Positions 1 through 64,000 of a DNA stretch of 64,000 nucleotides are shown one piece after another (the stretch's first letter is position 1; the number at the start of each line of letters is the position of its first letter). Origin of the DNA: an uncultured Alphaproteobacteria bacterium (GTDB lineage Bacteria > Pseudomonadota > Alphaproteobacteria > Rhodobacterales > Rhodobacteraceae); assembly GCA_902596605.1 (NCBI GenBank), contig CACJUU010000001.1:1-64000 (forward strand), written 5' to 3'. The translations under genes were made by a program, and so were the position numbers. The notes beneath the pieces are model-generated. The model ran no database searches. It was not told the origin of the DNA and saw only the letters and a program-made list of their open reading frames with translations.

Positions 1-30
1 AATCTTCATAAGGTTTGTTAAAGGTATGTT

Positions 31-168
31 ATGAATCCATCTATAATTATACACGCTGGATTGCCAAGAACGGCCACAACAACGTTACAAAAGATAATTT
101 TCCCAAAACATTGCCACCATCCTCTTTATACAAAAGATAGAATGAGCAGTATGCTTACAAATCAATAG
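31..168 (+). pseudogene. Sulfotransferase-like N-terminal fragment
   Basis: A 45-codon reading frame starts at ATG 31, after a weak AAGG, and stops at TAG 166-168. Its residues 5-27 read like the start of a P-loop sulfotransferase: a hydrophobic beta strand, then GLPRTATTTLQ, which matches the PAPS-binding loop GLPKTGTTTLQ of that family, then KIIFPKH. Sulfotransferases of this type are usually over 200 residues, so only the first strand and loop remain. The frame ends 17 bp before the 3' end of the tRNA-Leu on the other strand. I read it as a decayed or recombination-truncated gene. A programmed small peptide is possible but less likely. Confidence 0.5.
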
Positions 169-185
169 GATGTCATTTTATTAGA

Positions 186-271
186 TGGTGCCCAAGGAGA
201 GACTCGAACTCTCACGGTATCACTACCGGCGGATTTTGAGTCCGCTGCGTCTACCATTCCGCCACTTGGGC
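186..271 (-). tRNA. tRNA-Leu (anticodon CAA)
   Basis: The reverse strand folds as a class II tRNA. The acceptor arm GCCCAAG pairs with CTTGGGC, followed by A and an encoded CCA (186-188). The anticodon stem GCGGA/TCCGC encloses the loop CTCAAAA with anticodon CAA (leucine, UUG codons). There is a long variable arm, and the T arm contains GTTCGAGTC. The 86-nt length is typical of tRNA-Leu. It lies alone between a gene fragment and a divergently oriented membrane-protein gene. Confidence 0.95.
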
Positions 272-392
272 ATAAAGATAAAAATATACTTGCATTAACT
301 TGCTTTCAACTTAAAAAGTCAAGAGTTCAATTAATTTAAGGGATTATATTATTTATACCAAACTCAAAAATCGTATAAACATAAAAAGGGCA

Positions 393-935
393 TTGAATAG
401 CAGAATATCTCTATTGATCTTATGTCTTTGGGCATTCTCGGAGGCTTTCATTTTTCCCATACCCCCCGACCCATTTTTGATCGCTCTAGTACTAGCAAAT
501 AAAAAAAAGTTTTTTTTATACTGTATGCTGTGCACCGCTTGCTCGGTTTTAGGTGGTATAACCGGTTACTATATAGGTTTTATTTTTTGGGACGAAATAG
601 GAGTTCATATAACTGAGTACTTCGCTTTGACGGACCAAATAAACAGTTTCAAAGAACTTTATAATGAAAATGGTTCTCTAGCTGTCTTTATAGCGGGAGT
701 ATCACCCATTCCATATAAACTAGTTACGATTATATCTGGGATAAGCTCCATGAATTTTTTTTACTTCTTTTTATTCTCACTATTTTCAAGGGGCTTACGG
801 TTTCTACTTATAGGATTTTTAATATTTTGGTTTGGATCAAGAGTTCAAAGTTTTATTGAAAATAGACTTGGTTTACTTATCTTAATAATCGTAGTCGTTG
901 CTCTGAGTATATTTCTTTTATTGAGCTTTTTATGA
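393..935 (+). CDS. YqaA/DedA-family (SNARE-associated) membrane protein
   Basis: This is a 180-residue integral membrane protein with at least four hydrophobic segments. It carries the FPIPPDPFLIALVLA stretch typical of the YqaA branch of the DedA/VTT family, which has been linked to lipid flipping and membrane homeostasis. A later segment, AGVSPIPYKLVTIISG, corresponds to the conserved family loop containing a proline and a basic residue. The only available start is TTG at 393. Family members normally have about 10-15 more residues before this point, and the frame stays open upstream without ATG, GTG or TTG, so the true start is uncertain. The stop overlaps the dsbB start (ATGA), which indicates translational coupling. 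The exact substrate is unknown. Confidence 0.75.
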   Translation: MNSRISLLILCLWAFSEAFIFPIPPDPFLIALVLANKKKFFLYCMLCTACSVLGGITGYYIGFIFWDEIGVHITEYFALTDQINSFKELYNENGSLAVFIAGVSPIPYKLVTIISGISSMNFFYFFLFSLFSRGLRFLLIGFLIFWFGSRVQSFIENRLGLLILIIVVVALSIFLLLSFL

Positions 936-1441
936 TAAAAACCTACTTAAATCATATCTCTCTTGGGGCAATCTCTATGAGTATGATCTTGTTTGCTTTG
1001 ATGTCAGAGTATGTGTTTGGATTTACTCCTTGCTCTTTATGTTTGGTACAGCGATACCCACACATACTGGTAGCTATTACGTCAATTTGGCTGGTTTTTT
1101 TTAGGAAACACAATTTGTTTATATATCCATTAAACACATTGGTTATGGCGTTTAGCATTATTTTATCGTCATATCACGTTGGCGTAGAACAAGGTATATT
1201 TCTAGGCCCCCAATCTTGTTCATCGTCCAATCTTTCTTCGATGAGTGAGAAAAGCGCTGAAGCATTGTTGATAGATATCTTAAATACATCGGTCGTTAGA
1301 TGTAATGAAATTACATGGACTTTCATGAGACTATCGATGGCAAGCTGGAATCTCATTATGTCCATAGCCCTTTTTATAGGCTGGACGGTCTCCTCTCTTA
1401 ATTTTTTAAAATTTTTTCAATCAAAATCTTTTTCAAAATAA
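932..1441 (+). CDS. dsbB: Disulfide bond formation protein B
   Basis: DsbB is the inner-membrane quinone reductase that reoxidises periplasmic DsbA. This 169-residue protein shows four membrane segments. The first periplasmic loop has the redox pair in TPCSLCLVQRYPH, and the second loop has a cysteine pair around residues 96 and 122 (QSCSSSN and VRCNEITW). The C-terminal motif (MRLSMASWNLI) also fits the family. It starts with ATG at 932, overlapping the previous stop by 4 bp, so it is probably co-transcribed with the YqaA-like gene. Its 3' end overlaps the convergent HNH nuclease gene by 25 bp. Confidence 0.92.
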   Translation: MIKTYLNHISLGAISMSMILFALMSEYVFGFTPCSLCLVQRYPHILVAITSIWLVFFRKHNLFIYPLNTLVMAFSIILSSYHVGVEQGIFLGPQSCSSSNLSSMSEKSAEALLIDILNTSVVRCNEITWTFMRLSMASWNLIMSIALFIGWTVSSLNFLKFFQSKSFSK

Positions 1442-2001
1442 AGAAAGTCGATCCACGATTTATGCATATCACTAGGAGGAAATTTCTTTCCCTTATTTAA
1501 TAAAACTTCTGGAGATGGTTTGGTCGGTGCTTTCTTCAACTTAAATCCCGCCTGAGATGTCGTTTTCGCAGCTTTTCTCAAGTTACAAGATTGACAAGCG
1601 GCAACAACATTGTCCCAACGCGTTTTACCTCCTCGCGACTTCGGCACAACGTGATCAAAAGTAAGATCTTTTCCCTTATAGCCGCAATATTGACATGTAA
1701 ATTCATCTCGCAAAAATAAGGTGGCTCTGGTAAAGGGCACAGTTTTTGTAGGCACAACATAATTCTTAAGCACTATTACTGATGGAAGTGGGAGTGTTAA
1801 TTTCTCTGATCTAACCACCTCTTCATATTCAGCTGCTACATTTACTCTTTTCAAGTATACTGCTTTAATAGCTTCTTGCCAGGGCCACAGAGAAAGTGGA
1901 AAGTAGGACAGTGGTCTATAGTCAGCATTTAAAATTAATGCAGGTCGCTGTTTTGATTTTTCAAATAAAGCAGGCTTAACATTAGCTTGACTATCCAGCA
2001 T
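1417..2001 (-). CDS. HNH endonuclease family protein
   Basis: This 194-residue protein has an N-terminal region (RPALILNADYRPLSYFPLS) typical of a widespread alphaproteobacterial HNH family. The nuclease core spans roughly residues 103-145. It includes a zinc-binding CQYC, then DLTFDHVVPKSRGGK with the catalytic histidine, then the Asn of WDNVVAAC and a second knuckle CQSCN. These are the Cys4-zinc HNH residues. Such proteins are chromosomal and conserved, and their cellular role (repair or defence) is not established. It is the last gene of the cysS-led minus-strand operon, 79 bp after the esterase gene, and its stop lies inside the convergent dsbB. Confidence 0.85.
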   Translation of the reverse strand: MLDSQANVKPALFEKSKQRPALILNADYRPLSYFPLSLWPWQEAIKAVYLKRVNVAAEYEEVVRSEKLTLPLPSVIVLKNYVVPTKTVPFTRATLFLRDEFTCQYCGYKGKDLTFDHVVPKSRGGKTRWDNVVAACQSCNLRKAAKTTSQAGFKLKKAPTKPSPEVLLNKGKKFPPSDMHKSWIDFLYFEKDFD

Positions 2002-2080
2002 AAACTTCTTTTCTCCCAGATTGACGTATGCGACGTTGGATACATCTCATGATTATTAGATAGTGTTTGTCATAAAAAAA

Positions 2081-2743
2081 CTAGCTAAAAATTTTTTTAA
2101 TGAACTCTTGAGCCTTTGATAATCCATCTGGAGCAATCCCATGTCCAATATTTTTACTAACATGAGTAGAGAGCCTGACATTTATCTTATTCAAAACTTT
2201 TTCGGCATCATACATTGATGAAAGTGGTACTACTTCATCCGCATCCCCATGAATTAATACTACAGGAGGATAACTCTTTTTATTACTTTCCTCTAAGGAG
2301 TCCGGCATAAGAAGCCTCCCTGAGATGCCAACGATACCTCCTAGATCGTTTAACTGTCTCAAGCCAATGTTTAAAGAAATCATACACCCTTGGCTAAATC
2401 CAAGTAAAACAAAATCAGAGGAATCTAAACCAAATCGTTTTTTGTAACCGTCTATTAATTTTATTATTAATTTTTCTGAAAAGGCTAGTGCTTGCATCAT
2501 ATCAGGAATGGTTGATCCATCCATTTCAGGTATCGGAAACCACTCATATCCAAAGGGGGATGCACCACACTTTCTAGGAGCATCTGGCGCAGCAAAAAAG
2601 CAATCTGGCAGCTGCTCCGATAAAGGGTCACTCAAAGAAAACAAATCCGCTCCATCAGCTCCATATCCATGCAGAAAAATAACAACTTTTTTTACCGATC
2701 CTGAAGTAGGCCCCCTCTCTTTTACGTTTAATTCATTTACCAT
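2081..2743 (-). CDS. Carboxylesterase/phospholipase-family alpha/beta hydrolase
   Basis: This 220-residue protein belongs to the small carboxylesterase (acyl-protein-thioesterase-like, EstB) group. An oxyanion region lies in FLHGYGADG. The nucleophile is Ser117 in GFSQG, the acid is probably Asp169 in HGDADEVVP, and His201 lies in NIGHGI. The length and triad order match the family, which hydrolyses short acyl esters; the natural substrate is unknown. There is no signal peptide, so it is cytoplasmic. Its start overlaps the 3' end of the upstream glycosylase gene by 7 bp, which indicates an operon. Confidence 0.85.
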   Translation of the reverse strand: MVNELNVKERGPTSGSVKKVVIFLHGYGADGADLFSLSDPLSEQLPDCFFAAPDAPRKCGASPFGYEWFPIPEMDGSTIPDMMQALAFSEKLIIKLIDGYKKRFGLDSSDFVLLGFSQGCMISLNIGLRQLNDLGGIVGISGRLLMPDSLEESNKKSYPPVVLIHGDADEVVPLSSMYDAEKVLNKINVRLSTHVSKNIGHGIAPDGLSKAQEFIKKIFS

Positions 2744-3354
2744 AATGTAGACTCCCTGGACTTAAAATTCCTATAAAAATGCCACAATATTATTGCACAT
2801 ACTGATCTATAAGGCACCCAGCTTTCAGCTATTTTTCTCATCTCTTTTTCTAAAGGCCTATTTTTCAAGTTTAATAAATTTTTTGCAGCCTCTTGCAAAG
2901 CAAGATCACCCGCCGGAAAAATGTCTAATCTTCTTAAGCTGAAAATACAGTATATTTCCGCTGTCCATAATCCAATTCCTTTAATACCAGTCAAAATGTT
3001 TATAACGTCCTCGTTTTCCATTTTCTCCATTTTATCAAAATCAAGTCCACTTTCAGCAAGGCTTTTTAGATAAGAAATTTTTTGTCTTGAAAATCCAAGG
3101 TCCCTTAATTGATTATCAGCTTGATTATTTAAAATTTCTTCGTCTTTAATGTCTGCCTCTATAAAACGACCCCATATCGCCGCAGCTGAGGCTACAGAAA
3201 GTTGTTGCCCTACAATGGTTTTTTTAAGCGCCACAAGTCCTTTCTCTCTAGGGTCAAAAGAAGGAAGTCCAAAGTTCCTTTCAACCAGCCTAAATCTTTT
3301 CTCTAACTTATATACGCTTGGCGCTATATCTTTTACAAATTCAGTACTTAACAT
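2737..3354 (-). CDS. HhH-GPD DNA glycosylase (AlkA/3-methyladenine type)
   Basis: This 205-residue base-excision-repair glycosylase removes alkylated purines such as 3-methyladenine. The evidence is the helix-hairpin-helix segment LTGIKGIGLWTAEIY (about residues 121-135), followed by the GPD region containing the catalytic aspartate in PAGDLALQEA. The upstream IVGQQLSVASAAAIWGRF helix is also characteristic. It lacks the N-terminal extra domain of E. coli AlkA, so it is the short form common in alphaproteobacteria. It is co-oriented and tightly spaced between the esterase and the squalene/phytoene-synthase-like gene. Confidence 0.88.
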   Translation of the reverse strand: MLSTEFVKDIAPSVYKLEKRFRLVERNFGLPSFDPREKGLVALKKTIVGQQLSVASAAAIWGRFIEADIKDEEILNNQADNQLRDLGFSRQKISYLKSLAESGLDFDKMEKMENEDVINILTGIKGIGLWTAEIYCIFSLRRLDIFPAGDLALQEAAKNLLNLKNRPLEKEMRKIAESWVPYRSVCAIILWHFYRNFKSRESTLW

Positions 3355-3361
3355 TTCTTAC

Positions 3362-4192
3362 TTATTCGACAAGTTTATTTATCTTATCAATAAATTTTGC
3401 TCTAAAACTAGGCTTATGGTCCGTTTTATAAATTAATTGTGGGTTGTTTTTAATTTCCATTAAAATTGGCACAAAATTGTTAACAGTATAAAGCACAGAG
3501 AGAATATTTTTTTTTAGTCCCATGCTTTTAATTTCCCTTTTCCCCCTATGAAACAAATTAAATGTTAAATCAATATCAGAACGTATTCTTCCTGAAATAT
3601 TATCATTAATTCTGCCTTCAAAATATGTACTGTAATCTATTCCAGTGGGCAAAAAAAGTGAGTAACATTTGTTTTGACTCAGGGGTCCTGCTGCTAAAAT
3701 AAATCGTGCTAAACCAAGGGATAACCCGAAATATTCGGACAGATTTCTTCTAAGGGAGTTATCATTGAACTCGATCAGACAACTTAGGCCCATGAATAAA
3801 AGATTCTGTGAGGTGTCTCGAATATATTTGATTTGCTGTTCGTAACTGTCAAAGGGCTCTTTTGAACAGTCAAATTCACGTGCTTTAATGAGTCTAAGTA
3901 GATTATTTTTGTGCAGCTTACCCTCTGCAAGAAGCCTAGAAAGGATTAGTGAATATTCATTTTCTCCAAATGAATTTCCATCTTTCATATCATTTATGTA
4001 ATCTTCCCACCAGCGCAATTTTAGATATCCAAGCTCACGCTCGCTAACGTTCCAAGCTATATTTGCCAATTCGAGATTAAATGAATATATCGCCGCTATT
4101 TCTGTTCGTCTCGCAGAATCTAAATATCTAAGAGATTCAAACCTTTCGCGATCAAATTTTTTAAGATTGCTCAGCCAGTTGGTATCAATCAA
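3362..4192 (-). CDS. Squalene/phytoene synthase family protein
   Basis: This 276-residue protein resembles the squalene/phytoene synthase fold. The N-terminal part (residues 20-60) has a helix with RRTEIAAIYSFNLELANIAW and then LRWWEDYIND, the region of the first conserved acidic motif. In true synthases that motif is DxxxD; here it is not clearly complete. The second acidic motif is also not obvious around residues 150-180. It therefore resembles the NDUFAF6-like branch, whose human member assists complex I assembly, more than a carotenoid enzyme. No other carotenoid genes are adjacent. The start is TTG, overlapping the cimA stop by 4 bp. Confidence 0.65.
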   Translation of the reverse strand: MIDTNWLSNLKKFDRERFESLRYLDSARRTEIAAIYSFNLELANIAWNVSERELGYLKLRWWEDYINDMKDGNSFGENEYSLILSRLLAEGKLHKNNLLRLIKAREFDCSKEPFDSYEQQIKYIRDTSQNLLFMGLSCLIEFNDNSLRRNLSEYFGLSLGLARFILAAGPLSQNKCYSLFLPTGIDYSTYFEGRINDNISGRIRSDIDLTFNLFHRGKREIKSMGLKKNILSVLYTVNNFVPILMEIKNNPQLIYKTDHKPSFRAKFIDKINKLVE

Positions 4193-5817
4193 TTTGGAGA
4201 TGCCCCTTCCTTGATCAACTTCCAGTTAATTGAATCTAGAAGAGCTTGAAAACTGGCATCAAGAATATTTGCAGAAACGCCCACAGTAGACCACCTTAAG
4301 CCCTTTTCATCCTCGCTATCAATTAGCACTCTAGTGACTGCCGAAGTTCCACCCGAGGTTATTCTGACTTTAAAGTCTATTAGGCGTACGCCGTTAATAA
4401 TATCTTGATACTGCCCTAAGTCCTTGGAGATAGCTTTGGACAGTGCATTAACTGGTCCCAAGTCATTCATTTCTTCGTCCATACTTTCAGATACAGAAAG
4501 GGTTTCTTTATCTCCAATTTTTAGAACAACCACTGCTTCAGACAATGTTTTTGTGTTGCCTATAGTGTCTTTTCTTCGCTCGGTGGTAACTCGGTATCTC
4601 TTTACTTCAAAAAAATTCGGCATTTGACCTAACAATCTTCTCGCAAAAATTTCAAAAGACGCGTTTGCTGAGTCGAAAGAATATCCCTCGCTTTCTTTAT
4701 CTTTAATTTCTTTGAGTAACATAGACAGCTTGCTTGTGTCGTCATCTGCTTCAATACCTGCTTGCTGGAGTTTTTCTCTCAAATTTGATAAACCAGCCTG
4801 GTTAGATACAGGTATAATTCTCTCATTTCCGACCAACTCTGGATCTATATGCTCATAGGTTTCAGTATCCTTTAATATAGCATTAGCATGTAGACCCGCC
4901 TTATGAGCAAAGGCGGAGCTACCTACATAAGGAGCAAATCTATTTGGTACTCTATTAAGCACATCATCCATAATTCTTGATGCTCTGGTTATTTCTTTAA
5001 GGCTATCAGATGTCACCCCAGTAACGAATTTTTCGGCGAACTGTGGCTTTAACAAAAGAGTAGGCAACAGAGAAATCAGATTTGCATTGCCACATCTTTC
5101 ACCAAGTCCATTAAGAGTGCCCTGTATTTGTCTTACTCCAGCTTGTACAGCTGCTAACGAATTTGCCACAGCATTTTCCGTATCATTGTGTGCATGGATG
5201 CCAAGTCTGCTAGCATTAACACCCTTTTCAATCAAACTCTCAATAGTCTCTCTTACTTGGTCAGGCATACAGCCACCGTTGGTATCACATAGCACTACCC
5301 AATCAGCTCCAGCAGCCATCGCTTCTTTAACTATTAAAATAGCGTATTTTTTGTTAGCAGCAAAACCATCAAAAAAATGTTCTGCATCAAAATGTACCTC
5401 TTTACCTAAAGATTTTAAATGTTTGATCGAAGACGTTATCAGCTCTATATTTTGATCAAGTGATATTCCCAAAGCTTTTTGCACATGAAAATCATGGCTC
5501 TTCCCTACAAGACACACAACGCTTGTTCCGGCAGATACCACTTGTGCCAGCGTTTCATCATTTTCAACAGATCTTCCAAATCTTTTAGTCATTCCAAACG
5601 CTACTAGCTTGGATTTAGAAAGTTCTTTTTTTCTATCAAAAAATTCACTATCTGTAGGGTTAGCGCCAGGCCAACCCCCCTCAATATAATCAATACCAAT
5701 ATCTGCTAATAACTGACTTATCCTCAGTTTATCATCCAGAGAGAAGGTAACGCCCTGGGTCTGTTGCCCGTCCCTCAGTGTCGTATCGTAAATGTAAAGC
5801 CGCTCTTTTGTGGTCAT
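4189..5817 (-). CDS. cimA: (R)-citramalate synthase
   Basis: Citramalate synthase condenses pyruvate with acetyl-CoA, giving a threonine-independent route to 2-oxobutyrate and isoleucine. The protein is 542 residues. It begins with a TIM-barrel HMGL-like domain (IYDTTLRDGQQTQGV, GGWPGANPTD, later LGIHAHNDTENAVANS with the metal-binding His pair). It ends with the LeuA-type regulatory domain (after about residue 390). The GNERIIPVSNQAGLSN segment distinguishes the CimA subfamily from 2-isopropylmalate synthase. The stop and start codons overlap those of its neighbours by 4 bp on both sides, so it is translationally coupled to cysS. Confidence 0.88.
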   Translation of the reverse strand: MTTKERLYIYDTTLRDGQQTQGVTFSLDDKLRISQLLADIGIDYIEGGWPGANPTDSEFFDRKKELSKSKLVAFGMTKRFGRSVENDETLAQVVSAGTSVVCLVGKSHDFHVQKALGISLDQNIELITSSIKHLKSLGKEVHFDAEHFFDGFAANKKYAILIVKEAMAAGADWVVLCDTNGGCMPDQVRETIESLIEKGVNASRLGIHAHNDTENAVANSLAAVQAGVRQIQGTLNGLGERCGNANLISLLPTLLLKPQFAEKFVTGVTSDSLKEITRASRIMDDVLNRVPNRFAPYVGSSAFAHKAGLHANAILKDTETYEHIDPELVGNERIIPVSNQAGLSNLREKLQQAGIEADDDTSKLSMLLKEIKDKESEGYSFDSANASFEIFARRLLGQMPNFFEVKRYRVTTERRKDTIGNTKTLSEAVVVLKIGDKETLSVSESMDEEMNDLGPVNALSKAISKDLGQYQDIINGVRLIDFKVRITSGGTSAVTRVLIDSEDEKGLRWSTVGVSANILDASFQALLDSINWKLIKEGASPN

Positions 5818-7181
5818 AATTCCTTAAGCTTTTTTATTTTAAGTTTCTGACTTGATTCCCAAGTAGTTTCCTGACCGCTATCTTTTATTATAATACCGGC
5901 ACTAAGCAAGTCTTCTCTTATTTTATCTGCCAACGAAAACTTTTTTGACATCCTCGCATTGTTTCTTTTTTCAATTAACTTATCAACCTTTTCGGATAAA
6001 TCCGCCGGTATTAGGGCACTTTCTTTTCTGTCATTTGAAGAAAATCCAAAAAAGGTACAAGCATTTCTTAAATCGTCAAACTTTTCGTTATTAAATAGCT
6101 GATGCATTTCATGGATAGATTGTGGGGTATTAAGATCGTCTACTAAAGCATTCAGAATTTGCTTTGGAAGTCCGATTTCATTCATTGGATCAATTCTATT
6201 ATTCCATTTTACTAAAGTCTTTTCGGCTTCTGCCAGCCTCTCAAATTTCCAGTCTAGCGGCTGTCGATAATGAGTGGAAAGCATATTATATCTTATCGCA
6301 GGTCCCGAAAAATCTTTTTGGATTAAATCATATACAGTCAAAAAATTGTTTAGTGATTTTGACATCTTTTCACCCTCGATCTTAAGAAAGCCATTATGAA
6401 GCCAAAAATTTGCGAATTTTTTCATGTTATTTGAGCATGTACTTTGGGCAATTTCATTCTCATGATGAGGGAAAATCAAATCGATACCCCCTCCATGAAT
6501 GTCAAATTGATCTCCTAATATATCCTTGGCCATCGCTGAACATTCGATATGCCATCCGGGGCGTCCTCTTCCCCATGGGCTTTCCCAGCCTGGCTCTTCA
6601 GAATTAGACGGTTTCCACAAAACAAAATCTAGTGGATTTTTCTTTGTGTTTTCATTTTCTATCCTGACACCTTCTTTTAGCTCGTTTAATTTTTTGTTAG
6701 AAAGGCGTCCATAATCTGAAAACTTCTCTACCTCAAAAAACACATGACCATCTTCTGTAGGGTAGGCAAAAGACAAAGATATAAGTTTAGAGATCATGTC
6801 CTTCATCTGAAAAACATAATCCGTTGCTCGGGGTTCATGATTGGGTCTGAGCGCTCCCAAAAAGTCCATGTCTTTGTGAAACCAACTTATTGTTTCTTCC
6901 GTTACTTTCTCAATGTTAACGCCTCTTTCTAAAGCTTTAGCGTTAATTTTATCATCAATATCTGTGATATTTCTAACATAAGTAACATTATCTTCTTTGT
7001 ATAGATATCGAAGAAGTCGAAACAAGATGTCAAATACTAAAACTGGTCGAGCATTACCTATATGAGCCCGATCGTAAACTGTAGGCCCACAAACATACAT
7101 ACGAACATTTTTCTCGTCTAGGGGCCTAAAAGCTTCTTTTGTCCTTGAATAGGAATTATATAAAAAAAGAGGTGTTTCCAT
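5814..7181 (-). CDS. cysS: Cysteinyl-tRNA synthetase
   Basis: CysS charges tRNA-Cys. The 455-residue length is standard. The signatures are CGPTVYDRAHIGNARP (the HIGH motif is HIGN, and the Cys is a zinc ligand), GWHIECSAMAKD, FPHHENEIAQS and the KMSKS loop EGEKMSKSLNNF. The C-terminal anticodon-binding part includes KRNNARMSKKFSLADKIREDL. It is the first gene of the minus-strand operon ending with the HNH nuclease, and it is separated from the divergent mlaA by a 113-bp promoter region. Confidence 0.97.
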   Translation of the reverse strand: METPLFLYNSYSRTKEAFRPLDEKNVRMYVCGPTVYDRAHIGNARPVLVFDILFRLLRYLYKEDNVTYVRNITDIDDKINAKALERGVNIEKVTEETISWFHKDMDFLGALRPNHEPRATDYVFQMKDMISKLISLSFAYPTEDGHVFFEVEKFSDYGRLSNKKLNELKEGVRIENENTKKNPLDFVLWKPSNSEEPGWESPWGRGRPGWHIECSAMAKDILGDQFDIHGGGIDLIFPHHENEIAQSTCSNNMKKFANFWLHNGFLKIEGEKMSKSLNNFLTVYDLIQKDFSGPAIRYNMLSTHYRQPLDWKFERLAEAEKTLVKWNNRIDPMNEIGLPKQILNALVDDLNTPQSIHEMHQLFNNEKFDDLRNACTFFGFSSNDRKESALIPADLSEKVDKLIEKRNNARMSKKFSLADKIREDLLSAGIIIKDSGQETTWESSQKLKIKKLKEL

Positions 7182-7294
7182 ATTTGTTTCGATATTATAA
7201 GAATAACTTATTGAGTATTCATATCTTATGATTCTGTGTAGTAAAGCTATTTTCTTTTTTGATTAGTATAGAACGGTATATTAGGTAAAAAATC

Positions 7295-8026
7295 ATGCGA
7301 TTAATATTATGTGTATTAGTATTTCTAGCAGCTGTGCTCTTAAATTCGGCAATTTTTGCTCAAGGGTTTTTTGAGCAAGAACCATATGACCCAATTGAGA
7401 ACATTAATCGAACAACCCATGAATTCAATAAAGGACTAGACAAATACGCTATAAGACCCACTTCAAACGTATATGGAGAATATGTTCCTGAATTAATACG
7501 CATACCAATATCAAACTTCCGGGGAAATTTAAACGAACCGAAGAGGTTTATAAATCATATTTTTCAAAGAGATTTTGGCAGTGCAGGAACTGATCTCAGC
7601 AGATTTATTATTAATTCTACGCTGGGAATTGGTGGGTTGATCGATGTGGCGTCTATGTGGAATATTTATCCAAAATCTACAGGTTTTGATGAAACTTTTA
7701 GTTCATTCAATATACCTCAAGGCGCGTATGTAGAATTGCCACTCTTTGGACCAAACTCAGCTAGAGGATCATTTGGATTGATAACAGATTATGTACTTAA
7801 TCCTTCAAAGCCAATAACAGCAGGCATCGATGGTGTGGTTATGCTGGGTGTGGAAGTGGCAAATGTTTTTCAGAGAAGATATGAGTTTGCTCCTATGATA
7901 GATGCTACATTATATAACTCTGCGGATAGCTACTCAGCTGCAAGAAATGTTTTTCTTCAAACTAAAAACGAGTTTGACATCGATAATGATGAAGCAGATG
8001 TGTTTGACCCATACAATGACGATTAA
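7295..8026 (+). CDS. mlaA: MlaA (VacJ)-family outer membrane lipid asymmetry protein
   Basis: MlaA removes misplaced phospholipids from the outer leaflet of the outer membrane and passes them to MlaC. The 243-residue protein has an N-terminal signal sequence and then YDPIENINRTTHEFNKGLDKYAIRP, the classic start of the mature protein. Further family motifs are FRGNLNEPKRFINHI, GIGGLIDVAS and the region from FNIPQGAYVELPLFGP through ARGSFG. The signal ends in SAIFAQG with no lipobox cysteine, so it appears to be a soluble or signal-peptidase-I form rather than a lipoprotein. No other mla genes are in the window. Its stop is 1 bp from the convergent cbbX stop. Confidence 0.88.
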   Translation: MRLILCVLVFLAAVLLNSAIFAQGFFEQEPYDPIENINRTTHEFNKGLDKYAIRPTSNVYGEYVPELIRIPISNFRGNLNEPKRFINHIFQRDFGSAGTDLSRFIINSTLGIGGLIDVASMWNIYPKSTGFDETFSSFNIPQGAYVELPLFGPNSARGSFGLITDYVLNPSKPITAGIDGVVMLGVEVANVFQRRYEFAPMIDATLYNSADSYSAARNVFLQTKNEFDIDNDEADVFDPYNDD

Positions 8027-8027
8027 C

Positions 8028-8942
8028 TTATTTATCTATGCCACCCGAAAACACTCTACTTTGCCTAATATCAATATCTTCGATCTGACTTAGAAAGCTG
8101 GCACCAATTGGTCCCTCTGAGTTATTGAAGACTCTATTTGCCTGACGAAGTCTTGCACGATCAATAGCATTACGAATAGAGCGAGCATTGGCAAAGTGCG
8201 GTTGTTTTTTTCGAATTTTTATGTATTCAGCCATAGCTTTTTTGCTCTCTTCATTAAATTGGTAGTTCATGCTCGCAACCATAACTTCGGCAATCTCCAA
8301 TAGTTCGTTATTTGAATAGTCGGGAAAGTCTATATGGTGAGCTATACGTGATCTAAATCCTGGATTGCTTTCAAAAAACTTATCCATCTTATCCTTATAG
8401 CCTGCTAAAATAACAACTAAGTCATCCCTATTATTTTCCATCACTTGTAATAATATCTCTATAGCTTCTTGACCATAATCTCTTTCGTTTTCCGGCCTAT
8501 ATAAATAGTAGGCTTCATCGATAAATAGAACCCCTCCCATAGCTTTCTTGAGAACTTCTTTGGTCTTTGGAGCCGTATGTCCGATATATTGCCCTACAAG
8601 ATCATCTCTTGTCACGGTTACCAAGTGTCCTTTTCTTACGTAACCCAGACGGAAAAGGAGATTAGCCATCTTGAGAGCGACTGTAGTTTTACCAGTACCT
8701 GGGTTACCAGAAAAACTCATATGTAAAGTTGGCGACTCATTAACTAAGCCTAGCTTTTCTCTAGCTTTATCGACCAAAAGCAATGAAGCCGTCTCTTTTA
8801 TGCGTGTTTTCACCGGCGTGAGACCAATTAAGCTATTATCTAGTTCTGCAAGAATATCAGCGACGCCACTTGCCTGGAAATCTTCCTTTAAATTTACCTC
8901 GTTGACAATCTCAGACTCTTTTTCCTGTCCTTCATTTTCCAT
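8028..8942 (-). CDS. cbbX: Red-type RuBisCO activase CbbX
   Basis: CbbX is the AAA+ ATPase that frees red-type RuBisCO of inhibitory sugar phosphates by pulling the large-subunit C terminus. The protein is 304 residues. Its Walker A is GNPGTGKTT (residues 79-87) and its Walker B is LFIDEAYYL (about 139-147). The pore region is around [14 protein letters not shown], and the arginine finger region is near [21 protein letters not shown]. It is the last gene of the Calvin operon, 9 bp after cbbS, as in Rhodobacter-type clusters. Confidence 0.95.
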
Positions 8943-8951
8943 TAGGTAATC

Positions 8952-9371
8952 CTATTTATATCTCGAACCCTGGGGTTTATCACTAGAATAAGGTGTTATA
9001 GAGTACTGAATGTTTCTTCCTTTAACCTCAGTTCTACTCAATTTAAACCCAGGTTCCTCAGAAGGTCTATTAACAATAAATGAAAGCCTGATCGACTCCC
9101 AGCCTGGAGATGAGTCAAACGCAATAATTCTTATATAGTAAGAACCATAAACCTTTCGGCATTCATTTAACTCGTAAACTACCGCTGCCGCATCCGGATT
9201 ATCAAACATTGGATGTCCCCACATCTCCCAATAGGTATTTCTAGGATGTGGATCGTCAGTATATTCGATACTTACTGCCCAGTCGTTATCTATACAATAT
9301 TGTACTTGTTCATGAATTTGTTGATCAGTAAAATCGGGTAAAAATGAAAATGTGCCTTGTGTAACTCTCAT
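8952..9371 (-). CDS. cbbS: RuBisCO small subunit (form I, red type)
   Basis: This is the small subunit of the hexadecameric RuBisCO. It is 139 residues, the length of red-type (form IC/ID) subunits, which carry a C-terminal beta-hairpin extension. The start MRVTQGTFSFLPDFTDQQIHEQVQYCI and the core NTYWEMWGHPMFD (conserved W-E-M-W-G) are clear. The C-terminal part (RNIQYSITPYSSDKPQGSRY) corresponds to the extra hairpin that replaces the long betaA-betaB loop of green-type enzymes. It lies 11 bp after cbbL, so the subunits are co-translated. Confidence 0.96.
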   Translation of the reverse strand: MRVTQGTFSFLPDFTDQQIHEQVQYCIDNDWAVSIEYTDDPHPRNTYWEMWGHPMFDNPDAAAVVYELNECRKVYGSYYIRIIAFDSSPGWESIRLSFIVNRPSEEPGFKLSRTEVKGRNIQYSITPYSSDKPQGSRYK

Positions 9372-9382
9372 TATTCTTCTCC

Positions 9383-11916
<2,534 letters not shown>

Positions 11917-11950
11917 TTTTCTTCCTTATTTTTTAATATTTTTTCGCTTC

Positions 11951-12826
11951 TTATATTGCTCGTCTTGCTTGATTTACCAATCTACCTATTAAGGGTGTAA
12001 GTATTAGTTGCATTGCTAAATCTAATTTTCCTCCTGGTATTACTATTGAATTAGCTCTACTCATCCAACTATCATGAATCATCGATACAAGATAAGGAAA
12101 ATCAATTCCGTGAGGATCCTTGAAACGGATAACAACCAAACTCTCGTCAGCAGTTGGTATCCACCTAGCTACTAATGGATTCGATGTATCGACTACCGGT
12201 ACCCTCTGAAAATTTATATCTGTCTCTGTAAACTGCGGGCAAATACAATGAACATAGGCGTGCATTCTTCTCAATATTGTGTCTGTCACAGCTTCGGTAC
12301 TGTAGCCCCTGGAATCTGTATCTCTATGAATTTTTTGTATCCACTCTAGGTTAATAACAGGAACAACACCAATTTTTAAATCTGCATATCTTGCCAAATT
12401 GATTTCTTCATTTATTACCGCTCCGTGCAAACCCTCATAGAATAATAGATCTGATGGTTCTTCAAACTTTTTCCATTTTGTGAAATTCCCAGGTTTAGCT
12501 CCATACAAATTTTCTTCATTTGAATTGTGAATATAATGTCGATACCGGCATGTACCTTGTTCGCTATAATTTCTGAAACAATCCTCTAATTCTGACAGCA
12601 AATTGGCGTCGAAGGAGAAGTGGGAAAAGGTAGCATCACCAGCAGCATGTCTTTTCTCTAACTCTTTTTTCATTTCCCTTCTATTATACCTATGAAATGC
12701 ATCCCCTTCCAATGTTACGGCCTTTACGCTTTCTCTTCTGAAAATTTGTTGAAAAGTATGCTTTACTGTAGACGTACCTGCCCCAGAGGAGCCTGTAACT
12801 GATATTATTGGGTGCTTTATACTCAT
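11951..12826 (-). CDS. cbbP: Phosphoribulokinase
   Basis: Phosphoribulokinase phosphorylates ribulose-5-phosphate to the RuBisCO substrate and is diagnostic of a working Calvin cycle. The 291 residues match the bacterial octameric class. The P-loop is GSSGAGTST (12-20). It is followed by the basic region AFHRYNRREMKKELEKR, then YEGLHGAV with conserved acidic and histidine residues, and LEWIQKIHRDTDSRGYSTEAV. In this bacterial class the enzyme is often activated by NADH. It lies 6 bp downstream of cbbF in the operon. Confidence 0.96.
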   Translation of the reverse strand: MSIKHPIISVTGSSGAGTSTVKHTFQQIFRRESVKAVTLEGDAFHRYNRREMKKELEKRHAAGDATFSHFSFDANLLSELEDCFRNYSEQGTCRYRHYIHNSNEENLYGAKPGNFTKWKKFEEPSDLLFYEGLHGAVINEEINLARYADLKIGVVPVINLEWIQKIHRDTDSRGYSTEAVTDTILRRMHAYVHCICPQFTETDINFQRVPVVDTSNPLVARWIPTADESLVVIRFKDPHGIDFPYLVSMIHDSWMSRANSIVIPGGKLDLAMQLILTPLIGRLVNQARRAI

Positions 12827-12832
12827 TTATTA

Positions 12833-13834
12833 CTACCTATTGAATAGTCCTCGAGTTCTAAAAAGAGGTGCATGAGCACTTTTAGGATCTTCATAAAACT
12901 TTTTTATAGTTTCAACTTCTTCTTTAGATCCAAACACAAAGGGGGTTCTTTGATGTAAATTTTCTGCGGTTAACCCAACTATTGGCTCTATTCCATTTGT
13001 TGCTAACCCTCGAGCTTGTTCAATCAAAAACGCTATGGGGCCACACTCGTATATTTTCCTTAATCGCCCTTCTGAGTAGCCTTCCCTATCATCGCCTGGA
13101 TAGAGAAACACGCCTCCTCTTTCTAATATTCTATGGGTCTCAGCAACTAAAGAAGCAACCCATCGTGTATTATAATTTTTTTTTCGAGGACCAATAGCAC
13201 CATCTATTAATTCTTCTATGTAACTCCTTACAGGTGTGGGCCAATATCTGGAGTTTGAACTATTAATAGCATACTCTTGAGTTTGTTCAGGAATCTTCAG
13301 GTCTGATTTTACGGAAACAAATTGATTATCTTCTACATTAAGCAAAAACTTAACAATACCATTACCAACCGTAAAGACCAATAATGTCTGGGGTCCATAA
13401 ATAAAGTATCCACTAGCTAGATAATTTCCTAACAGAAAAAAATCATCTTGGGGACGGCTTTTGTTCTTCACTTTCTTAATAGAAAAAATTGTTCCAATTG
13501 AAACATTACAGTCAATGTTGGAAGACCCGTCTAGTGGATCGATAGCTACTCCTAAGTCATCATTATTGTTAAGCATTTCTATCGCTTCACGTTCTTCGGA
13601 CACATAAAAGCCTACTCCAGCAGCCTCTAATGAACTGCAAAAAATATCATCAGCAATTACATCAAGCTGTTTTTGACTATCTCCATCAGAATTTAATCCA
13701 ACTGGTAGTCTATGACCTCCCCCATTGTCACTTAATGAAATTTCTTTAGCAAGACGAATGGCACTGGAGCATAGAGTTGTTAGAATTTTTGCAACCCCTG
13801 GATCACTAACGACATTATTTAAATCTATAATCAC
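12833..13834 (-). CDS. cbbF: Fructose-1,6-bisphosphatase class I
   Basis: This enzyme dephosphorylates fructose-1,6-bisphosphate and often also sedoheptulose-1,7-bisphosphate, pulling the Calvin cycle toward regeneration. The protein is 333 residues. The metal-binding signature is AIDPLDGSSNIDCNVSIGTIF (about residues 97-117). The acidic pair in YVSEEREAIE and the C-terminal GGVFLYPGDDREGYSEGRLRKIYE complete the active site. The start ATG is at 13834, 30 bp after a small membrane-protein gene that may head the same transcript. Confidence 0.95.
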   Translation of the reverse strand: MIIDLNNVVSDPGVAKILTTLCSSAIRLAKEISLSDNGGGHRLPVGLNSDGDSQKQLDVIADDIFCSSLEAAGVGFYVSEEREAIEMLNNNDDLGVAIDPLDGSSNIDCNVSIGTIFSIKKVKNKSRPQDDFFLLGNYLASGYFIYGPQTLLVFTVGNGIVKFLLNVEDNQFVSVKSDLKIPEQTQEYAINSSNSRYWPTPVRSYIEELIDGAIGPRKKNYNTRWVASLVAETHRILERGGVFLYPGDDREGYSEGRLRKIYECGPIAFLIEQARGLATNGIEPIVGLTAENLHQRTPFVFGSKEEVETIKKFYEDPKSAHAPLFRTRGLFNR

Positions 13835-13864
13835 TTTTATCCACGTAAATTTTTGAGAAAATCC

Positions 13865-14155
13865 TCACGAGTTTTCAGCTTCTTCCATTGCAGCCCTTGC
13901 CAGTTCCTCTTCATATCTTTTTTTATTTACATAACTTCTAACCTTGAAGTAAAAAAGCAATAGCAATACTGCACCTATAGTTATTCCAATATACCTGTGC
14001 CAACCCGCCGAAAAATTATTCGTCGGCGCAAAAAACATAAGCACTATGTAAACCAATCCGAAGGGAGCAAAATAAGCGAATATTGAACGCTCTATGTTAA
14101 GAAACGGCCTTATAAACAATGTCACTACCAAGGTGACAAAAGCGTATCCTAGCAA
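13865..14155 (-). CDS. Small two- to three-span membrane protein at the head of the Calvin operon
   Basis: I do not recognise this 96-residue protein. It contains hydrophobic segments at about residues 2-17, 24-43 and 52-68, followed by a basic and then acidic cytoplasmic tail (VRSYVNKKRYEEELARAAMEEAENS) that is probably helical. The assigned start is TTG at 14155. The frame remains open for 13 more codons with plausible membrane-protein character (WRPLLTLYALLGYAF) back to an ATT at 14194-14192, so the protein may be longer. It lies 30 bp upstream of cbbF on the same strand and is divergent from the cyclase gene. A role in inorganic-carbon handling or anchoring would be a guess. Confidence 0.6.
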   Translation of the reverse strand: MLGYAFVTLVVTLFIRPFLNIERSIFAYFAPFGLVYIVLMFFAPTNNFSAGWHRYIGITIGAVLLLLFYFKVRSYVNKKRYEEELARAAMEEAENS

Positions 14156-14219
14156 TGCGTAGAGAGTCAGTAGAGGCCTCCATTGTAATAAAATTGTTTA
14201 CAGCCACATCCCCCTTTAT

Positions 14220-14238
14220 TTGTTTTAGAAAAATACAA
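14220..14238. promoter_or_regulatory. Candidate LysR-type (T-N11-A) operator in the cbb/cyclase divergent region
   Basis: A perfect TTGT-N11-ACAA dyad lies in the 161-bp region between the Calvin operon and the divergent cyclase gene. The T-N11-A dyad is the general LysR-family recognition pattern, and CbbR, the usual cbb activator, is a LysR protein. No cbbR gene is in the window, so a site here would have to be read by a regulator encoded elsewhere. The region is AT-rich and a chance match is quite possible. Confidence 0.3.
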
Positions 14239-14316
14239 CAGGTATTTCAACAAATAATTTAAAAGAAAGTCGTTTAACTATATCACTTATCAATGATTTT
14301 CTGTATCATTTAGATC

Positions 14317-15642
14317 ATGGAAGAGGAATATGTCTCAAGATATACTGAATCCGGTGGGCTTACTATTGCCTACCAAGTTTGGGGCTCATCCGAAGATACA
14401 CTCGTGTATGTGCCAGGAATGATCTCGCATCTAGAGGCTGTGCTCGAGGATAGCGAGTACCTTGCTTGGATTAGAGAGTTAAGTAAGTCCTTCAGGCTTA
14501 TTATTTTTGATAAAAGAGGCCAGGGGTTATCAGATAAAGACTCGTCAGCACCAAACCTAGAGGAAAGAATGGATGATATTTCTGCTATAGTAGAAGCAGA
14601 AAATTTGAATAAATTTTTTCTTTTTGGACTATCCGAAGGCGCTGCAATATCTTTAGTATACGCAGCTACTCACACCGATAAAGTGAAATCTGTTGCGGTA
14701 TTTGGAGGTACTGCCAAATTTACTAAAGCAGACGACTATAAATTTGTACCTGAGTATAAGGTGATGGTAGAGAATATGTTATCAAGTTGGGGGTCTGGCA
14801 ATTCTGGCTATTATTTTTGCCCACAAAAAATGCCAGAAAAAAAAGGATTTCTTGCAAAATTAGAAAGAATGGTCTGCAACCCTAAAACACTCCAAAGTAT
14901 TTTAGAACTTCTTTCTAAGATCGATGTAAGGACCACCTTACCTGATATTAATTTGCCAGTTCTCGTGTTGCATTCCCGAGATGATGCTACAATCTCAAAA
15001 TTGAATGGAAGATATTTAGCAGATAACATTCCAGGCGCAAAGTACATTGAGTATCCGATTGGAGGACATCTACCTTGGCATGAAGAAAGAGACAACATTG
15101 TGAAGGACTTGAAATCATTTTTTTCCGAAACCGGTTGTGATTTAAAAATGGCTGATAGAAATCTCGCTACGATTCTATTTACTGATATCGAGAACTCAAC
15201 CAAACAGATGACCGAAATGGGTGATAAACAATGGTCAGAAAAAATGAATAAACACGATGAAATAATGAGAAATACTATTGAAAGCTTTAGTGGCAAATTA
15301 GTGAAAAACACAGGTGATGGGGTATTAGCAGTTTTTGACGGACCTGCAAGATCTATAGAAAGTGCAATGTCTAGCATTGAAAAATTAAATGAAATTGAAT
15401 TGAAAATTAGATGTAGCTTGCATGTTGGTGAAGTAGTATGGAGGAATGATGACATAACTGGAATAGCTGTCAATATTGCAGCAAGAGCGCTAGAAAAATG
15501 TCAAAGTAATACAGTTATAATCACTAAAAATTTGAAAGATCTATTAGGGAGAACAAAATTTTCTGTTACATCGATGGGGAACTATTCTCTGAAAGGCCTT
15601 GAAGGTGATTGGGAATTATTCGAAATTGAAAGCCACCAATAG
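14317..15642 (+). CDS. Alpha/beta hydrolase fused to a class III adenylate/guanylate cyclase
   Basis: This is a 441-residue two-domain protein. Residues 1-270 are an alpha/beta hydrolase with Ser106 in GLSEG, an acid at Asp222/223 (HSRDDATIS) and His251 (GGHLPWHEE). Residues 282-441 are a class III nucleotide cyclase catalytic domain. Its two metal aspartates are Asp290 (ILFTDIENST) and Asp334 (NTGDGVLAVF), and the transition-state Asn386 and Arg390 lie in VNIAARAL. All core catalytic residues are therefore present and cyclic nucleotide synthesis is expected. The hydrolase half may act as a ligand sensor. It is divergent from the Calvin operon and 9 bp upstream of a cyclic-nucleotide-binding protein. 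Confidence 0.88.
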   Translation: MEEEYVSRYTESGGLTIAYQVWGSSEDTLVYVPGMISHLEAVLEDSEYLAWIRELSKSFRLIIFDKRGQGLSDKDSSAPNLEERMDDISAIVEAENLNKFFLFGLSEGAAISLVYAATHTDKVKSVAVFGGTAKFTKADDYKFVPEYKVMVENMLSSWGSGNSGYYFCPQKMPEKKGFLAKLERMVCNPKTLQSILELLSKIDVRTTLPDINLPVLVLHSRDDATISKLNGRYLADNIPGAKYIEYPIGGHLPWHEERDNIVKDLKSFFSETGCDLKMADRNLATILFTDIENSTKQMTEMGDKQWSEKMNKHDEIMRNTIESFSGKLVKNTGDGVLAVFDGPARSIESAMSSIEKLNEIELKIRCSLHVGEVVWRNDDITGIAVNIAARALEKCQSNTVIITKNLKDLLGRTKFSVTSMGNYSLKGLEGDWELFEIESHQ

Positions 15643-15651
15643 AGGGAAAAG

Positions 15652-16041
15652 GTGTTACCTAAATTTAAACATAAGCAGCTAAAATTTAACGAGGGAGCTC
15701 TAATTTATTCTATCGGAGATGAGGCAAAAAACGTTTATCTAATTCATAGTGGGCATATCAGTATAAGATCCAAACACGGACTCGAGCTTGGAAACCTTGG
15801 ACCTGGAGAAATTTTTGGTGAAGTAGGCAGAGTAATCAATTCTCCTCGAACAGTAACGGCAAAGGCAAAAACTGACTGCGTTGTATATGAAATTGACTGG
15901 GCTAATCTACAAAAAAAGTTAGATGAGGCCGACCCTGTCTTAGTTGCTATTACAAGAGGTCTATCATTGAGAATTGGGGATGCAAATGAGCTTGCAGAAA
16001 AGTTATGGCTTGAATTAAGTGTGTATAAATCACTCGAGTAA
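15652..16041 (+). CDS. Stand-alone cyclic-nucleotide-binding domain protein
   Basis: This 129-residue protein consists almost entirely of one CNB beta-roll. The phosphate-binding cassette is GPGEIFGEVGRVINSPRTVTAKA (about residues 58-80), where the Glu of FGE and the Arg of PRTV are the usual cAMP ribose and phosphate contacts. There is no DNA-binding helix-turn-helix and no effector domain, only a C-terminal helix. The start is GTG at 15652, with GAGGG upstream. It lies 9 bp after the cyclase gene, so the two probably form a synthesis-and-sensing pair. The output partner is unknown. Confidence 0.82.
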   Translation: MLPKFKHKQLKFNEGALIYSIGDEAKNVYLIHSGHISIRSKHGLELGNLGPGEIFGEVGRVINSPRTVTAKAKTDCVVYEIDWANLQKKLDEADPVLVAITRGLSLRIGDANELAEKLWLELSVYKSLE

Positions 16042-16049
16042 TAAGAAAA

Positions 16050-16772
16050 TCAATTTTTTTCAATTAGATTCAGCCAGTTTTTATAAATAAGCTTTGCCTC
16101 ATTAATAAGTGTTCGCCTATTTTTTTGTTGATACTTAATTATTTCTTCAAGACCGTTTGGACCAAGAGCGTCGTGAAAATCTTGTTTTATTTTTGGATTA
16201 GTTATCCAATTTTGAATCGTATCGTCAATAACTTCTGGGTGAAACTGGACAGAAAATGCGTGATTTAAATACGAAAGTGCTTGAATTGAACAGTTGTCTG
16301 AAGAAGCTAGCACTGATACCTTTTTTTTTGAAAAATTCGATATTTCAGCTGAGTGGCCTTGCAAAACACGCATATCTTCAGAAAAGTTCCTAAATAAATT
16401 GTTTAAAGGTAATTTCCGATTCACAGAAATCTCCTTGAACCCGATCTCCGGAGTTTGTGATTTGACTACTGGAGCACCTAAAGCTTCACCAAGTAATTGA
16501 TGCCCTAAACAAATTCCGAAAAATGGTTTTTCCAGCTTCAAAACCCAATTCTTGATAAATAACTTTTCTTGGACTAACCACGGGTATCTATTTTCTTCCC
16601 AAACATTCATAGGACCACCCATAACCCACAAAGCATCATATTTGTCGGCAGAGGGTGGTTTTTTTAATGAAGAAAAATAAAATCGTTCAAAGTAGTGTCT
16701 ATCAGTCCTAATAAATTCCTCATAGGATCCTAGATCGACCTCTGGGACATGATTTATTACTAGAATCTTAAT
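16050..16772 (-). CDS. Class I glutamine amidotransferase (GATase1), apparent ATT start
   Basis: This protein transfers amide nitrogen from glutamine. The catalytic Cys lies in FFGICLGHQLLGEALG, and the His-Glu pair in VQFHPEVIDD. The first ATG/GTG/TTG candidate in frame (TTG at 16631) would cut off the first two beta strands. The frame continues upstream without a break and encodes KILVINHVPEVDLGSYEEF, the expected N terminus, up to a stop at 16794-16796. In that stretch the only plausible initiator is ATT at 16770-16772, giving 240 residues. The acceptor is unknown; many GMP-synthase-like homologues are uncharacterised. It is convergent with the CNB gene and divergent from soxB. Confidence 0.8.
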   Translation of the reverse strand: MKILVINHVPEVDLGSYEEFIRTDRHYFERFYFSSLKKPPSADKYDALWVMGGPMNVWEENRYPWLVQEKLFIKNWVLKLEKPFFGICLGHQLLGEALGAPVVKSQTPEIGFKEISVNRKLPLNNLFRNFSEDMRVLQGHSAEISNFSKKKVSVLASSDNCSIQALSYLNHAFSVQFHPEVIDDTIQNWITNPKIKQDFHDALGPNGLEEIIKYQQKNRRTLINEAKLIYKNWLNLIEKN

Positions 16773-16949
16773 TTTTCTTACTTTCTTTACTTTTCAATCC
16801 ATTTGATAATTAATATATTTTATAAAAATCAAAAGTTGGAGAAGTTTTATTTGTCGTAAACAACATTTTTTGAAACTATATCTAATCGACCAAAACTATA
16901 ACGACATACTATATAAAGTTATTTTGAAGTTAAAAGAAATTGCAAAACG

Positions 16950-18200
16950 ATGAAATATTCTGGAATTAAAGTCTTATGGGAAGGATTACGAGGTAACATG
17001 GGTTGGAAACCCTTGTGGAGGAACCCCGATCCGAAAAAGAGTTATGACATAATAATAGTTGGTGGAGGTGGGCACGGCTTAGCAACGGCCTATTATCTTG
17101 CAGAGAAATTTAAAATTACTAATATCGCAGTTCTTGAAAAAGGCTGGCTTGGATCTGGAAACATAGGTAGGAATACGACGATCATACGATCTAACTACCT
17201 ATTACCCCAAAACCAACCTTTTTATGAGTTCTCTCTGAAACTTTGGGAAAATTTAGAGCAAGAATTAAATTATAATTCAATGGTAAGTCAGAGGGGTGTT
17301 TTGAACATCTTTCATTCAGATAGTCAGAGAGACGCTTTCGTAAGGCGCGGCAATGCGATGCTTATGTCAGGGGCGGATGCCTCACTATTAGGAGTAAACG
17401 GTCTAAAAAAAATGGTTCCTTTTCTTGATTTTCAGAATTCTAGGTTTCCCATTAAGGGTGGTTTATGGCAACCAAGAGGAGGAACTGTAAGGCATGATGC
17501 AGTAGTGTGGGGTTATGCTAAAGAAGCGGACTCACGTGGCGTTGATATAATAGAAAATTGTGAGGCAACTAATTTCTTGGTCAAAAATGGACGCTGCTAT
17601 GGAGTTGAAACTACAAAAGGAGTAATTAAAAGTAAAAAGGTTGGAGTCTGCGTTGCTGGATCATCAAGTCAAGTGATGGGCAAAATTGGAATAAACCTAC
17701 CTATAGAAAGTCATGTTTTGCAAGCTTTTGTATCGGAAGGCTTGAAACCTGTAATTCCAGGAGTAATTACTTTTGGAGCTGGTCATTTTTATGTGAGCCA
17801 ATCTAACAAGGGCGGATTAGTTTTTGGAGGTGACATTGATGGCTATAACTCCTACGCACAGAGAGGAAACCTACCGGTAATAGAAGATGTGTGTGAAGGA
17901 GGAGTGGCTCTGATGCCAATGATCGGACGCGCTAGGCTTCTTAGAACTTGGGGGGGGATAATGGATATGTCAATGGATGGATCCCCAATTATTGATAAAA
18001 CAAACATAACAAACTTATATTTTAACGGTGGCTGGTGCTATGGAGGCTTCAAAGCAACTCCAGCAAGTGGCTTTTGCTATGCACATCTTTTGGCAACTGG
18101 AACATCACATCATAATGCCAAAGATTTTTTGTTCAATAGGTTTGAAAAAGGTATGTTGATAGACGAAAAAGGCCAAGGCAACCAACCCAACTTGCATTAA
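16950..18200 (+). CDS. soxB: Sarcosine oxidase beta subunit (heterotetrameric type)
   Basis: This subunit of the four-subunit sarcosine oxidase carries the amine-oxidising flavin. The protein is 416 residues with an FAD dinucleotide-binding motif, IIIVGGGGHGLATAYYLA (35-52), and then GSGNIGRNTTIIRSNYL. His182 in GGTVRHDAV is the likely covalent FMN attachment site (His173 in characterised enzymes). The C-terminal GGWCYGGFKATPASG also fits the family. Known members oxidatively demethylate sarcosine to glycine, passing formaldehyde to tetrahydrofolate. It is the first gene of the long plus-strand C1 operon. The divergent 177-bp upstream gap shows no riboswitch that I can recognise. Confidence 0.92.
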   Translation: MKYSGIKVLWEGLRGNMGWKPLWRNPDPKKSYDIIIVGGGGHGLATAYYLAEKFKITNIAVLEKGWLGSGNIGRNTTIIRSNYLLPQNQPFYEFSLKLWENLEQELNYNSMVSQRGVLNIFHSDSQRDAFVRRGNAMLMSGADASLLGVNGLKKMVPFLDFQNSRFPIKGGLWQPRGGTVRHDAVVWGYAKEADSRGVDIIENCEATNFLVKNGRCYGVETTKGVIKSKKVGVCVAGSSSQVMGKIGINLPIESHVLQAFVSEGLKPVIPGVITFGAGHFYVSQSNKGGLVFGGDIDGYNSYAQRGNLPVIEDVCEGGVALMPMIGRARLLRTWGGIMDMSMDGSPIIDKTNITNLYFNGGWCYGGFKATPASGFCYAHLLATGTSHHNAKDFLFNRFEKGMLIDEKGQGNQPNLH

Positions 18201-18214
18201 AATGAGGATAAAAA

Positions 18215-18499
18215 ATGCTTATTGACCATCCATTACTTGGCCTTAGGGATTCATCCGAATTCATTTATATGGGTGATGCAAAGTTACTTAATAGACCAAA
18301 TTGGAAGAGTAAAAACTCTAATACTAAATTTATAGATTATGGCTATTTACGAAAAAATCCTGCGGGGGAACACAAAGAGCTCTGGTACCATGAGCAAGGT
18401 GATAGATCTTGGCTGGTGGTAACAAGAAATACCGTAACCCATGAAATTTTAAAAGTTGAGCTAGCTCGATATCTTAAAAGAAAAGCAAATGCGAAATAG
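18215..18499 (+). CDS. soxD: Sarcosine oxidase delta subunit, zinc ligands missing
   Basis: This is the small structural subunit of the heterotetramer, 94 residues. The family core is clear: RDSSEFIYMGDA, then DYGYLRKNPAGEHKELWYHEQGDRSWLVVTRNTVTHEI. Characterised SoxD binds zinc through a CPxCG pair near residues 6-9 plus His59 and Cys63. Here residues 5-9 are HPLLG, His59 is kept (WYH), and position 63 is Asp. There is no cysteine anywhere in the protein, so the zinc site is lost. A good AGGA site precedes ATG 18215. It overlaps soxA by 11 bp. Confidence 0.9.
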   Translation: MLIDHPLLGLRDSSEFIYMGDAKLLNRPNWKSKNSNTKFIDYGYLRKNPAGEHKELWYHEQGDRSWLVVTRNTVTHEILKVELARYLKRKANAK

Positions 18500-21425
18500 T
18501 TCACATCCAATAACAAATAAACAAAAACTATCTTTTACTTTTAATGGGAAAAAATATTTCGGCTATAAAGGTGATACGTTAGCTTCTGCACTTATTGCCA
18601 ACAACATTAAACTTGTTGGAAGATCTTTCAAATATCATCGTCCAAGAGGCATTTTTAGCGCCGGATCTGAAGAACCAAATGCATTGGTAGAGCTTGGAGA
18701 TGGCCCATATAAAGAACCAAATACAAAAGCTACTAACGTGGAGTTATTTGATGGTCTTAAAGGCTCGAGCCAAAATTTTTTAGGGTCAATTAATTTTGAC
18801 CTTATGGCAATAAATGATTTTCTAAAAAATTTCATAGGTGCAGGTTTCTATTACAAGACGTTTATGTGGCCTAGAAGGTTTTGGGAAAAATTATACGAAC
18901 CGATTATTAGAAGAGCCGCAGGTTTAGGGAAATTATCACTAAAGGCGGATCCGTCACATTATGACAAGGGGTATCTCCATTGTGACTTTCTAATAATTGG
19001 ATCTGGTATCTCAGGGTTAATGTCTGCCCTTCTCTTGGCAGAAACAGGGAGTGAAGTTTTAATTGTCGAGGAAGATTTTATTTTGGGTGGAAGACTCAAT
19101 TCAGAAAGGTTAGTTATTAATGGCAAACAATCTTCGATTTGGATTGGTCAAGCAGTAAAAAAATTAAAAAGTTTAAAAAATGTTCGAATCTTAAATAGAA
19201 CCACGGTCTTTGCTGCTTTTGATCATGGTATATTTGCAGCCATCGAGAAAAAAACTGATCATAAATTAGAAAAAAGTTCCAAACCAAGACAGATAAATTG
19301 GAAGATATATACCAAACACTGCATCTTAGCGTCTGGAGCTATTGAGCGCTCTATTGCATTTCCTCAAAACGATAGACCCGGTATAATGCTTGCAGGATCG
19401 GTAAGAACTTATGCGAATAGGTTTGGTGCCCACTACGGTCAAAAAATTGCAATCTACACAAATAATGATGATGGTTGGAAGACAGCTGACGATCTAAAAA
19501 ATATGGGGCTCGAAATTAAGGCAATAATCGACACTCGCAAAGAGATTGAAGCGCCGTCTTCAAGCATTTCATCTTACCTGGGACAAAAAATTACAAAGAC
19601 ATATGGAAGAAAAGGTATTAAAGCAATTAAGTTAAGTTCAGGATCAAAATTGGATGTTGACTGTCTTGCAGTATCAGGCGGGTGGAGTTCCAACATTCAT
19701 TTGACATGCCACAAGCGAGGTAAACCCGTTTGGGATAATATTTACAAGAACTTTCTATCAGTTGATAATGCACAAAAAGATGACATAATTCCTGTTGGGG
19801 CCGCGAGAGGAATATTTGAAATCCAAAATATCATTTCAGATACAAATAGAGTTATTTTATCTTTGATTAAAAAAATTGGTTTGAGCATGCCTAACCGCAT
19901 TACAATAACTAGCTCGAAAGAGCAGTATGGCTGCTCACTTGATCTTGTTAGCAGCTCAAATCCCTCTAACTCCTTTATAGATTTGCAAAACGATGTTACC
20001 CAAAAAGATATAGAGTTAAGTTTCAGAGAGGGTTTTAAAAGTGTGGAACATTTAAAGCGATACTCCACGTTGGGTATGGCAACCGATCAGGGAAAAACAT
20101 CTAATATCCTTGGGTTAGCGTCTATGGCTAAATTGAAGGGAACGAATATTTCTGAAGTAGGCACTACTATTTTTAGACCACCTTATGTACCTGTAGCTAT
20201 ATCGGCTTTTGCTGGACGTTCTAGGGGAAAGGATTTTAGACCAACAAGGTTAACCCCATCACATAATGTAGCCTCCAAACGAAATGCAGTTTTTGTAGAG
20301 ACAGGTAACTGGCTACGAGCTCAATGGTTTCCAGAAAAGGGCGAAACATTTTGGCGACAAAGTGTCGATAGAGAGGTTCTACAGACAAGAAATTCTGTTG
20401 GAATTTGCGATGTAACTACACTTGGAAAAATCGATATTCAAGGGAAAGACTGCTCAGAGTTTTTAAATTTTGTATACACGAATGCCTTCGCCAAGTTACC
20501 TATCAATAGAGTACGTTACGGATTAATGTTAAGAGAAGATGGCGTTGCATATGATGATGGAACTACTGCAAGGTTAGGTAAAAATCATTTTATAATGACA
20601 ACTACGACCGCTAATGCCGCTTTAGTTTTTAGAAGTTTAGAATTTGTTCGACAGTGCCTCCTTCCAAATCTAGATGTTCATTTAATTTCTACTACAGACT
20701 CTTGGGCCCAGTATTCGGTCGCTGGACCAAACTCTCGCAGATTATTGCAAAAGATTGTCGATAAACCAAAAGATATAACTAATGAAAATTTTCCATTCAT
20801 GGCTTGTCGTGAACTCACCATCTGTGGCGGTTTTATGGCAAGGCTTTTTCGAATTTCCTTCTCCGGGGAATTAGCTTATGAAATTGCCGTTCCTACACAA
20901 TATGGAAATGCTTTATTTGACGCCCTTCTTTCAGCCGGTAAAGAGTTCAACGCCATTCCCTATGGAACTGAAGCATTAGGAGTTATGCGAATAGAAAAAG
21001 GTCATACTGCTGGTAATGAAATAAATGGTCAGACAACGGCACAGAACCTTGGCTTATCAAGGATGATATCAAAAAAAGCGGACAGCATAGGAAATATGCT
21101 ATCCGAGAGAGAAGGCTTCAACAGATCTGATATCGCAACATTGTCAGGCTTTAAGCCTGTTCAACGCAACCAAAAGCTTGAAGCTGGATCACACCTAATT
21201 TCAGCTGGGAAAAAGCCCACAATGGAAAATGATGAGGGTTGGCTATCTTCGGTAGCCTTCTCTCCAACACTTGGTCACTACATAGCTTTAGGGTTTATTA
21301 AGCGCGGTGAAACAAGAATTGGTGAAAAGGTGTGTGCCGTTAATCTACTTCAAAATAAAACAACAGAAGTAGAGATTGTTTCGCCTCACTTTATCGATCC
21401 AGAAGGGGTTAAACAACGTGGCTAA
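18489..21425 (+). CDS. soxA: Sarcosine oxidase alpha subunit
   Basis: This 978-residue subunit has three regions. The N-terminal 2Fe-2S-ferredoxin-like fold without iron ligands includes LVGRSFKYHRPRGIFSAGSEEPNA. Next come dinucleotide-binding domains (FLIIGSGISGLMSALLLAE near residue 160, and later the GAIERSIAFPQNDRPGIMLAG segment). The C-terminal half, from about residue 600, is a GcvT/aminomethyltransferase fold that binds tetrahydrofolate (RNSVGICDVTTLGKIDIQG, FSGELAYEIAVP, and ALGVMRIEKGH). The enzyme would thus deliver methylene-THF, the substrate of the downstream folD. The start overlaps soxD and the stop overlaps soxG. Confidence 0.93.
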   Translation: MRNSSHPITNKQKLSFTFNGKKYFGYKGDTLASALIANNIKLVGRSFKYHRPRGIFSAGSEEPNALVELGDGPYKEPNTKATNVELFDGLKGSSQNFLGSINFDLMAINDFLKNFIGAGFYYKTFMWPRRFWEKLYEPIIRRAAGLGKLSLKADPSHYDKGYLHCDFLIIGSGISGLMSALLLAETGSEVLIVEEDFILGGRLNSERLVINGKQSSIWIGQAVKKLKSLKNVRILNRTTVFAAFDHGIFAAIEKKTDHKLEKSSKPRQINWKIYTKHCILASGAIERSIAFPQNDRPGIMLAGSVRTYANRFGAHYGQKIAIYTNNDDGWKTADDLKNMGLEIKAIIDTRKEIEAPSSSISSYLGQKITKTYGRKGIKAIKLSSGSKLDVDCLAVSGGWSSNIHLTCHKRGKPVWDNIYKNFLSVDNAQKDDIIPVGAARGIFEIQNIISDTNRVILSLIKKIGLSMPNRITITSSKEQYGCSLDLVSSSNPSNSFIDLQNDVTQKDIELSFREGFKSVEHLKRYSTLGMATDQGKTSNILGLASMAKLKGTNISEVGTTIFRPPYVPVAISAFAGRSRGKDFRPTRLTPSHNVASKRNAVFVETGNWLRAQWFPEKGETFWRQSVDREVLQTRNSVGICDVTTLGKIDIQGKDCSEFLNFVYTNAFAKLPINRVRYGLMLREDGVAYDDGTTARLGKNHFIMTTTTANAALVFRSLEFVRQCLLPNLDVHLISTTDSWAQYSVAGPNSRRLLQKIVDKPKDITNENFPFMACRELTICGGFMARLFRISFSGELAYEIAVPTQYGNALFDALLSAGKEFNAIPYGTEALGVMRIEKGHTAGNEINGQTTAQNLGLSRMISKKADSIGNMLSEREGFNRSDIATLSGFKPVQRNQKLEAGSHLISAGKKPTMENDEGWLSSVAFSPTLGHYIALGFIKRGETRIGEKVCAVNLLQNKTTEVEIVSPHFIDPEGVKQRG

Positions 21426-21978
21426 ACTAGAGCTTAAAATAGAAAAGCCACTAAATGGCTATTCCAAGATCATAAATAAAATAAAAATTGCCGAGTATCA
21501 ATTCGATGATCTCATATCACTTGCAATTCCATTAAAAAGCGAGAGAAAATGTCAACTAAATTTCAAGAAATCCTTAGGGGAACCAATGCCAAACATTGAA
21601 AATTCAATCATCAATAGAAGTGGTATTTTAGGTTTTAGAATTGGTCTTGACTTACTTTTTATTTGTAATCCATCGCATTCGTCATTTGCAAAAAAAACTG
21701 TCCCGTTGTTGAAGCAAGCTTTTTACATAACTGACCAAACCGGAGGGTGGTGTGGGGTTAAAGTTGATGGGGATAGAGTCATTGAGATGTTAGAACGAAT
21801 TTGTCCTCTAAATTTATCTCAAAAAATTTTTGCTATTGGAGATGTTAAAAGAACTATTATGGATCACTTAAATGTGATTATATTTAGAGAAACAGAAAAA
21901 AAATTTATATTGTTCTCGCCTAGCTCTTCTTCTGGTTCCTTTCTTAAATCCATAGAGATATCTTCGAGAAATATTTAA
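21418..21978 (+). CDS. soxG: Sarcosine oxidase gamma subunit
   Basis: The gamma subunit (186 residues) completes the tetramer. SoxG is the least conserved subunit, and I assign it from position (directly after soxA, before fhs) and from the GcvT-like fragment TGGWCGVKVDGDRVIEMLERICPLNL, which is characteristic of SoxG. The frame is open further upstream, but the natural start is GTG at 21418, where GTGGCTAA overlaps the soxA stop by 8 bp. The C terminus (VIIFRETEKKFILFSPSSSSGSF) also fits the family. Confidence 0.82.
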   Translation: MAKLELKIEKPLNGYSKIINKIKIAEYQFDDLISLAIPLKSERKCQLNFKKSLGEPMPNIENSIINRSGILGFRIGLDLLFICNPSHSSFAKKTVPLLKQAFYITDQTGGWCGVKVDGDRVIEMLERICPLNLSQKIFAIGDVKRTIMDHLNVIIFRETEKKFILFSPSSSSGSFLKSIEISSRNI

Positions 21979-21994
21979 ATAATAGGGAGTTGAA

Positions 21995-23671
21995 ATGAAA
22001 GTCAAATCTGATATCGAAATCGCAAGAGAGGCAACAAAACTTCCCATAAAAGAGGTAGCAAAAAAATTAGGTATAGAAGAGGAAGAATTAATTCCCTTCG
22101 GGCATGATAAAGCAAAAGTATCAGTTCAATTCATTAGATCGGTAAAAAATAATCAAAACGGTAAGCTGATTTTAGTAACAGCGGTAAACCCAACACCTGC
22201 AGGTGAAGGTAAGACCACTACCACGGTAGGCCTAGGAGATGGACTTTGTGCTTTGGGGAAGAGAACAGCTATATGCATTCGCGAAGCATCTTTAGGACCT
22301 TGCTTTGGTATGAAAGGGGGAGCTGCTGGTGGAGGACTCGCACAAGTTGTACCTATGGAAGAAATGAATTTACATTTCACCGGAGACTTTCATGCAATTA
22401 CGAGCGCTCATAACTTATTAGCAGCAATGATAGATAACCATATATATTGGGGTAACGAGCAAAACATTGACCTCCGAAGAGTTGTTTGGCGACGGGTGAT
22501 GGATATGAATGATAGGGCTCTTAGAGACGTGGTCACAAGCCTGGGAGGTGTTGCTAATGGATATCCAAAGCAATCAGGATTTGATATAACAGTGGCTTCT
22601 GAAGTAATGGCAATTTTATGCTTAGCTAATGATCTTTCAGATCTAAGAAAAAGATTGGGTGAAATAATCGTTGCATATAGAAAAGATAGATCTCCAGTTT
22701 TTTGTAAAGATATAAAAGCAGATGGCGCAATGACAGTACTCTTGCAACAAGCTATGCAACCCAATATCGTTCAAACATTAGAGAATAATCCTGCTTTTGT
22801 CCATGGAGGACCTTTTGCTAATATTGCCCATGGTTGCAATTCTGTTATCGCCACAAAGACTGCTCTTAAGGTAGCTAACTATGTAGTTACCGAAGCGGGT
22901 TTTGGAGCCGACCTTGGCGCCGAAAAATTTGTTAATATAAAGTGTAGGAAAGCTGGGATAAAGCCCGACGCTGCTGTAATCGTTGCCACAGTTAGGTCTA
23001 TGAAAATGAACGGTGGAATAGTTTCAAAAAATGATCTGAGTGCCGAAAATATTCAAGCTGTGCAACAAGGTTGTGCAAACCTAGGAAGACATATTGAAAA
23101 TGTAAAATCATTCGGAATACCAGTCGTTGTTGCAATAAACCATTTTGTTAGCGATACAAATGCCGAAATTGAAGCGCTTAGACGGTATGTTGCTGATAAG
23201 GGTACTGAAGCTTTCGTCTGTAAGCATTGGGCAGAAGGTTCTACTGGAATCCTACCTCTTGCGAACAAAGTTGTTGAGATTGCAGAAAACAAAAGTAAAT
23301 TTGCGTATACATACAAAGACGATTTGCCTCTGATTGAAAAAATCGAAAGAGTTGCTAAAAAAATATATAGGGCTGATGAAGTTCTTGCAAACAAGACAAT
23401 TAGGGATCAACTACAGTTATGGGAAAATGATGGTTATGGTGATCTCCCTATATGTATGGCGAAGACGCAATATAGCTTTACTACAGACCCTAACAGAAGA
23501 GGTGCGCCAAACGGGCACGCAATACCAATAAGAGAAGTTAGACTGTCGGCAGGGGCTGGTTTCATTGTTGTTATTTGTGGAGAAATTATGACTATGCCTG
23601 GACTTCCCAAAGTTCCAAGCGCGGAGGCCATAATGCTCAATAAAAAAGGCGACGTTGAGGGCTTATTTTAA
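21995..23671 (+). CDS. fhs: Formate--tetrahydrofolate ligase
   Basis: Fhs interconverts formate plus ATP with 10-formyl-THF. Run toward formate it can conserve energy when methyl groups are oxidised. The 558-residue length is typical. The ATP-binding loop is [18 protein letters not shown] (residues 67-84), followed by [19 protein letters not shown] and [18 protein letters not shown] strong AGGGAG site precedes ATG 21995. Together with soxBDAG and folD it forms a methylene-THF to formate route. Confidence 0.97.
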
Positions 23672-23687
23672 AAAGTCGAGGAAAATA

Positions 23688-24581
23688 ATGAATGAAATTA
23701 TTGACGGAAAGCAGTTTTCGCAAACTCTACGCGCCAAAGTAAAAAATTATGTAGATATCATAAAAGAAAGACACGGGGTAACTCCAGGTTTAGCAGTAAT
23801 ACTTGTTGGGGAAGATCCTGCAAGCCAAGTATATGTGAGAAATAAAGGTAAGCAAACCCTAGAGGCAGGAATGAACTCCTATGAGTATAAGCTGGACGCA
23901 TCGACTTCTTCCGATGTATTGCTTGACCTTATAGATAAACTAAATAACGATGTGAATGTTCATGGGGTTCTATGTCAACTACCTTTACCCGACCACCTGA
24001 ATGAAAAAGAAGTGATAAATTCTATCGATCCAAAAAAAGATGTGGATGGATTTCACATATCAAATGTTGGTCTTCTAAATACGGGTCAAAAGTCAATGAT
24101 CCCCTGTACACCATTAGGGTGTTTATTGCTACTTAAAGACAGACTTGGAAACCTTTCGGGTAAAAATGCTGTAATCGTGGGTAGATCAAATATAGTTGGT
24201 AAGCCGATGGCAAATTTACTTTTACAGGAAAATTGTACTGTAACCATAGCTCACTCTCGAACAGAGAATATAAAAACTATATGTGCACAAGCTGATATTA
24301 TCGTAGCTGCAGTAGGGAGACCTGAGATGATTAAAAAAGAATGGGTAAAACCGGGGGCCACAGTCATAGATGTTGGAATAAACCGAGTAACAAAAAATAT
24401 TGATGGACACGAAAAAACGACTTTGGTGGGTGACGTTTGTTTTACTGATATGGCTGGTTTAGCGGCTGGAGTCACTCCTGTGCCAGGTGGAGTGGGACCA
24501 ATGACTATAGCCTGTCTTTTAGCAAATACCGTTACTGCATGTTATAGATCACAAGACCTGTCTGACCCAGAGTTTAATTGA
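23688..24581 (+). CDS. folD: Methylene-THF dehydrogenase/cyclohydrolase
   Basis: FolD oxidises 5,10-methylene-THF to methenyl-THF with NADP and hydrolyses it to 10-formyl-THF. The start is ATG 23688 with GAGG at good spacing, giving 297 residues. Family signatures include YVRNKGKQ (catalytic Lys region), [35 protein letters not shown] (NADP site) and [15 protein letters not shown]. It follows fhs by 16 bp in the C1 operon. Confidence 0.97.
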
Positions 24582-24657
24582 CGGTTATTTTTTGGAGTTT
24601 TTTTGTTGATAATTACTTTCGAGAAAAATTTATTGATTATTCGTATGAGCCCAACTT

Positions 24658-24912
24658 TTGAAAAACATAAAAACACACGATAGCTTTTTAAAGCTTGCCC
24701 TTCGAAAAAGTGTAATAAGAAGAGCTTTACGGATTGCTCTAATCGTTGGTTGTATCCTTGCCCTAATAAACCATGGCGACAGAATAATTTTTCAGGATAT
24801 GAAATCAGTCGATTGGTTTAAAATTCTTTTAACTTTCTGCGTGCCGTACTGTGTCTCTACTATTTCATCAGTTTTGGCAATCAAACAAGAAATTGAGATA
24901 AATGAGTCCTAA
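24658..24912 (+). CDS. NrtS-like small membrane protein
   Basis: This 84-residue protein has two membrane spans (about residues 24-40 and 54-74). It includes ALRIALIVGCILALINHGDRI and WFKILLTFCVPYCVSTISS, a pattern shared with NrtS, a small family proposed to transport nitrate/nitrite. The only start in frame is TTG 24658; the earlier ATG at 24645 is in another frame that soon stops. No nitrate or nitrite reductase gene is nearby, so its role in a methylated-amine operon is unclear. Confidence 0.7.
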   Translation: MKNIKTHDSFLKLALRKSVIRRALRIALIVGCILALINHGDRIIFQDMKSVDWFKILLTFCVPYCVSTISSVLAIKQEIEINES

Positions 24913-24954
24913 AAAAAAAAGTTTCCTTTATAATTATTTCTTGTAGAGGTTTTG

Positions 24955-25794
24955 ATGAAAAAAAAGATTTTGCTTACAGGCGCAAGAGGTAGATTGGGTT
25001 CTTATCTTAGAGAGCCAATTTCAAACGTTTGCAGTACTCTTATTTCGACTGACATAAAAGAAAATATTGGAAAACTCAATGAAAATGAAAAATATGTCTC
25101 AGCTGATTTATCAAATTTTGATCAAATATGTGGCCTAACAAAAGACGTTTCGCTTATCTGCCATTTTGGAGCTTTGGTAGACGAAGTGCCATTTAAGGAT
25201 ATGCTAGGTGCTAATTTCATTGGCTCCTATAACATTTGGGAAGCAGCTCGTCAAAATAAGTGTAGAAGGGTAGTTTACGCAAGCTCTGCGCATGCAGTTG
25301 GCATGTATAAAAGAACTAAAACATTAAAGCCAAAGACTGCACATCGCGCTGATGGTTTTTATGGGCTATCAAAGTGTTTTACTGAAAATTTGGCCCGTAT
25401 GTATTACGATAAATGCGGTATTGAAGCGGTATGCTTGCGAATTGCTACATGTTCACCAGTAACAACGCAAAGAAGCTTAACGAGTTGGCTCTCCTATGAT
25501 GACTTGGTTCAATTGGTTATTAGAGCAATTGATACTTCACACACCGGTTATTCAGTTATTTATGGAGTGTCAGACAACGATCGTTCGAATTTGAGCAACA
25601 TAGACGCAGGGCATATTGGTTTCAAACCCAAAGATAATGCTGAGATTTACGCAAATAAAATCTTTGCAGATGACTTAACAGAAGAATTGGCAGACGAAGG
25701 GAACAAATTGCATGGTGGTCCTTTTGCATCCACTGATCTAGGAGTTAGCGCGATGGATAAAATGAAAATAGTTTATTCGCATAAGGGGGATTAA
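24955..25794 (+). CDS. NAD-dependent epimerase/dehydratase (uronate-dehydrogenase-like)
   Basis: This 279-residue extended-SDR protein has an N-terminal NAD site, LLTGARGRLGSYL. Next come CHFGALVDEVPF, the catalytic Ser region VYASSAHAVGMY and the YxxxK pair in FYGLSKCFTEN. The sequence style (SSAHAVG with DGFYGLSK) resembles uronate/hexuronate dehydrogenases, which oxidise cyclic sugar acids to lactones, but the substrate cannot be fixed from sequence. I chose ATG 24955 over TTG 24952 because TAGAGG lies at suitable distance. It is followed after 4 bp by the ThDP enzyme gene, so the two probably act together. Confidence 0.78.
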   Translation: MKKKILLTGARGRLGSYLREPISNVCSTLISTDIKENIGKLNENEKYVSADLSNFDQICGLTKDVSLICHFGALVDEVPFKDMLGANFIGSYNIWEAARQNKCRRVVYASSAHAVGMYKRTKTLKPKTAHRADGFYGLSKCFTENLARMYYDKCGIEAVCLRIATCSPVTTQRSLTSWLSYDDLVQLVIRAIDTSHTGYSVIYGVSDNDRSNLSNIDAGHIGFKPKDNAEIYANKIFADDLTEELADEGNKLHGGPFASTDLGVSAMDKMKIVYSHKGD

Positions 25795-25798
25795 CCAG

Positions 25799-27544
25799 AT
25801 GAAAGATAATAATATGCTTCGAGGAGGACAGCTTTTAGCTAAATCTTTCAAAGAGAAAGGAATAAACCATGTATTTACACTTGCAGGTGGGTTTTGCAAC
25901 CCAGCACTTGAGGGTTTCATGAATCATCAAATACCTGTGATAAATTGCCCACATGAACAAATTGCAGGTCATTTGGCAGACGGCCATACGAGACTTTCGA
26001 GAAAACCCTCTGTTTGTTTGGTTGGTCCGGAGGGGTTTGCGAATGCTATACCTGCCATGATGGAGGCGTGGGGGGAACGATCTCCTGTAATTTTTGTTAC
26101 AGGCTCATCCACTCTTAAAAAGCAAGGTGCTGGAGGATTTAAGGAAATAGATGACGTTTCTATCGCAAGACCGCTTACAAAATACAGTGCATCAATAACA
26201 GATGGAAATAGAATTCCTGAGTTCGTGGATAGAGCTTGGAGAATAGCGACAAGTGGTTATCCAGGCCCGGTCCATTTAAGTATGCCTGTAGACATAATGT
26301 TTTCGTCCTATGATGAAAGCGCCTCAGATATGGAGCGTCCATTTACTAGAAAAGAACCAAAGACCTATAAAGCATGGCCTCAGCCCTCAGCACTAAATGA
26401 GATAATGGGTATTATAAAGTCTTCAAAAAAACCCATAATTATCGGTGGACATGGGATATGGTGGTCAAAAAATGAAGATCTGTTAAAGCAAGTGGGTGAT
26501 GAAATCAAAATACCAATTTTTAATGTGCCATATCACCAAAAATTATTAAATGAAAATTGCAAGGCCTTTCTAGGGCTTGCCGATGTACATCAGTACCATC
26601 CTTCAAAGTTTGCGTTTAATGAGTCTGACTGCATTATAATGGTTGGAGGTCGCTTGGATAATCAAATGAATTTCGGTAATCCACCATTATTTCCAGCGAG
26701 TTCGAGGTTAATATGTGTCAACGGATCGCATGAAGAAATAGAATTTAATAGAGCGGCTGACCATTTGCTTTTGAGTGATCCTGGAGCTTTTTTTGAATGT
26801 CTACTAGAGTCACACAACGGAGATAAATTCTCTTTGGAAAAAGATTGGCTAGCTAAAAATATTGAGGAAAGAAAAAAATGGGTGACTGCGTCACTAAACA
26901 ATCTTGTTGAAACAACGAATTCTCCAGCATGGAGTGGCGGAAAAATTCACCCTTTAGAGCTTTCTCTTTCGGTACAAAAGTGTATGACAGACGAAGATAT
27001 TCTAGTTTTTGATGGAGGTAATACACACTTTTGGTCAGAAATTGCTGTTAGTATAATGGCCTCCAATGGATTAGCTCTTTCTCAAATAATGCACCCTGGT
27101 TCCTATTCAATGCTAGGCGTTGGAGTATCATTTGCACTGTCGGCAAAGCGGCTCAATAAAGAAAAGACGATTGTATTGATTTCTGGAGATGGTGCTTTCC
27201 TCAGCGGGGGTTTATCCATTGAGACAGCCTTTCAAGAAAACCTGCCGATTGTTATAATTATCGATAACAATGGTGGTTTAGATTGTATATCGCAACAACA
27301 GGAAAGATTGTTCAAAGATGGTTCTCATTTTGCAACAGATTTCAGAGATATACCATTTCATGGAATGTTTGAGGGAATGGGCGGTTATGGAGAGCTGGTA
27401 ACTCACAAAGATGATATTCAAGGAGCTGTAAGGCGAGCAATAGACAGCAGGAAACCTGCTTGTGTTAACGTAAAAACAAAAGGCGTTATCAGCCCAATTG
27501 TTGCGGCTACAAGCGATAAAAGAGATAAGGCTTCTATAGAATAA
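25799..27544 (+). CDS. Thiamine-diphosphate-dependent enzyme (acetolactate-synthase-like)
   Basis: This 581-residue protein has the three-domain ThDP decarboxylase/carboligase layout. The N-terminal Pyr domain carries the activating Glu in CPHEQIAGHLADGHTR (about residue 54). A central domain follows (GGHGIWWSKNEDLLK). The C-terminal PP domain has the ThDP/Mg motif SGDGAFLSGGLSIETAFQENLPIVIIIDNN. It is not a clear match to acetolactate synthase, oxalyl-CoA decarboxylase or sulfoacetaldehyde acetyltransferase. It sits between the uronate-dehydrogenase-like gene and a transthyretin-like gene. A lyase acting on a 2-oxo or 2-hydroxyacyl compound from methylated-compound degradation is possible but unproven. 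Confidence 0.82.
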   Translation: MKDNNMLRGGQLLAKSFKEKGINHVFTLAGGFCNPALEGFMNHQIPVINCPHEQIAGHLADGHTRLSRKPSVCLVGPEGFANAIPAMMEAWGERSPVIFVTGSSTLKKQGAGGFKEIDDVSIARPLTKYSASITDGNRIPEFVDRAWRIATSGYPGPVHLSMPVDIMFSSYDESASDMERPFTRKEPKTYKAWPQPSALNEIMGIIKSSKKPIIIGGHGIWWSKNEDLLKQVGDEIKIPIFNVPYHQKLLNENCKAFLGLADVHQYHPSKFAFNESDCIIMVGGRLDNQMNFGNPPLFPASSRLICVNGSHEEIEFNRAADHLLLSDPGAFFECLLESHNGDKFSLEKDWLAKNIEERKKWVTASLNNLVETTNSPAWSGGKIHPLELSLSVQKCMTDEDILVFDGGNTHFWSEIAVSIMASNGLALSQIMHPGSYSMLGVGVSFALSAKRLNKEKTIVLISGDGAFLSGGLSIETAFQENLPIVIIIDNNGGLDCISQQQERLFKDGSHFATDFRDIPFHGMFEGMGGYGELVTHKDDIQGAVRRAIDSRKPACVNVKTKGVISPIVAATSDKRDKASIE

Positions 27545-27546
27545 TA

Positions 27547-27888
27547 ATGCCCTTAATAAGTACACATGTATTAAATTCCGAAAACGGTACTCATATCGCT
27601 GGTCTAACAGTTACCCTTACACATATTGAGCCTGATGGAGCAAAAAAGAATATATTTTCTAATAAAACTGATGCGGGGGGACGCATTTCAGAGAGCTTTC
27701 ACTTTCCCCTTAAAAGCAATGAAATTTTTGAGATTGAATTTAAACTATCAGATATTCATATGAAGAAAAAAGGTATATACTGTAGAGATATAATTTTCAG
27801 GGTATCTTTCAATTCAGAAAATGAAAAATTCCATATTCCTATCATCGTATCTCAAAACGGCGCCTCTACTTGGTGGTCGGGAGAATAA
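27547..27888 (+). CDS. Transthyretin-like protein related to 5-hydroxyisourate hydrolase, atypical C terminus
   Basis: This 113-residue protein has the fold of 5-hydroxyisourate hydrolase (HIUase). His7 lies in LISTHVLN, Arg46 in DAGGRISE and His96 in KFHIPIIVS, corresponding to the three catalytic residues. HIUases end in the tetrapeptide YRGS, which forms part of the active site; here the end is STWWSGE. No other urate-degradation gene is nearby. The gene is 2 bp after the ThDP enzyme gene and overlaps nothing. It could be a lactonase-like hydrolase with altered specificity rather than a urate-pathway enzyme; this last step is inference. Confidence 0.78.
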   Translation: MPLISTHVLNSENGTHIAGLTVTLTHIEPDGAKKNIFSNKTDAGGRISESFHFPLKSNEIFEIEFKLSDIHMKKKGIYCRDIIFRVSFNSENEKFHIPIIVSQNGASTWWSGE

Positions 27889-27890
27889 AA

Positions 27891-29018
27891 ATGAATATTC
27901 AAAATAAGCTGAATTTCTCTAGAAGGATCAGAAGAACGCCTTTTACTACCTCTGTCGAAAAGCATGGAGTAACGGGATTTTCCGTTGTGAACCATACACT
28001 ACTTCCTAAGTCATTTAAAAACTCAATTGAAGATGATTATTTGCACCTACAAAAACATGCTCAAATTTGGGACGTTGGCTGTCAAAGGCAAGTTGAAATT
28101 AAAGGTAAAGACGCACTCAAACTTATTGAGTTAATGACGCCTAGATCAATCTCAGAACTTCAACCAGGAAAATGTCTTTACATTCCCTTGACCGATGAAA
28201 ATGGTGGTATAATCAATGATCCTATTCTTATCAAAATAAGTGCCGATCATTTCTATCTATCCGTTGCAGACTCAGATGTGTTATTGTGGGCTAGAGGGTT
28301 AGCTATTGGTTTTGGCTTAAACGTAAGAATAAGAGAACCTGACGTGTGGCCTTTGGCAGTACAAGGACCAAAAGCTGCCGATGTTTTGGCCAAAGTTTTT
28401 GGTGAGCGAATATATTCAATTAAAAAATTCAATTTCGACTATTTTTCACTTGATGGCTCTCCCCAACTAATAGCCAGAACCGGTTACTCTAGAATTGGTG
28501 GTTATGAAATATATCTGTCTCGACCAGAACTCGGTTCATCTCTATGGGAAACAATTTTAGGAGCTGGTAGATCAGAAAACATAAGGCCAGGATCTCCAAA
28601 CATAATAGATAGAGTTGAAGCAGGATTATTATCCTTTGGTAATGAAATGACCGTGGAGAACACACCTCTGGAATGTAACATGGATAAGTTCTTGGATATA
28701 AATAAAGAAGCAGATTATATTGGGAAAAAAGTTCTCCAACGACAGATCAGATATGGCATTAAAAGACGTATAAGAGGTGTTATTTATAATGGGCCTAAAC
28801 TTCCAACAATATCAAGACCTTTACAAGTTTTTGATATAAATAAAAGAACTATAGTCGGAAGCTTAACTTCAGGAGCATTCTCACCACATTTTAAGAAAAA
28901 TATTGGGGTTGGTATGATCAAATATGGGTACTGGGACAATAACAAAAAAATATTAGTTAATATTTCTGATCATGAGTTTAGAGAAGGATTAATCAAAGAC
29001 CTTCCTTTAATTCAATGA
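27891..29018 (+). CDS. GcvT-family THF methyltransferase, DmdA-like
   Basis: This 375-residue protein closely resembles dimethylsulfoniopropionate demethylase. It has SRRIRRTPFTTSVEKHGVTG near the N terminus, then VVNHTLLPKSF and DDYLHLQKHAQIWDVGCQRQ. The core has LTDENGGIINDP, YLSVADSDVLLWARG and LAVQGPKAADVLAKVFG, and further on ARTGYSRIGGYEIYL. DmdA moves a methyl group from DMSP to THF. DMSP is a sulfur analogue of glycine betaine, and this gene stands directly before two carnitine-to-betaine genes. A role as a betaine or dimethylglycine demethylase is therefore as plausible as true DMSP demethylation. I chose ATG 27891; the frame is open further upstream inside the previous gene. Confidence 0.78.
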   Translation: MNIQNKLNFSRRIRRTPFTTSVEKHGVTGFSVVNHTLLPKSFKNSIEDDYLHLQKHAQIWDVGCQRQVEIKGKDALKLIELMTPRSISELQPGKCLYIPLTDENGGIINDPILIKISADHFYLSVADSDVLLWARGLAIGFGLNVRIREPDVWPLAVQGPKAADVLAKVFGERIYSIKKFNFDYFSLDGSPQLIARTGYSRIGGYEIYLSRPELGSSLWETILGAGRSENIRPGSPNIIDRVEAGLLSFGNEMTVENTPLECNMDKFLDINKEADYIGKKVLQRQIRYGIKRRIRGVIYNGPKLPTISRPLQVFDINKRTIVGSLTSGAFSPHFKKNIGVGMIKYGYWDNNKKILVNISDHEFREGLIKDLPLIQ

Positions 29019-29025
29019 GGTAAGA

Positions 29026-29931
29026 ATGACTCTGGCTATTAATAAAAATGTATTTATTACCTGTGCTGTAACTGGTTCTGGAAGTTCACAAAATAAAAGT
29101 CGAGAAGTACCAAGATCGCCAAAGGAAATTGCAGATAGTGCGATTGAAGCCGCTAAAGCTGGAGCGGCTATTGTACATTGTCATGTAAGAGATCCCGATA
29201 CCGGTATACCAAGTCGTCGGCTTGATCTCTATGAAGAAGTAACAAAAAGGATTAGAGACTCCGAAACGGACGTCGTTTTGAACTTAACTACCGGAATGGG
29301 AGGCGATATTTACCTTGGTCTCGACGCTGAAAACCCACTGCCACTTAAAGAACCAGAAACAGATATGATAGGGGCGTCGGAAAGAATAAAGCATCTTGTT
29401 ACATGTAAGCCAGAAATCTGCACTTTAGATTGTGGCACAATGAATTTTGCTGAAGATAACTATGTAATGACCAACACGCCGGGAATGCTAATGGCGATGG
29501 CTTCAAAGATCACCAATTTAGGTATTCTTCCTGAGATTGAAGTTTTTGATACAGGACATCTGTGGCTGGCAAAAAAACTTGTGAACGATGGTCTGATAAA
29601 AGATCCCGTTCTTTTACAGCTTTGTATGGGTATACCCTGGGGCGCACCAAATGATATAAATACGTTTATGTCTTTAGTGAATAATATTCCAAAGGAATGG
29701 AGTTGGTCTGCATTTTCCATAGGGCAATTTCAGATCCCTTATGTTGCAATGGCCACTCTGGCAGGAGGAAATGTCAGAGTGGGGTTGGAAGATAATATTT
29801 GGTTGGAAAAAGGACGGTTAGCAAAGAATTACCAGTTGGTTGAAAAAGCTGCAAATGTCATCGAAAACTCCGGCAGTAAGGTCATGTCAGCAAAAGAAGT
29901 TCGTGACAAGCTTCGTTTGAAAAAACAATAA
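29026..29931 (+). CDS. BKACE-family beta-keto acid cleavage enzyme, probable dehydrocarnitine cleavage enzyme
   Basis: This 301-residue DUF849/BKACE protein has a TIM barrel that uses zinc to cleave a beta-keto acid with acetyl-CoA. The zinc ligands are in AAIVHCHVRDPDTG (His-x-His), and the catalytic Arg/Glu region is AGGNVRVGLEDNIW. In carnitine degradation, a BKACE turns 3-dehydrocarnitine plus acetyl-CoA into betainyl-CoA and acetoacetate. The adjacent gene (2 bp downstream) encodes carnitine dehydrogenase fused to a thioesterase, which makes that assignment strong. It lies 7 bp after the DmdA-like gene. Confidence 0.88.
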   Translation: MTLAINKNVFITCAVTGSGSSQNKSREVPRSPKEIADSAIEAAKAGAAIVHCHVRDPDTGIPSRRLDLYEEVTKRIRDSETDVVLNLTTGMGGDIYLGLDAENPLPLKEPETDMIGASERIKHLVTCKPEICTLDCGTMNFAEDNYVMTNTPGMLMAMASKITNLGILPEIEVFDTGHLWLAKKLVNDGLIKDPVLLQLCMGIPWGAPNDINTFMSLVNNIPKEWSWSAFSIGQFQIPYVAMATLAGGNVRVGLEDNIWLEKGRLAKNYQLVEKAANVIENSGSKVMSAKEVRDKLRLKKQ

Positions 29932-29933
29932 TT

Positions 29934-31400
29934 ATGAAAAATTTAAGCGTGACATGCATAGGAGCTGGCGTAATAGGGTCTGGTTGGGCTGCCCGCTTAT
30001 TAGTTAATGGAATAAATGTGAACGTTTTTGATAAGCGCCCAGAAAGCTACAATAGAACACGATTGTCCGTTGAAAGGGCTAAAAAATATTTCTCTCAATT
30101 AACAAAGGCCCCTTTAAGAGAAATGGGCAGTCTTACTTTTGAAAAATCTTTGGAAGATGCTCTAAAAACGTCCACTTTTATAATTGAAAGTGTTCCAGAA
30201 AATTTACAATTGAAGCATAAACTTTATAAAGAAATTGAGCAGATTTCAAATAATTCAATTATTTTGTCATCTACTTCAGGTTTCAAGCCCACTGACCTTC
30301 AAAAGTATATGGAAAATCCTCAGAGTTTGCTTGTTACACACCCTTTCAACCCAGTGTATCTGATGCCTTTGGTCGAGGTAGTTCCAGGTCAAGAAAGAGA
30401 TCAGAATATTGTTGATGACGTGCATCATTTATTGGAGTACATAGGCATGGTACCTATAATAATCAAAAAAGAAATCGATGCTTTTGTCGCTGACAGGATG
30501 CTAGAGGCAATGTGGCGTGAAGCATTGTGGCTTATAAAAGATGATATTTGCACTACTAAGGAGCTAGACGATATTATCACATCTAGCTTTGGAATACGAT
30601 TTGCTCAAATGGGAATGTTTGAAAGCTACCGTATTGCTGGAGGAGATAAAGGCATGCGTCATTTCCTTGATCAATTTGGTCCTGCACTAAAATGGCCTTG
30701 GTCCAGATTGACAAATGTACCAGAGTTTAATTCTGATTTAATAGATAAAATTTGTTCTCAATCAGATGCTCAATCAGATATGTATAGCATCTCCGAGTTA
30801 GAAGATATTAGGGACAACAACTTGGTTGAATTACAGAAAGCTCTTCGCAACAACCGTTGGGGATCTGGACGAACATTAGCGAGCTATGAAAAAGATCTAT
30901 TTGATGAACAATCAAAAGAGGCAGAAAAAGCTAGTGAAAAAATAAGTAGTGACCTGCTAATTACCTATACAAAAACGATACCTCCTGAATGGGCAGATTA
31001 TAATGGTCATATGACGGAATATCGCTATCTCAACTGTTTTGGCGATGCATCAGATGCTGTGATGCTCCATATAGGCTGTGATAAAGCCTATATCGAAGCT
31101 GGCAATTCCTACTTCACCGTTGAGACAAATATTAGACACCTAAACGAGCTTAAGGTAGGGCAAGAAGTATATATAGAAACTAAAGTTATAAAAGGAACTG
31201 AGAAAAAACTGCATGTTTTTCATATGTTAAGAAATAAAGAAAAAGAACTTTTTGCTACTGGTGAACATCTACTTCTACACGTTTCTTTAAAAACTAGAAA
31301 AACTTGTCCAGCAAGTAAACCTCTTATCGACAAATTGATAGAACTTCAAAAGCAACATCAAGAAACAAGTGTTCCATCAGAGCCGAAAATAATTGTTTAG
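29934..31400 (+). CDS. L-carnitine dehydrogenase fused to betainyl-CoA thioesterase
   Basis: This 488-residue fusion has an N-terminal 3-hydroxyacyl-CoA-dehydrogenase-like half (residues 1-320). Its NAD motif is GAGVIGSGWAARLL, its family core is STSGFKPTDLQ and THPFNPVYLMPLVEVV, and SFGIRFAQMGMFESYRIAGG is diagnostic of L-carnitine dehydrogenase. The C-terminal half (about 340-480) is a hot-dog thioesterase (PPEWADYNGHMTEYRYLN). In rhizobial and other proteobacterial fusions, the first half oxidises carnitine to dehydrocarnitine and the second releases glycine betaine from betainyl-CoA. It is the last gene of the block and ends next to a putative terminator. Confidence 0.9.
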   Translation: MKNLSVTCIGAGVIGSGWAARLLVNGINVNVFDKRPESYNRTRLSVERAKKYFSQLTKAPLREMGSLTFEKSLEDALKTSTFIIESVPENLQLKHKLYKEIEQISNNSIILSSTSGFKPTDLQKYMENPQSLLVTHPFNPVYLMPLVEVVPGQERDQNIVDDVHHLLEYIGMVPIIIKKEIDAFVADRMLEAMWREALWLIKDDICTTKELDDIITSSFGIRFAQMGMFESYRIAGGDKGMRHFLDQFGPALKWPWSRLTNVPEFNSDLIDKICSQSDAQSDMYSISELEDIRDNNLVELQKALRNNRWGSGRTLASYEKDLFDEQSKEAEKASEKISSDLLITYTKTIPPEWADYNGHMTEYRYLNCFGDASDAVMLHIGCDKAYIEAGNSYFTVETNIRHLNELKVGQEVYIETKVIKGTEKKLHVFHMLRNKEKELFATGEHLLLHVSLKTRKTCPASKPLIDKLIELQKQHQETSVPSEPKIIV

Positions 31401-31430
31401 TACTTTTATAGAATAGTTACTAAAATTTTT
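31396..31430. terminator. Putative bidirectional terminator between convergent operons
   Basis: TTTAGTA (31396-31402) and TACTAAA (31418-31424) form a perfect 7-bp stem around a 15-nt loop, with an extra CT/AG pairing inside. A run of five Ts (31426-31430) follows on the plus strand. It lies exactly between the ends of the carnitine operon and the convergent AhpD-like gene. The stem is AT-rich, so its strength is doubtful. Confidence 0.35.
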
Positions 31431-31998
31431 ATCGGCCCATAGCATAGAATTCCTCATTAGGTAACATTGAAAATGTGTTAGCTAGTCGATTACTCATAGC
31501 AAAGAAAGACGCAACTGAGGCTATTCTCCACGCGTCTTCAATATCAAAACCAAAACTTTCTAAAATTTTAAAATCAGAGTCATTTATGCCCTGCGACTCC
31601 TTTGCTACTTTCACGGCAAAATCAAGCATAGCACGTTGTCTCTCAGTTATTTTACTCTTTTTATAGTTTATAGCTATTTGGTCTGAAATATTTTTATCTT
31701 TGGATCTTATTCTCAAAACCGCTCCATGAGAAACTACACAATAAAGACAATCATTTTGTGCGGAGGTAGCCACAACAATCATCTCCAATTCGGCTTTTGT
31801 TATATTACATTCTGTTTCCATAATAGCATCGTAGTAGGTACAAAAACCCCTAAACTCATCAGGTTTTCTTGCCATTATCATAAAGACATTTGGTACAAAG
31901 CCTGTCTTTTCTTGCACAGATTGAATCTTCGTTTTTACGTCCTCTGGTAAATCCTCCAAATTTGGTATCGCCGATCTGCTGATAGGTCTATTGTCCAT
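31429..31998 (-). CDS. Carboxymuconolactone decarboxylase/AhpD-like peroxidase-related protein
   Basis: This 189-residue alpha-helical protein is of the peroxidase-related (AhpD-like) family. Its redox centre is in NDCLYCVVSHGAVLR (about residues 82-96), where the CxxC and nearby His correspond to the AhpD active site. N-terminal PDEFRGFCTYYDAIM and C-terminal DAWRIASVASFFAMSNRLAN are typical of the subfamily. The function is probably peroxide or alkylhydroperoxide reduction, but partners are unknown. Its start overlaps the hydratase stop by 11 bp, so it is the last gene of the urease-linked transcript. Confidence 0.82.
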   Translation of the reverse strand: MDNRPISRSAIPNLEDLPEDVKTKIQSVQEKTGFVPNVFMIMARKPDEFRGFCTYYDAIMETECNITKAELEMIVVATSAQNDCLYCVVSHGAVLRIRSKDKNISDQIAINYKKSKITERQRAMLDFAVKVAKESQGINDSDFKILESFGFDIEDAWRIASVASFFAMSNRLANTFSMLPNEEFYAMGR

Positions 31999-32803
31999 TA
32001 CTCTCTCCTTTTTTTACCCAAGGCGCAGGTTTCTTTTCAAAAAAAGCCTTAATACCCTGCTTACCTTCCTCCGACTCCCAACTGTTTGCAAGAATATTTG
32101 TTGTTATCTCGAAAAAATTTTCTGCTTTTTCTCCTGTAAGACTCTTCAATAGCTCTTTTGATTTTTTAATTGCGTCTGGTGAACATTTCAATATGTTGTC
32201 GATTTCCTGCAATTTTAATGACTCAATTTCTTTTTTATCCTTACAAACATAATGAATAAGACCCATCTTGTAGGCCAATTCAGCATCAAAAATTTTACCA
32301 CTGAAAAATACGTTACGACTGTAACTTTCCCCTAATTTCTTAATTACAAATGGTCCAATTGTCGCGGGGATCAATCCTAACCTTGTCTCTGTGAGGCCAA
32401 ACTTTGAAGCTTGAGAAACAATTACCGTATCAGATACAGAGATTAGGCCTAGGCCTCCACCAAATGCACTTCCAGAGACTATAGAAATCAATGGCATTGG
32501 AAGACTATTCATTGTTGCCAACATTTTTGCCAGTGCTCTAGCCTCAACCAATTTTCCCTCTTTTGATTTTTTTTCTTGGTCTTTCATCCAATTCAAATCT
32601 CCTCCAGCGCAAAATGTTTTCCCATTTGCTCTAAGAAAAACTACTCGAATACTGTCCTGCGATTTTAAATTCTGCCCAACTTCTTCTAACTCATCAATCA
32701 TTTTTCTACTCATAGCGTTATGCTTATCTGGTCTATTCAACGTAATTTCACACACGCCTTGAGCATTGATGTTTACTTCAATTTCTTTAAATTTATTTTT
32801 CAC
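31988..32803 (-). CDS. liuC: Methylglutaconyl-CoA hydratase-like enoyl-CoA hydratase
   Basis: This 271-residue crotonase-fold protein has oxyanion-hole segments in [14 protein letters not shown] and [32 protein letters not shown] marks the AUH/LiuC branch, which hydrates 3-methylglutaconyl-CoA to HMG-CoA in leucine degradation. The other leucine genes (ivd, mccA, mccB, HMG-CoA lyase) lie 5-11 kb away on the same strand, with the whole urease operon between. The start is GTG 32803, overlapping the ureG stop by 4 bp (GTGA), so it is translationally coupled to urease maturation. Confidence 0.8.
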
Positions 32804-33408
32804 ACTTTAAGATTTCCCATTTTCATAATCTCACATTTTACAGCGTCAACGCCTTTTCCTTCCTTTAAATTTGTGAGTAAGACAGGTTTGCCCTTTCTTT
32901 TAGCAATAGCATCTTGAAGCATTTGGTCTACAGAAACATCCACATATTCCGCTAAATCAATTTTATTAATTATTAAAAGGTCGGATCTCATTATTGCAGG
33001 CCCCCCTTTTCGTGGTATTTCTTCTCCCATACAGACATCTATCATAAAGATCGTATAATCCACAAGTTCTGGACTGAAAGTTGCAGAGAGATTATCTCCT
33101 CCACTTTCCAATAAGATAAGATCGAGATCAGAAAATTTTTCGGACAGCTTATCTACTGCTTGTAGGTTAATAGACGCATCCTCTCTAATTGCTGTATGGG
33201 GACATCCACCCGTTTCTACTGCTAAAATCCTTTCCGAGTTGATCACTTGTTTTTTCATTAATATTTCAGCATCCTCTTTCGTGTATATGTCATTTGTAAT
33301 GACAGCCATTGATAGGGACTCTGAAAAGACCTTACATAAACTAGCTGTAAGGCTAGTTTTACCAGCTCCAACCGGTCCACCGAGACCAACTCTAAAGGCA
33401 TCTCCCAT
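32800..33408 (-). CDS. ureG: Urease accessory GTPase UreG
   Basis: UreG couples GTP hydrolysis to nickel delivery into urease. The 202-residue protein has P-loop [11 protein letters not shown] (residues 9-19), the nickel-binding CPH in [17 protein letters not shown], and the G3/G4 regions [10 protein letters not shown] and [11 protein letters not shown]. It is last among the ure genes (ureDABCEFG). The 3' end overlaps the hydratase start by 4 bp. Confidence 0.97.
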
Positions 33409-33420
33409 TTCAAAGCTCCC

Positions 33421-34047
33421 CTAAGACTTAAATACTTTTCCTTGAAATTCTTCATGCAATAGTGTGCACGTATCGGTCAAATAACAAGAAGAAAATAAAT
33501 CCTTGTCCCCCGATACAAGCACTTTTCGTGATATCTCATTTATTTTTTCGAAAAAATTTTTCAAAATGTTTGTTGCTCTTTTATGGCCTAAAGGCAGGAG
33601 GCGCTGAGCAGCGGCGATCAAATTACTTATATTCGATTGCAAGAATAAAGGCACTAATTCCTCTATCTTTAATTTATGTTTTTTCGCTGCGGTGCCAAGG
33701 GCAATAGGATAGGGAAGACCCAAAGGTGTGTCGCTAGCTTTGGCGAAATTATCTCCGGTCATAACTAGCTCATTAAGTTTTGAGGCAGAACAAGAAAAAG
33801 CCAAACATAATTCCTTTAAATCATCTAAATCTTTATCTGTCGAGATTTGATAAGCCAGCTTTAAGAATATTGCGTCATTCCTTAAAAAACCATTTTCTAA
33901 ATTATTTTCAATCCACATAACTAAATCAGCTTCATTTTTAACCATAGATTGACTAACAGCATACTCAAGCCCCTGTGAGAAATTAAAGCTCCCTGTAGGA
34001 AAGCTTGGTGAGAGCCATTGAAACATTAATTGGTTTTTACTATACAT
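33421..34047 (-). CDS. ureF: Urease accessory protein UreF
   Basis: UreF bridges UreD (UreH) and UreG in the nickel-insertion complex. It is an all-helical 208-residue protein. Family hallmarks are the N-terminal LMFQWLSPSFPTGSFNFSQGLEYAV, the LGLPYPIALGTAAKKHKL segment and the C-terminal RLLPLGHKRATNIL. It lies 12 bp upstream of ureG. Confidence 0.94.
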   Translation of the reverse strand: MYSKNQLMFQWLSPSFPTGSFNFSQGLEYAVSQSMVKNEADLVMWIENNLENGFLRNDAIFLKLAYQISTDKDLDDLKELCLAFSCSASKLNELVMTGDNFAKASDTPLGLPYPIALGTAAKKHKLKIEELVPLFLQSNISNLIAAAQRLLPLGHKRATNILKNFFEKINEISRKVLVSGDKDLFSSCYLTDTCTLLHEEFQGKVFKS

Positions 34048-34061
34048 GATACTTCAGATAA

Positions 34062-34508
34062 TTAGTGGGTATGGGTAAAAGTTCGGCCTACCCCATAAGC
34101 GCCTGAGAGAGGGGTAAAGGAGTCTTGAAAATATGAAACTTTACAGTTTAGTTTTTCAAGCATATCCGCAATTACCCTATCCTCTCTCAATATAACGGCT
34201 TCGCTAATGATAGCACAATTTAAATGTCGATTACCGATATGCCATATAGCTTTCATTAGATCAATCGTATTTTCAGTTTCTATACGCATAAGTGCCTCTT
34301 TAGCAGCTAATACTTTTATCTTTTTTTTACTTTTTAAAATTAATGTACCATTAACTGGTAATTCAGTCGCTTTATCTAACGATAAAAAAAACTCATACCC
34401 ACTGTCCGAAACAAGCTTTATTTTTCGTTTAAATCGTGCATCAAAATCTAAAGAAATAGTATCATCAAATCCCAAACTTTGATCTGTAACTTCTTCTACT
34501 TTATCCAT
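34062..34508 (-). CDS. ureE: Urease accessory nickel chaperone UreE
   Basis: UreE is the nickel metallochaperone of urease assembly. I chose ATG 34508, just after the ureC stop (1 bp gap), rather than an in-frame start inside ureC; this gives 148 residues. The C-terminal domain has AIWHIGNRHLNCAI (metal-binding His of the dimer interface) and LSGAYGVGRTFTHTH. The histidine-rich tail is very short (two His), unlike the long tails of enterobacterial UreE, so storage capacity for nickel is probably low. Confidence 0.9.
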   Translation of the reverse strand: MDKVEEVTDQSLGFDDTISLDFDARFKRKIKLVSDSGYEFFLSLDKATELPVNGTLILKSKKKIKVLAAKEALMRIETENTIDLMKAIWHIGNRHLNCAIISEAVILREDRVIADMLEKLNCKVSYFQDSFTPLSGAYGVGRTFTHTH

Positions 34509-34509
34509 A

Positions 34510-36219
34510 TCAATATAAAAAATATCTCTGTGCCATAGGTAATTCTTTAGCGGGCTCACAAGTTATTAATTCTCCATTTAGCCGTACCTCATAAGTTTCA
34601 GGATCCACCTCAATCTCTGGACATAGATCGTTTAGCTTCATACTTTTTTTGGATATGCTTCTTGTATTCTCTATAGGAACAATTTTTTTCCTTAAGGTAA
34701 GCTCATCTAGGACTTTATTTTCACTTGCCGATTGAGAAACAAATATGATTGAGTTTGTCTCCATTGACCTTCCATACGCACCAAACATCGGTCTGCTATA
34801 TACTGGTTGAGGAGTTGGGATAGACGCGTTGGGATCTCCCATTTGAGCACAGGTAATAACACCCCCTATCAGTACCATTTCAGGCTTTACACCAAAAAAA
34901 GCTGTATTCCATAAAACAAAGTCAGCTCTTTTTCCAATTTCTATACTGCCTATATGAGTTGACATACCATGTGCTATCGCTGGATTAATGGTATATTTCG
35001 CTATATATCTTTTTATTCGTAGATTATCATTCTCACCCTTCTCCTCCGATAACCTTCCTCGCTGCTTTTTCATTTTGTCAGCTGTTTGCCATGTTCGGAT
35101 AATAACTTCTCCCACGCGGCCCATTGCTTGGCTATCGGAAGCAATAATAGACATAGCACCAACATCATGAAGTATATCTTCTGCTGCAATTGTTTCTTTT
35201 CTAATCCTGCTTTCTGCAAAAGCAACATCTTCAGGTATAGATTTATCAAGGTGATGACATACCATTAACATATCCAAATGCTCTTCGATAGTATTGATAG
35301 TGTACGGTCTTGTAGGATTAGTCGAGGAGGGAATAACATTTTCTTCTCCAGCAAGCTTTATAATATCCGGCGCGTGTCCACCTCCAGCTCCCTCAGTATG
35401 GAACGCATGTATCGTTCGTCCACCAATTGCTTTAATAGTATTTTCCACAAATCCACTCTCATTGAGCGTATCGGTATGAATCATTACTTGCACATCCAAT
35501 TCGTCAGCTACATTTAAACAGCAATCGATAGCTCCTGGCGTCGTGCCCCAGTCTTCGTGGAGCTTTAGAGAAGAAGCGCCTGCCCTTACTTGTTCCCTTA
35601 GCGCCTCAGGTAGACTTGCGTTCCCTTTCCCTGCGAAAGATAAATTCATTGGAAAGGCATCAGCTGATTGCAACATTTTTCCAATGTTCCAAGGACCCGG
35701 CGTGCATGTGGTTGCAAGCGTTCCATGCGCAGGACCAGTTCCCCCTCCTAACATTGTAGTAAGGCCCGAATGAAGTGCGTCTTCAATTTGTTGGGGGCAA
35801 ATAAAATGAATATGAGCATCCATGCCACCGGCCGTCAAAATTTTTCCTTCCCCAGCGATGACCTCTGTTGCTGGACCAACTATTATATTCACGCCATTTT
35901 GAATGTCTGGATTTCCAGCTTTTCCTATAGAGTGGATCTTTCCATTTTTTACGCCGATATCTGCTTTGTATATTCCTAAATAATCGATTACTAATGCATT
36001 AGTTACAACTAAATCAACTGCTCCATTTGCTCTCGTCACTTGGCTCTGTCCCATTCCATCTCTTATGACTTTGCCACCACCGAACTTCACCTCGTCACCA
36101 TATAAAGTGTAGTCGTGTTCAACCTCTGCAAATAGTTCAGTGTCAGCCAATCTTACTCTGTCTCCAGTTGTTGGCCCAAAAATGCTTGCATACTTTTCTC
36201 TAGAAACTTTCTGCGCCAT
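34510..36219 (-). CDS. ureC: Urease alpha subunit
   Basis: This is the catalytic urease subunit, 569 residues. It hydrolyses urea to ammonia and carbamate at a dinickel centre. Nickel ligands are His136 and His138 (DAHIHFICP), carbamylated Lys219 ([11 protein letters not shown]), His248 (MIHTDTLN), His274 ([12 protein letters not shown]) and Asp362 ([10 protein letters not shown]). The mobile-flap Cys321 and catalytic His322 are in MVCHHLDKS. All active-site residues are present. It is flanked without gaps by ureB and ureE. Confidence 0.98.
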
Positions 36220-36524
36220 TATAAATCACCCATTATTTTTTTATTAAATCCGTATACTTTTCTATCCCCATGAAAAGAAATTAGATTTACAGTTTTAGTT
36301 TGGCCCGGTTCAAATCGTATCGCCGTTCCAGAGATAATATCAAGCCTCATACCTCTTGATTTCTCTCTGGAAAATTTTAATGCTTCATTAGTCTCAAAAA
36401 AATGATAGTGACTTCCTACTTGAATAGGGCGGTCTCCTGTGTTGGACACCTCGACTTCTATAGCTTCTGAGCCTGAATTAATCTCTAACTCTTTCTCTGA
36501 TATAATTATTTCTCCTGGTATCAT
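36219..36524 (-). CDS. ureB: Urease beta subunit
   Basis: This is the structural urease subunit, 101 residues, the three-subunit bacterial arrangement. Signatures are [18 protein letters not shown] at the N terminus, [21 protein letters not shown] and [29 protein letters not shown]. Its stop touches the ureC start (1-bp overlap), and it lies 8 bp after ureA. Confidence 0.97.
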
Positions 36525-36532
36525 TTTTTCCT

Positions 36533-36835
36533 CTATCTGATTGGGTGATGCACTGTCACTAATTTAGTCCCATCTGGGAAAGTTGCTTCAACTTGAACCT
36601 CATGTATCATTTCGGCTACCCCCTCCATACAATCCTCTTTGGAAATTATGGTTCCTCCAGCTGACATAAGGTCAGCTACTGACCGACCGTCTCTCGCTCC
36701 TTCCATTACGAAATTTGTTATAAGAGCTATAGCTTCCGGATGGTTTAGTTTCACCCCCCTATTTTTACGGTCAGTTGCAACCATTGCTGCCACTGCTATC
36801 ATTAGTTTATCTTTTTCACGAGGCGACAGATTCAT
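36533..36835 (-). CDS. ureA: Urease gamma subunit
   Basis: This is the smallest structural urease subunit, 100 residues. Family sequence is present throughout: [51 protein letters not shown] and the C-terminal [21 protein letters not shown]. It lies 15 bp after ureD and 8 bp before ureB. Confidence 0.97.
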
Positions 36836-36850
36836 TTATATCTCCCTTAT

Positions 36851-37648
36851 TTATACTTTCCACACGTTAGGTGTATCTACTTGCCAAATCTCCAATAGTA
36901 GATTTATAGCTCTATCTTTAATTGCTTTTGCATCTGATCCAAACATTCGCACTAGCAAGCAATTATTTCTTAGACTGCTTCCAAAATATACATTTTCATT
37001 ATCTTTTTTCATATTTTTTAATTTTTGTTCATAAGCCACTGCTTTATCCCCTACATAATAAAATGACGCGTAAGACTTTATACCCTTTAAACCGGCGCAG
37101 TGTAGTGGGACACTTTCTTTCCAACCTGACTGGTCAAAATATATCAGTTTATCTCCCTTATAAATTTTCCACTTATCATAAAAATTGGATTTTTTAATAT
37201 TTTCTCCCATCGCAGACCGACCAAGAACTATCTGATCAAAGGCAAGAAATTCTGAATTATCTTCGATACGTATCGTAATCTTTCTTGAGAGATCACTTTT
37301 TGAAAAAAGAATGGTATCTTGTGGTAGCCAAAGTAATTTACTGTTTTTACGTACGAAAAAAGTTGCTTCGACCTCTGCTGATCCATTGCTCGCTTTATAA
37401 ACTTTCTCGGACGCCTGTGTCGTTACGACAATCGAACTCTCTTCAGCAGCTTCTATCGAACATTCAAATTTATCACCTCCTGTAATACCGCCGGCTGTAT
37501 TAATAACAACACACTCCTTAATTTTGGAAAAGTTTTTAGGGAAAAAGAGCCTTGACGAGCCTTCCTGATAAAGTTCGCCAATTCTATTCTGACTACCTCT
37601 AATTGTAGCCTTCAGTGTGCCTGTAGCTCTTTCAAGTGGCTGATACAT
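36851..37648 (-). CDS. ureD: Urease accessory protein UreD
   Basis: UreD (UreH) is the scaffold that binds apo-urease and recruits UreF and UreG. The 265-residue protein has the family segments LFFPKNFSKIKECVVINTAGGITGGD, VVTTQASEKVYKASNGSAEV and LWLPQDTILFSKSDLSRKI. It is the first gene of the urease operon, 127 bp downstream of the HMG-CoA lyase gene, and that gap contains a perfect palindrome that may be an operator. No nickel transporter gene is adjacent. Confidence 0.94.
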   Translation of the reverse strand: MYQPLERATGTLKATIRGSQNRIGELYQEGSSRLFFPKNFSKIKECVVINTAGGITGGDKFECSIEAAEESSIVVTTQASEKVYKASNGSAEVEATFFVRKNSKLLWLPQDTILFSKSDLSRKITIRIEDNSEFLAFDQIVLGRSAMGENIKKSNFYDKWKIYKGDKLIYFDQSGWKESVPLHCAGLKGIKSYASFYYVGDKAVAYEQKLKNMKKDNENVYFGSSLRNNCLLVRMFGSDAKAIKDRAINLLLEIWQVDTPNVWKV

Positions 37649-37730
37649 CTATTTCTAACAACTGGACCCTCTATTTACTATACTATAAGCAAGATACTTC
37701 TAGTAGTTAAAATTAGAGGAAGAAGATACA

Positions 37731-37743
37731 TTACGTTACGTAA
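37731..37743. promoter_or_regulatory. 13-bp palindrome upstream of the urease operon
   Basis: TTACGT-T-ACGTAA is a perfect 13-bp inverted repeat with one central base. It lies 83 bp upstream of the ureD start, in the only sizeable gap between the leucine genes and urease. A dimeric repressor or activator site is likely in form, but I cannot name the regulator. It is the main candidate for a control point that makes urease-hydratase-AhpD a separate transcript. Confidence 0.4.
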
Positions 37744-37775
37744 ACAAACACAAACCCATGATTTCAGTACAAGTA

Positions 37776-38630
37776 TTAGTCTTGATTGATCTTGCCTATA
37801 TATTTTTCCGCAAACTTTATTTTATCTAAATCTAAATCTTCATTGAAGCTGTTGATACCAAACGCCTCAATTAAACTGCGCGTATTTAAATTGCCTTTTG
37901 CACCGGGAGCATAAGGACACCCTCCAAGTCCACCTACTGCGGAGTCAAAGGTTGATAGTCCGTATTTTAGCCCGATTTCGACATTTCTTATAGCCGTATC
38001 CGATGTATCATGGAAATGTCCTGCAAGTTTTTTTTGATTTATCTCGGAACATAGCACCTTTAGAAGTTCCTCTATAGTTTTAGGTGTACCCCTGCCTATT
38101 GTATCTCCTAAGGAAACTTCATAACAACCCATGTCTAGGAGCTGTGACGCAACTTTGAGTACACTCTCTGGAGAAATTTTACCCTCATAGGGGCAGTCAA
38201 CTATACACGATACGTATCCTCTTACTGGCACTTTTTTTTCACGAGCCTTTTTGAAAAGATCTCGGAATCTCGCTAAACTTTCGTCTATTGAGCAATTAAC
38301 ATTTTTTTGAGAAAAAGTCTCTGACGCAGCAGCAAAGACTGCGACCTCATCTACCTTAGCGTGCAATGCATTTTCAAAACCCTTTAGGTTTGGTGTCAAA
38401 GCAGTGTATTTAACACCGTCCCCTCTTATTATTTCCTCAAAAATTTCATTGGTGCCCCTCATCTGAGGAACCCACTTTGCACTCACAAAACTACCGCATT
38501 CTATTTTGCCTATTCCCGTAGTACTCAGGATATTAATTAGTTCAATTTTCTTATTTACTGGAATTTCATTTTTGATGTTTTGCAGACCATCTCTGGGCCC
38601 TACCTCAAAAATGCTTATTGTCTCAACCAT
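37776..38630 (-). CDS. mvaB: Hydroxymethylglutaryl-CoA lyase
   Basis: This enzyme splits HMG-CoA into acetoacetate and acetyl-CoA, the last step of leucine degradation. The 284-residue TIM barrel starts with FEVGPRDGLQNIKNEIP (metal Asp and catalytic Arg). It has the metal-binding His pair in LAGHFHDTSDTA, and the signature GGLGGCPYAPGAKGN carries the catalytic Cys on its flexible loop. It lies 1 bp after mccA in the leucine gene run. Confidence 0.95.
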   Translation of the reverse strand: MVETISIFEVGPRDGLQNIKNEIPVNKKIELINILSTTGIGKIECGSFVSAKWVPQMRGTNEIFEEIIRGDGVKYTALTPNLKGFENALHAKVDEVAVFAAASETFSQKNVNCSIDESLARFRDLFKKAREKKVPVRGYVSCIVDCPYEGKISPESVLKVASQLLDMGCYEVSLGDTIGRGTPKTIEELLKVLCSEINQKKLAGHFHDTSDTAIRNVEIGLKYGLSTFDSAVGGLGGCPYAPGAKGNLNTRSLIEAFGINSFNEDLDLDKIKFAEKYIGKINQD

Positions 38631-38631
38631 C

Positions 38632-40581
38632 TTACTCTATTTCTAAAAGTATCTCACCTTTTTCAATCAAGTCACCTTTTTTATTTTCTAATCCTATAAC
38701 TTTCCCACTTTTAAGCGCAACTAACTTGTACTCCATTTTCATTGCTTCTATGAATACGACTGCTTCATTTTTTGATACCACCTGCCCATTTTTCACCAAA
38801 ATTTTTGCGATACTGCCGGTTATAGGTGCAATAATTTTTCTTTCTTGCCCATCAACTTCATTGCTTTGATATATGTTAGTGATATTTTCAAAAACAAATT
38901 TTATTCCCTCCCTGTATAAATTTAGTATTTTGTCTTTTGCTTGGAAATCAAACCTGATCATTCTTTGGTTTACCTCAAATGAAATATTTGTTTTACTTGA
39001 GCAAACGTTTTCTACCACAAAAATTTCATCTCCAAAATTTACTTGGAATTTTCTTCCATCACTTGAATTAATCTTTATCGGATAGCTTTTTTCTTGCTGT
39101 CTCAACAAAATATTTGCAGTACCAGTTCCCCATAGCCTCCACATTTTATTTTGCAATTGTGCTTCTGCGTTTAAAATAATTAGAGTAGCCGCTACTAAAT
39201 CAGTTGGGTTTGGTGAAAGGTTTTTATATTTTAGAGCCAGATCATCAAGGTCTGTGATTTGGATTATATTCTTACTAAATATTTCGCCATTCAAAATGTA
39301 GCTCAGAAAATCCGTATTTGTTTTAATTCCCTGAACCTTTAATTCTTCTAAACAACCAATAAGCTTGGTCCTAGCTTCATCTCTATCCTTAGCATGCACT
39401 ATAATTTTTCCTAACATTGGATCATAAAATGTACTTACGTAGTCACCAGATCTTACGCCAAAATCAAATCTCCCCTCTTTTGGAAGATTTAAAGCTTGAA
39501 TGAGCCCAGGGCTGGGTAAAAAGTCATTTTTAGGATCCTCTGCATATATTCTGGCCTCTATCGCATGTCCGCTGGGTATAACTTTATCAATATCTATATC
39601 TAGTTTTTTTCCTGCGGCAATGTTGATCTGTAACTCAACAAGATCCACACCTAAAATTTCTTCAGTAACAGGATGCTCGACCTGTAGTCTTGTATTCATT
39701 TCAAGAAAGAAAAAAGGTAAATCGTCCCTATGAGACTGGACATCGACTATGAATTCTATGGTTCCCAAGCTTCGATAATCTATTTTGTTAGCAATATCTA
39801 TTGCTGCCTCATACATTCTTCGTTTTGTTGGTTCGGGAATTGATAAAGATGGAGCTTCTTCTAAAACTTTCTGGTATCTCCTTTGTGATGAACAATCACG
39901 TTCGAGTAGATGTATGCAATTTCCATGATTATCTCTTGCAATTTGAATCTCAATATGTTTTCCGCCTTTGATATATTTTTCAATTATCACCTCGTCGTCT
40001 TTGAAACTACTTCGCGCTTCTCTGGTAACTGCTTCAATAGAGTCTTGGAGATCACTTTCTCGATAAACAACCCTCATTCCTTTACCTCCACCACCGGCCG
40101 CGGCTTTGGCAATAACTGGAAAGCCTATTTCTTTCACTTTATTTTTATTCTCTACAGGTTTTTCCTTATCAACCAAAAAGCCATCAACCAATGGAATATT
40201 AGCTGACGATATAATTTCTTTCGCGTTATTCTTATTACCCATTGCTCTAATTGACTTCCAACTGGGGCCAATAAATTTAATTCCACTTGCCTCGACCTTT
40301 TTTGCAAAAAGATAGTTCTCTGAAAGGAAGCCATAACCAGGGTGTATCGCTTCGATCTTATTTTCCAACGCAATTTCAATAATTCTTTTTATATTTAAAT
40401 AACTTTTTTTTGATTCCGCTTGGCCAATACAAACTGCAACGTCCGCCTCTTTTGTATGCAAAGAATGTTTGTCCGCTTCTGAATAGACCGCATACGTTTT
40501 TATCCCGAGGCGTCTAGCTGACTTAATTAAACGGCAAGCAATTTCTCCTCGATTAGCTATTAAGATACTTTTGAACATCAT
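38632..40581 (-). CDS. mccA: Methylcrotonyl-CoA carboxylase alpha (biotin) subunit
   Basis: This 649-residue protein carries biotin carboxylase and carboxyl carrier domains. ATP-grasp features include ILIANRGEIACRLI at the N terminus, KAAAGGGGKGMRVV, LEERDCSSQRRYQKV-type sequence and FLEMNTRLQVEHPVTE. The biotin attachment site is FIEAMKMEY near residue 617. Its neighbours (mccB, ivd, HMG-CoA lyase) identify the substrate as 3-methylcrotonyl-CoA, not propionyl-CoA. The start overlaps the mccB stop (TAATG); a second ATG follows directly. Confidence 0.93.
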   Translation of the reverse strand: MMFKSILIANRGEIACRLIKSARRLGIKTYAVYSEADKHSLHTKEADVAVCIGQAESKKSYLNIKRIIEIALENKIEAIHPGYGFLSENYLFAKKVEASGIKFIGPSWKSIRAMGNKNNAKEIISSANIPLVDGFLVDKEKPVENKNKVKEIGFPVIAKAAAGGGGKGMRVVYRESDLQDSIEAVTREARSSFKDDEVIIEKYIKGGKHIEIQIARDNHGNCIHLLERDCSSQRRYQKVLEEAPSLSIPEPTKRRMYEAAIDIANKIDYRSLGTIEFIVDVQSHRDDLPFFFLEMNTRLQVEHPVTEEILGVDLVELQINIAAGKKLDIDIDKVIPSGHAIEARIYAEDPKNDFLPSPGLIQALNLPKEGRFDFGVRSGDYVSTFYDPMLGKIIVHAKDRDEARTKLIGCLEELKVQGIKTNTDFLSYILNGEIFSKNIIQITDLDDLALKYKNLSPNPTDLVAATLIILNAEAQLQNKMWRLWGTGTANILLRQQEKSYPIKINSSDGRKFQVNFGDEIFVVENVCSSKTNISFEVNQRMIRFDFQAKDKILNLYREGIKFVFENITNIYQSNEVDGQERKIIAPITGSIAKILVKNGQVVSKNEAVVFIEAMKMEYKLVALKSGKVIGLENKKGDLIEKGEILLEIE

Positions 40582-42182
40582 TACATCCTAAAGACACCGA
40601 ACTTTGTGTCTTGAACAGGTGCATTCATTGCAATTTCGAGAGATAACGCAACGACTTCTCTAGTTTTTCTGGGGTCGATAATTCCATCGTCCCACAAATG
40701 TGCAGACGCGAAAGTAGCTTCAGACTTATGCGCAAACATGTCCAAAATTGGTTTTTTAATGCTATTTATTTCTTTCTCTGAAAGTTTCCTACCCTTTGAT
40801 TTCGCTGCTACAATATTTACTTCTGCCATTACTCCAGCAGCCTGCTCGCCCCCCATGACGGCAACCTTTGCATTAGGCCATGTCCACACAAATCGAGGCC
40901 CAAAAGCTCGACCACACATTCCGTAGTTACCAGCGCCATATGAGCCTCCCACTATAACAGTTATTTTAGGAACATTTGCACAAGATACGGCATGAACAAG
41001 TTTGGCACCATCGCTTGCGATCCCAGTTTGCTCATATTTTTTCCCGACCATAAATCCCGTTATATTTTGTAAAAAAAGTAAGGGTATTTTTCTTTGACAA
41101 CAAAGTTCTATAAAGTGAGCCCCTTTTTTTGAACTCTCAGAAAACAAAACTCCATTATTTCCTATAATACCGACCTCAACTCCACAAACCTGAGCAAAAC
41201 CGCATACGAGTGTTTCTCCATAAGTAGCTTTAAATTCTGAAAATTTGGATCCATCAACAATGCGCCCAATCAAATTGAATATATCGAAGCCTTTCTTTGG
41301 ATCAGAATTCACAAACCCAAGTAGGTCATCCGGATCAAGCATTGGTGGATTATAATTTAAGCGTTTGTATTCCGGAATTGATGATAAATCACTTATAATC
41401 ATTCTGGTTAAAGATATCGCATGCTCATCATTGTCGGCTAAATAATCGGCAACACCTGATAATCTCGCATGAGTGTCTCCACCACCTAGCGTTTCTGCAT
41501 CGACAATTTCACCAGTTGCTTGTTTTAAAAGAGGTGGGCCAGCTAAAAATATTGTGCCCTGGTTCTTCACAATTATTGTTTGATCTGACATAGCAGGCAG
41601 ATATGCCCCACCAGCAGTACACGACCCCATAACAACCGCGATTTGTGGTATACCTCTCGCGCTCATTTGCGCCTGGTTGTAAAATATTCGTCCAAAATGA
41701 TTTTTGTCAGGAAACACGTCATCCCAAGACGGTAGATTTGCACCACCACTATCTACAAGATAAATACATGGGAGATTATTTTCAGCTGCAATTTCCTGTG
41801 CTCTTAGGTGTTTTTTTACAGTCAAAGGATAGTAACTTCCACCCTTCACTGTTGCATCATTACAAATAATCATACAAAGTCTCTTCGAAACGAGCCCAAC
41901 GCCTGCTATCGCACCAGCGGAAGGTACCTCATCTTTATACTCGCCGTTCGCAGCAAAGAGCCCAACTTCCAAAAAAAATGAACCCGTGTCAAGTAGATTT
42001 GCTACTCTGTCTCTTGGCAGCATTTTACCTCTTTTTACATGGCGCGCTTTTGAATTTTCTGAGCCACCTGCTATCAGCCTTTTTGCCAAGCTATCCACTT
42101 TTTCAATGGCTTTCTCCATTGCAGAATAATTTTCTGTGAATTCCTTGGAATTAGTTGGTCTTTCAGACCCGACGTTTTTCAT
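40581..42182 (-). CDS. mccB: Methylcrotonyl-CoA carboxylase beta subunit
   Basis: This carboxyltransferase subunit, 533 residues, moves CO2 from biotin to 3-methylcrotonyl-CoA. The crotonase-like carboxylase motifs are [45 protein letters not shown], the glycine-rich [20 protein letters not shown] and [31 protein letters not shown] is characteristic of MCC beta. It shares 1-bp overlaps with both ivd and mccA. Confidence 0.95.
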
Positions 42183-43351
42183 TAGCTTAGCTTTGTTTCT
42201 TCAAATAACTCTCTTCCAATAAGCATACGTCTAATTTCTGAAGTACCCGCGCCGATCTCATAGAGTTTTGCATCACGTAGAAGTCTGCCTGTGGGATAAT
42301 CATTAATATACCCGTTCCCACCAAGACATTGGATTGCATCTAGTGCTATTTGGGTTGCTTTCTCAGCCGCATAAAGTATACACCCAGCTGAGTCTTTTCT
42401 CGTAGTTTGTCCTTCATCACATGCTCTTGCTACAGAATAGACATATGATCTGCATGCATTCATGGTAGTGTACATATCAGCGATCTTTCCCTGCATTAAT
42501 TGGAACGTACCGATAGGTTTACCAAATTGTTCTCTTTCGTGGATATAAGGCACTACCACATCCATCGCACCAGCCATTATTCCAACCGGACCCGCTGCTA
42601 AAACTACTCTTTCATAATCAAGTCCAGACATAAGAACATTTACACCCTTCCCCTCTTCACCGAGGACGTTTTCATAGGGAACTTCGCAATTTTCAAAAAT
42701 TAACTCTGACGTGTTCGATCCACGCATACCTAGCTTATCCAGCTTCTTTCCAGTGCAAAAACCTTGCATATCTTTCTCTATGAGAAAAGCTGTTATGCCT
42801 TTAGGGCCTGCCGAGACATCCGTTTTTGCATATACAACAAGCGTATCGGCGTCAGGCCCATTAGTAATCCACATTTTTGATCCATTTAGTAAATAATAAT
42901 CATTTCGTTTTTCTGCCTTTAGCTTCATTGAAACAACATCAGAGCCCGCACTTGGTTCCGACATCGCAAGCGATCCTATATGCTCACCACTTATTAATTT
43001 CGGCAAATATTTATTCTTTTGTCGCTCGTTTCCCCATCTATAAATCTGGTTTATACACAAATTTGAGTGCGCTCCATATGACATTCCTATTGCCGCATTG
43101 GCTCTACTGATTTCTTCAACCGCTACACAATGAGCAAGATAACCCATATCGACACCGCCAAACTCTTCAGAGATTGTTATTCCATGCAAGCCCAAATTTC
43201 CCATCATCTCCCAAAGCTCCATGGGAAAGTCGTTGGACCTATCTACCTCTGCAGACTTTGGAGCAATTTCTTCTAGCGCAAACTTCCTAACGGTTTCTCT
43301 GAGCGCATCTATATCTTCCCCTAAGCCAAAATCCATGGTTGCATTAAACAT
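42182..43351 (-). CDS. ivd: Isovaleryl-CoA dehydrogenase
   Basis: This acyl-CoA dehydrogenase makes 3-methylcrotonyl-CoA from isovaleryl-CoA, passing electrons to ETF. The 389-residue protein has [35 protein letters not shown] (signature), [30 protein letters not shown] with the catalytic Glu of the IVD type (YERVV), [13 protein letters not shown] and the C-terminal [19 protein letters not shown]. It is directly coupled to mccB. Confidence 0.93.
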
Positions 43352-43365
43352 CTTTATACAATCCT

Positions 43366-44136
43366 CTACTTTGGTGCCATACGGATTGCACCATCTAATC
43401 GAATTGTCTCTCCGTTAAGCATACAATTTTGAACTATCTGAACACTCAAATCAGCAAATTCTGAAGGTGACCCCAGTCTAGGGGGAAAGGGTACCGATTT
43501 ACCCAAAGCATCCTGAACATCCTCGGGTAAACTACGTAACATAGGCGTACTAAAGAGGCCCGGTGCAATCGTAACGACCCTAATGCCATTTTGCGCTAAA
43601 TCACGCGCCATTGGTAATGTCATTCCAACTACGCCACCTTTGGAGGCTGAGTAAGCAATCTGTCCAATTTGACCATCAAATGCAGCAACCGATGCTGTAT
43701 TAATTATAACGCCTTTTTCTTGATCATCGCTTATCACGGCATTCCGCTCTGACATCCCTAGAGCACTTTGGGACGCAACATTAAACGTACCAATTAGATT
43801 TATACGTATTGTTTTATCAAATAATTCGAATTGATGGTTTCGACCCTTTGAAACCGTTTTTTGAGAAAACCCAATACCGGCACAATTCACGCAAACACTT
43901 TCCTGTCCAATACTCCCTCTTATTGAACTAAGACCGTCTGCTACTGATTTAGGGTCGGACACATCGACCTTCTCAAAAGTAACTCCATGTTGACTCGCAA
44001 CTTTTAACCCTTCCTCTTCATTCATATCAAAGACTGCCACTTTTGCTCCGAGATAAACAAATTTTTCGACGACCGCCAACCCTAATCCGGATGCTCCCCC
44101 AGTAACTAATACTCCTGTCTCCGCTGAAATTTTCAT
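43366..44136 (-). CDS. SDR-family dehydrogenase, HSD17B10/3-hydroxyacyl-CoA dehydrogenase type 2-like
   Basis: This 256-residue short-chain dehydrogenase has the NAD motif [15 protein letters not shown], the NAG-type CVNCAGIG, the catalytic Ser in [15 protein letters not shown] and YSASK, then [45 protein letters not shown] and [13 protein letters not shown] match the type-2 3-hydroxyacyl-CoA dehydrogenases. Those act on 2-methyl-3-hydroxybutyryl-CoA (isoleucine path). It overlaps the thiolase by 4 bp, which suits thiolysis as the next step. Confidence 0.85.
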
Positions 44137-45311
44137 GGTCTTTCTATAGCCATTGCTAGGCCCTCGCCACCGCCTAAACAGATGGCAGCGACACCTTTTT
44201 TCAAATTTCTTTTTTCTAAGGCATTTAGAAGAGTTACTAGAATTCTAGCCCCCGAAGCTCCTATTGGATGTCCTAAGGCGCAAGCTCCACCATTAACATT
44301 TATCTTTTCTCTTGGAATATTTAGCTCCTTCATAAAACCCATAGGGACAACTGCGAAAGCTTCATTTACTTCCCACAAATCAACTTCATCTGTTGACCAT
44401 CCTATTCTTTCTAACAACTTCTTAGCAGCTGGAATAGGTGCTGTGGTAAACATACCAGGTTGATGGGCGTGGACAGTATGCCCTAAAATAATAGCTCTTA
44501 CAGGAAGCGAAAGCTCGTTAGCTCTTTCCTCAGAACTAATCAATAGTGCAGCAGCACCATCCGAAATTGAGGAGGAATTAGCTGCTGTAACTGTCCCGTC
44601 TTTTTTGAACGCAGGCTTTAAATTTGGAATTTTTTCAGGTTGTGCATTCCTAGGTTGCTCATCCTCTGTAATCGTTATATCACCTTTTCTTGTTTTGATA
44701 GTCACTGGTGAAATTTCCTTATCAAAAGCATTTTCTTTTTGAGCACTGAGAGCATTATTTAACGAGCCGATAGCATAATCATCTTGCTGCTCTCTCGTGA
44801 ATTGAAATAACTCAGCTGTGTCTTCTGCAAATGTGCCCATTAATCTTCCAGGCTCATAAGCGTCTTCCAATCCGTCTAGGAACATATGGTCATACATTTG
44901 GTGATGACCAACTCGCGCACCAGCTCTCATTTTTGGAGACAGATAAGGAGCGTTAGTCATGCTCTCCATTCCTCCCGCTGCAACCAAGTCGCTGGTACCA
45001 GCCTTAATCTGATCGTGCGCATAGATAACAGACTTAAGACCGGATCCACACATTTTATTCAAGGTAACAGCCGGCACATTTTCTGAAAGACCCGCTTTAA
45101 AGGATGCTTGTCTAGCTGGAGCTTGCCCTTGACCTGCCGACAAAACATTTCCCATTATGACTTCATCTATATTTTCATTTTTTACACCAGCATTTTCTAT
45201 TGCGCCTTTAATTGCACTACCGCCCAATTCGGGCGCCGTTGCCTGGCTCATTTCTCCATGAAAGCCTCCCATTGGCGTTCTTGAAGCCCCAACAATAACT
45301 ACTTTTTTCAT
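44133..45311 (-). CDS. Acetyl-CoA acetyltransferase (thiolase)
   Basis: This 392-residue thiolase has its nucleophilic Cys in LNKMCGSGLKSVIYA (about residue 88). His lies in VNEAFAVVPMGF, and the second Cys/His region is GGACALGHPIGASGARI, followed by AAICLGGGEGLAMAIE. It would cleave acetoacetyl-CoA or 2-methylacetoacetyl-CoA produced by leucine and isoleucine breakdown. Acetoacetate released by the carnitine operon could also reach it after CoA activation. It lies 12 bp after the PaaK-like gene. Confidence 0.92.
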   Translation of the reverse strand: MKKVVIVGASRTPMGGFHGEMSQATAPELGGSAIKGAIENAGVKNENIDEVIMGNVLSAGQGQAPARQASFKAGLSENVPAVTLNKMCGSGLKSVIYAHDQIKAGTSDLVAAGGMESMTNAPYLSPKMRAGARVGHHQMYDHMFLDGLEDAYEPGRLMGTFAEDTAELFQFTREQQDDYAIGSLNNALSAQKENAFDKEISPVTIKTRKGDITITEDEQPRNAQPEKIPNLKPAFKKDGTVTAANSSSISDGAAALLISSEERANELSLPVRAIILGHTVHAHQPGMFTTAPIPAAKKLLERIGWSTDEVDLWEVNEAFAVVPMGFMKELNIPREKINVNGGACALGHPIGASGARILVTLLNALEKRNLKKGVAAICLGGGEGLAMAIERP

Positions 45312-45323
45312 GTAACCCCCTAT

Positions 45324-46550
45324 CTAATCAAATGTTCTCTGGTCGTCTATTACCTTTCCATCATTGGGAAGAGTGCCTGGCGACATAATTTGCACTTCAC
45401 CTTTGAGTTTAAGTATTTCTTTTACAATAGAATCATAGTCCTTATTTGTTTCTCCTTCAATCTCTAAAAGAACTGACATAACATCATTATTATCGCTTCG
45501 GCTAACATTGACCCTAGCCTTTTTTATTTCTGGAGATCTTGCGACTAAATCAGCTACTTGTTCAGGTCTCACAAACATTCCTTTAATTTTTGTTGTTTGA
45601 TCTGCTCTTCCGCGCCAACCCACGATTCGAACATTTGTACGGCCACACTCACTTTTTCCAGGAGCAACAGCCGACAAGTCGCCTGTTGCAAACCTTATCA
45701 AGGGATAATCCGGGTTCAATGATGTAACTAGCACCTCACCAATTTCACCGTCTGCAACAGGATTACCTGTACCTGGTGTAACTACTTCAACGATTACACC
45801 TTCATCAACAATCATTGGGGCGTCCGGTAACGTCTCATATGCAACATTACCTAAATCTGCTGTCCCATAGTTTTGCAAACACATTATGCCTCTATCCTTG
45901 TAATTTTGCCTTGTTTTTGGGAAAAGAGGCCCACCCCCTACCAAAGCTTTTTTGATTTTGGAAAGGTCTAATCCCAGCTCATCTCCCTTGTCAAAAATTA
46001 TTTGCAAAAAATCTGGTACGCCAATATACGCCGTGACACCAATCTCACTAGCAGCCCGGGCTTGTAATTCCGTTTGTCCAGTCCCTGCTGGAAATACTGT
46101 TGCACCTACCGCCAAAATACCTTGTTCACTTAACATGCCAGCAGGCGTGAAATGATAAGAGAAACAGTTCTGCACAATGTCGCCTTTTCCTATTCCTGCA
46201 GCATTCAATGCTCTAGCGGATCGCCACCAATCTTTTTTTACCATGCCAGGCTCGTAAATTGGTCCGGGTGACTGAAAGATCTGATTAAAATCATGCACAG
46301 TTCCGGCAATTAAACCGCCCAATGGAGGATTTTCTCCCTGTAATCGTACAAGTTCACTTTTTCTTAACACTGGTAATGTTTTTAGATTGTCTATTGATAC
46401 AATGTCTTGATGATGTACATCGGCCAGTATTTTGCCAAACGCCTCGGATTTCTCTTTAGCGTTTTGTATTTGAGAAGGCAGTTGCTTAGATAAATCAGTT
46501 GTTCTTTCGTCGTGAGATCGTGTTTCTAAATTATCGTAATATTCAGTCAT
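45324..46550 (-). CDS. Phenylacetate-CoA ligase family protein (PaaK-like)
   Basis: This 408-residue adenylate-forming enzyme of the PaaK family has RKSELVRLQGENPPLGGL, a region around IFQSPGPIYEPG, CFSYHFTPAGMLSEQG and the adenylation motif QNYGTADLGNVAYE. Also present are RFATGDLSAV and, near the C terminus, GRADQTTKIKGMFVRPEQV. PaaK itself makes phenylacetyl-CoA, but paralogues beside branched-chain-type ABC transporters have other, mostly untested, carboxylate substrates. It lies between livF (7 bp) and the thiolase. Confidence 0.85.
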   Translation of the reverse strand: MTEYYDNLETRSHDERTTDLSKQLPSQIQNAKEKSEAFGKILADVHHQDIVSIDNLKTLPVLRKSELVRLQGENPPLGGLIAGTVHDFNQIFQSPGPIYEPGMVKKDWWRSARALNAAGIGKGDIVQNCFSYHFTPAGMLSEQGILAVGATVFPAGTGQTELQARAASEIGVTAYIGVPDFLQIIFDKGDELGLDLSKIKKALVGGGPLFPKTRQNYKDRGIMCLQNYGTADLGNVAYETLPDAPMIVDEGVIVEVVTPGTGNPVADGEIGEVLVTSLNPDYPLIRFATGDLSAVAPGKSECGRTNVRIVGWRGRADQTTKIKGMFVRPEQVADLVARSPEIKKARVNVSRSDNNDVMSVLLEIEGETNKDYDSIVKEILKLKGEVQIMSPGTLPNDGKVIDDQRTFD

Positions 46551-46557
46551 AAAAGCC

Positions 46558-47376
46558 TTATAGCCACCTCTTTCTGCGCCGATACGAACGAGTTTCTTTA
46601 AATGAGCTACGACCCTCTTCTGACATCCCCAAATAAAATTCTTTTACATCAGGGTTTTCTCGCAGTTCTTTGGCTGGACCGTCCATGACAACTCTTCCAC
46701 TTTCTAAGATGTAGCCTTTATGCGCATATTTTAGTGCTACGTTTGTATTCTGTTCTGCTAACAGAAAGGATACATTTTCTTTCTCATTCAATTGCTTAAC
46801 AATTTCAAAAATTTCCTCTACGAGCTGTGGTGCAAGTCCCATACTTGGCTCATCTAGAAGAATGGTTTCTGGAACCGACATAAGAGCTCTACCAATAGCT
46901 GTCATCTGCTGTTCACCACCAGAAGTGTAGCCCGCTAATGACTTACGTCTTTCTCTTAACCTTGGAAAATAGTTATACACTAACTCCAAGCTTTCTTGAG
47001 TCTCAGCTCGTCCACCCTTTCTAGTGTACGCACCTGTCAACAAGTTCTCTTCAACCGTTAAGTGCTCAAAACAGTGCCTTCCTTCCATGACCTGAATAAC
47101 ACCCCTTCTAACCATGTCAGCGGGATTAAGATCCTTTATGTTATCACCATTGTAGGCGATAGAACCTTTTGTTACCTCTCCCCTCTCCGAACGCAGTAAA
47201 TTTGAGATCGATTTGAGAGTTGTGCTTTTGCCAGCACCGTTACCACCTAAAAGAGCTGTAATTCCACCTTTGTCAACGGAAAGGCTAACCCCTCTTAAAA
47301 CGAGTATAATATTGTTGTAAACAACCTCGATATTACTGACATCGAGAACTGTTTCTGTGTTTTTTTCATCAAACAT
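46558..47376 (-). CDS. livF: ABC transporter ATP-binding protein, LivF type
   Basis: This is one of two ATPases of a branched-chain amino acid-type (HAAT) importer, 272 residues. Walker A is GGNGAGKST, the signature is YTSGGEQQMTAIGRALMS, Walker B is TILLDEPSMGLAP, and the switch region is FLLAEQN. Its C-terminal extension (GRSSFKETRSYRRRKRWL) is longer and more basic than usual. It follows the binding-protein gene but is separated from it by a strong hairpin terminator, so it is probably expressed at a lower level. Confidence 0.9.
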   Translation of the reverse strand: MFDEKNTETVLDVSNIEVVYNNIILVLRGVSLSVDKGGITALLGGNGAGKSTTLKSISNLLRSERGEVTKGSIAYNGDNIKDLNPADMVRRGVIQVMEGRHCFEHLTVEENLLTGAYTRKGGRAETQESLELVYNYFPRLRERRKSLAGYTSGGEQQMTAIGRALMSVPETILLDEPSMGLAPQLVEEIFEIVKQLNEKENVSFLLAEQNTNVALKYAHKGYILESGRVVMDGPAKELRENPDVKEFYLGMSEEGRSSFKETRSYRRRKRWL

Positions 47377-47394
47377 TTTGTGCCTTTTTTAAAA

Positions 47395-47427
47395 AAGAGA
47401 CCCACCATTTCGAATAGTGGGTCTCTT
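47395..47427 (-). terminator. Rho-independent terminator/attenuator after the substrate-binding-protein gene
   Basis: On the minus strand, an 11-bp perfect stem (AAGAGACCCAC with GTGGGTCTCTT, 47395-47405 and 47417-47427) is extended by an ATT/AAT pair around a small loop. It is followed by a T-run read from the A-run at 47391-47396. It starts 11 bp after the livK stop and precedes livF by 19 bp. It would stop most transcripts after livK, allowing more binding protein than ATPase. Confidence 0.85.
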
Positions 47428-47437
47428 AATTTTTTAT

Positions 47438-48727
47438 TTAACTGCAGTTCTGTGTCTTCCAACCAGGCTTATCTGATTTGTAGGTATCAGCCGCTTCAGT
47501 AAGAAGAGGTTGCACTATATCAGTCATTGGAGGAATAAAATCTGTGATTTTTTCCCAATCCTTACCATTCCACTGTTGCACAAAGATTGATCCCTGCCCT
47601 TCATGGTCTGCACAGGATCCGATTACTGGTGTAAAACCTTCAAACCCAAGCTCTTTCAGTCGTGCTTCGTCTAACTTAATCATCTCGAAGCCTTTACGCA
47701 CGTCTGCACCTGTTACATTCGCCTTGCCAGTTAGTTTTTGGGCCTCAATTATAGCTTCAGCCATTACCACAGCCATAAATAGTGACCTGTTATAGAGCAC
47801 CTTGCCTGGCATATCAGGTTCCGTTTTCGTCAAACCCTTGCTCACGACATGCTTGATGACGTCTTGAACAACTGGAAAGTCCCTTCCGGCTGGCGTAAAG
47901 TTTGAAGCCTTATAACCTTTAGCTTTCATGCCTAGAGCCTCAACATCAACGTGTCCACCAGACCACCAATTCCCAATAAATCTATCAAGTGGAAATCTTG
48001 TCTTTGCAGCTTCTTTTACAGCGGTAATATTCATCACCCCCCAGCCCCACATGATAACCCAGTCAGGCTTTTCTTTTCTAATAGTCAACCACTGCGATCC
48101 CTGGTTCTGAGAATCAGCAAAAGCTACAGGAATTCTAACCGTTTCAAAACCCATTTTAGGCTCTAGTTTGTCTAAAAGAGGCAATGGCTCACGTCCATAT
48201 CCACCATCCAAGTATAAGAAAGCTATTTTCTTACCCTTCAGTCCTGTTTCACTATCTATGTATGAAAGAATTGAGGTCATTTGAGACCAATAGGATGCAG
48301 GGTAATTAAAGGCCCAAGGAAAGGTCTCTCCCTTTGCAGCGGCTGATAATCCATAACCCATTGTAAAAATCGGAACTTCGTCCTCAGGGGCTTTTTGAAG
48401 CAGCTGAAGCGTGATACCTGTTGAATTTGGTATATGCATTAAAGGATTCTTACCTCTGTAGGATTCATAACACTCGACACCTTTCTGAGCATTATACCCT
48501 GTCTCGCACTCTTCCGGATTAACTTTTAATCCACCTATTCCACCATCTCTTTCGTTAAGCATTGTGAAGTAATCAGTAATAGCGTTAGCGCCCATAGTCC
48601 CGTTAGCAGCGAATGGTCCAACCCTATAAGTAAGGTGGGGAACCAAAAGCTCCTCGGCGAAACTCATACTTACCGTTGAAATTAAGGTGCCTAAAGCGAC
48701 GGCAGCACCAATAATATGTTTTTTCAT
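47438..48727 (-). CDS. livK: ABC transporter substrate-binding protein, LivK/HAAT type
   Basis: This periplasmic binding protein is 429 residues counted from ATG 48727, which has GGGAG just upstream. The signal peptide is MKKHIIGAAVALGTLISTVSMSFA with cleavage before EELL. The mature part has YRVGPFAANGTMGANAITDYFTMLNERDGGIGG and KGKKIAFLYLDGGYGREPLPLL, the periplasmic-binding-protein type 1 fold of HAAT importers. The subgroup next to PaaK-like and acyl-CoA ligases probably binds carboxylates or aromatic acids rather than leucine. The gene is preceded and followed by RNA hairpins. Confidence 0.88.
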   Translation of the reverse strand: MKKHIIGAAVALGTLISTVSMSFAEELLVPHLTYRVGPFAANGTMGANAITDYFTMLNERDGGIGGLKVNPEECETGYNAQKGVECYESYRGKNPLMHIPNSTGITLQLLQKAPEDEVPIFTMGYGLSAAAKGETFPWAFNYPASYWSQMTSILSYIDSETGLKGKKIAFLYLDGGYGREPLPLLDKLEPKMGFETVRIPVAFADSQNQGSQWLTIRKEKPDWVIMWGWGVMNITAVKEAAKTRFPLDRFIGNWWSGGHVDVEALGMKAKGYKASNFTPAGRDFPVVQDVIKHVVSKGLTKTEPDMPGKVLYNRSLFMAVVMAEAIIEAQKLTGKANVTGADVRKGFEMIKLDEARLKELGFEGFTPVIGSCADHEGQGSIFVQQWNGKDWEKITDFIPPMTDIVQPLLTEAADTYKSDKPGWKTQNCS

Positions 48728-48745
48728 TTTTTTCTCCCTATTAAA

Positions 48746-48838
48746 CAGCTTTCGCTGCACATTTATTTTGGGCCTGTATACCCGAAAAAGTGGAACGGCC
48801 CAGTTTCCACCAAACTCGTTATCAATACGGAAACGGCC
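48746..48838 (-). promoter_or_regulatory. Structured RNA leader before the substrate-binding-protein gene
   Basis: Reading the minus strand, GGCCGTTTCC at the very end of livM can pair with GGAAAC-TG-GGCC (48829-48838 with 48797-48808). Alternatively that same GGGCC can pair with GGCCCA further on (48797-48802 with 48769-48774). These two hairpins exclude each other. A third hairpin, CAGC-GAAA-GCTG with a GNRA tetraloop (48746-48757), sits just upstream of the ribosome-binding site. The set could act as an RNA-processing or attenuation element. Confidence 0.4.
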
Positions 48839-49910
48839 ACAATCTAAGCTTCTGTTTTGTGATTTGCCACAGTCGAGCTAAACCATGAGGCTCCAGTATA
48901 AGAATTATTATTATCATAGCACCTAATAATATTGTTGAAAAGTTTTCCATCACGAACGCATCAAAACCAAATACAGATTTTCCAATTTCTTTAATTAAAA
49001 CCGGAACGACCCACACAAATATCGCACCCATATATGACCCGGTTATTGATCCAAGACCTCCGATTATTACCATAAATAAATACAGAAAGCTGTGGTTGAT
49101 ATCAAAGCTCTCTGCCTCGGCTGCGCCCAACCAAAAGAAAACCATCAAAGCGCCCGCAATTCCAATATAAAATGAAGAAAAAGCAAAAGCGGAAAGTTTC
49201 GCCACAAGGGGTCTGATGCCAATAAGCTCAGCAGCAATATCCATGTCTCTAATCATCATCCATGACCGGCCAATTCGGCCTCTTATAACATTGGAGGCAA
49301 GCCACGTAAGGACAATAAGTGTTACCAAAACGAAATAATATCGGGTCATTCCAGCAGATTGTGGGCCTATCATAATTATACCGAACATCTCTTTGTTCGG
49401 ACCTTCAATCGCCCCACTTGCGTTATAATTATACAGCCATGCCACTCGTATAAAAGCCCACGTCAGGAAAAATTGGGCCGCAAGAGTTGCTACTATCAGG
49501 TAGAAGCCTTTTATTTTCAGCGATGGGAGGCCAAAAATGACACCTACCACAGCACTTACCAACCCTGATAACACAAGAGCTATAATTATGTTGATGTCGG
49601 GAAAAATTGTAATAAATTTATAGAAAGCATACGCCCCAACTCCACTGAACGCTCCGGTTCCTAGAGAAATCTGTCCTGCGAATCCGAGTAGTATGTTTAA
49701 ACCTAAAGTCATAATTATAAAAACCATACAAGGGATCATAATTGCCCCCATCGCAAACTCATAATTGAGCCCTGGAAGACCAAACATTGGTATTACTAAA
49801 AAGGTTAAAACACATAGTATACCAATTCCGATCTTATCCTCGAATAATGGAAAGGCAGCTAATTCGTCCTTATACCTCGATTTAAATTGTCCAGTCTCTT
49901 TATAAAACAT
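48822..49910 (-). CDS. livM: ABC transporter permease, LivM type
   Basis: This 362-residue inner-membrane permease has about eight to ten hydrophobic spans. Family sequence includes NILLGFAGQISLGTGAFSGVGAYA (the LivM/LivH conserved stretch), GLPSLKIKGFYLIVATLAAQF and GGLGSITGSYMGAIFV. The EAA-like coupling loop is around IRDMDIAAELIGIRPLVAKLSAFAFSSFYIG. An N-terminal cytoplasmic extension of about 35 residues precedes the first span. It lies 2 bp after livH. Confidence 0.93.
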   Translation of the reverse strand: MFYKETGQFKSRYKDELAAFPLFEDKIGIGILCVLTFLVIPMFGLPGLNYEFAMGAIMIPCMVFIIMTLGLNILLGFAGQISLGTGAFSGVGAYAFYKFITIFPDINIIIALVLSGLVSAVVGVIFGLPSLKIKGFYLIVATLAAQFFLTWAFIRVAWLYNYNASGAIEGPNKEMFGIIMIGPQSAGMTRYYFVLVTLIVLTWLASNVIRGRIGRSWMMIRDMDIAAELIGIRPLVAKLSAFAFSSFYIGIAGALMVFFWLGAAEAESFDINHSFLYLFMVIIGGLGSITGSYMGAIFVWVVPVLIKEIGKSVFGFDAFVMENFSTILLGAMIIIILILEPHGLARLWQITKQKLRLWPFPY

Positions 49911-49912
49911 AC

Positions 49913-50869
49913 CTAAACCCTCTCAATAATTTTTTCACCAAAGAGGCCCTGCGGCTTGAACAAAAGAAAAACCAAAGCAATTACATATGCAAACCAACCT
50001 TCGACACTTCCCCCCATCATGGGACCCCAATATATTTCAAATATTTTTTCACCTAATCCAATTATCAGGCCTCCGATAATTGCACCAGGAACCGAGGTAA
50101 ACCCTCCGATAATCAACACAGGTAATGCTTTCAACCCGATAATTTGTAATGCGAATGATACATCCGACCGGGCACCCCAAAAAAGTCCCCCAACCAGCGC
50201 TACAATTCCTGCAACAAACCAAACGATGACCCATATTTGGTTGAGTGAAATCCCCACAGAAAGAGCTGCCTGATGGTCATCTGCCACCGCACGAAGACCT
50301 CGACCTATCTTTGTTTTACTAAAAAATACTGCTAAAATAGCTATCAAACTACTAGCAAGAACGACAGCAGAGATATCGATATGCTCAAAATACACCGCTC
50401 CCCCAAACATAGGCCACTCGCTACTCCCAACCGGAAACCCTAGCTCTGCGTGTATCATCGATCTTGGCACACCTCCAAAGATCCATTGCGCAGCCCCAAT
50501 AATGACGAATGTTAAACCGATGGTAGACATGAATAAAATATTACCATCTTGGTTAACTAGATTTCTCAATATTACCCGTTCAACCCCGTAGGCAAGTGCG
50601 TACATTAACAATAGCACTAAAGCCACGCTTATCCATGGGTTGATACCCATTTCATAAAAGCTAACCAAAGCTAATGCCGCCAAAACCATTAAAATAGGTT
50701 GTGAAAAATTAAAAACTCCTGAGGCCTTAAATATTAACACAAACCCTAACGCAAGAAGCGCGTATAAAGTTCCGCCTACAAAACCATCCCAAAGGCCCTG
50801 AAAAAATAGGTCGGGTAACGCTACCATATCTAAGAAAGGCGCAATAAAAATCATATGTAATATTTCCAT
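49913..50869 (-). CDS. livH: ABC transporter permease, LivH type
   Basis: This 318-residue permease partner of LivM has QGLWDGFVGGTLYALLALGFVLIFKASGVFNFSQP (the LivH N-terminal signature), GLRAVADDHQAALSVGISLNQIW (coupling helix to the ATPases) and GGFTSVPGAIIGGLIIGLGEKI. It has about eight membrane spans. The start overlaps the livG stop by 1 bp (TAATG). Confidence 0.94.
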   Translation of the reverse strand: MEILHMIFIAPFLDMVALPDLFFQGLWDGFVGGTLYALLALGFVLIFKASGVFNFSQPILMVLAALALVSFYEMGINPWISVALVLLLMYALAYGVERVILRNLVNQDGNILFMSTIGLTFVIIGAAQWIFGGVPRSMIHAELGFPVGSSEWPMFGGAVYFEHIDISAVVLASSLIAILAVFFSKTKIGRGLRAVADDHQAALSVGISLNQIWVIVWFVAGIVALVGGLFWGARSDVSFALQIIGLKALPVLIIGGFTSVPGAIIGGLIIGLGEKIFEIYWGPMMGGSVEGWFAYVIALVFLLFKPQGLFGEKIIERV

Positions 50870-51651
50870 TAGTGAGGTACTCCTAAATATGCATCAATAA
50901 CCGCTTGATTCGATTGGACCTCTTTTGGCGTCCCATCAGCCAGCAACTTCCCATAGTCTAAAACCACTACTCGGTCTGCTAGATCCATGACAACAGCCAT
51001 GTCATGTTCGATAAGAGCTATTGTCGTTCCAAATTCTTCATTAACCTCCACAATAAATCTCGACATATCCTGTTTCTCTTCGACATTCATTCCTGCCATA
51101 GGCTCGTCTAATAAAAGTAAGTTTGGCTCCATCGCTAACGCTCTTGCCAACTCGACTCTCTTTTGTAATCCATACGGTAAGGACCCCACGGGAGTTTTTC
51201 TGATATGATTAATTTCAAGGAAATCTATTATCTCTTCACACCTTTTTCGATGCTGAACCTCCTCTTCTATCGCAGGCCCATATCTTAGCATTTGCCAAAA
51301 AATATTTTTATTCATCTGTAGTTGTCGACCAGTCATCACATTCTCTATGGTCGTCATTCCTTTGAAAAGTGCGATATTCTGAAACGTTCTTGCAATGCCG
51401 GTCTTCGCCACCTCGTATGGCTCCATAGACGGTCTTTTTTGGCCATCAAACCAAATTTCGCCTTCTTGAGGGTGATAAAACCCGTTGATCACATTCAACA
51501 TTGACGATTTTCCGGCCCCATTGGGACCTATTATTGCTCGTATTTCACCTTCATGGATATCAAAAGAGACACCTTGTATTGCAACTACCCCTCCAAACCT
51601 AAGGTTAATATTTTTAACTTCCATCATTATTTTGGGCGCTTTTTCGTTCAT
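50869..51651 (-). CDS. livG: ABC transporter ATP-binding protein, LivG type
   Basis: This 260-residue ATPase is the partner of LivF. Walker A is GPNGAGKSSMLNVI, the LivG-type sequence after it is KTGIARTFQNIALFKGMTTIENV, the signature region is LPYGLQKRVELARALA, and Walker B is LLLLDEPMAGMNVEE. The conserved His lies in LIEHDMAVVMDLADRVVVLDYG. It follows the acyl-CoA ligase gene by 23 bp. Confidence 0.94.
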   Translation of the reverse strand: MNEKAPKIMMEVKNINLRFGGVVAIQGVSFDIHEGEIRAIIGPNGAGKSSMLNVINGFYHPQEGEIWFDGQKRPSMEPYEVAKTGIARTFQNIALFKGMTTIENVMTGRQLQMNKNIFWQMLRYGPAIEEEVQHRKRCEEIIDFLEINHIRKTPVGSLPYGLQKRVELARALAMEPNLLLLDEPMAGMNVEEKQDMSRFIVEVNEEFGTTIALIEHDMAVVMDLADRVVVLDYGKLLADGTPKEVQSNQAVIDAYLGVPH

Positions 51652-51674
51652 TTTATTAAATCCCTAGTCTTTTC

Positions 51675-53630
51675 CTATTCTGCTGCTTCTTGAAGTTGAT
51701 AGATAGTCGCGTCTACTATTGAAAGTGTTGCCTCCAAATAACCTTTGCGACCATCTTCATAAGTTACCTCCGTTTTCGTATCAACAGACCCATTGTCTGA
51801 GTAAAGGGCGCTGACGAGATCATCATATTTTTCGTTTATAAAAGCCCTCTTAACTTTTCGAGTTCTTGTTATCTCACCATCATCAGGATCAAGCTCTTTG
51901 TGTAAAACTAAAAACTTTCTTATCTGACAGCCAGACATCATAGAGTCCTTTGCCAATGCCATATTAACATCTTCTACGTGCTCCTTCAGAATATTAGCCA
52001 CTTCGCTATTTGACGCTAGTTCCTGATAGGAAGAGTATGAAATATTGTTCTTCTCAGCCCAGTTTCCAACAGCAGTCATATCAATATTTAAAAACGCCAC
52101 ACAAAACTCTTTTTTATCACCGAACAATACTGCCTCCAATATATTTGGAAAAAACTTCAGCTTGTTTTCAACATATTTTGGTGCAAAGAGTGCTCCGTTC
52201 TTTAGTTTGCCTACGTCTTTAGCTCTATCAATAATCCGCAATTGGCCCGTATTTTCATCAATATATCCTGCATCACCAGTTGCTACCCATCCATCCTTAT
52301 TCTTTGTTTCGCCAGTAGCCTTGGGGTTTTTGTAGTACTCTTTAAAAGACCCAACAGATTTATACAAAATCTCTCCCGAAGGCGCTATTTTCAACTCCAC
52401 TCCTTCAATTGGTTTTCCGACAGTATCCGAAAAGACCTCATCATTACCTTGCATTGTGAGAAAAACTGAAGCCTCGGTTTGTCCGTAAAGTTGTTTCAGG
52501 TTTATGCCAAGTGAGCGATAAAAATCAAAAAGCTCTGCACTTATTAAATCTCCTGCAGTGTAGGCTATTCTCACATTCGAGAAACCCAGCATATTCTTGA
52601 GCGGTGCATAAATCAGGAAGTTACCTAGAGAATATTTAAGTCTGTCTAACAGTCCAACTTTTCTTTTTTCCAAAATATCCCGCCCTACTTTTTCTGCGTG
52701 TGCCATGAAATATTTAAATGCAACTTTTTTAAAGAATGCAGCATCTTCAATTCTTATAAAAACCGAGGTCTTAAGACGTTCCCACAATGGAGGCGGGCCA
52801 AAGAATATTGATGGGCCAATTTCCCTCAAATCAACTTGCATTGTCTCGGGACCTTCCGGACAGTTAATACAAGCACCTGCTCCCATACCTTGCGCCACTG
52901 AAATCATGAAATCTCCAACCCAAGCCATTGGCAAATAGGAAAGCAAATAATCATCATGCGTCCAGCTATCATGTTGATTGGCTCCCCCTGATGCTCCAAT
53001 AATTGCTTGATGTGTTTGCACGACCCCTTTAGATTTACCTGTTGTTCCAGACGTGTAGAGTAAAACACATGTCGTATCTCCGGTTACTTTCTCCACACGA
53101 CGCTTTAATTCTTTATCCAGCTCAGCGCTGTCGCGAGATCCCATTTCCAGAATGTGAGCAAGACTATGCAAATTTTTATTATCATACTTTCTGAGCCCTT
53201 TGGGATCTACGAATACTATATCTTTGAATCCTTTCAATCGATCCGAAATTTCTAGTATCTTATCGACCTGTTCTTGATCTCCGACGACTGCAAACGAAGC
53301 ACCACAGTGAGAAAGGATGTACTCCATTTCCTCTGCAACCGCATCTTGATAGAGAGGTACGGGTATTGCGCCAATGTGTTGGCAAGCTAAAAGAGACCAA
53401 TATAAGGATGGTCTATTCCTTCCAATTACAGCAACGTGGTCACCCTCTTGAACGCCAAGCTTTATAAGTCCCTTTGATAATTTTAGTATTTCTTCACTGG
53501 ACTCTTTCCACGTCCAGGTTTGCCATATCCCAAGATCTTTTTCTCTAAAAGCAGGTGAGTCTCCAAACTTACTAACATTCCTAGCCAGCAACTTCGGCAT
53601 AGTGTCAAGAGTAGCGCTATTTTCCGTCAT
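51675..53630 (-). CDS. Long-chain-type acyl-CoA synthetase (AMP-forming)
   Basis: This adenylate-forming ligase activates a carboxylic acid with ATP and CoA. The start is ATG 53630 with GGGAGG upstream (651 residues); a TTG 12 bp further upstream overlaps that site and is less likely. Motifs are the P-loop CVLLYTSGTTGKSKG, YGQTEASVFLTMQ and WVATGDAGYIDENTGQLRIIDRAKDVGKLKNG. The C-terminal region (TRTRKVKRAFINEKY) has the catalytic Lys. It heads the ABC transporter run, an arrangement seen where the importer supplies the acid to be activated. Confidence 0.88.
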   Translation of the reverse strand: MTENSATLDTMPKLLARNVSKFGDSPAFREKDLGIWQTWTWKESSEEILKLSKGLIKLGVQEGDHVAVIGRNRPSLYWSLLACQHIGAIPVPLYQDAVAEEMEYILSHCGASFAVVGDQEQVDKILEISDRLKGFKDIVFVDPKGLRKYDNKNLHSLAHILEMGSRDSAELDKELKRRVEKVTGDTTCVLLYTSGTTGKSKGVVQTHQAIIGASGGANQHDSWTHDDYLLSYLPMAWVGDFMISVAQGMGAGACINCPEGPETMQVDLREIGPSIFFGPPPLWERLKTSVFIRIEDAAFFKKVAFKYFMAHAEKVGRDILEKRKVGLLDRLKYSLGNFLIYAPLKNMLGFSNVRIAYTAGDLISAELFDFYRSLGINLKQLYGQTEASVFLTMQGNDEVFSDTVGKPIEGVELKIAPSGEILYKSVGSFKEYYKNPKATGETKNKDGWVATGDAGYIDENTGQLRIIDRAKDVGKLKNGALFAPKYVENKLKFFPNILEAVLFGDKKEFCVAFLNIDMTAVGNWAEKNNISYSSYQELASNSEVANILKEHVEDVNMALAKDSMMSGCQIRKFLVLHKELDPDDGEITRTRKVKRAFINEKYDDLVSALYSDNGSVDTKTEVTYEDGRKGYLEATLSIVDATIYQLQEAAE

Positions 53631-53758
53631 TATCCCTCCCAAGATTTTTTGAAGAAAATATTAATTACTAAAGTTTAGGAAAAAAAAATCGATAAAACAA
53701 CAGGCTTTTTGGCCTTGTGACAAAAAGTACTAAAAGCGAGACATTATGACACTTCCCT

Positions 53759-55015
53759 TCACCTTAGTATTGCAATCCTAATATCATTTAAATTTATTCC
53801 AGTAGCACCAGAATAAAATAGGCTTGAAGCTATCTTATGCGCCGAAAACGAGTCGTAGTCCCTCAAAAAATCTTTTGATGGCGCTTTTTTATTCAACACC
53901 TTGATAGTTTCTCCCGAAATAATTGCTCCTGCATTTTTTTCAAACCCATCGATTCCATCAGTGTCAGCCACTAGAGCTGTGATTCCAGGGACACCCTCAA
54001 TTTCTTTTGCCAACGCTAACGCAAAATGTGAATTTCTACCCCCTCTTCCATGATTTTTAGGTAACTCGACGTGGGCTTCACCGCTCGAGACAATAATTGC
54101 TGGCTTTTTGATTGGTCGATCAAATTGTCTTATCTCTTTCAGTATTGATGCATGAAACTTAGCCAAAGATGCCGCATCACCCTCAAAATTTGAGGATAGC
54201 ACCAAAGTGTTTAATTCATAATTTTTCATTATATATTCACTCACGCTATCCAATAATGTAGCACTAGACCCTAGACACACAGATTTTAGCACGATCAAAT
54301 CTTTGTTTCTGAGAGGACTAAATCTTTTTCTATTTTCTGAAAAAAACCTATTAATTTTTGAACCAAAATCCAAATTACTAGTGGTAATTCTGTTCATCTC
54401 AGGAACAAATGTTGGGCCACTCCCAACAAGAGATAAATCTCCACCGGGAATGTCAGATACTACTAAATTAATTATCGGACAAGGAGAAGCAGTTAATGCG
54501 AGTTTACCTCTCTTTATTTGAGAAAACTCTCCTCGGTAAAAATTCATTTCTCTAATCGACAAACCAGAGCCAAGTAGTACCTTGTTTAAATGAATTTCAT
54601 CTTCAAGACAGTAGCCTTCTGGAGGTAAAGGTAATAAAGCTGAAGCTCCTCCTGAAATACAAAAAATTAGCAAATCATCTTTTCCAAGCTTTGAAATTGC
54701 TTTTAGGAGTTTATAGGATGCGTCTAAACCTTTCTGAGAGGGGATAGGGTGCGTAGCTTTAATCACCTCACAGTCTAATTCATCACATTTTTCATTTTCA
54801 GGAATGACAACAATTCCATCGGCTTTTCCTTTATACGTTCTAAAAAAAGCCTTTGCCAGGCGTCCTGCACCTTTTCCAACAGCAACGAAAAAAAGCCTTC
54901 CTAAAGGAGAATCAAACTTCATCTTTTCAAGTTTTTTTACCGGATCTGCTAATTCTAGAGACCCTAAAAATATGTCTTTAAGAATTTTTTTATCGTCGTA
55001 AATTTTGTTTACCAT
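53759..55015 (-). CDS. Glycerate 2-kinase (GckA/TtuD type, MOFRL family)
   Basis: This 418-residue protein of the class II glycerate kinase family converts glycerate to 2-phosphoglycerate. Characteristic stretches are FVAVGKGAGRLAKAF, ATHPIPSQKGLDASYKLL, LLIFCISGGASALLPLPPEG, INLVVSDIPGGDLSLVGSGPT and the MOFRL domain from VSSGEAHVELPKNHGRGGRNSHFALALA to VADTDGIDGFEKNAGAII. It may salvage glycerate from serine-cycle-like or photorespiratory carbon, which would suit a RuBisCO-bearing cell. It is on the same strand as the ligase but 116 bp away. Confidence 0.9.
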   Translation of the reverse strand: MVNKIYDDKKILKDIFLGSLELADPVKKLEKMKFDSPLGRLFFVAVGKGAGRLAKAFFRTYKGKADGIVVIPENEKCDELDCEVIKATHPIPSQKGLDASYKLLKAISKLGKDDLLIFCISGGASALLPLPPEGYCLEDEIHLNKVLLGSGLSIREMNFYRGEFSQIKRGKLALTASPCPIINLVVSDIPGGDLSLVGSGPTFVPEMNRITTSNLDFGSKINRFFSENRKRFSPLRNKDLIVLKSVCLGSSATLLDSVSEYIMKNYELNTLVLSSNFEGDAASLAKFHASILKEIRQFDRPIKKPAIIVSSGEAHVELPKNHGRGGRNSHFALALAKEIEGVPGITALVADTDGIDGFEKNAGAIISGETIKVLNKKAPSKDFLRDYDSFSAHKIASSLFYSGATGINLNDIRIAILR

Positions 55016-55071
55016 AAAAATGTTTCAGATATATGTTTCAAGCGTGATAAAACCTAAATTGGTACATCATT

Positions 55072-55812
55072 CTAAACATGCTGGCCTCCGTTAATCTCTA
55101 TTTCTGCGCCTGAGACATAACTCGCTTCTTTGGAGCATAAATAAAAAATCGTGTCAGCTACTTCTTCCGGCAGGCCGAGTCGCTTCATTGGAATATCAGC
55201 GACTATCTTGTCAGCACCTTCACTTAAAATTGCCGTCTTAACTTCTCCGGGCGCGATAGCGTTTACTCGAACACCCAAGGGACCGAAATCTTTCGACATC
55301 TCTCTAGTTAAGGCTCCCAAAGCTGCTTTTGATGTCGCGTAGGCAGCGCCAGCAAAAGGATGCACCCTACTTCCTGCAATTGATGTCACATTTACAATCG
55401 CCCCTTGCGCACTCAATAATTCTTCCTTTAATCCTCTCGCTAAAATTACCGAGGCAAAAAAGTTAACATGAAAAACCTTTCCCCATGTACTTAGGTCCGT
55501 TCCTAAAGTGTCCAGCCTTTCTCCATTCTCGCCTTTGGGCGATATGCCAGCATTGTTAACAAGCGCGTGCAATTTACCATTTAATCGTTTTTTGACCTCA
55601 TCAATAGCCTCGAGCGTGTTGTTTGGATTTGATAGATCGACTTGAATATGGTTCACCTCACCCCCAGGCCAGGGACATTTTGTGTCAAACGCCCGCCTGG
55701 AACATGTAATTACGCGCCAATTTTCTTCAGAAAATTTTCGGACGGTGGCATGGCCTATTCCTCTACTTGCACCCGTCAACAATATTATTTTTTGTTCTGA
55801 ATCATCAGCCAT
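55072..55812 (-). CDS. SDR-family NAD(P)-dependent oxidoreductase
   Basis: This 246-residue classical short-chain dehydrogenase has a TGASRGIGHATVRKF nucleotide-binding loop, LVNNAGISPKG and VNVTSIAGSRV with the catalytic Ser. The catalytic YATSK follows, then INAIAPGEVKTAI. The C-terminal CSKEASYVSGAEIEINGGQHV is typical. Arg residues after the second strand (TCSRRAFD) suggest NADP preference. The substrate is unknown. It lies between the glycerate kinase and aminotransferase genes with short gaps. Confidence 0.87.
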   Translation of the reverse strand: MADDSEQKIILLTGASRGIGHATVRKFSEENWRVITCSRRAFDTKCPWPGGEVNHIQVDLSNPNNTLEAIDEVKKRLNGKLHALVNNAGISPKGENGERLDTLGTDLSTWGKVFHVNFFASVILARGLKEELLSAQGAIVNVTSIAGSRVHPFAGAAYATSKAALGALTREMSKDFGPLGVRVNAIAPGEVKTAILSEGADKIVADIPMKRLGLPEEVADTIFYLCSKEASYVSGAEIEINGGQHV

Positions 55813-55894
55813 CGTTCTATAACCTCAGAAAATTATCTTAATTCCGATAAATTTAGTCAGATTTTAGCATTTAAAGGTATATATTTCAAGAATA

Positions 55895-57265
55895 TCATAA
55901 AATTTGGAAATCAATTCCTGCCAAAACACTGTCAATTTTATCGAACATTTCATGGATTTGACTTTCTTCAATAATTAAGGGTGGACAAAATGCCAAACTG
56001 TCGCCTGGAAGTGACCTTAAAATAACACCTGCTTCTTGGATTTTTTGCTGTATTTTCGCTGAAACTTTTCTACTGGGGTCGGGTTTCTTATTCGAACCAG
56101 GCTCAGACACAAATTCTATTGCACCAATTAACCCAACAGCCCTGACATCTCCAACAAAATCATATTTTTTTAAGCTTCTCACCCTTTCAGTAAAAATTTT
56201 TTCCATCTTTCTCACATGATCCACAATTTTTTTCTCTTCATAAATTTCAAGCGTTCTAAGAGCTATTGCAGCAGACATAGGATGAGCAGAATAAGTAAAT
56301 CCATGACCAAAAATCCCGAGTTCGTTGGCCTGGTTTTCTATTTCAGAAACAATAGTTTCATTAATGAGCAAGGCTGATATGGGTGCATAAGCACCAGATA
56401 AAGCCTTGGCACAAGTTAAGATATCTGGTTTTAGGTTAAACGTATCCGAGCCCCACATATTTCCCGTTCTACCAAATCCACAGATCACTTCATCTGCAAT
56501 GAAAAGCACATCATATTTTTTAAGTAATACCTGTACTTTAGAAAAGTAATTTTCAGGAGGAATAATAACGCCACCAGCTCCCATTACTGGCTCTGCGATA
56601 AATGCCCCGATAGTATCAGGACCTTCTTCAAGGATAAGTTCCTCAAGGTCATTTAACATTCTGTCTACAAAGTTTTGTTCAGATTCGTTTTCAAGTTTTT
56701 CTATAAAATAATGTGGACAAGAAGTGTGCCTAACAAAGTCTAAGGGCAACCCAAACCCGTTTTGAGCATACGGTAGCCCTGTTAAACTTCCTGCAACCAT
56801 AGTTACGCCATGATAGCCTCTTTTCCGACTAATGATTTTTCTCTTTTCAGGTCGACCTAGAGCGTTTTGATAGTACCAGACAACTTTGATTGCAGTATCA
56901 TTAGCCTCAGATCCCGAATTACAAAAGAAGACTTTTCCTAATCCTTCTGGAGCTATTCCAACAAGTTTTTCAGCCAAGTTAGCAGCGACTTCCGGCACTT
57001 TACCCGCGAAACTATGATAAAAGGGAAGCTTTTCCATTTGCTTAGTTGCAGCTTCAACTAAATCTTTATTATTAAACCCCAATGACGCACACCACAAACC
57101 ACTCATGCCTTCTATAAATTTTGTATTTGAATTGTCGTAAACATATACACCCTCTCCCCTGCAAATCACATGTGGACCAGTTTCTTTTAAAGTTTGGGGG
57201 TTAGTATACGGATGGAAATGATTTTCAATGTCTTTGGCCTCAATTGAATTAACTATTCTGTTCAT
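55895..57265 (-). CDS. Class III (omega) aminotransferase
   Basis: This 456-residue PLP enzyme has FIEGMSGLWCASLGF, FFCNSGSEANDTAIKV (phosphate-binding), SRKRGYHGVTMVAGSLTG and LFIADEVICGFGRTG with the PLP-binding Asp. The Schiff-base Lys lies in CAKALSGAYAPIS, and a later motif is HGFTYSAHPMSAAIALRTL. The sequence type is that of omega-amino acid/putrescine:pyruvate aminotransferases, so an amine or beta-amino acid donor is likely but not specified. It is divergent from mepA across 168 bp. Confidence 0.9.
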   Translation of the reverse strand: MNRIVNSIEAKDIENHFHPYTNPQTLKETGPHVICRGEGVYVYDNSNTKFIEGMSGLWCASLGFNNKDLVEAATKQMEKLPFYHSFAGKVPEVAANLAEKLVGIAPEGLGKVFFCNSGSEANDTAIKVVWYYQNALGRPEKRKIISRKRGYHGVTMVAGSLTGLPYAQNGFGLPLDFVRHTSCPHYFIEKLENESEQNFVDRMLNDLEELILEEGPDTIGAFIAEPVMGAGGVIIPPENYFSKVQVLLKKYDVLFIADEVICGFGRTGNMWGSDTFNLKPDILTCAKALSGAYAPISALLINETIVSEIENQANELGIFGHGFTYSAHPMSAAIALRTLEIYEEKKIVDHVRKMEKIFTERVRSLKKYDFVGDVRAVGLIGAIEFVSEPGSNKKPDPSRKVSAKIQQKIQEAGVILRSLPGDSLAFCPPLIIEESQIHEMFDKIDSVLAGIDFQIL

Positions 57266-57433
57266 AGTATTTCCTCCAGCAACAGATGAATTAAATGTGC
57301 GTTTTATTATAAGCTTAACAGAACATTCCTATTCTGAAAGATTTTATATTGAACTTCCAAAATTTAGAGTCTAATGCTTAGTAAAACTAGTATGATTATT
57401 ATACCTTTATATTTTGAGGAGTACTGACGACAA

Positions 57434-58381
57434 ATGACTATATTAAAAGGATTTCTTTTTTTCAAAATATTTTGTATCTCGGCCCTTTTGAGCGTCGCCT
57501 TCGCCCATGATGCATCGGATAAAGTATTGGCAAAAAAAATTTTTGGTAACTTCATAACACCAACAAAATTAACGTCTGAAAGCGTTGGAAAATATAATAA
57601 AGGATGTCTCAACGGCGGAGTTGAGTTGCCAGTTAAGGGTGAAACATGGCAACACATAAACTCAAAAAGAGGACGTAATTGGGGACACCCAAGGCTAATA
57701 GATTTTACAAAGGACCTTTCTCAAAAAGTTGCAGACTTTGGATGGATGGGGCTATATATAGGTGATCTTGGCAACCCAAGAGGGGGGCCTACCCCTTATG
57801 GCCACGCCGCTCACCAAGTAGGGTTAGAGGTAGATATAAAATTCAGAAAACCAGCGACTCTAGACCTATCAGTGGAGGACAGTCATAATGACCGCAGGTA
57901 CGGAAAACCGTCTTTTAAAGAGCTGAATGTAGTGTCAAAGAATCAAAAAAACGTTAACTCCAATTGGACTCCAGAACATATGGCCATTTTGAAAGCTGCG
58001 GCGCAAGATGAAAGAGTAAATAAAATTTTTGTTAACGCAGCAATAAAAGTTTGGATGTGTAAAAACGCAAAATCAGTAAATAGGTCTTGGTTAATGAAGA
58101 TACGGCCAGAGAAAGGTCATAGTGAGCATTTTCATGTTAGGCTAAAGTGTCCTGAGGGGTCGCCAGATTGCATCAACACACCACTTTGGAATAAGTATAA
58201 AAATGTAGATGGTTGTGACAAGCAGTTGGCTTGGTGGGTCACAGATAGGCTTGAACCGAAAAAGAAAGTTATAAAAAAGACTATTAAAATCAAGAAAAAA
58301 TATAAATGTTCTCACGCAAGATGCTACTTACCGGAAGATCTGCCAAAGGCTTGCCTTAAAACCATGCATATTGAAAATTAA
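57434..58381 (+). CDS. mepA: Penicillin-insensitive murein endopeptidase
   Basis: MepA is a periplasmic zinc peptidase that cuts peptidoglycan cross-links. The 315-residue protein has a signal peptide ending in SVAFA, then the family start ICLNGG-type region GCLNGGVELPVKGETWQ. The zinc motif HAAHQVGLEVDIKF and the C-terminal HSEHFHVRLKCPEGSPDC carry the metal ligands. A basic linker (KKKVIKKTIKIKKKYK) and a cysteine-containing tail follow the catalytic domain. It stands alone on its strand, convergent with the bactofilin pair. Confidence 0.93.
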   Translation: MTILKGFLFFKIFCISALLSVAFAHDASDKVLAKKIFGNFITPTKLTSESVGKYNKGCLNGGVELPVKGETWQHINSKRGRNWGHPRLIDFTKDLSQKVADFGWMGLYIGDLGNPRGGPTPYGHAAHQVGLEVDIKFRKPATLDLSVEDSHNDRRYGKPSFKELNVVSKNQKNVNSNWTPEHMAILKAAAQDERVNKIFVNAAIKVWMCKNAKSVNRSWLMKIRPEKGHSEHFHVRLKCPEGSPDCINTPLWNKYKNVDGCDKQLAWWVTDRLEPKKKVIKKTIKIKKKYKCSHARCYLPEDLPKACLKTMHIEN

Positions 58382-58389
58382 AGTTAAAT

Positions 58390-58728
58390 TTAGTTGCGAC
58401 AAATATTTTGTAGACCTTTTTCTCTTAATAAAATAGCTGGAGAAAAACTTCTATTTATTTCTTCTTCGTAAAGGCTATCAACCATTTCTACAAGATCTGA
58501 AACCCTAGTAATGCGACCGTTACTGCAATTAGCGCTATATTTTTCTTGAAGCTCTTTTCCAAAAAAAACTATGTAACCATCCCATAAACCGGTAATGTAC
58601 GCGGATTTAGTGGCAACACTAAGTGTCTTCCAGTTCCCATAATTCTCTACAACAACGTAAGGTCCAGCAGTAAAGCAGAAAAAAAAAGTTATGATTAAAA
58701 GCTTAAAAACTAGTAATTTATTTCGCAA
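58390..58728 (-). CDS. Small secreted or membrane-anchored protein of unknown function
   Basis: I do not recognise this 112-residue protein. A hydrophobic N-terminal segment (LLVFKLLIITFFFCFTAG) looks like a signal peptide or single anchor. The rest is a soluble domain with WKTLSVATKSAYITGLWDG, a pattern loosely resembling Rap1a/Tai-type periplasmic domains, and two cysteines (CSNG, NICRN) that could form a disulfide. It starts at TTG inside the end of the bactofilin gene (11-bp overlap), so it is translationally coupled to it and may act at the same envelope site. Confidence 0.6.
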   Translation of the reverse strand: MRNKLLVFKLLIITFFFCFTAGPYVVVENYGNWKTLSVATKSAYITGLWDGYIVFFGKELQEKYSANCSNGRITRVSDLVEMVDSLYEEEINRSFSPAILLREKGLQNICRN

Positions 58729-59122
58729 TTGCCTTATCAGTTAAAGAGTATATTGAACTATCTTCTTCGCTTTCATTCTCACCTGATTTTCTTTGCGACT
58801 TAGCTATCCTTATCACCTTACCATTAAAGTTTGCGCCAGTCTCAATTGAAATCTCGCTGTGTTCGATATCCCCTTTAACGGTAGATCCAGCATCTAATTT
58901 TACAGTGTCGGATCGAATAAATCCTGTAAAATTTCCCTGAACAGTAATAGCTTTTACAATGATTTTGCCGTCCACCTTTGCGCTTGGACCTAAGGTTAAA
59001 TTATCTCCCAATATGTCGCCAGAGGCTTTACCCTCAATCAAAAGTTCCCCTTTGAAGTCAATTTTTCCTTTTATAACGGTATCTGAAGAGATAACTGAGC
59101 TAGAATTAGTAAAATTATTCAT
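58718..59122 (-). CDS. Bactofilin (polymer-forming cytoskeletal protein)
   Basis: Bactofilins form nucleotide-free filaments that organise cell-wall enzymes and polar structures. The 134-residue protein has the repeating beta-helix pattern typical of the family: SSVISSDTVIKGKIDFKGELLIEGKASGDI, then VDGKIIVKAITVQGNFTG and GSTVKGDIEHSEISIETGANFNGKV. The C-terminal tail (from residue 105) is acidic and probably disordered. ATG 59122 is preferred over the upstream in-frame start because bactofilin N-terminal tails are short. A murein endopeptidase gene is the next neighbour, as is common for bactofilins. Confidence 0.9.
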   Translation of the reverse strand: MNNFTNSSSVISSDTVIKGKIDFKGELLIEGKASGDILGDNLTLGPSAKVDGKIIVKAITVQGNFTGFIRSDTVKLDAGSTVKGDIEHSEISIETGANFNGKVIRIAKSQRKSGENESEEDSSIYSLTDKAIAK

Positions 59123-59210
59123 AGTTTTGTACCTAAAGTTTCTCATGCAAAAATACACTAAAACTATATTAAATCAAGGCTAATAGGAGAGAAAGAAAAG
59201 CTAGTTACAA

Positions 59211-59882
59211 TTACATTTTATATGTTCTTCGTCTCTTCGGGCTATATTCGTAAGCCCTATGGACCTCTTTTGTGATTTCGTTGATTTCCTTTATTGTAAC
59301 TTTCATAGCTGGGACACCCAATTTTTTTGCAGCTAATCTTCTAAAAGCACCATAACTATCATAGATCTGAATAAGTTTTTCAAACTCATCTATCAAGTCA
59401 TTTGCTTCAAGATCATTTCTTGCTAACCCTTTCATGTCAGCATCCTCGTTCTTATGTCGTTGTCTGTCTGATCCCGGCGCAGATATTTTCATCATTGCTT
59501 GGATATGAGATACGTATTTTTCAGACCTAACAGCATTCCAGACTGCTTTTTCTCCATTTCCAGAGTTTAAGGCGGTAATTGCTGTCATTGCATAAATTTG
59601 AGCTCTTTGAGCATAACTAAGCACCTTCTTAGTCTGTTCATCATAGTCAGCATTTTCTGAGTTTGAGTTATTATAAACCATAGAGCTTAAATTAGAGGTA
59701 TACTCCTTTCTTGACCATTCCTTTAGGTTTGGTGAGATTGGATTTTCTTTTACAGCACAACAAAACTTAATTATATCATAGAGGTCCTTAGAACCCTCCT
59801 CCAGGGTTTCCGGTTCAAGTTTAACGTCCTTATTAAATAACAAATCGCTTTTTGACGTTTTTTGATAAACAAATTCGTTCAT
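59211..59882 (-). CDS. Conserved-looking protein of unknown function
   Basis: I do not recognise this 223-residue protein. It has no signal peptide or membrane span and is predicted to be mostly helical. A central stretch (TKKVLSYAQRAQIYAMTAITALNSGNGEKAVWNAVRSEKYVSHIQAM) looks repeat-like and helical, resembling tetratricopeptide-type packing. The C-terminal half (LGVPAMKVTIKEINEITKEVHRAYEYSPKRRRTYKM) ends in a strongly basic tail. It stands alone, divergent from the HxlR regulator. Codon use and length look normal for a real gene. Confidence 0.55.
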   Translation of the reverse strand: MNEFVYQKTSKSDLLFNKDVKLEPETLEEGSKDLYDIIKFCCAVKENPISPNLKEWSRKEYTSNLSSMVYNNSNSENADYDEQTKKVLSYAQRAQIYAMTAITALNSGNGEKAVWNAVRSEKYVSHIQAMMKISAPGSDRQRHKNEDADMKGLARNDLEANDLIDEFEKLIQIYDSYGAFRRLAAKKLGVPAMKVTIKEINEITKEVHRAYEYSPKRRRTYKM

Positions 59883-60018
59883 TATGTATCTCTTTGGTAT
59901 ACGTTGATTCTAATTATTAATATTACAAATTTCTGCAATCTGTATACCATTTCATGTTTTTTTTTAATTATTTGCCACAAGATTATTTTGTGTAGTAGAA
60001 ACACATTAAATAAAAATG

Positions 60019-60034
60019 TTGACTTCTTCGTCAA
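60019..60034. promoter_or_regulatory. Dyad upstream of the HxlR regulator gene
   Basis: TTGAC-TTCTTC-GTCAA is a perfect 5-bp inverted repeat that overlaps a possible -35 box (TTGACT). A possible -10 (TACAAT, 60044-60049) lies 19 bp downstream. Such a site could serve autoregulation by the HxlR protein encoded 56 bp further on, or control the divergent orphan gene. Five-base arms can occur by chance. Confidence 0.35.
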
Positions 60035-60089
60035 GGTTCATGATACAATGCAATTTGACGTAGCGTAAACTAAAATTGGGAAAATTTAT

Positions 60090-60530
60090 ATGTCAAATAG
60101 AGGCAACCACCGAAATGAATGTAGTATCGCAACGGCCCTATCAATTTTGGGAGACAAATGGACACTCTTGATTGCAAGGGATATCATGATGGGTAATCAA
60201 AACTTCGAATCCATTCAAAATAACCTCAATATCTCAAGAAACCTATTGACAGAGCGATTAAAGTCTATGGCAAGCAAAAAATTGATTTCGCGTTATGTAC
60301 CTGACAACAAGAAGAGAGCTGAGTATGTTCCTACAGAAAGGTGCAAAGATCTAGTCAAAATTTTTCTTTCTCTCTCTTTGTGGGCAGACCGATGGGTTCC
60401 TGATACGAGACGTCCAAAAATGGCGGGAGTGATCAATGAAGAGGTTACAGAGATCGGTCTTCAAGTGATACCGTTTAATAAAGAAGAAGAGAACAAGAAT
60501 ATAAAACTGTCTAAAAGGCTTGCTAATTAG
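60090..60530 (+). CDS. HxlR-family winged helix-turn-helix regulator
   Basis: This 146-residue regulator has the HxlR/DUF24 core: CSIATALSILGDKWTLLIARDIMMGNQNFESIQ, then LNISRNLLTERLKSMASKKLISRYVP with the recognition helix, and the wing EYVPTERCKDLVKI. The N-terminal Cys (residue 11) is the redox-active position in several HxlR-type sensors of reactive species. The target is unknown; candidates are its own promoter and the ABC exporter genes 161 bp downstream. Confidence 0.88.
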   Translation: MSNRGNHRNECSIATALSILGDKWTLLIARDIMMGNQNFESIQNNLNISRNLLTERLKSMASKKLISRYVPDNKKRAEYVPTERCKDLVKIFLSLSLWADRWVPDTRRPKMAGVINEEVTEIGLQVIPFNKEEENKNIKLSKRLAN

Positions 60531-60691
60531 CATCGCTTGATTTTTGATTATCTTCTGGGATCATCTTGTGTTAACAAGCTCAACAATAAATAGCGTCACA
60601 ATGACTTAAAATAGTTTCTCATTGAAAGATGTGAAAGCTCCACTATTTCAAACAAAAATAATATTTCTCATATCAGAAAGATATTAAGGCA

Positions 60692-61363
60692 ATGAAAGAT
60701 CATATTGTGGAAATAAAGGATGTTTCAAAAATCTTTGTTACAAACTCAGGACCTCTCGAGCTTTTTACCGATGTAAATATCAACTTTTACCCTTCTACTA
60801 GCTACGCTCTTATTGGTGAGAGCGGCGTTGGCAAGTCAACACTTTTGCATATCGCTTCCGGACTCGAGAAACCTTCTACCGGTGAGGTTTTTTTTGGAAA
60901 GCAAAACTTTTGGGATCTTAAAGCATCTGCTCAAGCTTTATTGAGACTGAATGAGACAGCGATTATATTCCAACAATATAATTTGATTCCATGTCTCTCT
61001 GTTAAAGAGAATATTGAATTCCAATCTAGGGTTAATAGGAAGCATGATAACGAATATATCAACACAATTATTGACGATCTCCAAATTGCCAGATTACTAG
61101 GAGAGTGGCCGGAAAATCTTTCTGGAGGAGAACAGCAAAGGGTAGCTATAGCAAGAGCATTAGCCGCTCAACCAAAAATTTTATTTGCGGATGAACCGAC
61201 CGGTAGCTTGGATGAAAAGAATTCAAAAATAGTTTTAGACATGCTCTTAAACATAAATAGAAAGTATAATACCAGCCTAGTAGTGATAACGCACTCAATT
61301 GCCATCGCCTCCAAATTAGAAGTTTGCCTAGAGCTTAAATCAAGAAAAATATCAAATAAATGA
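60692..61363 (+). CDS. ABC transporter ATP-binding protein (LolD/MacB type)
   Basis: This 223-residue ATPase of the FtsE/LolD/MacB family has Walker A GESGVGKST, Q-loop FQQYNLIPCLSVKENIEF, signature LSGGEQQRVAIARALA and Walker B ILFADEPTGSLDEKN. Its stop overlaps the start of the FtsX-type permease (ATGA). With the downstream lipocalin-like gene it forms a three-gene set known from many proteobacteria, probably for lipid or lipoprotein extraction across the envelope. Confidence 0.92.
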   Translation: MKDHIVEIKDVSKIFVTNSGPLELFTDVNINFYPSTSYALIGESGVGKSTLLHIASGLEKPSTGEVFFGKQNFWDLKASAQALLRLNETAIIFQQYNLIPCLSVKENIEFQSRVNRKHDNEYINTIIDDLQIARLLGEWPENLSGGEQQRVAIARALAAQPKILFADEPTGSLDEKNSKIVLDMLLNINRKYNTSLVVITHSIAIASKLEVCLELKSRKISNK

Positions 61364-63783
61364 ACCAATTTTTTCTAGTACTTAGAGTAATTGTCGCGAA
61401 TTGGAAAAAAGCAAAAGGGCAACTCTTTTTCACTATATTAGGTATAGCAATAGCTTCAACTCTTTGGTCGAGCGTAGACATTGTGAACAACCAAACCATT
61501 AAAGCACAAAAACGATCGATCGATCTCTTACAAACGGCTTTCAAGCCTATAATTATTGATAGGGAATTACCTTATGTAAGTCAGAGCGATTATGTTCGAT
61601 TGCGCCTCAATGGATGGATTGTAAACCCTGTGATACGAGCACCTTTAAAAAACACAAAGATTATTATTGTAGGCATCGATCTTTTGACAGATGGAAAAAA
61701 AATACTACCCAGTGGTAAAAATCTTGCTGATACCAATTTTTTAGAAATGCACGCAAATGGTGAGGCCTTATTATTTGGCTCTGGTAAGACTTTTGAGAAG
61801 ATAACAAACAACCTTTCTAATTTTACTAGGATAGAACTCGCTCATTTACCCGAAGATACTCTAATCGGTGATATTACTTCGGTCCAAAGTCTACTGAATA
61901 TGGAGGGAAGATTTACATACTTCGAGTATATAAATAGAAGCTTAAACACTCTTAATAAGCTCCCACTTAAAAATTTAATGTTGATCGACGATAATAGTGC
62001 TGGAGAATTCCGTTTTATCTCCGAAAGCTTTACATTCAACATTAGAGCATTCGGATTTCTCTCCTTTTTTGTCGGAATGTTTATTGTTTATACCAGCATC
62101 GGTATGGCATATGACCAGCGAAGACTCACCGTAAAAATTATGAAGACGATGGGGATTGAAAGAACTCTAATCAATTTGACACTAGTGATAGAGTTACTTT
62201 TAATTGCATTATTTTCTGGTTCGATTGGAGCATTTGGCGGTTTTCTACTAGCCCGAGAACTTCTTCCAGATATAAATAACACAATCTCAAATATTTATAA
62301 TAGTCCAGTAGATGGAAAAATTGAGTTAACAGTTAGTTGGTACTTTTATAGTGTATTAATCGCAGGACTAGGCACTTTGTTAGCTTGCTCCAGGGCACTG
62401 TTAAGGCTTGATGATTTAAAACCAGTAGAGCCGACTGGTCATAAGAAATTCCACTGGAGAAAAAAGCTTTCTATCATTTTTTATGTAATGCTTTTACCTT
62501 TAACCTTCATTTTTTACTACTTATCAATAAGTTCCAACATAAAAATCGCCAACTTCCTATTTTTGGGATCAGTAATTGTTCTCGGTTGTATTTTACTACC
62601 TTTGTTTATTAAACTTTTTTTGTTTTTCATTGCCAAAAACCTACCGGAACGATTTGCACTATCTTTTTGGCTGCTCAGAGATACTCAAAAATTTGGCACG
62701 CTTCTTTTTGCAGGCTACATCGCTTTTTTCTTAGCTCTATCAATAAATGTTGGAGTTCACGGAATGGTAACAAGCTTCAAATCAACTTTTATCGAGTGGC
62801 TGGAGAATAGGATCTTCGCTGAATATTATATCAATATAGCGAATGAAGGTCAGCTTAATAAAGTACAAGATGTGGTTAAAAAATATAATGGAGAGACTTA
62901 TCCTATTATAAAGAATAAAGGTAGGTATAATAATAAGGCTGTCGAGATCTATGGGTTCAATCCTTCCTCTGTTTATGAAGAAAATTGGCCTTTATTAGAC
63001 AAAAAAAGAAATGCATGGAATAGTATCAGAAGCGGGGAGGTAATCTTTGTTAGCGAACAGTTATCTATCCGAGAAAAAATAAAATTAGATGATCTTTTAG
63101 AATTAGAGATTAATGACAAAAAGTTTCGTGTCCAGGTTGGTGGAATTTACGCAGATTATGGCAACCCACATAATCAGTTAATGATGCAACTTAAACTTTT
63201 TAGAACATTTTTTTCATCTCAGATTCCGAGTACCATTGCAGTTAAACTTGAAGAACGCAATCGTTTAAATTTTTTCAATGAGTTATCATCAAAGATTGTG
63301 ATTAATCCAGAAGCAATTATCAATCCGCAACAAGTACGAAAAATTTCTCTAGGAATCTTTGATAATACTTTCAAGATAAGTTTTCAACTCGCCTTAATAA
63401 CTTTATTTGTGGCAGCATTCACGCTCTACACTAATCTAATTAGTATAAATAAATTAAGAAAAAAAGATCTCCTACCGGTCTATCTGATTGGCTTTTCTGT
63501 AAACCAGGTTATACGCTTGGAGCTATTGAAGATCTTCATTTTGACCAATATGGTCTGTTTCCTTTCGATTGGAATGGGTGTAACGATAACTTTTATATTG
63601 TCGGAAGTGATAAACCCAAATTTTTTTGGATGGAGGATTCCAATACAAGTTTTCCCAAAATACTGGCTACAAATCTGGATTATTGCCACTATGGCTTCAG
63701 TTTTCTCGACTATTTTATCTTTTAGAATGTCAAATATGAAAACGCAGTCAAATTTTGATAGAAAAATATTTAGACCATTATGA
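61360..63783 (+). CDS. FtsX-type ABC transporter permease
   Basis: This 807-residue permease has FtsX/MacB domain architecture doubled: two sets of membrane spans. There is an N-terminal anchor (residues 20-36), then spans near 225-245, 265-290 and 325-345. A second set lies around 375-395, 400-425 and 445-465, with a large periplasmic region 470-670, and the last spans are near 670-690, 725-750 and 765-790. No catalytic motif is expected. ATG start and TGA stop overlap its neighbours by 4 bp, so all three genes are co-translated. It is similar in layout to permeases paired with AttH-like proteins. Confidence 0.88.
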   Translation: MNQFFLVLRVIVANWKKAKGQLFFTILGIAIASTLWSSVDIVNNQTIKAQKRSIDLLQTAFKPIIIDRELPYVSQSDYVRLRLNGWIVNPVIRAPLKNTKIIIVGIDLLTDGKKILPSGKNLADTNFLEMHANGEALLFGSGKTFEKITNNLSNFTRIELAHLPEDTLIGDITSVQSLLNMEGRFTYFEYINRSLNTLNKLPLKNLMLIDDNSAGEFRFISESFTFNIRAFGFLSFFVGMFIVYTSIGMAYDQRRLTVKIMKTMGIERTLINLTLVIELLLIALFSGSIGAFGGFLLARELLPDINNTISNIYNSPVDGKIELTVSWYFYSVLIAGLGTLLACSRALLRLDDLKPVEPTGHKKFHWRKKLSIIFYVMLLPLTFIFYYLSISSNIKIANFLFLGSVIVLGCILLPLFIKLFLFFIAKNLPERFALSFWLLRDTQKFGTLLFAGYIAFFLALSINVGVHGMVTSFKSTFIEWLENRIFAEYYINIANEGQLNKVQDVVKKYNGETYPIIKNKGRYNNKAVEIYGFNPSSVYEENWPLLDKKRNAWNSIRSGEVIFVSEQLSIREKIKLDDLLELEINDKKFRVQVGGIYADYGNPHNQLMMQLKLFRTFFSSQIPSTIAVKLEERNRLNFFNELSSKIVINPEAIINPQQVRKISLGIFDNTFKISFQLALITLFVAAFTLYTNLISINKLRKKDLLPVYLIGFSVNQVIRLELLKIFILTNMVCFLSIGMGVTITFILSEVINPNFFGWRIPIQVFPKYWLQIWIIATMASVFSTILSFRMSNMKTQSNFDRKIFRPL

Positions 63784-64000
63784 GCCGCAAGATATTAGTA
63801 TTTCTGTTTTGTTTTTTGGTATTTGGTTATAACGCATCGGCTGATACTCATAATAACGAATTTAATTTAGCAGATCCAGACTATCAGATTACTTTCCCAA
63901 GGGATCATGGCCCACACAAAAACTTTAGAATTGAATGGTGGTATTTGACTTCAAATCTAAAGTCTGAATCCATAGAAAATTTGGGTATACAATGGACCTT
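63780..64000 (+). CDS. Lipocalin-like (AttH/CrtC-type) secreted protein, partial
   Basis: Only the first 73 codons are in the window. A signal peptide (ILVFLFCFLVFGYNASA) is followed by DPDYQITFPRDHGPHKNFRIEWWYLTSNL. This is the start of the AttH/carotenoid 1,2-hydratase-like (COG5621) family, where HPxFxxEWWY-type sequence is conserved. Such genes commonly follow a LolD-FtsX pair. The protein is probably periplasmic or lipid-interacting; the enzymatic role is unproven. ATG 63780 overlaps the permease stop. Confidence 0.8.
   Translation, partial: MSRKILVFLFCFLVFGYNASADTHNNEFNLADPDYQITFPRDHGPHKNFRIEWWYLTSNLKSESIENLGIQWT

Follow-up and report, generated by a model that had tools for sequence, protein, structure and literature searches.

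A DmdA-like protein encoded in the window (the whole 64,000-nucleotide stretch of DNA that was analysed) on balance probably serves as the methyltransferase in a conserved, undescribed catabolic module whose likely substrate is a methylated onium acid. We consider DMSP and glycine betaine each less likely as substrates than a third compound. The protein, a THF methyltransferase of what we call the module clade, is termed DmdA' here (27891..29018, plus strand; NF009133, 470.6 bits). Its clade and the gene content, order and conservation of the module are described first; from these we infer every reaction of the module, the reaction order and the substrate class.

The window operon consists of two gene blocks

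All genes named in a preliminary description of this DNA (soxBDAG, fhs, folD, the DmdA-like gene, a BKACE and a carnitine dehydrogenase/thioesterase fusion) are present on the plus strand at the coordinates given there. Its picture of a single run holds for the strand throughout, but a 370-bp gap after folD divides the run into a first half, soxBDAG-fhs-folD, and a second half, SDR-TPP-TTR'-DmdA-BKACE-CDH, within which intergenic gaps measure 2-7 bp.

soxBDAG (16950..21978), of the heterotetrameric sarcosine oxidase type or the N-methylglutamate dehydrogenase type, was assigned from four genes in order, with soxB (649.5 bits against an NCBIfam cut-off of 529.45) and soxA (1225.2 against 1164) passing their subfamily models and soxD (79 against 116.5 bits) and soxG (38.5 against 143.95 bits) falling below theirs; the name is a sequence-based subfamily assignment that covers the sarcosine and N-methylglutamate types alike. 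A SAR11 soxBDAG set is listed as a putative N-methylglutamate dehydrogenase (PMC3160333, excerpt). At the tblastn count thresholds, the window's own cluster is the only one with soxA beside the module (11/13 loci); locus L120 has a partial soxA-like match. Downstream lie fhs, encoding formate-THF ligase (21995..23671; NF010030, 907.7 bits against 652), and folD, encoding methylene-THF dehydrogenase/cyclohydrolase (23655..24581; NF010785, 471.8 bits against 396). The NF010785 match starts at residue 12 of the folD ORF, and the true start is probably about 23688. An 84-aa ORF called in the gap between the halves (24658..24912, plus strand) matched no Pfam family at 0.001; an ORF of similar size occupies the same position in the window-cluster loci and lies 3' of folD in L062.

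Three genes between folD and the DmdA-like gene had gone unmentioned in the preliminary description: an SDR/epimerase-type NAD enzyme (24952..25794; PF01370), a TPP-dependent enzyme of the lyase/decarboxylase kind that forms the core of the module (25799..27544; PF02776/PF00205/PF02775) and TTR', a transthyretin/HIUase-family protein with an altered C-terminus (27547..27888; PF00576). DmdA' is followed, after gaps of 7 and 2 bp, by the BKACE gene (29026..29931; PF05853, 317 bits) and the carnitine 3-dehydrogenase-thioesterase fusion (29934..31400; PRK07531, 645.3 bits against 592; 4HBT_2 at 350-464), all on the plus strand.

The partners of DmdA' are conserved across lineages

Using the TPP enzyme as query, we collected 88 module loci, from records whose titles name Rhodobacteraceae, SAR11, SAR116, Hyphomicrobiales, Comamonadaceae and other groups, and sorted them into 26 clusters at 85% TPP identity. 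Genes were counted by tblastn, and a cluster was scored positive if any member locus has the gene. The TPP enzyme, being the query, is in 26/26 clusters and TTR' lies near it in all 26; DmdA' is present in 24/26 (the contig of L072 ends early and L083 is without DmdA') and an FMN 2-hydroxyacid oxidase of the LldD type in 21/26. Three clusters (L050, L062 and L065) have a carnitine dehydrogenase gene close to the module, and two have the SDR gene, which in the window stands where most other lineages have the FMN hydroxyacid oxidase gene. TPP, TTR' and LldD are each found at 0/20 of the typical dmdA loci and 0/20 of the arbitrary loci used as controls, all of which come from one family whereas the module loci are mixed; the DNA compared amounted to 486 kb for module representatives and 388 and 400 kb for controls. 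Module and typical DmdA could not be told apart with the DmdA queries (24/26 and 20/20 with both), which are therefore not counted as evidence.

The typical dmdA loci differ in a further gene: an AcuI-type gene lies near 15/20 of them and near 0/26 module representatives, the query being a protein that passes the acrylyl-CoA reductase family (454 against 297.25) and misses the AcuI equivalog (425 against 440). acuI is described as a genomic partner of dmdA in many Roseobacters (PMC5395565, excerpt); at 15/20 typical loci here, the partnership is not universal. Genes of N-methyl metabolism show the opposite trend, with any of six such genes, a list picked post hoc, near 12/26 modules against 2/20 and 1/20 of the control loci, so that a quaternary-amine-type substrate stays plausible. 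To this extent the betaine-like link seen in the preliminary description is borne out in the relatives of DmdA', even though no individual N-methyl gene is significant (MttB, 6/26 modules against 1/20, p 0.12). SBP_bac_5 transporter genes accompany 11/26 modules and 0/20 and 0/20 controls.

The TPP enzyme had no match in a plasmid collection at E 1e-100 and occurred in 2/398 genomes of a phylum sample at E 1e-200, the window's genome included. Within the open-licence literature, no paper matched at least four of five terms for the module's gene combination, and another search gave three papers.

DmdA' forms a clade beside typical DmdA

Profile and structure-sequence matches agree with the preliminary description that the protein is DmdA-like, a full-length homologue of the family with 41% identity to SAR11 DmdA (3tfh; E 1.6e-103). 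It exceeds the cut-off of the DMSP-demethylase equivalog NF009133 (470.6 against 410 bits), as do all 11 DmdA' proteins scanned, the window's and 10 relatives, which counts against our reading. Module proteins score 470.6-579.7 bits on this model and the AcuI-linked DmdA of L167 scores 703.7 bits. The genome holds a second DmdA over the cut-off (C6:90531-91616, 499.2 bits), which ten of the 11 scanned DmdA' outscore. In a family sample of 198 genomes, ten carry DmdA' and eight of these ten list a second match at 42-47% identity, four of which fall in the typical DmdA clade in the tree.

The DmdA' clade (support 96/93) is sister to a clade (98/92) of SAR11 and typical Rhodobacteraceae DmdA. In this midpoint-rooted tree, built without SAR92 DmdAs and with seven rows flagged for unusual composition, SAR11 DmdA among them, DmdA' falls outside the clade of SAR11 and AcuI-linked DmdA, a placement that the preliminary description had named as a check on a DMSP role. 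The SAR92 DmdAs are proven, yet peripheral to clades A-E (PMC10746254, excerpt). Clade-wide substitutions, which may or may not lie in the substrate pocket, separate typical from module proteins: Tyr (23/23) to Val (25/25) at 32, Thr/Ala (23/23) to Lys (25/25) at 39, Ile (23/23) to Leu (25/25) at 121 and Asp (23/23) to Glu (23/25) at 250. N107, D108, E204, R239 and E241 show no variation in either clade, and presumed folate-site residues are kept in DmdA'. Overall, DmdA' resembles SAR11 (PDB 3tfh/3tfi/3tfj) and Roseobacter DmdA in full length, equivalog cut-off and many invariant residues, but differs in its clade, its clade-wide residues, its lack of an AcuI-type gene and its constant TPP and TTR' partners.

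A Trp is described as DMSP-specific in DmdA (PMC7487153, excerpt) and was taken, by motif spacing, as W197 of 3tfh. This position is Tyr in DmdA' and equally in typical Rhodobacteraceae DmdAs, the AcuI-linked DmdA of L167 included, and we rejected it as a marker of DMSP specificity; the apparent Trp/Tyr contrast had come from comparing just the window protein and the C6 paralogue.

The partner enzymes and their known relatives

The window TPP enzyme is 65-70% identical to seven relatives, while its nearest solved relatives, 2-hydroxyacyl-CoA lyase/oxalyl-CoA decarboxylase and benzaldehyde lyase, are distant at 195-234 bits (best 16); no cut-off was reached among the 25 best families listed. 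TTR' is the genome's sole match at E 0.01. In an alignment by position, with an ORF from 82 of the 88 loci and none from 6, the catalytic HIUase positions His (80/82), Arg (82/82) and His (81/82) are kept. The row of L072 is a wrong-frame ORF and accounts for at least one of the rows deviating at these positions. HIUases end in the C-terminal signature YRGS, and the aligned HIUase PDB chain shows Tyr-Arg in its tail; the tail Tyr is Trp in 82/82 TTR' rows, wrong-frame L072 included. TTR' also scores below the NCBIfam 5-hydroxyisourate hydrolase equivalog (52.9 against 87.45 bits). It is thus like 5-hydroxyisourate hydrolase (PDB 2g2n, 2igl) in His/Arg/His and unlike it in the tail.

In the window genome the LldD relative is unlinked (C4:107707-108768). 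In a tree with three outgroup rows only, it falls together with the L041 and L090 proteins (95/90), and these two lineages also sit next to the window branch in the tree of DmdA' (97/75).

A candidate pathway and its alternatives

In the explanation that we prefer, an LldD-type FMN-dependent 2-hydroxyacid oxidase, the TPP enzyme, the HIUase-like hydrolase TTR' and DmdA' would together degrade a methylated onium acid, either quaternary ammonium or sulfonium. LldD would oxidise a 2-hydroxy acid, yielding a 2-oxo acid that the TPP enzyme would cleave or decarboxylate. TTR' may hydrolyse a bond of amide- or ester-like type, while one methyl group would be passed by DmdA' to THF, giving 5-methyl-THF. 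The window's genus would have split the set, keeping TPP, TTR' and DmdA' in the operon and the LldD relative elsewhere, and the operon would have gained carnitine genes at one end and C1-oxidation genes at the other. The absence of LldD beside 5/26 modules counts against this scheme.

DmdA' could instead be a second DMSP demethylase with other regulation or affinity, its partners being passengers or serving another sulfonium step. The equivalog scores, the sister position to the clade holding SAR11 DmdA and the kept, presumably folate-binding residues all suit such a role, and sequence divergence alone does not exclude DMSP, because a dmdA mutant again produces methanethiol when given SAR92 proteins that share only about 35-40% identity with proven DmdAs (PMC10746254, excerpt). 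Against it stand the missing AcuI-type gene, the presence of both TPP and TTR' in all module loci and the further DmdA-family matches in most DmdA' genomes, and we judge it rather unlikely. The preliminary description, in suggesting that DmdA' may not be a DMSP enzyme, was right in that a plain DMSP enzyme is less likely: DmdA' lies outside the typical clade, no AcuI-type gene accompanies it and the genome has another DmdA. The carnitine-to-glycine role offered in its place was not supported.

A special case of our preferred explanation would make the substrate a sulfonium 2-hydroxy or 2-amino acid (such as 4-dimethylsulfonio-2-hydroxybutyrate or S-methylmethionine) or gonyol, with DmdA' retaining the sulfonium chemistry known for DmdA and LldD and the TPP enzyme processing the resulting hydroxy or oxo acid; we give this narrowing only a small chance. 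The kept DmdA scaffold and the fit of LldD and TPP to a path from 2-hydroxy to 2-oxo acid speak for it, together with a branched-chain aminotransferase (462 against 396 bits) as second gene downstream in the SAR11-titled L117 and a cystathionine gamma-synthase-like gene, below cut-off, adjoining DmdA' in L044. The N-methyl metabolism genes near modules fit it poorly, and TTR' would be left without a clear role.

We give a similarly small chance to the proposal of the preliminary description, in which DmdA' would demethylate glycine betaine or dimethylglycine in a THF-dependent manner and thereby finish a carnitine-to-glycine route within the operon. Its claim that the last two genes make betaine from carnitine fits the sequences, with the dehydrogenase over its equivalog cut-off and BKACE and a thioesterase domain adjoining, and both genes follow DmdA' closely. 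LldD is, moreover, absent in exactly the carnitine-dehydrogenase clusters (3/3 against 2/23, Fisher p 0.0038, a post hoc comparison of clusters that are not independent by descent). However, 23/26 clusters are without carnitine dehydrogenase, and in other lineages DmdA' is tied to the TPP enzyme, the HIUase-like protein and the FMN hydroxyacid oxidase, which to our knowledge have no place in betaine-to-glycine chemistry. The genome also encodes five MttB-family proteins, one corrinoid protein that scores under the cut-off of its family and a tandem pair of DMGDH-like proteins with an MttB gene next in line, which resemble parts of a corrinoid betaine route; with these and the second DmdA, betaine-to-glycine conversion need not use DmdA'. 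In Ruegeria pomeroyi, mutants have demonstrated corrinoid glycine betaine demethylation by MtgBCD, alongside CdhABC carnitine proteins (PMC12478193, excerpt). That system shares with this genome the path from carnitine through betaine to THF-linked C1 oxidation and the MttB-family, corrinoid and DMGDH-like genes, but transfers methyl groups via cobalamin, not via a DmdA-like protein. The Rieske-type betaine monooxygenase system that, for the preliminary description, would have refuted its proposal was not found in the genome, an absence that weighs little since the MAG is 84% complete: among four Rieske matches, the oxygenase-sized pair comprises one at 118.3 against 670 bits for GbcA and one matching no family, and the remaining pair belong to other families, one being a cyclase fusion and the other a subunit of cytochrome bc1 type.

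A urate/purine pathway for TTR' and the TPP enzyme is weak given the lost HIUase tail Tyr (no urate-pathway gene set was recognised by eye among the loci listed), a histidine/imidazole substrate has HutF beside 2/26 clusters only, and a guanidino substrate leaves no signal, with arginase-family genes at 3/26 modules against 2/20 arbitrary loci. L042 carries a lactate/ureidoglycolate dehydrogenase-type gene, below cut-off.

Implications for marine methyl metabolism

In HTCC1062, other methyl groups have been proposed as targets of the aminomethyltransferase paralogues SAR11_1265, described beside metF, and SAR11_1303, postulated for betaine metabolism (PMC3160333, excerpt). Like DmdA', both are DmdA/GcvT-family paralogues in a pelagic alphaproteobacterium, a likeness drawn from their description. 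Databases would label DmdA' as a DMSP demethylase. Since its four-gene set recurs in diverse bacteria, a large share of them marine, DmdA' may act on a compound other than DMSP, and not merely on the carnitine products of its neighbours in the window. Tentatively, and with less confidence than in the module itself, we suggest an undescribed pathway of SAR11, SAR116, Rhodobacterales and others, built from a new DmdA' demethylase subfamily, a new HIUase-derived hydrolase and a new TPP lyase, that would consume an abundant, unrecognised marine onium hydroxy acid and whose demethylase would at present be counted as dmdA in surveys of the ocean.

Such counts matter: studies of ocean metagenomes read dmdA counts as an indicator of DMSP demethylation (for example PMC10746254, excerpt) and hence of the fate of marine organic sulfur. 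With the conserved module genes, the substrate is directly testable using purified enzymes. If DmdA' is inactive on DMSP, model-based dmdA counts would be inflated, and planktonic bacteria would be using another, unrecognised methylated compound.

The operon in the window contains a conserved module

Family searches confirmed the plus-strand run (16950-31400) of the preliminary description, including soxBDAG (soxB and soxA above cut-off, soxD and soxG matching more weakly), fhs, folD, a DmdA-like gene, BKACE and carnitine dehydrogenase. The DmdA-like protein (27891-29018, plus strand) scored 470.6 bits against the curated DMSP-demethylase cut-off of 410, and its gene is followed by BKACE and then by a gene for a carnitine 3-dehydrogenase-thioesterase fusion. 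In the stretch separating folD from the DmdA-like gene we identified three genes missing from that description: an SDR, a TPP enzyme, and TTR' (27547-27888, plus strand), a transthyretin/HIUase-family protein with an altered C-terminus. Gaps from the SDR to carnitine dehydrogenase are 2-7 bp; the gap 3' of folD is 370 bp, and a search of it for a terminator-like site found none.

The run is flanked by other gene sets. Calvin-cycle genes (8952-13834, minus strand; families of RuBisCO small and large chains, class II aldolase, phosphoribulokinase and fructose-bisphosphatase) lie 3 kb away from the genes for C1 oxidation in this 2-Mb assembly. Just 5' of soxBDAG, 14317-16041 encodes a fusion of an alpha/beta hydrolase with an adenylate/guanylate cyclase domain and, after it, a small cyclic-nucleotide-binding protein. 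Urease genes (31429-36219, minus strand; ureG and alpha subunit over cut-off, ureE-like below) are convergent with the carnitine genes, and an enoyl-CoA hydratase-like gene and a CMD-family gene occupy the interval; one compared locus, L062, has a similar urease arrangement plus an arginase-family gene.

The main finding is a conserved module of an FMN 2-hydroxyacid oxidase (LldD), the TPP enzyme, TTR' and the DmdA-like THF methyltransferase (DmdA'). Across a family sample of 198 genomes, DmdA' orthologues (50-54% identity) occur in eight other genera, where TPP enzyme, TTR' and DmdA' recur, usually 3' of a gene for an FMN 2-hydroxyacid oxidase (the single one tested matched PF01070), and where no neighbourhood ORF matched BKACE or carnitine dehydrogenase. 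TTR' in L046 and L048 and DmdA' in L047 were uncalled as ORFs; tblastn detects all three. A named-genome scan with the TPP-enzyme alignment supplied the best 80 of 535 relatives, which with eight loci from the family sample gave 88 loci in 26 clusters at 85% TPP identity, each scored positive when any of its loci has the gene (tblastn). Among the matches listed, clusters carried TPP enzyme and TTR' (26/26 each), DmdA' (24/26; the exceptions are L072, on a 4.3-kb contig, and L083, without DmdA'), LldD (21/26), an SBP_bac_5 transporter (11/26), MttB (7/26), BKACE (4/26), carnitine dehydrogenase (3/26) and choline dehydrogenase (2/26). By record title, these matches span Rhodobacteraceae/Paracoccaceae, Pelagibacteraceae (SAR11), SAR116, Hyphomicrobiales, Comamonadaceae and unclassified Alphaproteobacteria; the largest cluster has at least 34 loci, four titled Pelagibacteraceae or Pelagibacterales (L117, L122, L125, L127). 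Within it, a second, more distant GcvT/DmdA-type protein lies 5' of the module (L117:6892-8115, L111:7552-8781; the DmdA model scores them at 190.5 and 176.7 bits, short of its cut-off; motif GFTNELGWEIY), adjoined in L111 by a homocysteine S-methyltransferase-like gene (below cut-off).

As controls, we searched 20 typical dmdA loci and 20 arbitrary loci of the same family (up to 20 kb) with the same queries. TPP enzyme, TTR' and LldD were found in 0/20 of either set, and SBP_bac_5 in 11 of the 26 module representatives versus none of either. An AcuI-type gene accompanied 15/20 typical dmdA loci, 0/26 modules and 0/20 arbitrary loci; its query, the L167 gene, scored 454 versus 297.25 bits for the acrylyl-CoA reductase family and slightly below the AcuI equivalog cut-off (425 versus 440 bits). 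Any of MttB, BetA, CDH, BKACE, Bhmt or SoxA occurred at 12/26 modules versus 2/20 typical (Fisher p 0.011) and 1/20 arbitrary loci (p 0.0026), a comparison that is suggestive only, since the list was drawn up after the module loci were viewed and the representatives differ in taxa from the controls. MttB alone was not significant (6/26 versus 1/20, p 0.12). We hold with high confidence that the module genes form a linked unit.

Partner proteins are conserved

In the matches listed, TTR' retains the HIUase His, Arg and His positions (80/82, 82/82 and 81/82 rows), and the C-terminal Tyr of HIUase is Trp in 82/82, including the wrong-frame ORF of L072; TTR' is the sole match in the window's genome at E 0.01. 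The TPP enzyme, whose nearest, though distant, relatives are 2-hydroxyacyl-CoA lyase, oxalyl-CoA decarboxylase and benzaldehyde lyase, carries a His-Glu-Gln motif at the presumed catalytic Glu in 88/88 loci (best 80 of 535 relatives plus eight).

Five of the 26 clusters listed have no LldD beside the module, among them all three with carnitine dehydrogenase (3/3 versus 2/23 others, p 0.0038, post hoc); in the window's cluster and L062 an SDR occupies its place. A LldD relative on contig C4 of the window's genome groups with those of L041 and L090 (95/90; three outgroup rows), lineages that lie next to the window branch in the DmdA' tree as well (97/75). Given this grouping, the fourth module gene seems to have been kept, unlinked from the module.

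DmdA' forms a clade beside typical DmdA

In a 64-row maximum-likelihood tree with a midpoint root, in which seven rows have unusual composition and SAR92 DmdAs are not included, the module proteins group in a single clade (27 rows, 96/93). Its sister is the clade of SAR11 and typical Rhodobacteraceae DmdA (22 rows, 98/92), to which the AcuI-linked L167 protein belongs (DmdA model score 703.7 bits). N107, D108, E204, R239 and E241 are invariant across 23 typical and 25 module rows, and Tyr32/Val, Thr or Ala39/Lys, Ile121/Leu and Asp250/Glu (typical/module) are fixed or nearly so. All 11 module proteins scanned passed the DmdA equivalog cut-off. PMC7487153 describes one Trp as a key residue for DMSP, and we equated it with W197 of 3tfh by motif spacing; the window protein has Tyr here, yet so do typical DmdAs including L167, so this position decides nothing. 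A further DmdA-like group (L149-L153), about 37-39% identical to the window protein, bears the motif GWSSELGY, and in L149 OsmC-family and enoyl-CoA hydratase-family genes follow.

The genome has other parts for betaine breakdown

At 1.97 Mb in 48 contigs and 84% completeness, the assembly encodes another protein that exceeds the DmdA cut-off (contig C6, 499.2 bits), five MttB-family genes, and a corrinoid protein below cut-off (179.7 versus 215.3 bits). One MttB gene is directly 3' of tandem genes for 816- and 813-aa proteins, both with dimethylglycine dehydrogenase as best solved match. The MttB-family, corrinoid and dimethylglycine dehydrogenase-like parts resemble those of the MtgBCD corrinoid route by which Ruegeria pomeroyi breaks down betaine, with CdhABC made for carnitine (PMC12478193). 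The genome thus has parts for betaine-to-glycine conversion without a DmdA-like step, and carnitine dehydrogenase accompanies 3/26 clusters listed, leaving unsupported the proposal that the DmdA-like protein demethylates betaine or dimethylglycine in a carnitine-to-glycine operon. That proposal held that a Rieske betaine monooxygenase would count against it; none was found among four Rieske matches in the 84% complete genome: one oxygenase-sized protein scored 118.3 bits (GbcA cut-off 670), another matched no family at 1e-30, and the others are a ubiquinol-cytochrome c reductase-type subunit and a cyclase-Rieske fusion, which sits on contig C13 (L137).

A proposed role for the module

The broader idea of the preliminary description, a non-DMSP, betaine-like substrate for DmdA', may hold. 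Most likely, LldD would oxidise an onium hydroxy acid, a substrate class we assign with low confidence; the TPP enzyme would cleave the product, TTR' would then hydrolyse, and DmdA' would move one methyl to THF, the bound carbon being oxidised by the upstream C1 genes. A genomic island of Arctic SAR11 likewise carries both carnitine dehydrogenase and BKACE (PMC12421898). The carnitine genes would be an addition in a few lineages, and common use of quaternary amines would explain their joining the module.
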